Positions 1-34,488 of a stretch of DNA of 34,488 nt are shown in pieces (within the stretch, counting starts at the first letter, position 1; the number at the start of each line of letters is the position of its first letter). The DNA lies in NCBI GenBank assembly GCA_024404505.1, contig JAKSPU010000015.1:1-34488 (forward strand), given 5' to 3'. Origin of the DNA: Clostridia bacterium. GTDB lineage: Bacteria; Bacillota; Clostridia; Oscillospirales; CAG-272. The translations under genes and the position numbers were made by a program. The notes under the pieces are model-generated. The model was not told where the DNA came from and made no database searches. It was given only the letters and a program-made list of their open reading frames with translations.

Positions 1-23
1 ACGGAATTTATGCAAGCAGATGT

Positions 24-64
24 GCCGTCAAGGCGTCAGCCGCGCATTGTGCGGTAATGTCTTA
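24..64. repeat. Dispersed 41-bp palindromic repeat, copy A
   Basis: This 41-base stretch matches 6055-6095 at 35 of 41 positions by eye. It contains a CCGC/GCGG stem around a 7-base loop. The stop codon of the broken LRR gene falls inside it. It may be a REP-like intergenic element. Confidence 0.5.
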
Positions 65-944
65 AGACCGGCGGGCAGGTCTATCGGCCCGAGCTGTGTA
101 CAGCCATTAAACGTGTTTTTACCGATCTCCGTCAACCTTTCCGGGAAAGTGACAGAGGTCAGAGACGTACACAGACAGAAGGTATAGTCGAGTATTACGC
201 TCAATCCGGCTGGCAGTACCGCCGTTTCAAGATCGGCGCAGCCGTTAAACAATTTTTCCCGATTTCCGTGACTCCCTCCGGCAGGATCAACCGGGTGATA
301 GCACATTGCTCAAATGCCATATGTCCGATTTCTCTCAGGCCGGCAGACCATTCGATATATCGCAGCTTCGTTCATTGCCGGAACGTCGAATCCTCGATGA
401 CAGTCACCGTGTCCGGCATACTGCAGTATTGCAGGGCAGCGGGACCGCAAGGTCTGGAGCTCATGATGACCGTGACCTTATCGCCGTCCGGCGAGGTTTC
501 GGGAATACGCAGCGCGGTGCCCGTGAAATTCCGGATCGACACCTTGCAGGTGCCGTCGTTCTGCGAAACATACTCCAATCCTTCGGACGACCACGCGACG
601 TCCGGTTCCGTTTCGGTCCCGGCGGCTGTGTCCTTCACGCTCTCCTTCGTTGCCGAATCCTGCTCCGTAATTGCTTCAGTGCCCGTTCCCGGGTGCCCGC
701 CGGGCGACCCGAACCAGCCCTTGCCGAGTCCGAGTAGCGCGACGTACACGCCCACGGCAATGGCGGCGCACGCGGCGAACGCGCCCCAGCCGCTATGCAT
801 GAAGCGGGCAAAGCCCGAGGGGGTGCTGCGTTTGCCGCCCTTGCCGGAGGCTGTCAGTAAATGCGAAATATCCGCCTCAAGGATGAACTCGTCGCGGATC
901 ATACCTATGCGGTCGAAGGCGGTCTCTCTGGTGATGGCGCTCAT
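28..944 (-). pseudogene. Anti-sigma-like membrane protein with extracellular LRR_5 (BspA-type) domain, disrupted
   Basis: The intact part (944 down to 372, 190 codons) has a short cytoplasmic segment (about 1-52) with a RIGMIRDEFILEAD stretch like those in clostridial ECF anti-sigma partners, one membrane helix (about 53-73), then an external region. It stops at TGA (374-372) right after STFRQ. If that TGA is read as Cys the same frame continues as perfect leucine-rich repeat (CTKLRYIEW, then LREIGHMAFEQC). A second lesion, one missing T near 245-249, shifts the frame, and the repeats resume as FNGCADLE and run to a stop at 28. About 4.5 repeats of 22-23 residues are recognisable. The start overlaps the sigma factor stop by ATGA, so the two are translationally coupled. 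It would sense an outside signal and hold the sigma factor. The repeats are certain; the anti-sigma role is inferred from pairing. Two sequencing errors cannot be excluded. Confidence 0.75.
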
Positions 945-1471
945 ATCGTATACCCCCTTTCCGTAAGGAATGCCTGGAGACGTTCACGCATACCGTACAG
1001 CCGGATCGCGGCAGCGTTTGGCGTGAGCCCGTAGGCCTCGGCCAGTTGCTTGACCGGGTGCGCGTACCAGTACCGCCCGACGAACAGTTTGCGGTCAAGC
1101 GGGTCTGTTTTAGCGAGGAACTCGTCGAACAGCGCGGGCAGTTCATCCGCGTCCTCCTCCCTGATGGGCAGGCAGCCGACGAACTCGTCGAATGCCTGCT
1201 CGGTGTCGCGGTTGCGGCGCGCCCGCAGGCGGTTGAGGGACAGGTTGCGCACCACCCGCCCGAGCCACGCCTTGAGGGAGGTCGGTCGTGTCGGCGGGAT
1301 AGCGTTCCACGCCCTCAGCCACGTGTCGTTGACGCACTCCTCGGCGTCCTGCTCGCGTTTGAGGATGTTCATGAAGACCGTCATGCAGTACCGCCCGTAC
1401 TGACGTTCGGTCTCGGTCAGCGCCAGCTCGTTGCGGGCGAAGAACAGCGCAATGATCTGCTTATCATCCAT
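941..1471 (-). CDS. ECF-family RNA polymerase sigma factor
   Basis: This 176-residue protein is a sigma-70 family ECF factor that would direct RNA polymerase to a small regulon. Region 2 is visible as QDAEECVNDTWLRAWNAIP followed by AWLGRVVRNLSLNRLR, and region 4 as the C-terminal helix-turn-helix LAEAYGLTPNAAAIRLYGM. I chose the ATG at 1471 (MDDKQIIALFFARNE) because clostridial members of this family begin this way. An in-frame GTG at 1531 would add 20 residues that do not resemble the family. The AAAGGAG ribosome site is 28 nt upstream of this ATG, but a hairpin lies between them. The stop overlaps the start of the LRR-bearing membrane protein by ATGA. Its partner is broken, so the sigma factor may be unregulated or silent. 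I see no clear ECF-type promoter in 1532-1590. Confidence 0.9.
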   Translation of the reverse strand: MDDKQIIALFFARNELALTETERQYGRYCMTVFMNILKREQDAEECVNDTWLRAWNAIPPTRPTSLKAWLGRVVRNLSLNRLRARRNRDTEQAFDEFVGCLPIREEDADELPALFDEFLAKTDPLDRKLFVGRYWYAHPVKQLAEAYGLTPNAAAIRLYGMRERLQAFLTERGYTI

Positions 1472-1481
1472 TTGTCGTGTG

Positions 1482-1506
1482 CCCGGGTTTGTTCCGGGAC
1501 TCCTTT
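1482..1506 (-). promoter_or_regulatory. Ribosome binding site separated from start by a small hairpin
   Basis: AAAGGAG at 1506-1500 is 28 nt from the preferred ATG at 1471, too far for normal initiation. A CCCGG/CCGGG stem (1482-1486 with 1494-1498, 7-nt loop) lies between them. Folding removes 17 nt and leaves about 11 nt, a workable spacing. The alternative GTG start at 1531 lies upstream of this site. Confidence 0.4.
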
Positions 1507-1587
1507 CCGTGTCGTTCACTCTTATAGACACGTAATGAGGGGCTGATATTTGGTGGAAAACGAAAATTTTTTGGGTTCTTCATACAC

Positions 1588-1634
1588 AAAAGATAGGCCC
1601 GGCAGCTTGTAAACGCTGCCGGGCTGTATCTTTT
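1588..1634. terminator. Strong bidirectional terminator ending the glycan operon
   Basis: The stem GCCCGGCAGC/GCTGCCGGGC surrounds an 8-nt loop and is extended by an outer AAAAGATA/TATCTTTT pairing, which supplies a T-tract on both strands. It starts 3 bp past the stop of the last gene of the 17-gene operon. It also separates that operon from the sigma factor unit. Confidence 0.85.
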
Positions 1635-1636
1635 GG

Positions 1637-3022
1637 TCAATCTTCAAGGAATATCCGACGGATAGACTCTATCTGTTCTTCCGTTACGCCCACCGTCTCA
1701 ACGAGATAGTGAACGATCTTCTCCTGGATCGTATCACCGGCATAGCCCTCAAGGCCGCCGTAAATGGAGTTCACGCCCTCTGCTGCACCGATCAGCCGAT
1801 GGAAGAATTCCGTCCACCGGTAGTCGTTGTACATGACCTCCTCCGGATAGTTCAGTACGCCCTCGAGGAGAAAGCAGATCGTGCCTGTCCGGTCTGCGCC
1901 GTAGGTACAGTGGATATACACCGGGTAGTTGTCCGGATCGGCGAGGTCGGTAAATATCTGCCGGATCGAGGGCTGGAAAGCGGCGGTGAAAATGCTGCCG
2001 TACATCGGCGCGTCGTAAAACCGATGCAGAACGTCCTGCCCGAAGCGGGACTGATAGACCCCGTTGAATATCTCGGGACTGCGCAGATCCATGTCGCACG
2101 CAAACCCGAAGGTCTCCTGCGTGTACGCAAGGTACTCCTTATCCAGGAAATAGCCCGGCTCCACAAGGCCGTCAAGCTCCGTTCCGCGGATCACAAGCCC
2201 CTGACGTGCTTTTTTACCGTCCAACGTCGTGTACCCGCCTATATCGCGCGTATTCCGAAGGCCCGGAAGATTTATGAAGCGCGTGGATTTCGCGGTCCTG
2301 AACGAGCCCGGATAGGTCTTTCCGTTAACAAGGACCTTATAGTAGTACTGCGTGCCTGTCTTCAGGTTGTCGATCTGAAGCAGTGACTCGTCGGCTGAAA
2401 GGACGTATTCCTGCGCGTTCTGCATATCGGGGTATTCGCTCAGCAGCAGGCTCCCATCCGTCGGAAGTGTATACGGGAACTCAAACGCTCTGTACGGATT
2501 TCCGCCCGCCAGTGCCTCCGCCACCGTCAGCTCCCCGGCGTAGACCTTTTGTGAGGCATCCGAACACAGGCGCACGTCGGCGTCGAATTGAGGCAATATC
2601 AGCTCGGCCGCTGTCTCCTTTTCGGTTACCGCTCCGGGGCCCGGATCTCTCGCCTCGGCGCATTTTTCGATTCTGAAAACCGCGAGGAGCAGCAGCCCTA
2701 TTGTCAGCAGTATCACGCCCCCCCCCAGCAGCGCTTTGGGGTCCGCGCTCAAGGACGACTTGTGCTTCTTGGTTTTTTTGACTTTTGCCGGCGCCTTGTA
2801 CGAGCCCTTGACGAGCTTATAATCGTCGCCGAACTTGTAGGTGCCGTGCTTCAGTATCCCGTTGCACATCTCGCCGTGAACAACGTGCGTACCCTTGACA
2901 GCACGTCCGCCGGAGCCGATGTAGTAGATGTCCTGTCCGATTTTGACGGCACCGGCGTGCTTCGGGCGGTCATGCTCGTAATAAATCAACTCGCCGTTTT
3001 CGGCGAAGAGGCCTTCTTTCAT
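1637..3022 (-). CDS. Membrane-anchored extracellular tyrosine-phosphatase-family protein
   Basis: This 461-residue protein has four parts. Residues about 1-75 hold YY-type repeats (GELIYYEH, IYYIGSGGRAVKG, GTYKFGDDYKLVKG). A Lys-rich stretch (79-89) is followed by one membrane helix (about 97-118). A fibronectin-III-like segment (about 165-250) precedes a phosphatase domain. The domain has the family's NTRDIGGY motif and the active-site loop HCTYGADRTG (Cys372, Arg378), matching the Y_phosphatase3 group that acts on phosphotyrosine, phospholipids or other phosphoesters. The positive residues before the helix imply N-terminus in and phosphatase out, so the YY repeats would be cytoplasmic, which is odd. 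It is last in the glycan operon. An external phosphatase could remove phosphate from the polymer. Substrate is unknown, and no partner tyrosine kinase is in the window. Confidence 0.85.
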   Translation of the reverse strand: MKEGLFAENGELIYYEHDRPKHAGAVKIGQDIYYIGSGGRAVKGTHVVHGEMCNGILKHGTYKFGDDYKLVKGSYKAPAKVKKTKKHKSSLSADPKALLGGGVILLTIGLLLLAVFRIEKCAEARDPGPGAVTEKETAAELILPQFDADVRLCSDASQKVYAGELTVAEALAGGNPYRAFEFPYTLPTDGSLLLSEYPDMQNAQEYVLSADESLLQIDNLKTGTQYYYKVLVNGKTYPGSFRTAKSTRFINLPGLRNTRDIGGYTTLDGKKARQGLVIRGTELDGLVEPGYFLDKEYLAYTQETFGFACDMDLRSPEIFNGVYQSRFGQDVLHRFYDAPMYGSIFTAAFQPSIRQIFTDLADPDNYPVYIHCTYGADRTGTICFLLEGVLNYPEEVMYNDYRWTEFFHRLIGAAEGVNSIYGGLEGYAGDTIQEKIVHYLVETVGVTEEQIESIRRIFLED

Positions 3023-3073
3023 GGGAGATCCTTTCCGTCTGCGATGCCCTTGCGAGTTTTCGCATTTTCGGTT

Positions 3074-3343
3074 TTATTTTTTCGCGACGTTCTCATTATT
3101 GACGGTCAGTTCCTTCTGCTTCGTCAGGTACATCCCAATAAGACCGACGCCGGTCACCGCGGAAGTCGTCTTGATGACAACAGGCAGATAGCTTTTCAGT
3201 ACGAATGAGCATACCGCGGCAGCGGTATCCCCCCCGATGATCATCGCGGCGGCGTATCCCAAAAGCGACAGTCCTCCGGCGAACAAACAGATCAGTATAC
3301 CTATTGCGAATACGGAGAGCAGCACACTGCTTACTTTACTCAT
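3074..3343 (-). CDS. Small two-helix membrane protein next to TRAP permease
   Basis: This is an 89-residue protein with two hydrophobic segments (about 5-37 and 46-74) and a polar, charged tail. I do not recognise its family. I chose the ATG at 3343, 8 nt after an AGGG site; an in-frame GTG at 3352 would add MID. It starts 15 bp past the TRAP permease stop and precedes the phosphatase. TRAP transporters need a small membrane subunit (DctQ, usually four helices and about 160-200 residues). This protein sits where DctQ would be but is half the size, so it may be a minimal substitute. That role is inferred from position only. Confidence 0.65.
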   Translation of the reverse strand: MSKVSSVLLSVFAIGILICLFAGGLSLLGYAAAMIIGGDTAAAVCSFVLKSYLPVVIKTTSAVTGVGLIGMYLTKQKELTVNNENVAKK

Positions 3344-3358
3344 ATCAATCACCCTACC

Positions 3359-4705
3359 TTACAGCCCCATGATCGGCAATAAGCCGCACAAACAGACGAC
3401 CGAAAGAACATAATGCAGGCCGACCCAAATGAAGGAATTGACGATCGTTTCTTTCATCTCGGACCCGGCGATTCCCATGGCCGTATAGGTACACAATGCC
3501 AGCGGCGGGGTTATGCCCTCCATGGCTCCGGTGATCGCGGGAAGCATGACCGCGGCCAGCAACGGATTTCCGCCCGCGCCCGCGAAAACGGAGATCAGCG
3601 TCGTACCGAATATCTGCGTCTGAGCCGAGCCGGGGAGGACCATGCCCAGAACGGCTGTGAGCAGAGGAAGAAGGAAGGCCAACGCGACGACGGAAAGGTT
3701 CCATCCCTTGATATAGTCGCCGATCGCGGTGCCCGTGTTGGTCGCGGAGAACAGATTGCTGATGCAGTAGGCAAAGAAGATCGTGGCGCCGACGGGGACG
3801 ATGCCGCCCACGGATCGCTTCACGGTGGACACGAGGTCCTTGACCTTTATATTCTTTCTGTTCACCAGAAGAGCATACGCGGCAGCGATCCCCGGGGTAA
3901 AGAGGAGGATCGAACTTGACAGATTCGCCGCCCCGCTGCCTAATCTGTCTGTAAAGAAGGTAGCCTTGAAAAAGTGATCCAAAACGAACGGCAGCAGAAT
4001 GATGACGGGCAGCAAGAGGTTCTTCCACCCGTTTTTCAACGTCTCCTTCAGATCGGGGATATCTTCCTTTGCCATAGGCTTGACCTTATAGCAGAGATTG
4101 AAGGCAAAAGCGGTCAGGATCCGCTGAAGGATGAACCAGATCGCAACACCCCAGCACGCCGCCCAAAACGTCGACTGGGACATCTCGGCGCCCATGAATT
4201 CATTGTAGCAGGCAAGCGCGGCCACGATCACGCCCGCCGGGGGGATCATGTTGCCCATCGTGCTGCAGGCCGCCTCAACGTTGGCTGCCAGATACGCCGG
4301 CATACCGGATCTTTTCATAGCGGGGATGGTAAAGGTGCCCGTTGTCGCAACATTGCCCGCGCCACTTCCCGACAGGGCACCCATGAAGGTGCTTCCAATC
4401 ACGGCGGAAAACGTCGCGCCTCCCGGTAGCCGTCCGAACACGGCAATGATCACGTTGATCACCGAATCTATGGCGTGCGTTGCGTCCAGCACCTTCGCCA
4501 GCACCAGAAAGGCAATAATCGCATAAAACAGGGTATCGGAAGAGGTCTTGAGGATGTACGTGAAGAAATTCCTGTATTCAGCGGTACATATTATCATCAA
4601 TACGTATCCGTAAAACATACATTCGTAGATCGGCCTCTTGAGCAGCAGGAATGTCACGCAAATGACAGCCAACAATCCGAATATATATAGCAGTTCAACT
4701 GGCAT
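3359..4705 (-). CDS. TRAP transporter large permease (DctM-like, TAXI-type)
   Basis: This 448-residue protein has about 12 membrane segments. The glycine-rich region SGSGAGNVATTGTFTIPAMK followed by CSTMGNMIPPAGVIVAALAC matches the large permease of TRAP transporters, especially those that pair with TAXI-type binding proteins. TRAP systems are sodium-driven importers of carboxylates and related organic acids, including sialic acid. Its start overlaps the flippase stop as TAATG, so it is firmly part of the glycan operon. No periplasmic or lipoprotein TRAP binding protein and no normal DctQ is nearby; only the 89-residue membrane protein follows. It may take up a released glycan component or a precursor, but the direction and substrate are unknown. 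Confidence 0.85.
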   Translation of the reverse strand: MPVELLYIFGLLAVICVTFLLLKRPIYECMFYGYVLMIICTAEYRNFFTYILKTSSDTLFYAIIAFLVLAKVLDATHAIDSVINVIIAVFGRLPGGATFSAVIGSTFMGALSGSGAGNVATTGTFTIPAMKRSGMPAYLAANVEAACSTMGNMIPPAGVIVAALACYNEFMGAEMSQSTFWAACWGVAIWFILQRILTAFAFNLCYKVKPMAKEDIPDLKETLKNGWKNLLLPVIILLPFVLDHFFKATFFTDRLGSGAANLSSSILLFTPGIAAAYALLVNRKNIKVKDLVSTVKRSVGGIVPVGATIFFAYCISNLFSATNTGTAIGDYIKGWNLSVVALAFLLPLLTAVLGMVLPGSAQTQIFGTTLISVFAGAGGNPLLAAVMLPAITGAMEGITPPLALCTYTAMGIAGSEMKETIVNSFIWVGLHYVLSVVCLCGLLPIMGL

Positions 4706-6018
4706 TATAGTTTCTCCTTTTTGATTTTGGCAAAGCCGTTCCTGATGAGAATGGCAAGCGGCTTAGGATTCAGGCCTTCAATCATCAGGGTATTGTTGTA
4801 ACGGATGGGCTTTATCACGAAACCTATGATGACGTTCGTAAAGAACTGCGTGGCAAGGGAAGCCGCCGCAGCCCCGACGGCACCGATCCGGGGGATCAGC
4901 AGCGCGTTGAGGATGATATTGGTCAGCGCACCGGACAGATTGATCATCCACAGATACTTTTGCTTTCCCTCCGCCAGGATCCATATATTCCGTACGGAGC
5001 CATAATAGGAAAAGGTGGAATACCATACTGCGATACGCAGCGGCAGGACGCTGTTCAGATACTTCTCTCCGTACAGGACCAGTATGATCGGCCTCGCGAG
5101 CAGCGTCATGAATATGCACTGGGCGAGAGCCAGATAGGTGATGATCGAGTAGAGGAGCTTCATCTCCGAATGGAAGCCTTCCGTATCCCCTTTCTTTTTG
5201 GCCTCCAGGATCCCGGGCCGGAAGGAATCGACGATGGCGGCAAACACGAAGCCCGTAATGCCGATACAAGCGACAGCCGCGGAATAATACCCCGTTTCGG
5301 TCTCGTCCAGAATCTGCTTCAGCATGATTCTGTCCGTCTGCTGATATATCGTGACCATCATGGCCGACACGATATAATGCTTGCTGCGGCGGAACAGTTC
5401 TCTTCCCAGAGGGAGAGAGACGGAGAGCTTCTGTGCTCCCAACTTCTTATAAAAAATCAACAGGATCGCCGTCACGAAAATGAAGTCGACACTGCTCGTG
5501 ACCGCAAACCAATATACGGACTTCCCGGAAACCAAGAGGAAGATCTTATAGCACGCAACGATGCAATAGGCGAAAAAGGACGCTATGGACGTGTATTTCG
5601 ACAGCAGCTTTGCCTGGAACCAATAATGCAGCACATCGGTCGCCTGGAACAGGAGGGACACGCTGTAGAGGATACCGACCAGGATCGTTTCGGGCTCGTC
5701 CGCGTCGACGATGCGCAGGTATCCGAACACAGCCGCCATGCACGCCAGAGCGGATATGCAGTTCATAAAGACGGCGGTCCCGACGACCTCCCCTTCTTTG
5801 TCCGGCCGTTCGATGATCTCAAGGACCAGCGTTTTGCTGAGTCCCAGCTGCATGATCGGCACCACGAAAGCAACGATAGACGCGGCGTAGTTGATCAGGC
5901 CGTAATTCGACGGGCCGAGGTATCTGGCCGAGATCATGCTGATGACCAGATTGATGACCGACTGCGCTACCTTGCTGGCGATGATCCAACCCGCATTCTT
6001 GATGGTTTTAATATTCAC
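4705..6018 (-). CDS. wzx: Wzx-type oligosaccharide flippase (MOP/PST family)
   Basis: This 437-residue integral membrane protein has the usual length and about 12-14 hydrophobic segments of polysaccharide flippases. The N-terminus (ASKVAQSVINLVISMISARY followed by LGPSNYGLINYA) is characteristic of the PST branch. It would flip undecaprenyl-diphosphate-linked repeat units across the membrane for polymerisation by the Wzy protein in the same operon. The start is a GTG at 6018 with GGAG 8 nt upstream. The stop is fused to the next start (TAATG). It lies 88 bp after the GNAT gene, and that gap holds repeat copy B. Confidence 0.9.
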   Translation of the reverse strand: MNIKTIKNAGWIIASKVAQSVINLVISMISARYLGPSNYGLINYAASIVAFVVPIMQLGLSKTLVLEIIERPDKEGEVVGTAVFMNCISALACMAAVFGYLRIVDADEPETILVGILYSVSLLFQATDVLHYWFQAKLLSKYTSIASFFAYCIVACYKIFLLVSGKSVYWFAVTSSVDFIFVTAILLIFYKKLGAQKLSVSLPLGRELFRRSKHYIVSAMMVTIYQQTDRIMLKQILDETETGYYSAAVACIGITGFVFAAIVDSFRPGILEAKKKGDTEGFHSEMKLLYSIITYLALAQCIFMTLLARPIILVLYGEKYLNSVLPLRIAVWYSTFSYYGSVRNIWILAEGKQKYLWMINLSGALTNIILNALLIPRIGAVGAAAASLATQFFTNVIIGFVIKPIRYNNTLMIEGLNPKPLAILIRNGFAKIKKEKL

Positions 6019-6054
6019 GGTATTTACTCCGTCTGTTTTTTGGCCGAAAAAACG

Positions 6055-6095
6055 GCTGTCACGGCGTCAGCCGCGCATGGTGCAGTGATGCCTTA
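6055..6095. repeat. Dispersed 41-bp palindromic repeat, copy B
   Basis: It matches 24-64 at 35 of 41 positions. The copy lies between the GNAT and flippase genes and is followed by a short GCCG/CGGC stem. Read in the same frame as copy A, it also gives an ARLTP-stop peptide, so it could instead be a remnant of an LRR gene's 3' end. Confidence 0.5.
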
Positions 6096-6106
6096 TGGGA
6101 TGACCG

Positions 6107-6748
6107 TTACTGCGTGTTCTTTGCCACGGCCTTTTTGCGATCTTTCTTATATCGATGATACTTTGTCCACGTGACGATATTGATCAGGAGATTGTAGCCG
6201 CACAGCGTCAGCACGATCTCCTTGCCGGGGGACCGTTTTATCGCTCTTTGCGCGCTGAATATCTCGGGCTTGTACCCGCACCCGAAATGCATGGAGAACG
6301 ATGCGTCCCTCTTCAGTGCGATGGACTCTTCAATGATCCCGACGTCCTGCTTTGCCATTTCGGATTCCGCGTACCCAAGCAGCATTCGTCCCACTCCGCG
6401 GTTCCGATACGACGGTAGTACGGCGATGCGGAAGAAGCTGCCCGTTTTCGCGTCCGTCTTTACTTTCCCGTATGATATCGTCGCGAACGCGGTATCACCA
6501 TCCATAAAGAATGCCGTGCTTGTCCCGGTGCAGAACGGGTGATCGGTCAGGAATCCCTTTGCGTGGGCGGGGGAATACTCCGAGTCGTCGTATGCTTGAT
6601 TGACGATATTGCACCACACTTCGATATCTCTGTCGGAATCGTAGTCCATCTGTTTGACCGTGTATTGTCTCATCGAAAAAGGAGATGCGGTTATTCTCTT
6701 TTGCAGATACGTCGTTTTCCCTTTAAGAGCAGCTCCGGGTAATTCCAT
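6107..6748 (-). CDS. GNAT-family N-acetyltransferase
   Basis: This 213-residue protein carries the GNAT acetyl-CoA site (FRIAVLPSYRNRGVGRMLLG, about residues 106-125), with the strand then Arg/Gln-x-x-Gly-x-Gly/Ala arrangement of the family. AGGAGG is 8 nt before the ATG. It lies between the secreted glycosidase and the flippase in the glycan operon, so it may acetylate an amino sugar or other precursor. The Lys/Arg-rich tail (YHRYKKDRKKAVAKN) is unusual and might bind membrane or nucleic acid. The substrate cannot be read from the sequence. Confidence 0.8.
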   Translation of the reverse strand: MELPGAALKGKTTYLQKRITASPFSMRQYTVKQMDYDSDRDIEVWCNIVNQAYDDSEYSPAHAKGFLTDHPFCTGTSTAFFMDGDTAFATISYGKVKTDAKTGSFFRIAVLPSYRNRGVGRMLLGYAESEMAKQDVGIIEESIALKRDASFSMHFGCGYKPEIFSAQRAIKRSPGKEIVLTLCGYNLLINIVTWTKYHRYKKDRKKAVAKNTQ

Positions 6749-6860
6749 GTTTGATGCCTCCTGAGCTCAGCCGCATTGATTTTTCAATCCGATCCATATC
6801 AGCCGGCGTTTGCCGTTGTCCGCTGCACACCGCGTGGAGGTTATGGATCCGTGCAGCACC

Positions 6861-6876
6861 CACCCCCGAAGGGGTG
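6861..6876 (-). terminator. TTCG-loop hairpin after the giant secreted gene
   Basis: Read on the minus strand, CACCCC-TTCG-GGGGTG forms a perfect six-pair stem with a stable tetraloop, 8 bp past the stop at 6884. No T-tract follows, so it may be a partial terminator or a 3'-end stabiliser rather than a full stop. Confidence 0.4.
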
Positions 6877-6883
6877 AGCGTGT

Positions 6884-9800
6884 TCATCCGATCACACCGA
6901 TACCGGTGGAACCGAACACAAATCTGGTCGCTTCCGTAAGCAGGCCGTTGGAGTATGCGATCTGGACCGTGTAGGTCATGCTCTTCATCATGGCTCCGGT
7001 GGAGTTTCTGAAGAAGTAGTAATCACCGTCGATCTGCTGCAGGCCCTTCTGCATAACATCATCCACGTAGTAGTAGGTGTTGCTGCCGACGGTCTTGAAG
7101 CCGGTGAACTTCACCTCAGTGCCGACGCCGTTCGCACCGAACGCAAACGTCGTGGACTTGGTGATGAGACCGTTGCCGTATGCCGGGGTCACGGTGTAGG
7201 TGTTGTCGGTCATCATCGCGCCGGTGGAGTTTCTGAAGAAGTAGTAGCTGCCATCGATCTGCTGCAGGCCCTTCTGCATGACGTCCTCTACGTAGTAGTA
7301 GGTGTTGCTGCCGACGGTCTTGAAGCCGGTGAACTTCACCTCAGTGCCGACGCCGTTCGCACCGAACGCAAACGTCGTGGACTTGGTGATGAGACCGTTG
7401 CCGTATGCCGGGGTCACGGTGTAGGTGTTGTCGGTCATCATCGCGCCGGTGGAGTTTCTGAAGAAGTAGTAGCTGCCATCGATCTGCTGCAGGCCCTTCT
7501 GCATGACGTCCTCTACGTAGTAGTAGGTGTTGCTGCCGACGGTCTTGAAGCCGGTGAACTTCAACTCCGTGCCGACACCGTTTTCATCGAAGACGAACGT
7601 GGTAGCCTTGGAGATGAGACCGTTGCCGTACGCCGTCGTCACGGTGTAAGTCATGCTCTTCATCATAGCGCTGGTGGAATTTCTGAAGAAGTAGTAGTTG
7701 CCGTCGATCAGCTGCAGACCCTTCTGCGCCTCACCGTTCACGAAGTAGAAGGTCTCACCGCCGTTCTCGACAAGGCCGTTCTCGAATACGATATGATAAT
7801 TCTCATCAAAGGTGTACGTTCCCTGAGGAAGCAGACCGTTGGTGTAGGTGATCTTGGCGGTGCAGCTCTTGATTGCCTTGTAGTCGGTGCCTCTGAAGTA
7901 GTAGTAATAACCGTCCTCTTTCACAAGACCGGCATACTTGGCATCACCGTTCACTGCATAGTACAGATCGCCGTTGCTTGCTTCCACAACACCGTCCTTA
8001 TCGACGATGCCGATCAGAGAGCAGTCATCCGCGAAGCGGTACAGGGTAGGCGGCACAGAGGTAGACTGACGCAGAGCGACCACACCGGGACCGGTGAGAT
8101 AGCCCGCACCGTCGAAGTTATAGGTCTTTCCGTCGACCTCTGCAAGATATGCGTATCCGGATCTGAAGTAGCCGTGGTGGTAGCTCGGGCCGTAGTAGTA
8201 ACGGGTACCGTTCGCGTCCGTATACCACTTACCGGAAACCAGCTTACCGGTTTCATAGAAGCTGTAAATTACCTTGCCGTTATTGAGCGTATCAATCGGA
8301 GCCAGCGTAGTCTCATCGAAATAGTACCAATCGTCACCGTCCTGCTTCCAGCCGGAGGACAGTTCGCCGACCTGGGCGTAACGGTATTCCTCGCCGTCGA
8401 AGAACAGGCCCGTATACTTGGCCTTTCCTTCGCAGACGCCGTCCGTACCGAAGTCGTAATAGTAACCGTCGATCTTCTGAACGCCGGTCAGAGCGACGCC
8501 GCCCACGTAGTAAGAATCGCCGCTCCAGCCTTCAACGGCAACACCGTCTGCATAGAGGATGCCGTCGAACTCACCGTTGGCAAGTTCGCCGCAGGCGCAT
8601 TTCAGCACGCCGTCGACAAGCTCAAAGGTGTGGCCGGTCGCGGGAACCGTGGTACCCCAATCCACAACAGAGTTGCAGACTGCGCAGAAGGTTCTGCCGG
8701 TGTAGCCGTCCTTGGTACAGGTTGCAGCCAGATCAGCAACAGCCTGAGCATTGTGAACGTGAAGCGTCGTCTTATAATTCGTACCGTTGTTTTCCTTGCC
8801 CTTGATAACGCCGATATAGCCGTATTCGCACATCGCCTCGTTATCAATTTGAATCATCTCAGCGGAGAACGCACCGACATAATCGGTTTCATCAACGAAT
8901 TCGATCGCGCCGGCCTTGGTCACAACCTTAATATCCATCGGGAAGATTCTGGTATTGGCGATCAGCCATGCAGAATCCCTGTTCAGCACGTTGTGGGGAT
9001 ACCATGCGCGGACCGGAATGGAAGCAATCACGGCCTCACCGGTAGCTTCAACATCACCGGTACGGGTAATCGTGAGCGTCATTTCACCAAGGTCGCCTGC
9101 CTCGAGTGCGTATTCCGCAGCAAAGCCATCGGCAACTACGATACCCATAGGCTCCCAGTTGTTGACATTGTTTACCTTGAGAATGGTGGTCACCTTATTG
9201 ACCTTGGAAATATCGGTTGCAACGAGGTCAATGTAGTAAAGCTGACCATTGAGGACTTCCATCATTGTGGTGTTGTGCGGGACAACCTTGATGGTGTTAT
9301 ATCCGGCGTTTGCGTTGACGGTAAAGTTGATAATCTTCTTACCGACATTACCGTTCTTATCAGCCACCTCAAACGTAACCTTATGCGCACCGTCAGGAAG
9401 GTTGATTGCCTTATCCAGTGCAATCTTACCGTTCTTATAGGAAGCGGCAACCTGAACACCGTCAACATAAACCTTTGCGGTGGAAGCATCAAGACCAACG
9501 GCATTCGTTGTTGTCTTATATGCCTCTACTCCGGCAGGAAGGAATCTGTTCGCGTCCGCAACAGAAATCGTAAAATCGATTTCGTTGGCATTGATCGTTG
9601 TGCCGTCAGCAAAGGTTGCGGCATCAAACATACCGTTGCAAGCATAAACAGCCGTGCCGAACTCGGGAGCCTGCTTATCATCGACGACCGTGGAATAGTC
9701 GACAGTCCAGTCATCGATATAAAGAGTAAAGTTACCGTTGTAAGACTTTTCTTTATAGCTCTTCCATGCACTGTCTTCTACGTAGAAGTCAAGTATAGAA

Positions 9801-11887
9801 CCAGCATAGTAATTTCCTTTAGCATATCCGCCGTAGCCGTTCTTCGAAGAACCGTTCTCATCCAACGGACGGGAATTCTGTACTGTCAGACCGGCATAGG
9901 AAGCATATGCAGAGAGATCAGCCCAGTAATAGTACCAGCCATCGGTAGGAAGATGCTGAACATCCACGACCAGCTTCATACCAGTGGTACCGCGAGTCCA
10001 TTTGTCGGTCGGATTCTTTTTGAAGCCGAACATCAAACGAGGGTTGAATCCGCGAATATCAATATCATCGGGCAGATAGAGCCAGAAGCCCATGCCGCAG
10101 GCACCGGTAATGTCAATATAGTCAGACAGATAACCGCCGATCTGCGCACCATCGGGATCCGTATTCTTGGCACCGTGCGCCTTGATTTCGGCAGCATTGT
10201 ACTCAACGATCAAAGACAGATAATCTTCATAATAAGTGGTTTGAGAATAATCGTAGTGGAGAGCGAGCGCGTAATCACCGTTATGCACCTTGCCGGTCGT
10301 CGCATCAACGGTATAAATATCCAGGGAGCTCTTACTGTTATAATAATCAAAATAACTCCACTTGCTGACATCCTGGTCCTCGAAGTCCCAAATGATCTCA
10401 GAGCCGCGGCCAACCTGAAGCGGAACAGTAGCTTCTACGCTGGGAACGCAGTTTGTCTTGACCGTAATAGTAGAAGTCGTAGCGGTCAGGGTCTCACTCG
10501 TTGCGGTAAATTTACCGTTTTCCACCGTACCAAACTTGGAATCTCCAAGGATGAACGACACGGAATTGGCATCGTAAGCGACTTCAAGGTTAAACTCTCC
10601 GTATGTCGGGACGACATCCACATCGGCGGTCTTTCCATACGGGCAGGAGATAGTTGCCATTGCGAACGAAATCTTATTTGGCGCAACAATGTTGACCTCG
10701 CAGGAGCCGACCTCCTTGCCGTTGTAGATCATCTTGATGGTGTCGGTACCGGTTACACTGCCGGCGGTATAAATGCCATTGACAACTTCGCCGAGCTCTG
10801 CCGTGTATGTAATATCGTCAGGAATCTCTGCGGCCGTACCAGCAGGAGAAACGCCGGTTGCGGCTATTGCAACAGATGCATTGGGCATCACATAGTTATT
10901 GGAAACGGAAACAGCCGCATGGTCAAATACGTTGGACGGTGCAGCCAGTGAAGCGATGATGATACCGTTGGAAATAGCTCTTTCAGAGCCGTCGGAAGGT
11001 CTGTTGTTGACGGTGCATTCATCAGAACCTTCGTTCTTTGCCATGTAGGTGGTAGAACCGCCGCCATCAAGGTTGATTGCATACACGCATCCAGCTTCAA
11101 GCATAATGTTGGCGAGTTCGAGCATGGAAGCACCGCACGAGAACGGCTCCTGACGGCCATCGACGACCGCACAGACGATCTTGCCGTCCTCAGTAATACC
11201 GACCATCGTTCTGGAAGCACGATCAGAATAATAGGAGCTCGTCTGGGTGATCGTAGTCACACCGTTCCACACCAGGACGGAGCCGAAGCAGTTGATGGCT
11301 TCCTGAACACCGACAGTGGACTTCAGACTGTTCCAATCGGCTACGGTTCTGCCAGCGTATGCCTTGCCGTCTTTACCGATTGCAATGTACGCACTATCAC
11401 CATTGTATTCAGTAATGATCGTACCGCCCATAGCCCAAACGCCGGAGGGTTTACCGGTGGTCATGTTGTAGCCGTTACCGTTTGTAGCAGAAACAACATT
11501 GTAGTATTCACTGATAAACTCAGGATCATCGGGATTGGAATACTTTTCGTTTGCTGTTTTCACAGTCTGCGCCAGTTTTTCCATACCGAGAGTATCGTGC
11601 TGCATTCCTTTGTAAGAAATCTGCATGATAACGTCGTCTCTGTTGACATCAGCAGTCGTCACATAATAGACCATCTGCTTTCCGTCTGCGGTAGTGTACG
11701 CGTAGTTCGTGTACTGCGTTACACCGGGGGCAAGAGTTTGCTCCGTGTGCTTGAACACGGTGTGGGTGGCTGACTGATAATCCTTGTTGTAATTTTCGAT
11801 TGCCGCAAATGCCGTAAGCGGCATCACGCTGAAAATCATCATTGCGCAAAGAACTACCGCCAAAACGCGAAATGCTGTTTTACTCAT
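6884..11887 (-). CDS. Secreted phosphodiester glycosidase (NAGPA domain) with C-terminal YYF repeats
   Basis: This 1667-residue protein starts at ATG 11887, 7 nt after AAGGAG; upstream in-frame starts give no sensible leader. A signal peptide (1-27, ending LTAFA) is followed by a NAGPA domain (about 30-320) with the signature NLDGGGSTTYM near residue 274. That family cleaves sugar-1-phosphate phosphodiesters such as GlcNAc-1-P-6-mannose. Next come Ig-like regions, a beta-rich carbohydrate-binding-like module (about 497-735), a cohesin-like segment (about 865-1000), a Cys-pair module (about 1045-1100), and YYF repeats to the C-terminus. These last resemble glucan/choline-binding repeats and should hold the enzyme on the cell surface. 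No LPXTG or membrane anchor is visible. It lies mid-operon among glycan genes, so it probably trims or remodels the polymer. NAGPA assignment is firm; the middle modules are tentative. Confidence 0.9.
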   Translation of the reverse strand: MSKTAFRVLAVVLCAMMIFSVMPLTAFAAIENYNKDYQSATHTVFKHTEQTLAPGVTQYTNYAYTTADGKQMVYYVTTADVNRDDVIMQISYKGMQHDTLGMEKLAQTVKTANEKYSNPDDPEFISEYYNVVSATNGNGYNMTTGKPSGVWAMGGTIITEYNGDSAYIAIGKDGKAYAGRTVADWNSLKSTVGVQEAINCFGSVLVWNGVTTITQTSSYYSDRASRTMVGITEDGKIVCAVVDGRQEPFSCGASMLELANIMLEAGCVYAINLDGGGSTTYMAKNEGSDECTVNNRPSDGSERAISNGIIIASLAAPSNVFDHAAVSVSNNYVMPNASVAIAATGVSPAGTAAEIPDDITYTAELGEVVNGIYTAGSVTGTDTIKMIYNGKEVGSCEVNIVAPNKISFAMATISCPYGKTADVDVVPTYGEFNLEVAYDANSVSFILGDSKFGTVENGKFTATSETLTATTSTITVKTNCVPSVEATVPLQVGRGSEIIWDFEDQDVSKWSYFDYYNSKSSLDIYTVDATTGKVHNGDYALALHYDYSQTTYYEDYLSLIVEYNAAEIKAHGAKNTDPDGAQIGGYLSDYIDITGACGMGFWLYLPDDIDIRGFNPRLMFGFKKNPTDKWTRGTTGMKLVVDVQHLPTDGWYYYWADLSAYASYAGLTVQNSRPLDENGSSKNGYGGYAKGNYYAGSILDFYVEDSAWKSYKEKSYNGNFTLYIDDWTVDYSTVVDDKQAPEFGTAVYACNGMFDAATFADGTTINANEIDFTISVADANRFLPAGVEAYKTTTNAVGLDASTAKVYVDGVQVAASYKNGKIALDKAINLPDGAHKVTFEVADKNGNVGKKIINFTVNANAGYNTIKVVPHNTTMMEVLNGQLYYIDLVATDISKVNKVTTILKVNNVNNWEPMGIVVADGFAAEYALEAGDLGEMTLTITRTGDVEATGEAVIASIPVRAWYPHNVLNRDSAWLIANTRIFPMDIKVVTKAGAIEFVDETDYVGAFSAEMIQIDNEAMCEYGYIGVIKGKENNGTNYKTTLHVHNAQAVADLAATCTKDGYTGRTFCAVCNSVVDWGTTVPATGHTFELVDGVLKCACGELANGEFDGILYADGVAVEGWSGDSYYVGGVALTGVQKIDGYYYDFGTDGVCEGKAKYTGLFFDGEEYRYAQVGELSSGWKQDGDDWYYFDETTLAPIDTLNNGKVIYSFYETGKLVSGKWYTDANGTRYYYGPSYHHGYFRSGYAYLAEVDGKTYNFDGAGYLTGPGVVALRQSTSVPPTLYRFADDCSLIGIVDKDGVVEASNGDLYYAVNGDAKYAGLVKEDGYYYYFRGTDYKAIKSCTAKITYTNGLLPQGTYTFDENYHIVFENGLVENGGETFYFVNGEAQKGLQLIDGNYYFFRNSTSAMMKSMTYTVTTAYGNGLISKATTFVFDENGVGTELKFTGFKTVGSNTYYYVEDVMQKGLQQIDGSYYFFRNSTGAMMTDNTYTVTPAYGNGLITKSTTFAFGANGVGTEVKFTGFKTVGSNTYYYVEDVMQKGLQQIDGSYYFFRNSTGAMMTDNTYTVTPAYGNGLITKSTTFAFGANGVGTEVKFTGFKTVGSNTYYYVDDVMQKGLQQIDGDYYFFRNSTGAMMKSMTYTVQIAYSNGLLTEATRFVFGSTGIGVIG
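7081..7530 (-). repeat. Two perfect 225-bp tandem repeats inside the secreted glycosidase gene
   Basis: 7081-7305 and 7306-7530 read as identical 225-bp copies (75 codons each). Identity continues about 15 bp before and about 30 bp after. Diverged versions of the unit flank them on both sides. This marks a recent duplication in the wall-binding repeat domain. Confidence 0.9.
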
Positions 11888-12090
11888 TGTCATTCTCCTT
11901 CTTTTTTTGTAGGGGGGGCTATATATAATGACCTTTTTCAAACGCCAAACTCTGTCAACCGTTCGCATCGACCCGGCAAAGTACAGTACAGCAACAAATC
12001 TTTCGATTCTCTCACCGTCCTCCTTTCTGAACTATTTCCGAAAAACGGATATGCGAACGGCTGCAATGGTTTGACGTCCAAAAAATGGTA
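11888..12090 (-). other. 203-bp gap before the secreted glycosidase gene
   Basis: This is the longest gap inside the glycan operon. It holds AAGGAG at 11900-11895 for the downstream gene. A TTGACA lies at 11958-11953 but has no good -10 at 17 bp. A TATAAT at 12095-12090 overlaps the stop of the preceding gene and has no good -35. A 25-codon GTG frame (12015-11938) follows an AAAGGAGG. An additional internal promoter or leader is possible but not demonstrated. Confidence 0.35.
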
Positions 12091-13302
12091 TTATATCGTG
12101 TTGTCAGAAGCGTTTTGTATATCGTTATACAGATCGACGTATCTACGGAACTGCCTACGCGCGTCATACCGTGAAGCGCAGGAGATACAGTCCTCTTTCG
12201 AGAAGGGATGCGTATCACGGATCCTCGCAACGGCTCGCTCCAGAGCGTCAACATCGTCGCAATCCACAACGATCCCGGAATTTTCATTGATGCATTCCTG
12301 GCTGCCTCCGGAGCGGTATGTGACGACCGGGATCCCGCAGGCGTTAGCCTCGATATTCACCATACCGAGGACCTCGTCCTTCGTGGGATTGACGAACACA
12401 TCCGAAGCCGAATATATCTTTGCAAGCCCGATCTGATCCTCCGTCCTGTGTATGGAAATGATATCCTGCGGAAGCATACGGTCAACAGTCTCGCTCGTGC
12501 CTACCAGCACGATCTGGTATGTATCATGATCCAACCGCCCGGCGAGCTCAATAAAATCATCCAGACCTTTTCTCTTTTCCCATACGGCGGCAACACCCAG
12601 CACGACGAATTTGTCCTGCGGGATACCGTGCTTTTCACGGAAATCCGATTCCCGCGGCCGGAACACCTCCAGATCGAGCCCGTTCGGGATCGTGACGACG
12701 GGCATTTGAGAAAAGAACGTTTGTCTGACGATATCGGCAAGCCAGCGGGACGGCGTGACGATCGTCAAATCTGTCCCTTCGGTCAGCTTTCTCTTTTGCT
12801 TCAGGCTGCGCTCTGCGCTGTGCCTGTTCAGGACGCCCGTTTCACGGCAGCATTTCTTGCAGCCGTTTTTCCACTCAAGGCATCCGTATACCCCATAATA
12901 GGGACAATACCCCGTAAACGGCCAGCAGTCGTGGAACGTCCACACCACCTTGACGTGATGCTTCCTGATATATCCGAACAGCAGGGGGATATTGATGTAC
13001 GAGCCGTGCAGGTTATGAAGATGCAGGATATCCGGCTTTTGTTTCTTCAGTTTACGCAAAAACAAGGCCGTCCGGAAATACGAATAGAATCCTGCGCGGT
13101 GTGTGTATCGGGCGAGCCGGTTATGGGCATGGCAGTCCAGCCACGTGCTGACGCACAAGGTATCCCCGGCGGCCTCGCCCTCACGGTAACGGCAGGCGGC
13201 GATATTCTCTATCCCCTGCGTCAGGCATTCCTGCCGGATCTGTTTGACGATCTTACCAGTGCTGCCCTTGCCGTAAACAGTATTTATCTGTACTACTTTC
13301 AT
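12091..13302 (-). CDS. GT4-type glycosyltransferase
   Basis: This 403-residue GT-B fold enzyme has the N-terminal KVVQINTVYGKGSTGKI, a Cys-rich insertion (HDCWPFTGYCPYYGVYGC then CKKCC) typical of one group of capsule and exopolysaccharide transferases, and a C-terminal EX7E motif (EVLGMVNIE). It would add one sugar of the repeat unit from a nucleotide-sugar donor on the cytoplasmic side. I chose ATG 13302; a longer frame to 13344 adds residues unlike the family. The start lies 50 bp inside the end of the polymerase gene, so the two share sequence in different frames. Confidence 0.88.
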   Translation of the reverse strand: MKVVQINTVYGKGSTGKIVKQIRQECLTQGIENIAACRYREGEAAGDTLCVSTWLDCHAHNRLARYTHRAGFYSYFRTALFLRKLKKQKPDILHLHNLHGSYINIPLLFGYIRKHHVKVVWTFHDCWPFTGYCPYYGVYGCLEWKNGCKKCCRETGVLNRHSAERSLKQKRKLTEGTDLTIVTPSRWLADIVRQTFFSQMPVVTIPNGLDLEVFRPRESDFREKHGIPQDKFVVLGVAAVWEKRKGLDDFIELAGRLDHDTYQIVLVGTSETVDRMLPQDIISIHRTEDQIGLAKIYSASDVFVNPTKDEVLGMVNIEANACGIPVVTYRSGGSQECINENSGIVVDCDDVDALERAVARIRDTHPFSKEDCISCASRYDARRQFRRYVDLYNDIQNASDNTI

Positions 13303-14575
13303 GCTCCGGTCCCTGCCTCCGAATGATAAGGATGATGAAAACATACGCGATTAGATGGCTTGCCAAAGAGAATTGGAAACGGATGAAGGAGAACACGACG
13401 CCGTACAGCAGGTATACGTACACGGCCTTGGCAAGAAGGTTCTGCTTTTCGCAGTTGTACTTGTTATATACGAGCCGCAGCAGCACCCCGTACAGGAACA
13501 TCTCGATGCCAACCGCCACGATGCCGCCGTCCAGGTACATATTATAGAACGCAGTGGCATAAGCGTTGAAGGAGAGGGAGTCGCCGATCGTTCTTCGCTG
13601 CAGGGCACTCGTGTACATAGAGTCGGAAAGCGTCATGAACTCCGGATACTTGCACAGCCCGACGTTCTCAAGCATTGTGAACACGAATTGGAACAAGCCG
13701 TGAAATCCTCCGGTCCCATACAGAAAAATGCCGGATTCGTTGACCTCCCGGATAATGGCGTTCAGGAACGGGACGCAGCCGCAGATATAGATATATATCT
13801 GCTTCAGCATCGTGGTCATTTTTCCTCCGCGGGCCAGCGTGATCGCCACATACGCGACCACGACGGCGACGGCGACCAGCGCGATGATCCCTTTTTCTTT
13901 TCTGCTCTGGCTTTTGCTTTTGTTTTTGTGACTGCCGTCATCTCCCAACGAATAGGAAAAGAAAAGCATGGTCAGGAAATACAGCATGATGCCGCGGCCC
14001 GCGTCCACGTATATCCGCTCGACGATGACGACAGCCACCAAGGCGAAAACGAGTATCTTGAACTTTCTGTCGTAATTCTCAAACACGATGACGGAGGCGA
14101 TTGCCAGGCAAGCGCCCGAGAACGGAAGGGCTATATAATTATATGTAAGCTTTAAAAAGATATTGGAATATACGTTTCCGAAGGACGTCCTGATGGTGTT
14201 GAAACTCTTCGTGCCGGCACACAGCGCATTGATGTTGAGGATCGCGGGGTACAGCAAAAGGAGGATCGTAAAGCCCAGCAGCGCAAGGAGCAGGTTTTTG
14301 TTGATGCTGTATCTCGCCTCCGTTTTAAAAGCGCTTTTCGTGATCAGGATGCGGCTGACCAGCAGGGACCCGATCAAGAAAGAAAACACACCGACGGCGA
14401 TGACAAGATAAGTCAGATCGTCGCTCCAGCCGAGCCCGATCAAGTGCATACATTCAAAGAACATGATGACGCCCCAAAGCAGCGGAAAGACTACTGCGTG
14501 CGTCAATCTTTTTTGATTCAACAGATACGCGATAACGGCGCATATGAAAAACGCAAAAGGCAGCACTATTGCCAT
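13253..14575 (-). CDS. wzy: Wzy-like polysaccharide polymerase
   Basis: This 440-residue protein has about 11-12 hydrophobic helices and a large loop between them (about 280-345 region) containing GGFHGLFQFVFTMLENVG, a layout typical of O-antigen/capsule polymerases of the EpsG/OatA-independent Wzy group. Sequence conservation in this family is weak, so the call rests on topology and context. It would join flipped repeat units outside the membrane. I chose ATG 14575 (MAIVLPFAFFICAV), with AGGAAGG just upstream; a frame to 14650 adds non-family residues. Its 3' end overlaps the next transferase by 50 bp. Confidence 0.78.
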   Translation of the reverse strand: MAIVLPFAFFICAVIAYLLNQKRLTHAVVFPLLWGVIMFFECMHLIGLGWSDDLTYLVIAVGVFSFLIGSLLVSRILITKSAFKTEARYSINKNLLLALLGFTILLLLYPAILNINALCAGTKSFNTIRTSFGNVYSNIFLKLTYNYIALPFSGACLAIASVIVFENYDRKFKILVFALVAVVIVERIYVDAGRGIMLYFLTMLFFSYSLGDDGSHKNKSKSQSRKEKGIIALVAVAVVVAYVAITLARGGKMTTMLKQIYIYICGCVPFLNAIIREVNESGIFLYGTGGFHGLFQFVFTMLENVGLCKYPEFMTLSDSMYTSALQRRTIGDSLSFNAYATAFYNMYLDGGIVAVGIEMFLYGVLLRLVYNKYNCEKQNLLAKAVYVYLLYGVVFSFIRFQFSLASHLIAYVFIILIIRRQGPEHESSTDKYCLRQGQHW

Positions 14576-14609
14576 AAGCAGTCCTTCCTCTTCAAAGTAT
14601 TGGCTTGTT

Positions 14610-15794
14610 TTATTGTCCTGTGCAAACGCCGCCGTTCCACATATCGACAATCTTTTTCACCTGCACCGACGGATTCTTCCGGTTTTCCACGAACAACTGT
14701 CCCTCGTGCGCTTTCTGTGCGAATTTACCCGTTTTGTCCCCGCTGATCTCTACGATCTTTTCCGCCAGCGCCCCGGCAGAATCGTCCGCCGGATAATTTA
14801 GGTAGGCGTCGTATTCATCCGGCACGCCGCCCAGCTTATAGGCTGCGACGGGGATCCCGGAGGCCAGATATTCCATCGTCTTGGAGGGGAAGCTGTATTT
14901 CGTGTATTCGCCGTCATTCATCCGCGGATTGATCAGCAGGTCCGTTTTCTTGTAAAACTCCGTAAGCTCCTGTTTGGAAACGAAGCCGTGATATACGACG
15001 TTGGTATGCTCCGCAGCCGCCTGCCTGACGTATGGGATCGCCTCTCCGCTGCCGAACAGGTGCAGCTCTATGCTCTTGTTTTCGATCAGGCAGAAAGCGT
15101 CTATCAGGTTTTTGATCCCGAACCGGAAATTCATGGTCCCTGCGTAGACGGCGATGAACTTATCCGTCGGCTCCGCGTCCTCTCTCCTGAAAAGGCCGTT
15201 CGCGATCCCTTCCACGACGACGTAGGGCTTGTCTCCGACCTTGAGCGGATACTTCATCTCATCCGTCAGCAGCACGTACTGATCTATCCGCCCGAGATAC
15301 CTGTATATTCGCTTGTTGTTCACCTTCCGCAGAAAGCTCTTCAGGCGGCTCGTCTTCTTCAGATCGTAGTATTCCGGCAGATCGGTAACGATCAGGGTGA
15401 TCCGGTACCTCTTGTCGAGCCTGCTGACCGCCTTCAAAAAGGGCAGGTAGGCGGAGTAAACGACGATATCGGTGTCTTCCGATTTTTTTAAGAGCCTTTT
15501 TATCCGTCTGTATCTTCCGGATTGCTTCATGATCGGGAGATTGACGGAGCCGACCTCGTGGTTCTCTCCGTTTTCGCCCCAATCGGCATCCTTCAGTATC
15601 AGCTGTCTGTATCCCCTCGGGAACGTACCGACCGGAAGGACGTTGATGATCTTATGCTCCACGCCGTTTGCCCTGAAGCCTTCAAGCAGACTCCACTCAT
15701 AGTTGTTGGCCTGATTCTGGATGGCGCGGGAGGGCGTGTTCTCTATTATCTCTGTTTCCCGATCCTTCGGAAACAAGGCACCAATAAAGATCAT
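14610..15794 (-). CDS. GT4-type glycosyltransferase
   Basis: This 394-residue protein begins MIFIGALFPKDRE at ATG 15794 with AAGGAAG 8 nt upstream. The open frame continues upstream to 16031, but that part overlaps another transferase and has no family resemblance, so it is excluded. The C-terminal half carries AVYAGTMNFRFGI (acceptor of the donor nucleotide in GT-B enzymes), LHLFGSGEA and SFPSKTMEYLASGIPVAAY, a pattern typical of GT4 enzymes. It would extend the lipid-linked repeat unit. Sugar specificity is not visible. Confidence 0.85.
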   Translation of the reverse strand: MIFIGALFPKDRETEIIENTPSRAIQNQANNYEWSLLEGFRANGVEHKIINVLPVGTFPRGYRQLILKDADWGENGENHEVGSVNLPIMKQSGRYRRIKRLLKKSEDTDIVVYSAYLPFLKAVSRLDKRYRITLIVTDLPEYYDLKKTSRLKSFLRKVNNKRIYRYLGRIDQYVLLTDEMKYPLKVGDKPYVVVEGIANGLFRREDAEPTDKFIAVYAGTMNFRFGIKNLIDAFCLIENKSIELHLFGSGEAIPYVRQAAAEHTNVVYHGFVSKQELTEFYKKTDLLINPRMNDGEYTKYSFPSKTMEYLASGIPVAAYKLGGVPDEYDAYLNYPADDSAGALAEKIVEISGDKTGKFAQKAHEGQLFVENRKNPSVQVKKIVDMWNGGVCTGQ

Positions 15795-15849
15795 ATCGTT
15801 GTCTTCCTTAACTGTGGGATATATGGCTTTCGAACGGCGCGGCGGCCCG

Positions 15850-16896
15850 TCACCGGGCAAGCAACCGAATCTCGGCCAAAAGGCCGTCCCACGAGGGCCT
15901 CTCCTCCGGCACGGAGGTGTCTGCTTTGAGCGGGATACGGCCGTTGATGATCTCCGCCATACGTCCGGCCAGTGCGCCGCCGTCATGTACGGGGAAGAGA
16001 TACGCGTTGGGATACCCCGCAAGGCATTCACCGGCGAAGGGCGTGTCGCTTGCCACGATCAGCGTACCGCAGGAACGCGCCTCCAGCAGCGGGAGTCCGA
16101 CCGTTTCTATATAGGACGGGAACAGCAGCGTCCCCGCGTTGTATTCCTCCTGCATCCGGCCGCGGTCGAGCCTTCCGACGCATACGATATTCGGATGTCT
16201 GACCGTGCCCTCCGGCAGCGTCAGACGGACGGTGAAATCACGGATGCCCCGGTCGTTCAGGAGATCGCACGCCTGCACGATGACGTCGACGTCCTTATAT
16301 ATCTCCCCGTTGGTCGGGTAAAAGAATCTGTCGTTCCCGAATTTTTCCGTGCCGGGTGAGAACAGGTCGATTTCCGGGAAAGCGATCCCTATCCTGTCCT
16401 CGTCTATGCCGACTGACCTTGAAACGGCCTCCCGCATCCATTCGGTCTGTACGAACACCTTGTCGGCACGCTTGGCGGAGGCCTTGATGAATCTGCCGAT
16501 AATATGCTGGATCACCGCGCTCCGGCGCTCTGCTTTTTTGAAAAAAGAGAAGCGTTTCACGTCCTGAAACGGGAGCGATTGATGGATATATATCGCCTGC
16601 GGGACCCGCAGGCCGAAGGTCATAATATTCTGCAGCGAAACGACGATGTCCGGCTCAAGGGAGCTTATCACTTTCTTCCCGGAAAAGCAGTCGAAAAAGA
16701 CTTTACGGACCCGGCCGCTTTTGACCTCCGGGAAACACCGGATCTTTATCCTGTCGGTTTCGTCAAGATACGGGTCGCCAAGCAGGAAGATCCATTCGTT
16801 TTCACTGTCGTTCGCTTTCACGTAGTTGTAAAACTGCTTCAATATCGTCATTGCCCCTCCCGTAGAAGCGGCGATATCATTTACGACGATCCTCAT
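15850..16896 (-). CDS. GT4-type glycosyltransferase
   Basis: This 348-residue GT-B enzyme begins RIVVNDIAASTGGAMTILKQ, where the AASTGGA loop matches the N-terminal Gly-rich donor loop. The C-terminal motif ETVGLPLLEARSCGTLIVAS is the EX7E element that contacts the nucleotide sugar. The start overlaps the previous stop by ATGA, and its Shine-Dalgarno (GGAAAGG) lies in that gene. It should add a sugar of the repeat unit. The central FFYPTNGEIYKDVDVIVQA is like that of rhamnosyl and mannosyl transferases, but this does not settle the specificity. Confidence 0.87.
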   Translation of the reverse strand: MRIVVNDIAASTGGAMTILKQFYNYVKANDSENEWIFLLGDPYLDETDRIKIRCFPEVKSGRVRKVFFDCFSGKKVISSLEPDIVVSLQNIMTFGLRVPQAIYIHQSLPFQDVKRFSFFKKAERRSAVIQHIIGRFIKASAKRADKVFVQTEWMREAVSRSVGIDEDRIGIAFPEIDLFSPGTEKFGNDRFFYPTNGEIYKDVDVIVQACDLLNDRGIRDFTVRLTLPEGTVRHPNIVCVGRLDRGRMQEEYNAGTLLFPSYIETVGLPLLEARSCGTLIVASDTPFAGECLAGYPNAYLFPVHDGGALAGRMAEIINGRIPLKADTSVPEERPSWDGLLAEIRLLAR

Positions 16897-18107
16897 ACCT
16901 TTCCATTAACAATCCTTCTGTAATTGTTCTCAACGTTATAATGCGCTGCGAGGTAGTCAATGGCGCCGTGCGGATACGCATCGCCGTCAGCATCGATGCG
17001 GCATATCATGTCCGTCAGCGCGGCAAACCGCTGCACGTCGCTGCTTTCACACCACCAGCCGAGCTTTCCCTCCGTGATGACGGTTCCGATATCCGTAGCC
17101 GTGTCCGTACAGGCCAAGACCGGCAGCCCCGCCTGCAGATAGGACAACAGTCTCGACGGGAAATTGGGTATCGTGAATCTGTGGTCGAGGAAAATAAGGC
17201 CGACGTCGCACGCGGCGACCAACCTGTCGTAATCATCCTTCGGCAGCCGCTTCAACAGCTTCATGTTGGCAGGGCTTTCCTCGTTGAAGAATGCCTCGAG
17301 CTGCCTGTATTCCGTGCCGTCGCCCACGACAAGGAAGAAGGCCCGGTCGTTGTCCTTCCCGGCGCGGAGACAGTCGATGAGGAAGGGGATCCCCTGCGGC
17401 TTTCCGAGGTTCCCGCCATACACAAACACCTTTTTATCGGCCGGGATGCCGTACTTGCTTCGCATATCGAGCTTTTCCCGATCGTTCAGAAGCACGGGCT
17501 GCACCTTGACCGCGTTCGGGCAGATCTCTACGACCGAAGGGTCCACCTGCGGATTGTGCTCGATGATATAGTCGAAGTTTGCCTGACTCATGCAGCCGAT
17601 GCGGTCGGAGACGGCGTACAGCTGCTTCTCTTTCCGGCGAAAATAACGGTACAATATGCTCTTGGGGCCTGTTTTCTTCATCATGCCGAGATCGACGGCA
17701 TTCTGCGGGAATATATCTCTCAAAAGCAGGTACGTTCTGGCTCCGTCCCGCTTTTTTACGTACCTGACGACGCCCGCCGCTGTTACGGGGGGCGTCGGAT
17801 AGAGGATCAGGTCAAACCTGACGTCCCCATAGAACCGTTTGATCGTCTTCCTGTACTTCAGCGGAAGACATACCGTCGTAAGCCCCTTGCGTACGGCATT
17901 CGCCTTTTTGTTCTTCCCGATGGCAACGCGTACGATCCGGCAGCCGTCCTCGTTCTCTGCTTCGGTCGGGCTGAAGTCATCGTCCCTTTTTGCACAGACG
18001 ACGAAAACCTCATGCCCGTTCCGGCGGAACTCATGCAGCAGGTCCGTCGAGATGCTGTGTTCCGCCAGATGCGGCAGCGAGCTGATTGAAAGGAACAAAA
18101 CGTTCAT
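16893..18107 (-). CDS. GT4-type glycosyltransferase (WbuB-like)
   Basis: This 404-residue enzyme has the N-terminal LFLSISSLPHLAEHSISTDL of WbuB-like transferases. The C-terminal half has VFVYGGNLGKPQGIPFLIDC and then IPNFPSRLLSYLQAGLPVLA, where PSRLLSY replaces the PSK.. form often seen. WbuB homologues commonly add the second sugar, often an N-acetylated one. GGGAG is 6 nt before the ATG. It follows the ATP-grasp gene by 12 bp and overlaps the next transferase by 4 bp, so its position just after the phosphoglycosyl transferase unit fits an early step. This step is inferred. Confidence 0.87.
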   Translation of the reverse strand: MNVLFLSISSLPHLAEHSISTDLLHEFRRNGHEVFVVCAKRDDDFSPTEAENEDGCRIVRVAIGKNKKANAVRKGLTTVCLPLKYRKTIKRFYGDVRFDLILYPTPPVTAAGVVRYVKKRDGARTYLLLRDIFPQNAVDLGMMKKTGPKSILYRYFRRKEKQLYAVSDRIGCMSQANFDYIIEHNPQVDPSVVEICPNAVKVQPVLLNDREKLDMRSKYGIPADKKVFVYGGNLGKPQGIPFLIDCLRAGKDNDRAFFLVVGDGTEYRQLEAFFNEESPANMKLLKRLPKDDYDRLVAACDVGLIFLDHRFTIPNFPSRLLSYLQAGLPVLACTDTATDIGTVITEGKLGWWCESSDVQRFAALTDMICRIDADGDAYPHGAIDYLAAHYNVENNYRRIVNGKV

Positions 18108-18119
18108 ACTGTACTCCCG

Positions 18120-19343
18120 TCAGACACGCATCCAATCGTGGCGAAGGATATCGTCTCCGTCCTCGTTGACTGCTTTTACGTTGTCGCAAGCCGTTTTATG
18201 CTTTTTCAGAAGTGCGTCCTCATTGTCGGCTTCCACCGTAAAGTAGGCCGCCCGGTCGCCGCTGCTGTTGGCGCCGGTTATGCTCGTGCCCTTTGCCTTC
18301 AGGCAGTAGTATTCGGAAATAACGCCCTCCGCGAGTAATTCCTCAAATCCCTCAAGGTGATCGAAAACACCTCTGCGGGCATACAGGAATTCATTTATGA
18401 CCATCAGACCGCGGGACGGCTCGTGATCCAGCTCCGGTTTATTGCCGACGGTCAGCTCGACGACGGCATCGATGACGTCAAAGCCCGTCTTTTTTTTGAT
18501 CAGGCGGTACTTATCTCCGCCGCCCGTCCGCGCGCAGAACTCCACAACGGAGATCTTTTCCCCGTCGCAGATCATCTGGACCAGCATCGGGGAGTCGGTA
18601 AGCCCGAAGGCGTCCGCGATTCTCTGACATACGTCGGCTATCTTGCCGCTGACGGTATCCGACACCTTGGCGGGGCATCTCGTCCGACAGATAACGAACC
18701 TGTCCTTGCTCGGGATCTTGTCAAGATTCGAGGAGCAGAGGACCTTCGCCTTCCCGTGCGAAACATACACATCGACGGAGATCTCGCTGCCCTCAACGTA
18801 CTCCTCGACGATCGCCCGGTGGGTGCGGCTGATCCTTTTCGCGTTGCTGAAGGCATCCGCCAGCTGAGCAAAGTTCTCCACCTTGACCACGCCCCGGGAG
18901 CTGTACGAGTCCACGGGCTTTACGATCAGCGGATAAGTCAATCCGGAAACCGCGGCCTCATTGATTTCGTCGGCTATCACGTATTTCGACGTGGGGATGC
19001 CGTTTTCAAGGAAAACCTTTTTCATGAAAGTCTTCTGGGAGACCTTGACTGCCGTATCGAAATCTATGTAGCAGGGGAGATTCAGATGCTCGGAGACCTC
19101 CGCTACGACCTGCAGGACCTGATCGGCGCACACGGTTATCACAAAATCCACCTGCTCCGTCCTTGCGACCCGCTCAACGGCCTCCACATCCAGAACGGAA
19201 ACCGGGTAGAACTTGTCCGCATACTGTCTGCCGAGGACCTTTTCATTCATGTCGGCGAGGATCGTATAGTAGCCTCTGCTCCGCAGATTATTGAGGAGCT
19301 CGATCTGCGGGATCCCGCCGCACAGAACCAATGCCTTTTTCAT
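18120..19343 (-). CDS. ATP-grasp ligase (carboxylate-amine/thiol ligase-like)
   Basis: This 407-residue protein has the carbamoyl-phosphate-synthase-like ATP-grasp layout. A pre-ATP-grasp Rossmann part opens with KALVLCGGIPQIELL. The nucleotide-binding lobes follow, with YPLIVKPVDSYSSRGVVKV, VEEYVEGSEISVDVY and the metal-binding VVEFCARTGGGD. Family members activate a carboxylate as an acyl phosphate and join it to an amine or other nucleophile. It overlaps the phosphoglycosyl transferase stop by ATGA. In surface-glycan loci such enzymes may make amide-linked sugar decorations such as amino-acid substituents. That role is inferred; neither substrate is visible. Confidence 0.87.
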   Translation of the reverse strand: MKKALVLCGGIPQIELLNNLRSRGYYTILADMNEKVLGRQYADKFYPVSVLDVEAVERVARTEQVDFVITVCADQVLQVVAEVSEHLNLPCYIDFDTAVKVSQKTFMKKVFLENGIPTSKYVIADEINEAAVSGLTYPLIVKPVDSYSSRGVVKVENFAQLADAFSNAKRISRTHRAIVEEYVEGSEISVDVYVSHGKAKVLCSSNLDKIPSKDRFVICRTRCPAKVSDTVSGKIADVCQRIADAFGLTDSPMLVQMICDGEKISVVEFCARTGGGDKYRLIKKKTGFDVIDAVVELTVGNKPELDHEPSRGLMVINEFLYARRGVFDHLEGFEELLAEGVISEYYCLKAKGTSITGANSSGDRAAYFTVEADNEDALLKKHKTACDNVKAVNEDGDDILRHDWMRV

Positions 19344-20026
19344 ACCTGATCAACCGTCTCTTTCTCTTTTACGCGATGGTCGCTTTCAAAATAGTCGAAT
19401 ATCGTTTCCGTATTCCGGAACTCGATCCCTTCCCGGGCAAACACCTTTGTAACGGTCTTGAAGAAGATCTTCACATCCAGCAGGAAGGATACGTTCTCGA
19501 CGTACTCGATATCCTTGCCGAAGCGCATTTCCCACGTCAGGGCGTTTCTTCCGCTCACCTGTGAAAGGCCGGTCAGTCCCGGACGGACGAGATGCCTCCG
19601 GCGCTCGTAATCCGAATAGTAGGGCAGGTAGCGGCAGAGCCACGGCCGCGGCCCGATGACAGCCATATCGCCCTTGATGATATTGAGCAGCTCGCCGAGC
19701 TCGTCAAGAGAGGTCCTGCGCAAAAAGCGGCCGTATCGATTCATTCTTTGCTCATCGGGCAAAAGATTCCCGTCCTCGCCGCGTTTGTTCGACATGGTCC
19801 GGAATTTGATCAGATAGAACACCTTTTCGCTGCCGGTTTCGGGGTCCGTTTTTCCCGGGCGGGGTTGGATAAAGAAAGGATTCCCTTTCATCGCAACAGC
19901 GCCGACAACGGTCAGGGCCAAAAACAACGGAGACAAAACCAGGAAAGCGTTCAAAGCCAGGAGAAAATCCAATATTCTTTTTACGTATCGGTTATAAAAC
20001 CCGTCTTTTCCCTTTTTCACGTGCAT
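19340..20026 (-). CDS. Undecaprenyl-phosphate phosphoglycosyl transferase (small monotopic PGT)
   Basis: This 228-residue enzyme starts repeat-unit assembly by moving a sugar phosphate from a UDP-sugar to undecaprenyl phosphate. It has one re-entrant N-terminal hydrophobic helix (about 16-45), KFRTM, the Asp-Glu catalytic dyad in TSLDELGELLNIIKGDMAVI, GPRP, and RPGLTGLSQVSGRN, all in the order of PglC/WcaJ-type minimal PGTs. ATG 20026 is only 3 nt after GAGG, while the GTG at 20020 has 8 nt spacing, so the true start may be 20020. It sits between the phospho-decoration module and the glycosyltransferases and overlaps the ATP-grasp start. Confidence 0.92.
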   Translation of the reverse strand: MHVKKGKDGFYNRYVKRILDFLLALNAFLVLSPLFLALTVVGAVAMKGNPFFIQPRPGKTDPETGSEKVFYLIKFRTMSNKRGEDGNLLPDEQRMNRYGRFLRRTSLDELGELLNIIKGDMAVIGPRPWLCRYLPYYSDYERRRHLVRPGLTGLSQVSGRNALTWEMRFGKDIEYVENVSFLLDVKIFFKTVTKVFAREGIEFRNTETIFDYFESDHRVKEKETVDQV

Positions 20027-20087
20027 TTCCTCAATTACTCAAATGACATTCAGGGAAACTCCGAATGAATCCGCGGTTTCCGAGATC

Positions 20088-20106
20088 TGCAGGGGCGCCC
20101 CCTGCA
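20088..20106 (-). promoter_or_regulatory. Hairpin in the 87-bp gap before the phosphoglycosyl transferase
   Basis: TGCAGGGG/CCCCTGCA forms an 8-pair stem around CGC. A second GGAAAC/GTTTCC pairing lies nearer the gene. No T-tract follows, so I read it as a possible processing or partial attenuation site between the first four operon genes and the rest. Confidence 0.35.
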
Positions 20107-20113
20107 AAGGAGA

Positions 20114-20845
20114 TCACAGCACCCTGCTGATGATCCCGTAGTTCTTCTTTTTTGCGGAGTCGTCGCCGACGTGATACATACCGCTGGCGGTATAGTCGTC
20201 CCACGGGTGCTTTCTGGTCCGGAGAAGGATCTGCATACCGCGCAGCACGCTTCCCTGACTGATCAGAAGGATCCTCTTGCCGGTCAGCTTCTCGTTGATA
20301 TATTCCAGCGTATCCGCGCAGTTGGCGATCACCGTCCCCCACGACGTGCCCCGGGGTGTTCTTGCGAACATATTCATCTCGACCTCGCGGGCAAGGAAAA
20401 CGGGATCGTGCTCAAGGTCAAAGTACGACTTGTACTCCCAGCCGGTATTGTCGATGCCGTGCAGCTTTTCGACCTTCACGGCAGGGAATCTCTGGGGCCT
20501 TGACATGATGATGGCCTGCGTGTTCACGACTCTGGCGATCGGGCCGTACAGGGCGATATCGAAGCCGTAGGCATCAAGCTCCTCCGCCTGCCGCCTCGTA
20601 ATTTCCGTCCCTGCATCGGTAAAGACGCAGTTATCGGACGTGTCGCTCATGAATTCGTGCCTTGCAACGGCGACCGTTTCAGCGTGCCGGATCAGATGGA
20701 TGGAGGCTGCCTTCACCCCGGGGACCGCGAAGTCCGGGATATAATCGATCCTGCCGTCAACCGGGTCGATCCGGATGCCCCATTTCAGCAATGTGTCGGT
20801 GATCCTGCTCCGTTCCCCGACGGGAATAGTGTTAACATCAAACAT
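20114..20845 (-). CDS. Histidine-phosphatase-superfamily protein lacking second catalytic His
   Basis: This 243-residue protein has the phosphoglycerate-mutase fold. LIRHAET carries the nucleophile-type His54, and IARVVNTQAIIM carries the expected phosphate-binding Arg. A 50-residue N-terminal extension precedes the RHG motif, which normally starts near residue 10. In the usual (V/I)SHGG motif the proton-transfer His is Gln: ILLISQGSVLRG, Gln197. The enzyme may be slow, altered or non-catalytic. It lies 14 bp after a nucleotidyltransferase gene and ahead of the phosphoglycosyl transferase, so a role in making or binding a phosphorylated precursor is plausible. That role is inferred. Confidence 0.85.
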   Translation of the reverse strand: MFDVNTIPVGERSRITDTLLKWGIRIDPVDGRIDYIPDFAVPGVKAASIHLIRHAETVAVARHEFMSDTSDNCVFTDAGTEITRRQAEELDAYGFDIALYGPIARVVNTQAIIMSRPQRFPAVKVEKLHGIDNTGWEYKSYFDLEHDPVFLAREVEMNMFARTPRGTSWGTVIANCADTLEYINEKLTGKRILLISQGSVLRGMQILLRTRKHPWDDYTASGMYHVGDDSAKKKNYGIISRVL

Positions 20846-20859
20846 ATGGTGTGATTTCC

Positions 20860-21414
20860 TTATTTTACGCCGCAGCTCTTTCTGACTTTTTCAAGCAGAT
20901 CGTTCTCTACAAGGTACCGATAGACCGCCGGCGGGACGAGATGCGCCCATTCCGTCCCGTTGACGATCGCGTTCCTGATGTCGGTGCTGCACATCTTCTT
21001 TTCATGATCGTCAAAAAGCACGATCGTTTTATACCCCAATTCCCCGAGGCGGTGCAGCTTCTCGTATCCCCACTTATCGTAGATGGTGAAGAACGAGGTC
21101 GCATTAAGCGGGATATAGTTATACAGGATCTCTGGATTCTCGATCGGATACGGCACGATCTCAAAGTCGTCCCGGTTGATCCCTGCCTCGAGCAGAGCCG
21201 CCCTGATCATGCAGAACCGCTCGTAAAAAGTAAACGGGTTATCCGAAGGGTTGCTCCGGTGAGGATCGATCTCCTCGCGGATCAGGTGGGCGTTTTCCGG
21301 AGAGGTGACTCCCACGATGAGTTTCCTGCACTGTTTCTTTGCTTCAAGGGCATAAGTCAGGTGGTCGTTGTGGAACAACTGAAATCTGCCGTGAATAAAT
21401 CCTAATTCTTCCAT
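20860..21414 (-). CDS. NadM-like nucleotidyltransferase (cytidylyltransferase superfamily)
   Basis: This 184-residue protein has the HxxH active-site loop GRFQLFHNDHL (residues 9-19, His15 and His18) and the late STDIRNAIVNG motif (143 on), as in NMN adenylyltransferases of the NadM type. Classic members have HNGH, so HNDH with Asp17 is a variation. Such enzymes couple a phosphate compound to NMP from ATP or CTP and release pyrophosphate. It follows the pyrophosphatase-like gene by 3 bp, in an operon headed by LicD. Rather than making NAD, it may activate the group LicD transfers. It does not have the GTFD..HxGH form of TarD/TagD. Donor and substrate are unknown. Confidence 0.85.
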   Translation of the reverse strand: MEELGFIHGRFQLFHNDHLTYALEAKKQCRKLIVGVTSPENAHLIREEIDPHRSNPSDNPFTFYERFCMIRAALLEAGINRDDFEIVPYPIENPEILYNYIPLNATSFFTIYDKWGYEKLHRLGELGYKTIVLFDDHEKKMCSTDIRNAIVNGTEWAHLVPPAVYRYLVENDLLEKVRKSCGVK

Positions 21415-21417
21415 ACG

Positions 21418-22353
21418 TTAATCCTTGAATCGTTTGATTATTTCTTTCCGCAGATACGGCTGCGGCAATTCGGCAACACCGTTTTCAAACGACGCGCCGA
21501 ACCTGCGGGCGAGTTCTTCCTGACAAGCGGTATCATCACATACGAAATACCCCGTATGGCGACCGATGTCGATCACGTTCAGCATCCAATCGTGACCCGG
21601 CTCATCCAGCCATCCGCGTATTTCGTTGAGCCCTTCGAGTATCTTGTGTGCGTCCCACACGGCGATCTGCGCCACACGGTCGGGAAGACCGCTGTCGGGG
21701 GGGAGCGCTTTCACGTCATTCAGCAGCGCGTTTTTCAGATCGGCTTCGATATCCGACTGGACCGCCGAAAAATAAACGGCGCGCCATTCGTCCCCGACGC
21801 CGGCGGCAGCGCATAACTCACGGTATGCCTCGATATCCTCGCTCGTCGTGTTGCCGGACGTCAGGTCCAGCGTGTTGTCCAGGATCGCGGCGATGAGCAG
21901 GAGCGCGGTATCCCGCATCATTTCGGACTGCAGCCCCGCCTTTTTCCATTCGCGGTATACCAGCGTCGCAGCCGCTCCGATAAACTCAATGTGCGTCCCT
22001 CTGCCGATCTTGTCCTTCCAGTACGCCTCAAAGCCGACGTGATGGTCATATACGGCGGCGACTTTATCCGCCGGGACGTCATCTTGCAGGTACCGGGGGT
22101 CGGATATGTCGACCACGACGTATCGGGCCGTGTCGGCTTCGATATCCTCCGGCAGCGCCGTTTCGATATGCCCGCGCGCCTTCAGAAAACCGCAGACGCT
22201 GTAATTGGGGCGCGCCGACGAGTACGCAACGGCCTTTTGGTGCTGCAGACCGAGCAATTCCTTCATGGCCGCGCAGCAGGCGTAGGCGTCTATATCCAGA
22301 TAGCTCGAGCCGGCGGTGACGACGTAAACGGGGGCGTCGTTTGTTCCCATCAT
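21418..22353 (-). CDS. DHH-family phosphoesterase, family-II-pyrophosphatase-like
   Basis: This 311-residue protein has the length and order of family II inorganic pyrophosphatases (about 309). Metal ligands are visible as Asp20/Asp22 (LDIDAY), Asp82 (VVDISD), the DHH triplet at 103-105 (VYDHHV) and Asp159 (AAILDNT). Near the end is Arg302-Lys303, where pyrophosphatases use Arg-Lys to bind phosphate. The first His of the family's GHxxPDxD motif is absent (TAGSSYLDID). It overlaps LicD by ATGA and precedes the nucleotidyltransferase by 3 bp. Removing pyrophosphate would pull that activation forward. It might instead cleave another phosphoester. Confidence 0.82.
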   Translation of the reverse strand: MMGTNDAPVYVVTAGSSYLDIDAYACCAAMKELLGLQHQKAVAYSSARPNYSVCGFLKARGHIETALPEDIEADTARYVVVDISDPRYLQDDVPADKVAAVYDHHVGFEAYWKDKIGRGTHIEFIGAAATLVYREWKKAGLQSEMMRDTALLLIAAILDNTLDLTSGNTTSEDIEAYRELCAAAGVGDEWRAVYFSAVQSDIEADLKNALLNDVKALPPDSGLPDRVAQIAVWDAHKILEGLNEIRGWLDEPGHDWMLNVIDIGRHTGYFVCDDTACQEELARRFGASFENGVAELPQPYLRKEIIKRFKD

Positions 22354-23204
22354 TCGTTTCCCTGCGTCTCGGACGACGCCAGCCGGTATGCCTTGAAAAC
22401 GTGGTGCGTCTTCTGCTTTTCCTTGGGCGGCTCGGGCAGATAGTCGCCGTAAAGACGGGTCAGGTACTCGTCATATCCGATCGGCGCCGGATACTTATCC
22501 CCCTCAAACTCCACCTCGGTCGAACCCGAGAACACCTCGGACGGGCAGATGTCCTTCTCTCCGTAGGGGCACCACGATTTGTTGCCCATGAAAGCGCTTC
22601 CGGCTTGCTTTTTGCGGTAACTGATCCGGATGATCCCGTTGATGAAGAATCTGCTACCGAGCAGTCTTCCGAACGCGATCATCATCTTCAGGACGAACAG
22701 CCTGAACGGCGTTTTAGCCGTCGGGCTCGAGTTTTTGATGGTCCTGAGCCAGAACATCTTCTTCTTCAGGCGCCTGACCTCTTTCTTGGCTTCTTCCACG
22801 TCGTCGGCCCAGTGGTCAAGCGGGAAAATATCGAGCTCCACTCCCTGGACGACGCCGTTATCAAGGCTTGCCTCGATTTTTCTCGTGGCGTTATTGCACA
22901 GCTTCGCAAAGGGGTACCCGTATTTCTTATCCCTTTCTATCGAGTAGAGGCGGTATATACCATGGTCCTCGAATATCCGGATCAACTGCTCATAGTCTTC
23001 CCGGGGGACCAGAACGTCGACGTCGTCATCCCACGGGATGAAGCCCTTGTATCTGATCGCGCCGAGGAGCGTCCCGTGAGCGAGAAAATACCGGATGCCG
23101 TTATTCTCGCAAAAGGAGCGGAACTCCTTCAGCAGATCCAATTCGATATCTTTTAATTCCTGTAAGGTTAATTCTTCTCCGAGTACGGACTGTTCATTAT
23201 TCAC
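22350..23204 (-). CDS. licD: LicD-family phosphotransferase
   Basis: This 284-residue protein has the LicD signature GTLLGAIRYKGFIPWDDDVD (residues 44-63) with the metal-binding Asp triplet. LicD enzymes move a phospho-group such as phosphocholine, or a sugar phosphate, from a CDP-linked donor to a surface glycan, making a phosphodiester. The start is GTG 23204 with GGAGG 8 nt upstream. It is the first gene of the operon, about 78 nt from the predicted start of transcription. LicA/B/C are absent; the neighbouring NadM-like and DHH proteins may supply another donor. Acceptor and donor are unknown. Confidence 0.92.
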   Translation of the reverse strand: MNNEQSVLGEELTLQELKDIELDLLKEFRSFCENNGIRYFLAHGTLLGAIRYKGFIPWDDDVDVLVPREDYEQLIRIFEDHGIYRLYSIERDKKYGYPFAKLCNNATRKIEASLDNGVVQGVELDIFPLDHWADDVEEAKKEVRRLKKKMFWLRTIKNSSPTAKTPFRLFVLKMMIAFGRLLGSRFFINGIIRISYRKKQAGSAFMGNKSWCPYGEKDICPSEVFSGSTEVEFEGDKYPAPIGYDEYLTRLYGDYLPEPPKEKQKTHHVFKAYRLASSETQGNE

Positions 23205-23288
23205 CGCGGAATCCTCCCACTTGTCTTACGACACATGATACGCCTGACGGAAACGGTAAGGTATCTAAAAGAGCATAGTAGCAGATAT

Positions 23289-23317
23289 ATTATATCATGA
23301 AATTTGTTTAAAGTCAA
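23289..23317 (-). promoter_or_regulatory. Near-consensus sigma-A promoter of the glycan operon
   Basis: TTGACT (23317-23312), a 17-bp spacer, then TATAAT (23294-23289). Transcription should begin near 23282, giving a leader of about 78 nt before licD. This is the only strong minus-strand promoter I find for the next 21 kb. Confidence 0.88.
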
Positions 23318-23353
23318 GGTGAAAATCCACCTTATTCTACAAGGTGCGACCTT
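23316..23353. promoter_or_regulatory. Alternating AAGGT/ACCTT inverted repeats upstream of the operon promoter
   Basis: AAGGTG (23316-23321) and CACCTT (23328-23333) form a perfect six-base inverted repeat touching the -35 box. A second pair, AAGGT (23341-23345) and ACCTT (23349-23353), follows and is next to a T-run. These could be operator half-sites or a short hairpin. Confidence 0.45.
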
Positions 23354-23510
23354 TTTTTGCGCGCGTCCGTGCGGACGGAACGCCGGCTAACCCGACGGGC
23401 CCGCACCGACCCCGCTTTCCCTTGACGTCCGGCCCCCTGCGCTCATTCCGTCAGGCACGGCAAATACTGTTACAGCGGCAATAAGTACGGATATTACTAT
23501 TTTCCGTCAA
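23354..23510. other. Non-coding part of the licD-spoVT divergent gap
   Basis: Between the operon promoter and the spoVT promoter I see no gene. A CGTCCG/CGGACG palindrome lies near 23365-23378. The rest is GC-rich with no recognisable RNA. Confidence 0.5.
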
Positions 23511-23540
23511 GTATATTTCTCCCCGTCCTTTCAAATAATA
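23511..23540 (+). promoter_or_regulatory. Possible sigma-G (forespore) promoter of spoVT
   Basis: GTATA (23511-23515), an 18-bp spacer, then AATAATA (23534-23540) fits the sigma-G pattern GHATR-N18-CATNHTA at six of seven -10 positions. In Bacillus subtilis spoVT is sigma-G-dependent, which supports the reading. No good sigma-A promoter is seen here. Confidence 0.45.
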
Positions 23541-23548
23541 GTCGTGAC

Positions 23549-23578
23549 GGATCCGTTTCCCGCACGCGGGGCGGATCC
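23549..23578 (+). promoter_or_regulatory. Stable hairpin in the spoVT leader
   Basis: GGATCCG pairs with CGGATCC, and an inner CCCGC pairs with GCGGG, around a two-base loop. It lies 11 nt before the ribosome site (AAAGGA, 23588-23593). There is no T-tract, so it may shield or stabilise the mRNA rather than terminate it. Confidence 0.55.
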
Positions 23579-23603
23579 GGAAACGAGAAAGGATGTTCCA
23601 ACC

Positions 23604-24167
23604 ATGAAAGCTACCGGAATTGTCAGACGGATCGATGATTTGGGGCGGGTCGTGATCCCCAAGGAGATCCGCCGAACCATGCGGATCCGCGAGGGCGACC
23701 CCCTCGAAATCTATACAGACCGTGAAGGCGAAGTCATTTTCAAGAAATATTCCCCGATCGGGGAGCTGGCGGCGTTTGCCGGGCAGTACGCGGAAACGCT
23801 GTACAAGACCTGCGGGTTGTCCGTAGCCATCTGCGACCGCGATTCCGTGATCGCGTGCGCCGGCGTATCCCGCAAGGAATTCGGAGAAAAGCCGCTGTCC
23901 GGGGACCTTGAGTCCATCATCGAGAGCCGCGGTCTGTACACGTGGTCCGAGGGCACGGACCGGCTCGTCCCCGTGCCGGATACCGACTCCCACTATATCC
24001 ACTGCGCCATGCCCATCGTCACCGAGGGTGACATCGTGGGCTGTGTGGTCTCCCTGCGTCCGCGCGAGGAGGCGCCCGCCGACCGGACGCGCGCTCCCGG
24101 CACGGACGTGGAGACCAAGCTGATCCAGACGGCTGCCTCCTTTTTGGGACGCCAGCTGGAGGCGTGA
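23604..24167 (+). CDS. spoVT: Stage V sporulation protein T (AbrB/MazE-fold regulator)
   Basis: This 187-residue transcription regulator controls late forespore genes. The N-terminal swapped-hairpin DNA-binding domain is near-canonical: ATGIVRRIDDLGRVVIPKEI then RRTMRIREGDPLEI. KKYSPIGELA follows and leads into a GAF-like domain (about 55-187) with CGLSVAICDRDSV and MPIVTEGDIVGCV. ATG 23604 is preceded by AAAGGA; a longer frame to 23544 is just the leader. It is the only plus-strand gene, divergent from the glycan operon and convergent with mreB. Its presence says the organism forms, or recently formed, endospores. Confidence 0.95.
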   Translation: MKATGIVRRIDDLGRVVIPKEIRRTMRIREGDPLEIYTDREGEVIFKKYSPIGELAAFAGQYAETLYKTCGLSVAICDRDSVIACAGVSRKEFGEKPLSGDLESIIESRGLYTWSEGTDRLVPVPDTDSHYIHCAMPIVTEGDIVGCVVSLRPREEAPADRTRAPGTDVETKLIQTAASFLGRQLEA

Positions 24168-24222
24168 GGGCAAGAAAAAGATTCTTCGTTTTCTAATATC
24201 GGCACCCGAGCGTTACGGTGGA

Positions 24223-24269
24223 GAGGGGGCAGGGGAACTTCGGCGTCTGAGATGGTCCCCTGCCCCCTC
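24223..24269. repeat. 14-bp inverted repeat downstream of spoVT
   Basis: GAGGGGGCAGGGGA at 24223-24236 pairs perfectly with TCCCCTGCCCCCTC at 24256-24269 across a 19-nt loop. No T-tract follows on either strand. It resembles the G/C-run hairpins in the 29341-29822 region. Confidence 0.6.
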
Positions 24270-24312
24270 CCCGCACGGAACGCAGGGCAAGCACCAATTT
24301 TTATGAAAAACC

Positions 24313-24352
24313 AAAAACCCGGACCGGCACCTGATGTGCCGGTCCGGTTTTT
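24313..24352. terminator. Bidirectional terminator between spoVT and mreB
   Basis: CCGGACCGGCAC and GTGCCGGTCCGG form a 12-pair stem (24319-24330 with 24336-24347) around CTGAT. TTTTT follows on the plus strand and the matching AAAAA precedes on the other side, so it can end both convergent genes. Confidence 0.92.
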
Positions 24353-24364
24353 CGGTCATACCGA

Positions 24365-25450
24365 TCATGTATATCTCTTATCATTACCTGTCGTCTGCCG
24401 CCGCCCGATCCGGGCCGGGATATTGACCATGCCCTCGGGCATCTGATTGAGGTAGGGCAGAAGGCTGCCCGCACCGGCGACGATGCTCGTGACCGGATGC
24501 TCGGCCACGCGGGTCGGGATGCCCGTGACGCGCTCGATCAGGCGGTCGAGGCCGTGCAGCCTGCTGCCGCCGCCCGTCATGGTGATGCCGTTCTTGAGGA
24601 TGTTGTCGATCAGATCCAGCGGCGTCCGCTCAACGACGCTGCACACGGAATCCAGAACGGCGGTGATGGGGCCGGACAGCGCCTCGATCATCTCCTTCGA
24701 GGACAGGATGATCTCCTTCGGCAGACCGCCGGGCAGCGCCTGTCCGACGACCTTCATGTACTCCGGCTTGCGATGCTCGTAGACCTCCCCGATCCGGATC
24801 TTGATCGTCTCGGCCTGCCGCTCTCCGATGAGGAGCTGATACCGCTGGCGGACGTAGTTCATGATCGCCTCGTCGAATTTGTCACCGCCGACGGGGATAT
24901 CGTCATACGCGACCATGCCGCCCATGGACAGCACCGCCGTATTGCTGACGCCGCCGCCGATATTCAGCACCATGCTGCCGATCGGGGACCGGATATCGAG
25001 TCCCGCGCCGAGCGCGGCGGCCCGGGGCTCCTCTATCAGGTAAGTCCGGCGCGCGCCGGCCTCGTGCGAGGCATCCATGACGGCCCGCATCTCGACCTCG
25101 GAGATCCCGGTCGGGACCGTGATCAGCACACGCGGCGGGATCCACAGCTTGCCGCAGGCACGCCGGATGAAGTATTTCAGCATCTGCAGGGTGACCTCGT
25201 ACTGGCTGATCTGCCCGTTCTTCATGGGGCGGAGCGCCTTCATATGATCCGGCTCGCGGCCAAGCATTTCCATGGCTTCGCGCCCGACCTTGACCACCTG
25301 ATCGGTATTGAGGTCGATCGCCACGACGGACGGCTCCTTGAGCACGATGCCCTTGCCCTCCACGTACACGAGGACCGTGTTGGTCCCGAAATCTATGGCG
25401 ATGTCCCGGCTCCAGTTTTCGGGCTTCATTTTTTCCAGAAACGTCTGCAC
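24365..25450 (-). CDS. mreB: MreB/Mbl-family actin-like cell shape protein
   Basis: This 361-residue actin homologue polymerises under the membrane and guides cylindrical wall synthesis. Visible parts are the phosphate-1 loop AIDFGTNTVLVYVEGKGIVL, EPSVVAID, phosphate-2 LNIGGGVSNTAVLSMGG, and TGGGSRLHGLDRLI. The usual DLGTANT is DFGTNTV here. The start is a GTG at 25450 with GGAGG 9 nt upstream. mreC and mreD do not follow, so this may be an Mbl/MreBH-like paralogue rather than the main mreB. It has its own promoter and a strong terminator. Confidence 0.92.
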   Translation of the reverse strand: MQTFLEKMKPENWSRDIAIDFGTNTVLVYVEGKGIVLKEPSVVAIDLNTDQVVKVGREAMEMLGREPDHMKALRPMKNGQISQYEVTLQMLKYFIRRACGKLWIPPRVLITVPTGISEVEMRAVMDASHEAGARRTYLIEEPRAAALGAGLDIRSPIGSMVLNIGGGVSNTAVLSMGGMVAYDDIPVGGDKFDEAIMNYVRQRYQLLIGERQAETIKIRIGEVYEHRKPEYMKVVGQALPGGLPKEIILSSKEMIEALSGPITAVLDSVCSVVERTPLDLIDNILKNGITMTGGGSRLHGLDRLIERVTGIPTRVAEHPVTSIVAGAGSLLPYLNQMPEGMVNIPARIGRRQTTGNDKRYT

Positions 25451-25490
25451 GGCACATCACCTCCGTTTCGGGCAGATTTTCACGGATACA

Positions 25491-25519
25491 AGTATATCAC
25501 AAACACCGGGTGCTGTCAA
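25491..25519 (-). promoter_or_regulatory. Sigma-A promoter of mreB, embedded in the comF 3' end
   Basis: TTGACA (25519-25514), 17 bp, TATACT (25496-25491). The -35 and spacer cover the last codons and stop of comF (stop at 25497). Confidence 0.88.
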
Positions 25520-26270
25520 GAGGATTTGCCGTCTGTCCGACGGTCGCCCACACGACGCGGACCGCTCCGGCGGACAGCGCGAGTCCGGTCAGCCGCTTCA
25601 GCGTCGCGCCCGTCGTGCAGAGATCGTCCACGAGGATGACCGTCTTCCCCGCCGCGGACGCGGCCCTTTTCGGGTCAAGCCGGTACACGTCGGCCGCGTG
25701 GGCCTCGCGCCCGGCGGCGTCCAGCTGCTTCTGCTCCGTGCGGCTGTGACCGACCCGCCTGAAAAGCGGGACGCAGGGTGCGCCGAGGCAGTCCGCCGTC
25801 CGGCGGCAGAGCGCCTTTGCCTGATCGACGCCCTCGCGCCGGGCCGTGACCGCCCGGCGGGGCGGGTAGGCGCAGATCAGGTCCGCGGGCTGCAAGCCGG
25901 GCTGTAAGCCGGGCTGTAAGCCATGCAGCCGCGCCCGCACCGCCTGCGCGAGCGCCCGCCCGAGGCGGTCGAATACACGGCTGTCGTTATGATGCTTGAT
26001 ATAGTAAACGACCCGCTGCGGCACGCCGTCCGGCTCGTCCGGGCGGTACTCGATCAGGCTGACGCGCAGCGGGACGTCCGGGTCGTTCTCCGACGCCGGG
26101 GACGCGGAGCGGACTCCCGTCCCCGCGGTCAGGAACGCCGTCCTGCAAAGCGGGCAGAGGAAATCCGGATCGGGCGAAAACGGCTGCATGAGCTGTCCGC
26201 AGCCGACGCATTTCGGCGGGAACAGCAGGTCGCGGAGAATATCCGACGCGCGTCCGGTCCGTTTCTTCAT
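25497..26270 (-). CDS. comF: ComF-family phosphoribosyltransferase-like protein
   Basis: This 257-residue protein has an N-terminal zinc site (CVGCGQ then CPLCRT) and a type I phosphoribosyltransferase domain with the PRPP-binding loop ILVDDLCTTGAT near residue 213. ComF proteins help bring single-stranded DNA into the cell during transformation. Here it ends an operon of sugar/phosphoester genes (36 bp after the phosphodiesterase) with GGAGG before ATG. A small Pro-Gly-Leu-Gln repeat (LQPGLQPGLQP) sits in a loop and comes from a 12-bp tandem repeat. No other competence genes are in the window. Confidence 0.9.
   Translation of the reverse strand: MKKRTGRASDILRDLLFPPKCVGCGQLMQPFSPDPDFLCPLCRTAFLTAGTGVRSASPASENDPDVPLRVSLIEYRPDEPDGVPQRVVYYIKHHNDSRVFDRLGRALAQAVRARLHGLQPGLQPGLQPADLICAYPPRRAVTARREGVDQAKALCRRTADCLGAPCVPLFRRVGHSRTEQKQLDAAGREAHAADVYRLDPKRAASAAGKTVILVDDLCTTGATLKRLTGLALSAGAVRVVWATVGQTANPLDSTRCL
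25886..25921 (-). repeat. 12-bp tandem repeat inside comF
   Basis: About three copies of a 12-bp unit (plus strand GGGCTGTAAGCC, one copy with GCAAGCC) encode LQPG repeats. The length keeps the reading frame. Confidence 0.75.
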
Positions 26271-26306
26271 GACGTTCCCTCCTCCGTTCCCCTCCGCGTT
26301 TTCCGG

Positions 26307-27116
26307 TCAGGTCTGCGCCGGGATAACGCCGTAGAAATGCAGTATGTTCAGGTCCTCGGGCATATCGAGCCCGTGGGAGCCGAGGCCGCCGTCGATCTCG
26401 TGGCAGCCGTGGTCGGGCGCGAAGCCGAGCAGCGTGTTATGCGCCGTCCAGCTCGTCCGGATCTCCCGTGCCAGCTCGTCAAAGACGCGTATGTCCTTGC
26501 GGAGCGCCTCGAGCGACGCCTCGCCCTCGGGCGCCCAGCGGTGCATGGCCGCGTCGTAGTCCGCGTTATAGAGCAGGATGAAGTCGTACTTATCCTCCCG
26601 GATCAGCTCCTTCGCCTTGGCGGTGCATTCGTCGACCGTGGGAAGGATGTAATAGTCCATCGGGCGCTCAAGGAAGATCATGGAGAGGCTGTCGCCCGCG
26701 GTGGACACGATTGCGGGCTTCTTCCCTGCCCGGATCAGCGCGTCGAACAGGGTGTCGATGCGGATGACGGGCTTGGTGTAGCTGCGGATGCCGTGTACCT
26801 CGGGCAAGGCGCCGGTATACATGGTGCCGAAGCAGACCGGCGTGACCGACGGCATCACCGTGCAGAGCGGCAGGGTCAGCGATGTGTTCCGGAAAACAGG
26901 CGCGTACCACGGGGTGTACTTTTCGCACAGCCACATGGCGACGGCGTCGGGATTGTACATGAACACGCGGTCCACCGTGCCGCAGGTGTTCTTGACCAGA
27001 TCGACCAGCGCGGGGATCGGCGTATCGGCATTTGCGGGCGCGGACACGCCCATCGCGGCGGTGAGGGACGCACACAGGTGCGTAAGGGAGGTCGGATTCA
27101 ATTTTGTTTCCATCAT
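26307..27116 (-). CDS. Type I phosphodiesterase/nucleotide pyrophosphatase-like (NPP, alkaline phosphatase superfamily)
   Basis: This 269-residue protein keeps the family's two-metal site: Thr in MPSVTPVCFGTMYTG (nucleophile position), Asp and His in YNADYDAAMHRWAPEG, and APDHGCHE with a later SHG. PEVHGI matches the PESHGI of NPP enzymes. It should cleave a phosphodiester or pyrophosphate. No signal peptide is seen, so it likely acts in the cytoplasm, unlike many relatives. It starts at an ATGATG with GGAAGG upstream, 19 bp after the small unknown gene in the Gfo/Idh-PHP operon. Substrate unknown. Confidence 0.85.
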   Translation of the reverse strand: MMETKLNPTSLTHLCASLTAAMGVSAPANADTPIPALVDLVKNTCGTVDRVFMYNPDAVAMWLCEKYTPWYAPVFRNTSLTLPLCTVMPSVTPVCFGTMYTGALPEVHGIRSYTKPVIRIDTLFDALIRAGKKPAIVSTAGDSLSMIFLERPMDYYILPTVDECTAKAKELIREDKYDFILLYNADYDAAMHRWAPEGEASLEALRKDIRVFDELAREIRTSWTAHNTLLGFAPDHGCHEIDGGLGSHGLDMPEDLNILHFYGVIPAQT

Positions 27117-27135
27117 CGGTCGGTTCCTTCCTGAT

Positions 27136-27429
27136 TCAAGTCTGATCGCTGCCGTAGTATGACAGCAGCTTCGGGTCGGCGGCGATGACCTTCAGCGCCG
27201 CTTCAATATCGTCGCGGTCGATGCGTCTGACCGTAACGAAGCGGAACGCGGGGTCGATGAACGCCTCGCCGCCCGCTTCCATCATCCGCGACAGATTTTT
27301 CGGCGTGATGAAAACAATCGCATAAGCCGCCCCATCGGGCATCGTGACGCAGACGTCGATATTGTCGTTCTCCGGGTCGGCGATCTCGCAAAGGGGCGTG
27401 GGATAAAAGACCTCGTATCCCATCCGCAT
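27136..27429 (-). CDS. Small conserved-looking protein of unknown function
   Basis: This 97-residue acidic soluble protein has no recognised motif. I chose the ATG at 27429, which shares its A with the PHP stop (TGATG), a coupled arrangement; a GTG at 27432 is the alternative. It lies between PHP and phosphodiesterase genes, so it may be a partner of one of them. A function cannot be assigned. Confidence 0.7.
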   Translation of the reverse strand: MRMGYEVFYPTPLCEIADPENDNIDVCVTMPDGAAYAIVFITPKNLSRMMEAGGEAFIDPAFRFVTVRRIDRDDIEAALKVIAADPKLLSYYGSDQT

Positions 27430-28124
27430 CACCCCACGAACGGATTCTTCACGATCCGCATACCGGTCTCCCCGGTCTCAAGGGCCTTTCTGACGTCGGT
27501 CGGGGCCTCAAACCGGATCGGCGAGACGAACGCGGCGGTCGCGCCCTGACCGAAGCCGTGCAGGTCGGAGCCGCAGATCTTGGGAAGGCTGTAGCGTTTG
27601 GCGTAGTCGTCGGCAAAGTCGTTCTCGTGCGGCTGATTGTTGATGTTGAAGGACTCGATGCCGTCCACCCAGTACGGGAACAGCGAAATGAACGGCACGT
27701 AGGCGCGCATCCGCATCGGGTGCGCCTGATACACAAGGATGCCGTTCGCGCGGAAGAAGTCCATGACCTGCGTTTGTCCCATGGACATGATCTCCTCGTG
27801 ATCGGTCAGCCACTCCGGCGTGATGCCGTACAGCAGCACCTCGGCGGCGTTTCCGACGTGGTATTCCACGCCGAAGAAGACGTCGAGTCCGGTGCCCTCC
27901 GCCGCGGCTCTGACCTGCCGGTAGCCGTCGGCGTAGCGGTCGATCTTCTCCGCCCACGGCAGCGAACGGTCAACGGAGGAATTGCCGTTCAGGAAATGCT
28001 CGGTGATGAAAATGCCCGTGTACCCCATCGCGGTGTACAGCTTCACGACCTCCTCGGGCGTGATGCGGCCGCACGCGGACGCCACGCGGGTATGCAAGTG
28101 TAACTCGTATAAGTATTCAGACAT
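27429..28124 (-). CDS. PHP-domain phosphoesterase
   Basis: This 231-residue protein carries the PHP metal motifs in order: ELHLHTRVAS (HxH), GIFITEHF, the Glu in FFGVEYH, YQAHPMRM and the final GSDLHGFG. PHP enzymes hydrolyse phosphate monoesters with three metals (for example histidinol phosphatase) or cyclic phosphodiesters. It sits 20 bp after the Gfo/Idh gene, so a sugar or polyol phosphate is a plausible substrate. GGAG is 6 nt before the ATG. The exact substrate is unknown. Confidence 0.88.
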   Translation of the reverse strand: MSEYLYELHLHTRVASACGRITPEEVVKLYTAMGYTGIFITEHFLNGNSSVDRSLPWAEKIDRYADGYRQVRAAAEGTGLDVFFGVEYHVGNAAEVLLYGITPEWLTDHEEIMSMGQTQVMDFFRANGILVYQAHPMRMRAYVPFISLFPYWVDGIESFNINNQPHENDFADDYAKRYSLPKICGSDLHGFGQGATAAFVSPIRFEAPTDVRKALETGETGMRIVKNPFVG

Positions 28125-28144
28125 AGCGGTCTCCGGTCAAAAAA

Positions 28145-29218
28145 TCAGAATCTCACAGGCAGCGGGTTTTCGGCGTGTATCGTTTCGATGACGTTGATGA
28201 TCGCCTCGGCCTTCTCCGGCGTCACGTACAACGGCTCTCCCTTTGTGATCGCGCCGTACAGGTTGCGGTACAGGTCGCGGGGACCCACGTCGAAGGCGCT
28301 GCCGTCGAACTCGCCGGACTCCTCGTGGACGTTCAGCTTCTCGGAGCAGTAAACGGGGTTCTCTTCGCGGTCGCGCAGCGACGCCTCGATCACGGGGCGG
28401 TCGGGGTTCTCGCCGTCGATGATATACCTGCACTCGTAGCGCGCGGGCGTGCATTGATAGGTGCCCTTCGTGCCCTGCAGCTTGACGGTGCAGCCGGGAT
28501 AGGCGTCGGTCGAGGTGATCTCGACGTCGACGAAGGGCTTGCCGGGAGCATCGAGGATGACCTTGACAAAGTCGTCGGCGTCACCGCTCGTCAGCGGGGT
28601 GCTTTCAAGACGGCTGTACGCCACGCGGGTGTGCGGGTCGAAGCCGAGGATGCCGAGCGCGATGCCGAAGGGGTGCGGGCCCGTGTTGTACGCGCTGCCG
28701 CCCATTTTCTTCTGCAGCGTCTGCCAATCCCAGCGGCGGGAAAAACCGCTGTACCGGATGCTGACCCCGAGGATCTCACCGAGCAGACCGCTGTCGATGG
28801 TCTTGAGGATATGCCGGTAGAACGGCGCGAAGAAGGTCTGCTGGAAGACCGCCAGCACGAGGCCCTTGTCCCGGGCGGTCTTGATCAGCGTCTCGCACTC
28901 GTAGACGTTCCGCGCGAACGGCTTCTCGACCAGCACGTTGAAGCCGTGCTCCAGAAGGTCCTTCGTGATCGGGAAGTGCATATCCGAGTAAGTGCAGTTG
29001 ACCACGAGGTCTATGTCGGTCTTTCCGAACAGCTCGCGGTAGTCGGACAGCACCTCGCAGCCGGGGTACCTGTCAGCGGCGTTGCCGCGGCGTATCCAAT
29101 CCAACTCGACGACGTACCGGACGTTGAACCATTGGTTATCCTGCGATTTATAGAAGCGGCCGTGGATATCCCGTCCGCTGCGGCCCTGCCCGATGATGGC
29201 AATGTTCAGCTTTTTCAT
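28145..29218 (-). CDS. Gfo/Idh/MocA-family oxidoreductase
   Basis: This 357-residue dehydrogenase binds NAD(P) through an N-terminal Rossmann loop (IAIIGQGRSGRDIHG). EKPFARNVYE supplies the conserved EKP Lys of the family, and TGPHPFGIALGILGFD places the catalytic-site His. It first acts on a sugar, inositol or similar polyol. It is the first gene of the operon that goes on to PHP, the small unknown, NPP and comF, with AGGGG before ATG and a near-consensus promoter. The order suggests handling of a phosphorylated polyol or sugar. That link is inferred. Confidence 0.92.
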   Translation of the reverse strand: MKKLNIAIIGQGRSGRDIHGRFYKSQDNQWFNVRYVVELDWIRRGNAADRYPGCEVLSDYRELFGKTDIDLVVNCTYSDMHFPITKDLLEHGFNVLVEKPFARNVYECETLIKTARDKGLVLAVFQQTFFAPFYRHILKTIDSGLLGEILGVSIRYSGFSRRWDWQTLQKKMGGSAYNTGPHPFGIALGILGFDPHTRVAYSRLESTPLTSGDADDFVKVILDAPGKPFVDVEITSTDAYPGCTVKLQGTKGTYQCTPARYECRYIIDGENPDRPVIEASLRDREENPVYCSEKLNVHEESGEFDGSAFDVGPRDLYRNLYGAITKGEPLYVTPEKAEAIINVIETIHAENPLPVRF

Positions 29219-29273
29219 ATATTACATCCCCTTTTCCTGACTATGGACAAGATTCGGATACTATACCGAGTAT

Positions 29274-29302
29274 ATTATACTCTCAATTCCGCGGCGGGTC
29301 AA
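29274..29302 (-). promoter_or_regulatory. Sigma-A promoter of the Gfo/Idh-PHP-NPP-comF operon
   Basis: TTGACC (29302-29297), 17 bp, TATAAT (29279-29274). The leader to the ATG at 29218 is about 50 nt. Confidence 0.9.
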
Positions 29303-29340
29303 CGGAGAAAATGTGAATATTTGGAGTTTGTTTGAAATTG

Positions 29341-29822
29341 ACGTCCGGCGCCCCCCTTCTCGACTTCCTCATCTCCGGATGCCGCGCCTGCGGAGCGGGA
29401 ACGCCTCGCGCTCCCCGCATCCGCAGGATGAGGGTGCAGGGAGAAGGGAGCGGCACAGCCGCTCCCTTCTCCCTGCGTAAAAAGACTTATTGCTCCCCCT
29501 CCCGCGCACGGGAGGGGGCCGGGGAGTAGGTCCCCGAGCGCCGAAGGCGCGAGGCGCTCCCCCGGGTCTGCCCGATCCCGAGCGGGGTCAGGGACCCCGC
29601 GTAGGCGTTATGGTACCACCGCGCGATGCGCGATGGTACCTAAAAAGGCGGGCGCCCATGACGGCACCCACCTATCTCGTTCAGCGTAAACTGAACCTTG
29701 GTCTTTTTTGACCCTGTATAAAAGTTCTTGGGATTCCTAAGGACTTCTTTCAAGAAGTCCTTAGGCGGGGTCCGGGGCAGAGCCCCGGTGCATCCCTTTA
29801 TAGAGCCCCGCTCGCGTCCCGC
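29341..29822. other. Gene-free hairpin-rich region
   Basis: This is about 480 bp with no supportable gene. It has a long imperfect stem at 29367-29433. An 18-pair stem, GCAGGGAGAAGGGAGCGG at 29436-29453 with its complement to 29476, has a loop of CACAG. At 29495-29518 a 10-pair stem (CCCCCTCCCG) has a CGCA loop. GGTACCA/TGGTACC lies at 29612-29640. A 14-pair stem is at 29736-29765, and a CCGGGGC/GCCCCGG stem follows. None shows features of tRNA or rRNA. Confidence 0.7.
29736..29787 (-). terminator. Likely terminator of recD2: paired hairpins
   Basis: Reading the minus strand after the recD2 stop, a CCGGGGC/GCCCCGG stem comes first, then CCTAAGGACTTCTT/AAGAAGTCCTTAGG (14 pairs around two bases). 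The T-tract after it is poor (AACTTTTATA), so confidence is moderate. Confidence 0.55.
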
Positions 29823-32141
29823 CTATCTTATAAGCCTCTGCGTCAGCCCCGTGTACCGCAGGGACTGGCGGTTGTTTTCGACCATAGTGGCGATGATATC
29901 CTCGCGGCCCACGAGGATGACCATTCGTCTGGCTCTCGTCACGGCCGTGTACAGGAGGTTCCGGGTCAGGAGGACCGGCGGCGCTCCGTACATCGGGATG
30001 ATCACGAACGGATACTCGCTGCCCTGACTCTTGTGGACGGTCACGGCCCACGCGTGATCAAGATCCTCCAGCATATCGTTGGTGTAGACCGCCGTCCTGT
30101 CGTCGAAGCGGACGTGCATCTCGCCCTCCGCCGCGTCGATAGCCGTGATCACACCGATATCCCCGTTGAAGACGGCGTTGCGGGTGCGCTCCGCCCCGTC
30201 GGACTCGTCCCGCTCGCGCTGCCGGTCGAACAGCTCCTTGAGGGTCAGCGATTCGTCGTCGTCATCATCCTCCAGCCAGCCGACGTCGTAATTGTTGCGC
30301 GTCTGCATGACGCGGTCACCGACACGGAAGGTCGTCTCGCGGTATCTCAGCTCCGCCTTGCCGCGGGCCGGCGGATTCAACGCCGCCTGCAGCAGATGGT
30401 TGAGATTCTCGGTCCCCGCCTCCCCCTTGCGCGAGGGCGTGATGATCTGGATGCCGTTCTCCGCCGCCTTGCCGTAGGAGCGCGGCAGACGGTTGGCGTA
30501 CAGATCCGCCACCGTCGCGGCGATCTCCGCGTCGGTCCGGCGCGGGAGGAAGAAGAAATCGTTCCGCTTCTCGGTCAGCACGGGCATCATCCCCTTGTTG
30601 ATCGCGTGCGCGTTGGTGACGATCAGCGACTCGCGCGCCTGCCGGAAGATCTCCTCCAGCCGGACCGTCGCAAACCGCCCGCTGTCGATCAGATCGTTCA
30701 GCACGCGGCCCGCACCGACGGACGGCAGCTGGTCGGAGTCGCCGATCAGGATCAGCCGCGCACCGGGCTTGACAGCCTTGAGCAGCGCACACATGAGGAA
30801 GCTGTCCACCATGGACGCCTCGTCCACGATGATGACGTTCTCGTCGAGCAGATCCTGCTCGTTGCGGCGGAACCCGCCCCGGCGGCCTCCGCCGCCGTCG
30901 GCTGAGCCGCTGTCGGCTGAGCCGCTGTCGTCGAAGCCCATCTCCAGCAGACGGTGGACGGTCTTGGCCTCGCTGGACGTCGACTCGGACAGCCGCTTGG
31001 CGGCGCGTCCCGTGGGCGCGCACAGCGCGATCTGCATATCCATAGACTCGAAAATGTGCAGCAGCGCATGGACGACGGTGGTCTTGCCCGTGCCGGGACC
31101 GCCCGTCAGGATCATGACGCCGTACGACAGCGCGTCGCGGATCGCCTGCTTCTGCCCGGCGGCATACCGGATGCCGCTGTCCCGCTCCTCGCGCTCGATG
31201 AACGCGCCGACGTCTCCGGCGTCGACAGCGGGACACAGATTGTCGAGCAGACAGAGCTTGTCCGCGATGAACTGCTCGGCTCTGTCCTGCGCCTTGTCGT
31301 ACAGGTAATCGACGCCGTCGAAGCGGCGGCAGACCAGCCCGCCGGCCTCCAGCTGGGCGGCGATGGCACGGTCGATCTTCTCCGTATCGGTATGCAGCAG
31401 CTGGGCCGCCGCGGGGACGAGCTTGCTCCGCGGCAGGCAGACGTGACCGTTCTGCGCGGCGTTGGAGGTCAGTATGTAGCGGACGCCGCTCATGAGGCGC
31501 TCCCCGCCCTCGGGGTCGATGCCGAGTGACATGGCCATGCGGTCGGCGCGCTCAAAGCCGATGCCGTCGACCTCGTCGCACAGGCGGTACGGATTCTTTT
31601 TGGCGATGTCGACGGCTCCGGAGCCGTACTGCTTGTAGAGGCGCACCGTCAGGGCCGCGCCGAACCAATCGCGGAAGAACATCATGGCGGACCGGATGCC
31701 CGTCTTGGCCTTGTAGTCCTCCCCGATCTCCGCCGCCTTCTTGTGGGAGATGCCGGAGACCTGCGACAGCCAGTCGGGGTGGTTCTCCATGACGTCGAGC
31801 GTGCTTTCCCCGAATTCGTCGACAATCTTCTGTGCCAGCGCGGGCCCGATGCCCTTGATCGTGCGGGAGGAAAGGTAGCGCAGGATGGCGTTGACGTCGG
31901 ACGGCAGGGCCTTCTCGTAGGACTCGACCCTGAACTGCCGCCCGTACTTCGGATGGTGGGCCCACGTTCCGTACAGCACGAGCTCGTCGCCCGCACCGAT
32001 ATACGGCATGATGCCGCAGACGGTCACCACGTCGTTGTCCTCTTCCAGCCCGAGGTCGCAGACCGTGTATCCGTTCTCCTCATTCGCGTATATGATGCGC
32101 TCGACGGTCCCCTTGACCTGTATCTGATTCTCTTCGGGCAT
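29823..32141 (-). CDS. recD2: RecD2-type ATP-dependent 5'-3' DNA helicase
   Basis: This 772-residue SF1B helicase has an N-terminal OB-like region and a helix-hairpin-helix stretch (TIKGIGPALAQKIVDEFGES). Walker A is GGPGTGKTT near residue 345. Next are VDEASMVD (about 435), GDSDQLPSVGAGR (about 465), HKSQGSEYPF (about 703) and YTAVTRARR (about 727). No RecB/RecC are nearby, as expected for RecD2. A Ser/Gly/Ala/Asp-rich insertion at about 404-427 lies just before Walker B and comes partly from a 15-bp tandem repeat. It works in DNA repair and replication restart. AGGGGGT precedes ATG. It follows the small membrane-anchored gene by 18 bp. Confidence 0.95.
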   Translation of the reverse strand: MPEENQIQVKGTVERIIYANEENGYTVCDLGLEEDNDVVTVCGIMPYIGAGDELVLYGTWAHHPKYGRQFRVESYEKALPSDVNAILRYLSSRTIKGIGPALAQKIVDEFGESTLDVMENHPDWLSQVSGISHKKAAEIGEDYKAKTGIRSAMMFFRDWFGAALTVRLYKQYGSGAVDIAKKNPYRLCDEVDGIGFERADRMAMSLGIDPEGGERLMSGVRYILTSNAAQNGHVCLPRSKLVPAAAQLLHTDTEKIDRAIAAQLEAGGLVCRRFDGVDYLYDKAQDRAEQFIADKLCLLDNLCPAVDAGDVGAFIEREERDSGIRYAAGQKQAIRDALSYGVMILTGGPGTGKTTVVHALLHIFESMDMQIALCAPTGRAAKRLSESTSSEAKTVHRLLEMGFDDSGSADSGSADGGGGRRGGFRRNEQDLLDENVIIVDEASMVDSFLMCALLKAVKPGARLILIGDSDQLPSVGAGRVLNDLIDSGRFATVRLEEIFRQARESLIVTNAHAINKGMMPVLTEKRNDFFFLPRRTDAEIAATVADLYANRLPRSYGKAAENGIQIITPSRKGEAGTENLNHLLQAALNPPARGKAELRYRETTFRVGDRVMQTRNNYDVGWLEDDDDDESLTLKELFDRQRERDESDGAERTRNAVFNGDIGVITAIDAAEGEMHVRFDDRTAVYTNDMLEDLDHAWAVTVHKSQGSEYPFVIIPMYGAPPVLLTRNLLYTAVTRARRMVILVGREDIIATMVENNRQSLRYTGLTQRLIR
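30892..30930 (-). repeat. 15-bp tandem repeat in recD2
   Basis: About two and a half copies of GCTGTCGGCTGAGCC (plus strand) encode the in-frame DSGSADSGSADG insertion just before the Walker B motif. Confidence 0.7.
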
Positions 32142-32159
32142 AGGTACACCCCCTTTCTT

Positions 32160-32558
32160 TTACGATCCCGTTTTTTCGGATATGCCCCCGCGGTCCGGGG
32201 CGCCCGTCAGGTCGGCGGGATACCACCGGATGCCGCGCGACGAGAGCAGCGCCTCGGCCCCGGCGCCGGGTCCCGGCTCCCCGCAGCCCGCGCACGATCC
32301 GCGGTCGTCACACGCCCCGCAGGCCGGCTGCAGCAGCGCACGGTCGATAAGGACGACCGGCCGATGCCGGCCCGCCCGGAGCGAGCAGCGCTCCGCCTCC
32401 CGGAGCAGGAGATCAAGATTCCGCACGTCCTCCGGGGACGTGACCAGAACGGCAGCCGTCAGGCTGCGGGGCGTAAAGAACGCTTCCCCCGCGGCGCGGA
32501 TCAGGCTGTACGCGCCGATGACGGCAAGCACCGCCGCGGCGATCTGTAAAGCAAGCAT
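32160..32558 (-). CDS. Small membrane-anchored Cys-rich protein of unknown function
   Basis: This 132-residue protein has one N-terminal membrane helix (about 3-21), a short domain with VLVTSPEDVRNLDLLLREAE, and a Cys/Gly-rich loop (CGACDDRGSCAGCGE) that could bind metal or form disulfides. The tail is disordered. It precedes recD2 by 18 bp and has AAGGGGG before ATG, so it is likely cotranscribed. I do not recognise the family. Confidence 0.65.
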   Translation of the reverse strand: MLALQIAAAVLAVIGAYSLIRAAGEAFFTPRSLTAAVLVTSPEDVRNLDLLLREAERCSLRAGRHRPVVLIDRALLQPACGACDDRGSCAGCGEPGPGAGAEALLSSRGIRWYPADLTGAPDRGGISEKTGS

Positions 32559-32606
32559 ACACGGTCCCCCTTCCCGGGACAGTATATGCGCGGGAACAGA
32601 CAGACG

Positions 32607-32636
32607 TCCCCGCCGTCACGTTCGCGGCGGCGGGGA
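32607..32636 (-). terminator. Probable hairpin terminator after the solute-binding gene
   Basis: TCCCCGCCG pairs with CGGCGGGGA around a 12-nt loop. The sequence after it on the minus strand is only weakly T-rich. It lies 28 bp past the stop, so some readthrough into the small gene and recD2 is possible. Confidence 0.5.
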
Positions 32637-32663
32637 CACGGTTTATGGTTTCGTGAAGCGGAC

Positions 32664-34139
32664 TTACTTGTCCGTCTTCTGGAGCTGCTTCACGATGTTG
32701 TTGATCTTACGGTCAAAGGTCTTCTGGATCTTGGCAAAGCTGGAAGCAAAGCTGCCGCCGGAGGTGATAGCCGCGCTGGAGAACAGATCGCCCATGCCGA
32801 GCTCACCGAAGTAGATAGCCATATCATACACACGGTTGCGCATGATCATGGTGACCATCTCGGAGGACTCCGCGTCGCGGACGTTGCGCTGCGTCAGCAG
32901 GTTGTCGTGGTAAGCGGGCGTCAGCTTCTGGTGAGACAGCACGCAGAAGGTCTCGATGATGCCGCCCATCAGCTCGGGCTTGATGACGGAGGTGGGGATG
33001 CTGAAGGTGGAGCCGATGCCGTGCGTCCATGTGCGGTACTGATCCTGCGCCTTATCGTACTTCGGGATCGGGACCACGCCGTAGTCGTCGGTCATTTCCT
33101 TGTTCAGAGCGCGCAGGTAGGAAGCCGCCTCGACGTAGAACAACGAACGGCCGCTTGTGAAGCATTCCTTGGAAACAGCCTCGGAGCCGGAGGGCGCGAT
33201 GTACGCGTCCTTGCCGAGCGTCAGGGTGCGGACCTTCTCCAGCACCTCGACGGCCTTGTCAAGCTGGCTGTCGACGAGGGCCAGCTCGGGCGTATCCATC
33301 TCACGGTTGTTGATGACGTACTGCAAGCCCGCGCCGTAGAAGAAGGTATTGCCGATGGTGTTGGGGGAACAGAAGCCGTAGGTATCGTTGCCGTCCATCT
33401 TACCGTCACCGTTGGAGTCCCAGGCTGCGTTGTCGACCTGGGAGAGGAAGTAGTCCAGCGTCCAGTCGAGAGACCGGACCTTCTCGTAGGGGCTGGCGAG
33501 CTGCTTCTCGCTGAACAGCTTCTTGTTGAACATCATGACGAAGGTAACGTCGTCGTCAACGATGTTCCACGAGCCGTTCATGAAGAAGATCTTGCCGTCG
33601 AGCGCGAATTCCAGCGTACCGAGGTCCCACCACTCCGCCTCAAAGTCAACGTCCTCAAAGTTCAGAAAGTTGTAGAGCACGCAGGAGGTAGCCAGAGAAG
33701 CGGTCGTGGAGGTGTGGAGCGTGGACATCTGGAGGTCGCCGCTGCCGGTCTTGGCCTCGTTGTTGATGTCGGTCTGCACGCTTCCGGCGGGCTTGCCGAT
33801 CAGCACGAGGTTCAGGTTGCAGCGCTCGGCGAACATGACGTTGCGGTCATACACGGCGTCGTTGATGACGGAGTTCTGTGCCTCGTAGCCCTCGGAGTAG
33901 ATCTCCTCCTCGTAGCCGGCAACGTCGTTGGTGTAGACGATGGTGAAGTCGTCCTTGCCCCAGTCGACCTCACCGATGCGGTCGAGGGCCTCTCCGATGA
34001 CGTCCTTGGTAGCAGCTTCGGTCGCACCGCCCTCCGTGGCGGCGGTCTCCTCGCCCTCACCGCTGTCGGCACAGGAGGCAAATGCCACCGTGACCATCAG
34101 GGTCGCAAGAAGCAGGCAGAGCAGTTTCTTGAATTTCAT
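32664..34139 (-). CDS. Extracellular solute-binding lipoprotein (ABC sugar-type)
   Basis: This 491-residue protein starts at ATG 34139 with AAAGGA upstream; an open frame to 34208 would run through the promoter. A lipoprotein signal (MKFKKLLCLLLATLMVTV, then AFASC) puts it on the outer face of the membrane. A Thr/Glu/Gly-rich linker leads to the binding domain. DSNGDGKMDGND is a calcium loop like those in dockerins. It has its own strong promoter. A second paralogue lies just upstream; no permease is in the window, so the rest of the transporter may be outside. It may feed on sugars. Confidence 0.88.
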   Translation of the reverse strand: MKFKKLLCLLLATLMVTVAFASCADSGEGEETAATEGGATEAATKDVIGEALDRIGEVDWGKDDFTIVYTNDVAGYEEEIYSEGYEAQNSVINDAVYDRNVMFAERCNLNLVLIGKPAGSVQTDINNEAKTGSGDLQMSTLHTSTTASLATSCVLYNFLNFEDVDFEAEWWDLGTLEFALDGKIFFMNGSWNIVDDDVTFVMMFNKKLFSEKQLASPYEKVRSLDWTLDYFLSQVDNAAWDSNGDGKMDGNDTYGFCSPNTIGNTFFYGAGLQYVINNREMDTPELALVDSQLDKAVEVLEKVRTLTLGKDAYIAPSGSEAVSKECFTSGRSLFYVEAASYLRALNKEMTDDYGVVPIPKYDKAQDQYRTWTHGIGSTFSIPTSVIKPELMGGIIETFCVLSHQKLTPAYHDNLLTQRNVRDAESSEMVTMIMRNRVYDMAIYFGELGMGDLFSSAAITSGGSFASSFAKIQKTFDRKINNIVKQLQKTDK

Positions 34140-34198
34140 GTGGTTGTTCCTTTCCGCTTGATAGATTCTGTTGGTGCCGCGGCACCGGATACAGAATG

Positions 34199-34227
34199 AT
34201 TTTACCATAAAAAGGCGCGTCTGTCAA
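34199..34227 (-). promoter_or_regulatory. Sigma-A promoter of the solute-binding gene
   Basis: TTGACA (34227-34222), 17 bp, TAAAAT (34204-34199). It gives a leader of about 53 nt before ATG 34139. Confidence 0.9.
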
Positions 34228-34245
34228 GGGGAAAACGCAAAAATA

Positions 34246-34271
34246 CGGGCTGCCGCGATCGCGGCAGCCCG
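34246..34271 (-). terminator. Perfect palindromic terminator of the upstream paralogue
   Basis: CGGGCTGCCGCGA pairs fully with its other half. TATTTTTG follows on the minus strand. It ends the partial gene at 34287 just before the next promoter. Confidence 0.9.
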
Positions 34272-34286
34272 CAGGATACGTACCGT

Positions 34287-34488
34287 TTACTGCTCTCTCA
34301 GCTTGGTCAGCGTCTTGACAAGGTTGGCCAGCTTTCTGTCGAACTGCTTGGCGGCCTTGGCGTAGGACGAGCTGAACTTATCGGTGTTGTCGTTGACGGC
34401 GCTCTTGAACAGCGGATACAGGCCGAAGGTGGAATCGAAGAAGAAGCCCATATCGAACACGCGGTTCTGGAAGATCAGGTCCAGCATC
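34287..34488 (-). CDS. Extracellular solute-binding protein, C-terminal part, cut by window edge
   Basis: These last 66 codons match the end of the neighbouring solute-binding lipoprotein. MLDLIFQNRVFDMGFFF aligns with its MVTMIMRNRVYDMAIYF, and FDRKLANLVKTL aligns with FDRKINNIVKQL. It is a tandem paralogue that continues past 34488. The start is outside the window. Confidence 0.85.
   Translation of the reverse strand, partial: MLDLIFQNRVFDMGFFFDSTFGLYPLFKSAVNDNTDKFSSSYAKAAKQFDRKLANLVKTLTKLREQ

Follow-up and report, generated by a model that had tools for sequence, protein, structure and literature searches.

Three adjacent genes form a conserved unit in Clostridia, with LicD outside this core; they encode a DHH-type protein, a NadM-like nucleotidyltransferase and HP, a protein of the histidine-phosphatase fold. 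We propose, with a probability of roughly 45%, that the unit is a nucleotidyl-activation module for a small phospho-compound (P-X), used here in a capsule locus.

Gene organization of the module and its surroundings

In the window (the whole 34,488-nt stretch of DNA analysed), the module and the neighbouring LicD gene occupy positions 20114-23204 of the minus strand, across which all four ORFs are open:

22350-23204, minus strand: LicD-family phosphotransferase (284 aa, GTG start; PF04991), optional partner
21418-22353, minus strand: DHH-type protein (311 aa), a relative of the Mn-dependent family II inorganic pyrophosphatases
20860-21414, minus strand: NadM-like nucleotidyltransferase of PF01467 (184 aa), central to the module
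20114-20845, minus strand: histidine-phosphatase-fold protein, HP (243 aa; PF00300)

The LicD and DHH frames share 4 bp, DHH and NadM are separated by 3 bp, and NadM and HP by 14 bp; rechecking of the ORFs reproduced to the base the span, strand, families, overlap and gaps given in the initial annotation. The LicD assignment was clear (PF04991, 149.2 bits; gathering cut-off 22.6). Across the aligned clostridial rows, identity to the window was 71-76% for NadM, 68-74% for HP and 50-58% for DHH, and this conservation in related loci indicates that the three are real genes.

The remainder of the locus was annotated as follows:

19340..20026, minus strand: initiating sugar-phosphate transferase (Bac_transf; profile scan)
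18120..19343, minus strand: ATP-grasp ligase (profile scan)
12091-13344, 14610-16031, 15850-16896 and 16893-18107, minus strand: four glycosyltransferases (profile scan)
13253-14650, minus strand: membrane protein, putative Wzy polymerase (from position and hydrophobicity only)
6884..11968, minus strand: protein of 1694 aa that carries a NAGPA domain (phosphodiester glycosidase) and repeats of the choline-binding type
4705..6018, minus strand: flippase, which we take to be Wzx-like; related genes occur in 18 of the 28 clostridial loci

The listed start of the glycosyltransferase at 14610-16031 is probably too far upstream. Judged from sequence, the module would sit here in a Wzx/Wzy-type capsule locus. 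Around the DHH-NadM-HP triad of another locus, L023, no glycan locus was recognisable by eye.

DHH, NadM and HP are conserved together and LicD is optional

Strong matches to NadM, HP and DHH co-occurred, in adjacent genes, in the same 8 of 97 related genomes, the window's own included. Among the 28 clostridial loci, HP was present in 27 and DHH in 24, with short intergenic gaps between DHH and NadM (22/24) and between NadM and HP (27/27), as against LicD in 9, directly flanking in 7. The initial annotation had treated the four genes as one set and had made their joint conservation its own test, which speaks against including LicD. The DHH family was absent from four of the 28 loci and from those four genomes; loci L021 and L026 begin close to the ends of their contigs. 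HP gave no match in the genome of locus L025, in a search that lacked its own positive control, and no HP relatives were found on plasmids. Locus L145 carries DHH alone, and the context of L145 and L030 was uninformative. The locus DNA of the 19 clostridial loci lacking a LicD profile match also contained no CDP-alcohol transferase or ApgM-like match, so that the task of using the activated compound would fall to HP there. In the open-licence literature, judged from search listings, we found no description of a DHH-NadM-HP module.

Sequence features of the core proteins

The NadM-like protein belongs to the PF01467 superfamily (36.6 bits; gathering cut-off 21), with the HxxH and ST.IR motifs present, and carries the stretches GFIHGRFQ.FHNDH, DPHRS, NPFTFYER, IYDKWGYEK and CSTDIR. 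It scored 61.9 and 65.9 bits against NMN adenylyltransferase (NMNAT) models with cut-offs of 181.2 and 127, and the same genome encodes a separate NadD on contig C148 (139 bits; cut-off 112.45), so that it would not be the only NMN/NaMN adenylyltransferase of that genome. Since its scores lie far below the NMNAT cut-offs and NadD is present, the NadM-like protein is probably something other than the housekeeping NMN enzyme, and its proposed separation from housekeeping NAD synthesis was thereby supported. Among solved structures it is closest to archaeal NMN adenylyltransferases; the family nonetheless has a 12-residue insert with an invariant R53, and an invariant W115 that has no counterpart in the aligned NMNATs.

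The DHH protein scored 19.5 bits against PF01368, under the cut-off of 28.1, and over its whole length it resembles Mn-dependent pyrophosphatases (NF003877, 70.2 bits over residues 15-303, under the cut-off of 283) and also solved family II pyrophosphatases. The DxD, DHH and C-terminal RK motifs are kept, and the usual histidine of the first motif is presumably replaced by serine, by spacing against the usual motif of the family; this loss may point to another substrate. DHH proteins adjoin NadM-like relatives in Rhodococcus and Halorussus as well as in Clostridia, which bears out the pairing of the nucleotidyltransferase with a pyrophosphatase-like partner.

HP has the histidine-phosphatase fold (PF00300, 46.4 bits; cut-off 21.7) and keeps the nucleophile RH. 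The second catalytic histidine of the fold is a glutamine in 15 of 15 aligned members (S196-Q197-G198), so that HP lacks the two-histidine signature of branch 1 histidine phosphatases.

Relatives in other phyla have recurring partners

Members of the NadM-like family occur in Clostridia, haloarchaea, Rhodococcus, an Enterococcus and a Treponema; in the phylum of locus L029, 38 of the 297 sampled genomes carry one. Outside the clostridial phylum, members adjoin DHH proteins and ATP-splitting enzymes (SelD, SelD-related or PEP-synthase-like), and their further partner is an ApgM/PhpG-like enzyme in some loci and a CDP-alcohol phosphotransferase in others. Among 39 loci of L029's phylum, 20 had the ApgM/PhpG-like enzyme, 15 the CDP-alcohol phosphotransferase, none both and four neither; the p value for this exclusivity (1.5e-7) ignores kinship and means little, with about three changes on the NadM tree. 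CDP-alcohol transferases (PF01066) take CDP-activated donors, and their presence beside these relatives makes a CDP-type product likely, in line with the initial annotation. The one that we tested (L119) matched archaetidylinositol-phosphate synthase best, at 104 bits against a cut-off of 180.

Four ApgM-like partners scored 164-205 bits against the PhpG model NF038358, none reaching its cut-off of 545, and 237-332 bits as plain ApgM, where two (L029 and L136) passed the cut-off of 320; because their ApgM scores are the higher and two pass, these partners may be ordinary phosphoglycerate mutases. They keep an S[ED]xAH motif at the place of the mutase nucleophile serine.

Plasmids of Rhodococcus and Halobaculum share a four-gene operon of acyl-CoA dehydrogenase, SelD or a SelD-related protein, the NadM-like protein and the ApgM-like enzyme; plasmid records name the family only "adenylyltransferase/cytidyltransferase family protein". 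The Treponema saccharophilum row combines NadM-like, PEP-synthase-like, cysteine desulfurase and prokaryotic viperin genes (viperin 243 bits; cut-off 180). At L131 an inositol-1-phosphate synthase lies about 0.9 kb from the NadM-like gene on the opposite strand, with a CDP-alcohol transferase beyond. Apparent ApgM-NadM fusions in the long open frames of L121, L123 and L129 were rejected after frame tracing. The 423-aa fusion of a CDP-alcohol transferase and NadM at L125 is in frame and may be a sequencing artefact, since that contig has its SelD gene broken across several reading frames.

Candidate donor compounds

The window's genome is 89% complete as assembled, and in it the choline kinase LicA (PF01633) had no match, with a control set that includes no known LicA and gave matches in 5 of 14 genomes. 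Phosphocholine, which the initial annotation had already doubted, is therefore unlikely as the donor. A phosphonate is likewise unlikely, and was discarded as a general answer: PEP mutase had no match in the window's genome, and of 31 genomes only the two that carry L019 and L029 had one over the cut-off. SelD over the cut-off was absent from the window's genome and from 26 of the 28 clostridial genomes, so that selenophosphate cannot be the donor here unless made otherwise. In the two clostridial loci L003 and L025, the NadM cassette contains the single SelD found in the genome, with no second SelD over the cut-off.

Proposed mechanism and alternatives

In the activation reading, the NadM-like enzyme would join an NTP, most likely CTP, to P-X, giving NMP-P-X and PPi; DHH would hydrolyse that PPi and pull the reaction forward; and a group-transfer enzyme would consume the activated P-X, be it HP, a CDP-alcohol-type transferase or, in the window's locus, LicD, which would place P-X on a glycan. 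HP would act through a phospho-histidine, its second catalytic residue being changed, and would hold the place taken in other lineages by the ApgM/PhpG-like enzyme. We infer each of these reactions, CTP use, PPi as the DHH substrate, HP as a transferase and not a phosphatase, and LicD as a user, from what was observed: gene content, conservation, three-gene co-occurrence, recurring neighbours elsewhere and two donor routes unmatched in the assembled genome. Against CTP, the sequence is compatible with ATP use, and the solved structures most akin to the NadM-like protein belong to true NMN adenylyltransferases. The inositol-phosphate likeness of the tested CDP-alcohol transferase could mean a plain polyol donor.

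Capsules often involve LicD enzymes and CDP-polyol donors, and the NadM-like protein could be an ordinary polyol-phosphate cytidylyltransferase (for instance for inositol- or glycerol-phosphate) derived from the NMNAT fold, with LicD or the CDP-alcohol transferase attaching the polyol phosphate. The transferase of L119 and the inositol-1-phosphate synthase of L131 fit this account, which we consider on balance unlikely: it leaves the SelD, SelD-related, PEP-synthase-like, cysteine desulfurase and ApgM-like neighbours unexplained, and the inositol synthase was noticed, in passing, at L131 alone. An incidental position in the capsule locus, with the module making a soluble nucleotide-derived compound such as a natural product or defence nucleotide, is rather improbable. 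It would suit the viperin in the Treponema row, the plasmid location in Rhodococcus and haloarchaea, and the L023 triad outside any glycan locus recognisable by eye; the Wzx-like flippase in 18 of 28 clostridial loci argues against it, as do the lack of relatives in viral contigs or phages and of PADLOC matches for the four window proteins (E 0.001), on which grounds a phage or defence origin was rejected. The patchy spread of the family (strong matches in 8 of 97 relatives), the capsule-locus setting and the SelD, CDP-alcohol transferase and ApgM-like neighbours of its relatives also weigh, with NadD, the low NMNAT scores, the insert with R53 and W115, against NAD salvage by an NMN/nicotinate-nucleotide adenylyltransferase with DHH and HP as co-travelling nucleotide or phosphate hydrolases; despite the archaeal structures and the retained GRFQ.FH..H and ST.IR motifs, that reading appears very improbable.

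Within the activation reading, the SelD and PEP-synthase-like neighbours of some lineages suggest that P-X is made there by an ATP dikinase reaction. A far bolder extension, which we regard as a long shot, is that an ATP dikinase (SelD, SelD-related or PEP-synthase-like, in some cases fed by a cysteine desulfurase) makes a selenophosphate- or thiophosphate-type compound, that the NadM-fold enzyme converts it into a CDP analogue, and that PGM-fold, CDP-alcohol or LicD transferases install phosphoroselenoate or phosphorothioate on glycans or small molecules, in a widespread but undescribed pathway of bacteria and archaea. Since L025, with SelD in its NadM cassette, branches first in the clade's tree (weak support, 0.44), selenium may have been the ancestral cargo of the clade, and lineages like the window's may later have swapped it for a different X.

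Comparison with known systems and significance

Like the LicABCD system of phosphocholine decoration, the window's surface-glycan locus has both LicD and a nucleotidyltransferase; unlike it, there is no choline-kinase match, a NadM-like protein stands in for LicC, DHH and HP are added, and LicD is not co-conserved. CDP-inositol pathways (IPCT/DIPPS) similarly pair a cytidylyltransferase with a CDP-alcohol phosphotransferase, the IPCT nucleotidyltransferase differing in fold from the NadM-like protein. The O-methyl phosphoramidate pathway has a PEP-synthase-like glutamine kinase, comparable to the PEP-synthase-like neighbours of NadM-like relatives, and a nucleotidyltransferase of another fold; the 28 clostridial loci had no PEP-synthase-like profile match. 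In Campylobacter capsules, according to excerpts of PMC6429109, that pathway runs, much as proposed here, from an unusual phosphoryl compound made with ATP through a cytidine-activated intermediate to capsule transfer.

PhpF and Fom1 are PF01467 cytidylyltransferases of phosphonates (excerpts of PMC6697681 and PMC8976061). The PhpF-PhpG pair of phosphinothricin biosynthesis resembles the present arrangement in joining a PF01467 nucleotidyltransferase to an ApgM-related enzyme that takes the CMP-activated group. By its NCBIfam model name, PhpG is the transferase of PhpF's product; the four ApgM-like partners tested are akin to it (164-205 bits). Unlike that system, the window's genome has no PEP mutase match, the tested ApgM-like partners fall under the PhpG cut-off and, in the clostridial module, a histidine-phosphatase fold takes that place; the likeness to PhpF is one of family membership. 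A LicD beside a nucleotidyltransferase other than LicC, offered initially as a novelty, was already known from the aminoethylphosphonate loci of PntC, a non-LicC cytidylyltransferase found beside LicD-like transferases or glycosyltransferases; PntC, unlike the NadM-like protein, belongs to PF12804, as does FrbH, and acts in PEP-mutase pathways (excerpts of PMC6697681). The single SelD of L003 and L025, near a cysteine-desulfurase-like gene, recalls the orphan SelD systems of Haft and Self (2008), in a comparison that covers SelD itself and does not claim "orphan" status; those systems sit, in excerpts of PMC2276186, with molybdenum hydroxylase genes, and the SelD of L003 and L025 with NadM-like.

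If the proposal is true, this vaguely named family would be the centre of an as yet unassigned activation pathway across Clostridia, Enterococcus, Rhodococcus, Treponema, haloarchaea and L029's phylum. Selenophosphate could then serve a purpose beyond selenoproteins, tRNA and molybdenum enzymes, and LicD-type transferases of gut bacteria could decorate glycans without phosphocholine.

A three-gene module in a surface-polysaccharide locus

The initial annotation had placed the four minus-strand ORFs exactly: LicD and the DHH gene share 4 bp, and the intervals that follow measure 3 and 14 bp. LicD (149 bits), the NadM-like nucleotidyltransferase (CTP_transf_like, 37 bits) and the histidine-phosphatase-fold protein HP (His_Phos_1, 46 bits) each scored above the Pfam gathering score; the domain match of the DHH protein (19.5) lay under it, and the full-length protein could be aligned to Mn-dependent pyrophosphatases.

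Features of the window
20114-23204, minus strand: LicD, DHH, NadM-like and HP genes, with HP at 20114-20845
Downstream of these four: sugar-phosphate transferase, ATP-grasp ligase and glycosyltransferases (family search)
6884-11968, past the glycosyltransferases: 1694-aa protein with a NAGPA phosphodiester glycosidase domain and choline-binding-type repeats
Past the 1694-aa protein: a gene that we take to be flippase-like
1637-3022: tyrosine-phosphatase-family protein (Y_phosphatase3) whose N-terminal stretch resembles cell-wall-binding repeats by eye

The window is a capsule or surface-polysaccharide locus. NAGPA matches also occurred in 9 of 28 related loci, and the domain, there and in the window, may indicate a phosphodiester in the glycan.

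Scanning genome_contigs with the NadM-like protein as query recovered 30 loci. Uncultured Clostridia (many of ruminant origin by their record titles) account for 28, and two are more distant (L029 and L030). The proposal that all four genes form a conserved unit was not borne out: three are conserved, family profiles finding DHH in 24, HP in 27 and LicD in 9 of the 28 clostridial loci (directly flanking in 7); at the edge of L014, single-sequence search also picked up a LicD fragment. DHH and NadM-like genes lay 4-82 bp apart in 21 of 24 loci, the others showing one 50-bp overlap and two inserts (1.2 and 2.2 kb), and the NadM-HP gap was 11-62 bp in all 27. Across 97 related genomes, full-strength matches to the three proteins fell in the same eight, the window's own included, and were always adjacent; a ninth DHH match, in G089, was weaker than the other eight. 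A search that matched the genome of L030 found no DHH protein of this family in the genomes of L020, L021, L025 and L026 (the L021 and L026 loci start near contig ends), and HP was not found in the genome of L025 by a search that matched nowhere and had no positive control of its own. Within the window's genus the set is present in 4 of 12 genomes (its own included), so DHH-NadM-HP is a patchy, accessory module.

Apparently altered enzymes within the module

The NadM-like protein is unlikely to be the housekeeping NMN enzyme. NadD scored above cut-off elsewhere in the window's genome (139 bits), and against two NMNAT cut-offs the NadM-like protein reached about half or less. Members of its family share an insert containing the invariant Arg R53 (within DPHRS in many of them), and W115 and K119 are invariant as well; the aligned NMN adenylyltransferases have neither insert nor W115 and carry Arg or Leu at the K119 position. 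These differences fit an altered second substrate. By sequence the nucleotide may be either CTP or ATP.

HP and the DHH protein appear, from their alignments, to be altered enzymes. In 15 aligned HP members the nucleophile RH is invariant and the following residue variable, and the second catalytic His, assigned through alignments to 1h2e and CobC, is Gln in 15/15, with much of the remainder invariant. In the DHH family DxD, DHH and a C-terminal RK do not vary across 15 aligned members; the window's protein has Ser at what is presumably the first-motif His site of family II pyrophosphatases.

Selenophosphate-synthase-type and transferase partners

In L003, SelD and a cysteine desulfurase are inserted between DHH and NadM, and in L025 the same pair lies directly upstream of NadM. 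Of 31 genomes searched, three had SelD above the profile cut-off. L003 and L025 come from two of them, each with a single copy located within the cassette; in the third, that of L029, SelD lies on a different contig stretch, unlinked to NadM. Its absence over cut-off from the window's genome in this search counts against selenophosphate as the window's present donor. In the clade tree L025 branched first (support only 0.44), followed by the window and L003; SelD and the desulfurase may be ancestral and lost from the other 26 and the window's genome, or may have been acquired independently on two occasions or transferred between L003 and L025.

A NadM-like gene at E<=1e-15 was present in 38 of 297 genomes from the phylum of L029 (titled Syntrophobacterales), and the surroundings of all these genes, with L029, made 39 loci. 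An ApgM/PhpG-like gene occurred in 20 (partial in L135) and a CDP-alcohol phosphotransferase in 15 (2.2 kb off in L131, split in L113, fused in L125), never together, with neither in four (1.5e-7 for mutual exclusion, a count ignoring kinship). About three changes on a NadM tree of 34 loci suffice for the switch, so the partner exclusivity reflects few independent events. SelD lay <=5 kb from NadM in 5 of 38 genomes, where random placement of a single gene in 3.7 Mb would predict ~0.1 (6.7e-8, a figure that also takes no account of kinship). L113 and L124 come from the same genome, and L142 has a split NadM gene. The one CDP-alcohol transferase tested, from L119, best matched archaetidylinositol-phosphate synthase, below cut-off. 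The in-frame fusion of this transferase with NadM (L125:7043-8314) is possibly a frameshift artefact. In L131 an inositol-1-phosphate synthase (9006-10229, other strand) lies between the two genes, a hint of an inositol donor in that lineage.

Eighteen plasmid records carried a NadM-like protein. The analysis covered 14 of them, with H18, whose annotation is an ordinary NMN enzyme, serving as outgroup only. On Treponema saccharophilum pTS2 (L048:7986-12349), NadM-like, PEP-synthase-like, cysteine desulfurase and viperin-family radical SAM genes form one overlapping run, the prokaryotic viperin being unexpected there. Its PEP-synthase-like protein had matches over at least 80% of length in four plasmid records (itself included), all four with NadM. 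NadM and PEP-synthase-like genes also co-occur on plasmids of Enterococcus gilvus, Rhodococcus opacus (with radical SAM) and R. pyridinivorans YC-JH2 (with DHH), and a Halorussus plasmid combines SelD-related, NadM and DHHA2 genes.

All six Halobaculum records have four overlapping genes, acyl-CoA dehydrogenase first and NadM fourth. The second is ApgM-like by family search in L052 and by alignment in L147-L151 (several annotated hypothetical); the third is SelD-related by family search in L052, by alignment in L147, L148 and L151, and by position in L149 and L150. SelD-related denotes NCBIfam NF038049 at 126 (L052) and 173 bits (L053), under the cut-off of 250; the five SelD-related proteins aligned keep a CGC.GK motif. 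Of five Rhodococcus records of another type, the two that were examined carry acyl-CoA dehydrogenase, SelD, NadM and ApgM-like genes. This operon (L052, L054, L147-L152) is common to Rhodococcus and haloarchaeal plasmids, whose records give no function.

A proposed activation route

SelD and PEP-synthase-like enzymes both cleave ATP into AMP and phosphate, and in doing so phosphorylate a third compound. The simplest scheme covering the gene contexts, hypothetical in its biochemistry, is that a small phosphorylated compound, P-X, would be made, in some lineages by such a dikinase-type enzyme; P-X would replace the PPi of an NTP on the NadM-like enzyme, the DHH protein would clear the PPi, and a transferase would consume NMP-P-X. 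CTP is favoured because CDP-alcohol transferase and LicD are neighbours and because the PF01467 enzymes PhpF and Fom1 use CTP (PMC6697681, PMC8976061).

HP occupies in Clostridia the position of the ApgM-like protein in other lineages, and we infer from this position that it is the clostridial counterpart. Phosphoglycerate mutases of both folds use a phospho-enzyme mechanism, and PhpG, an ApgM relative, is named as transferase of a CMP-activated group. Of four ApgM-like proteins tested, two passed the cut-off for ApgM and none that for PhpG; by sequence, the ApgM-like proteins may be plain mutases.

Nucleotidyl activation followed by transfer is known logic. In open-licence PMC literature, searched with few terms and preprints excluded, we found no description of the NadM-like, DHH and HP combination or of a link between the NadM-like family and SelD-type enzymes. 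A minority reading of the module, if true, would be categorically new chemistry.
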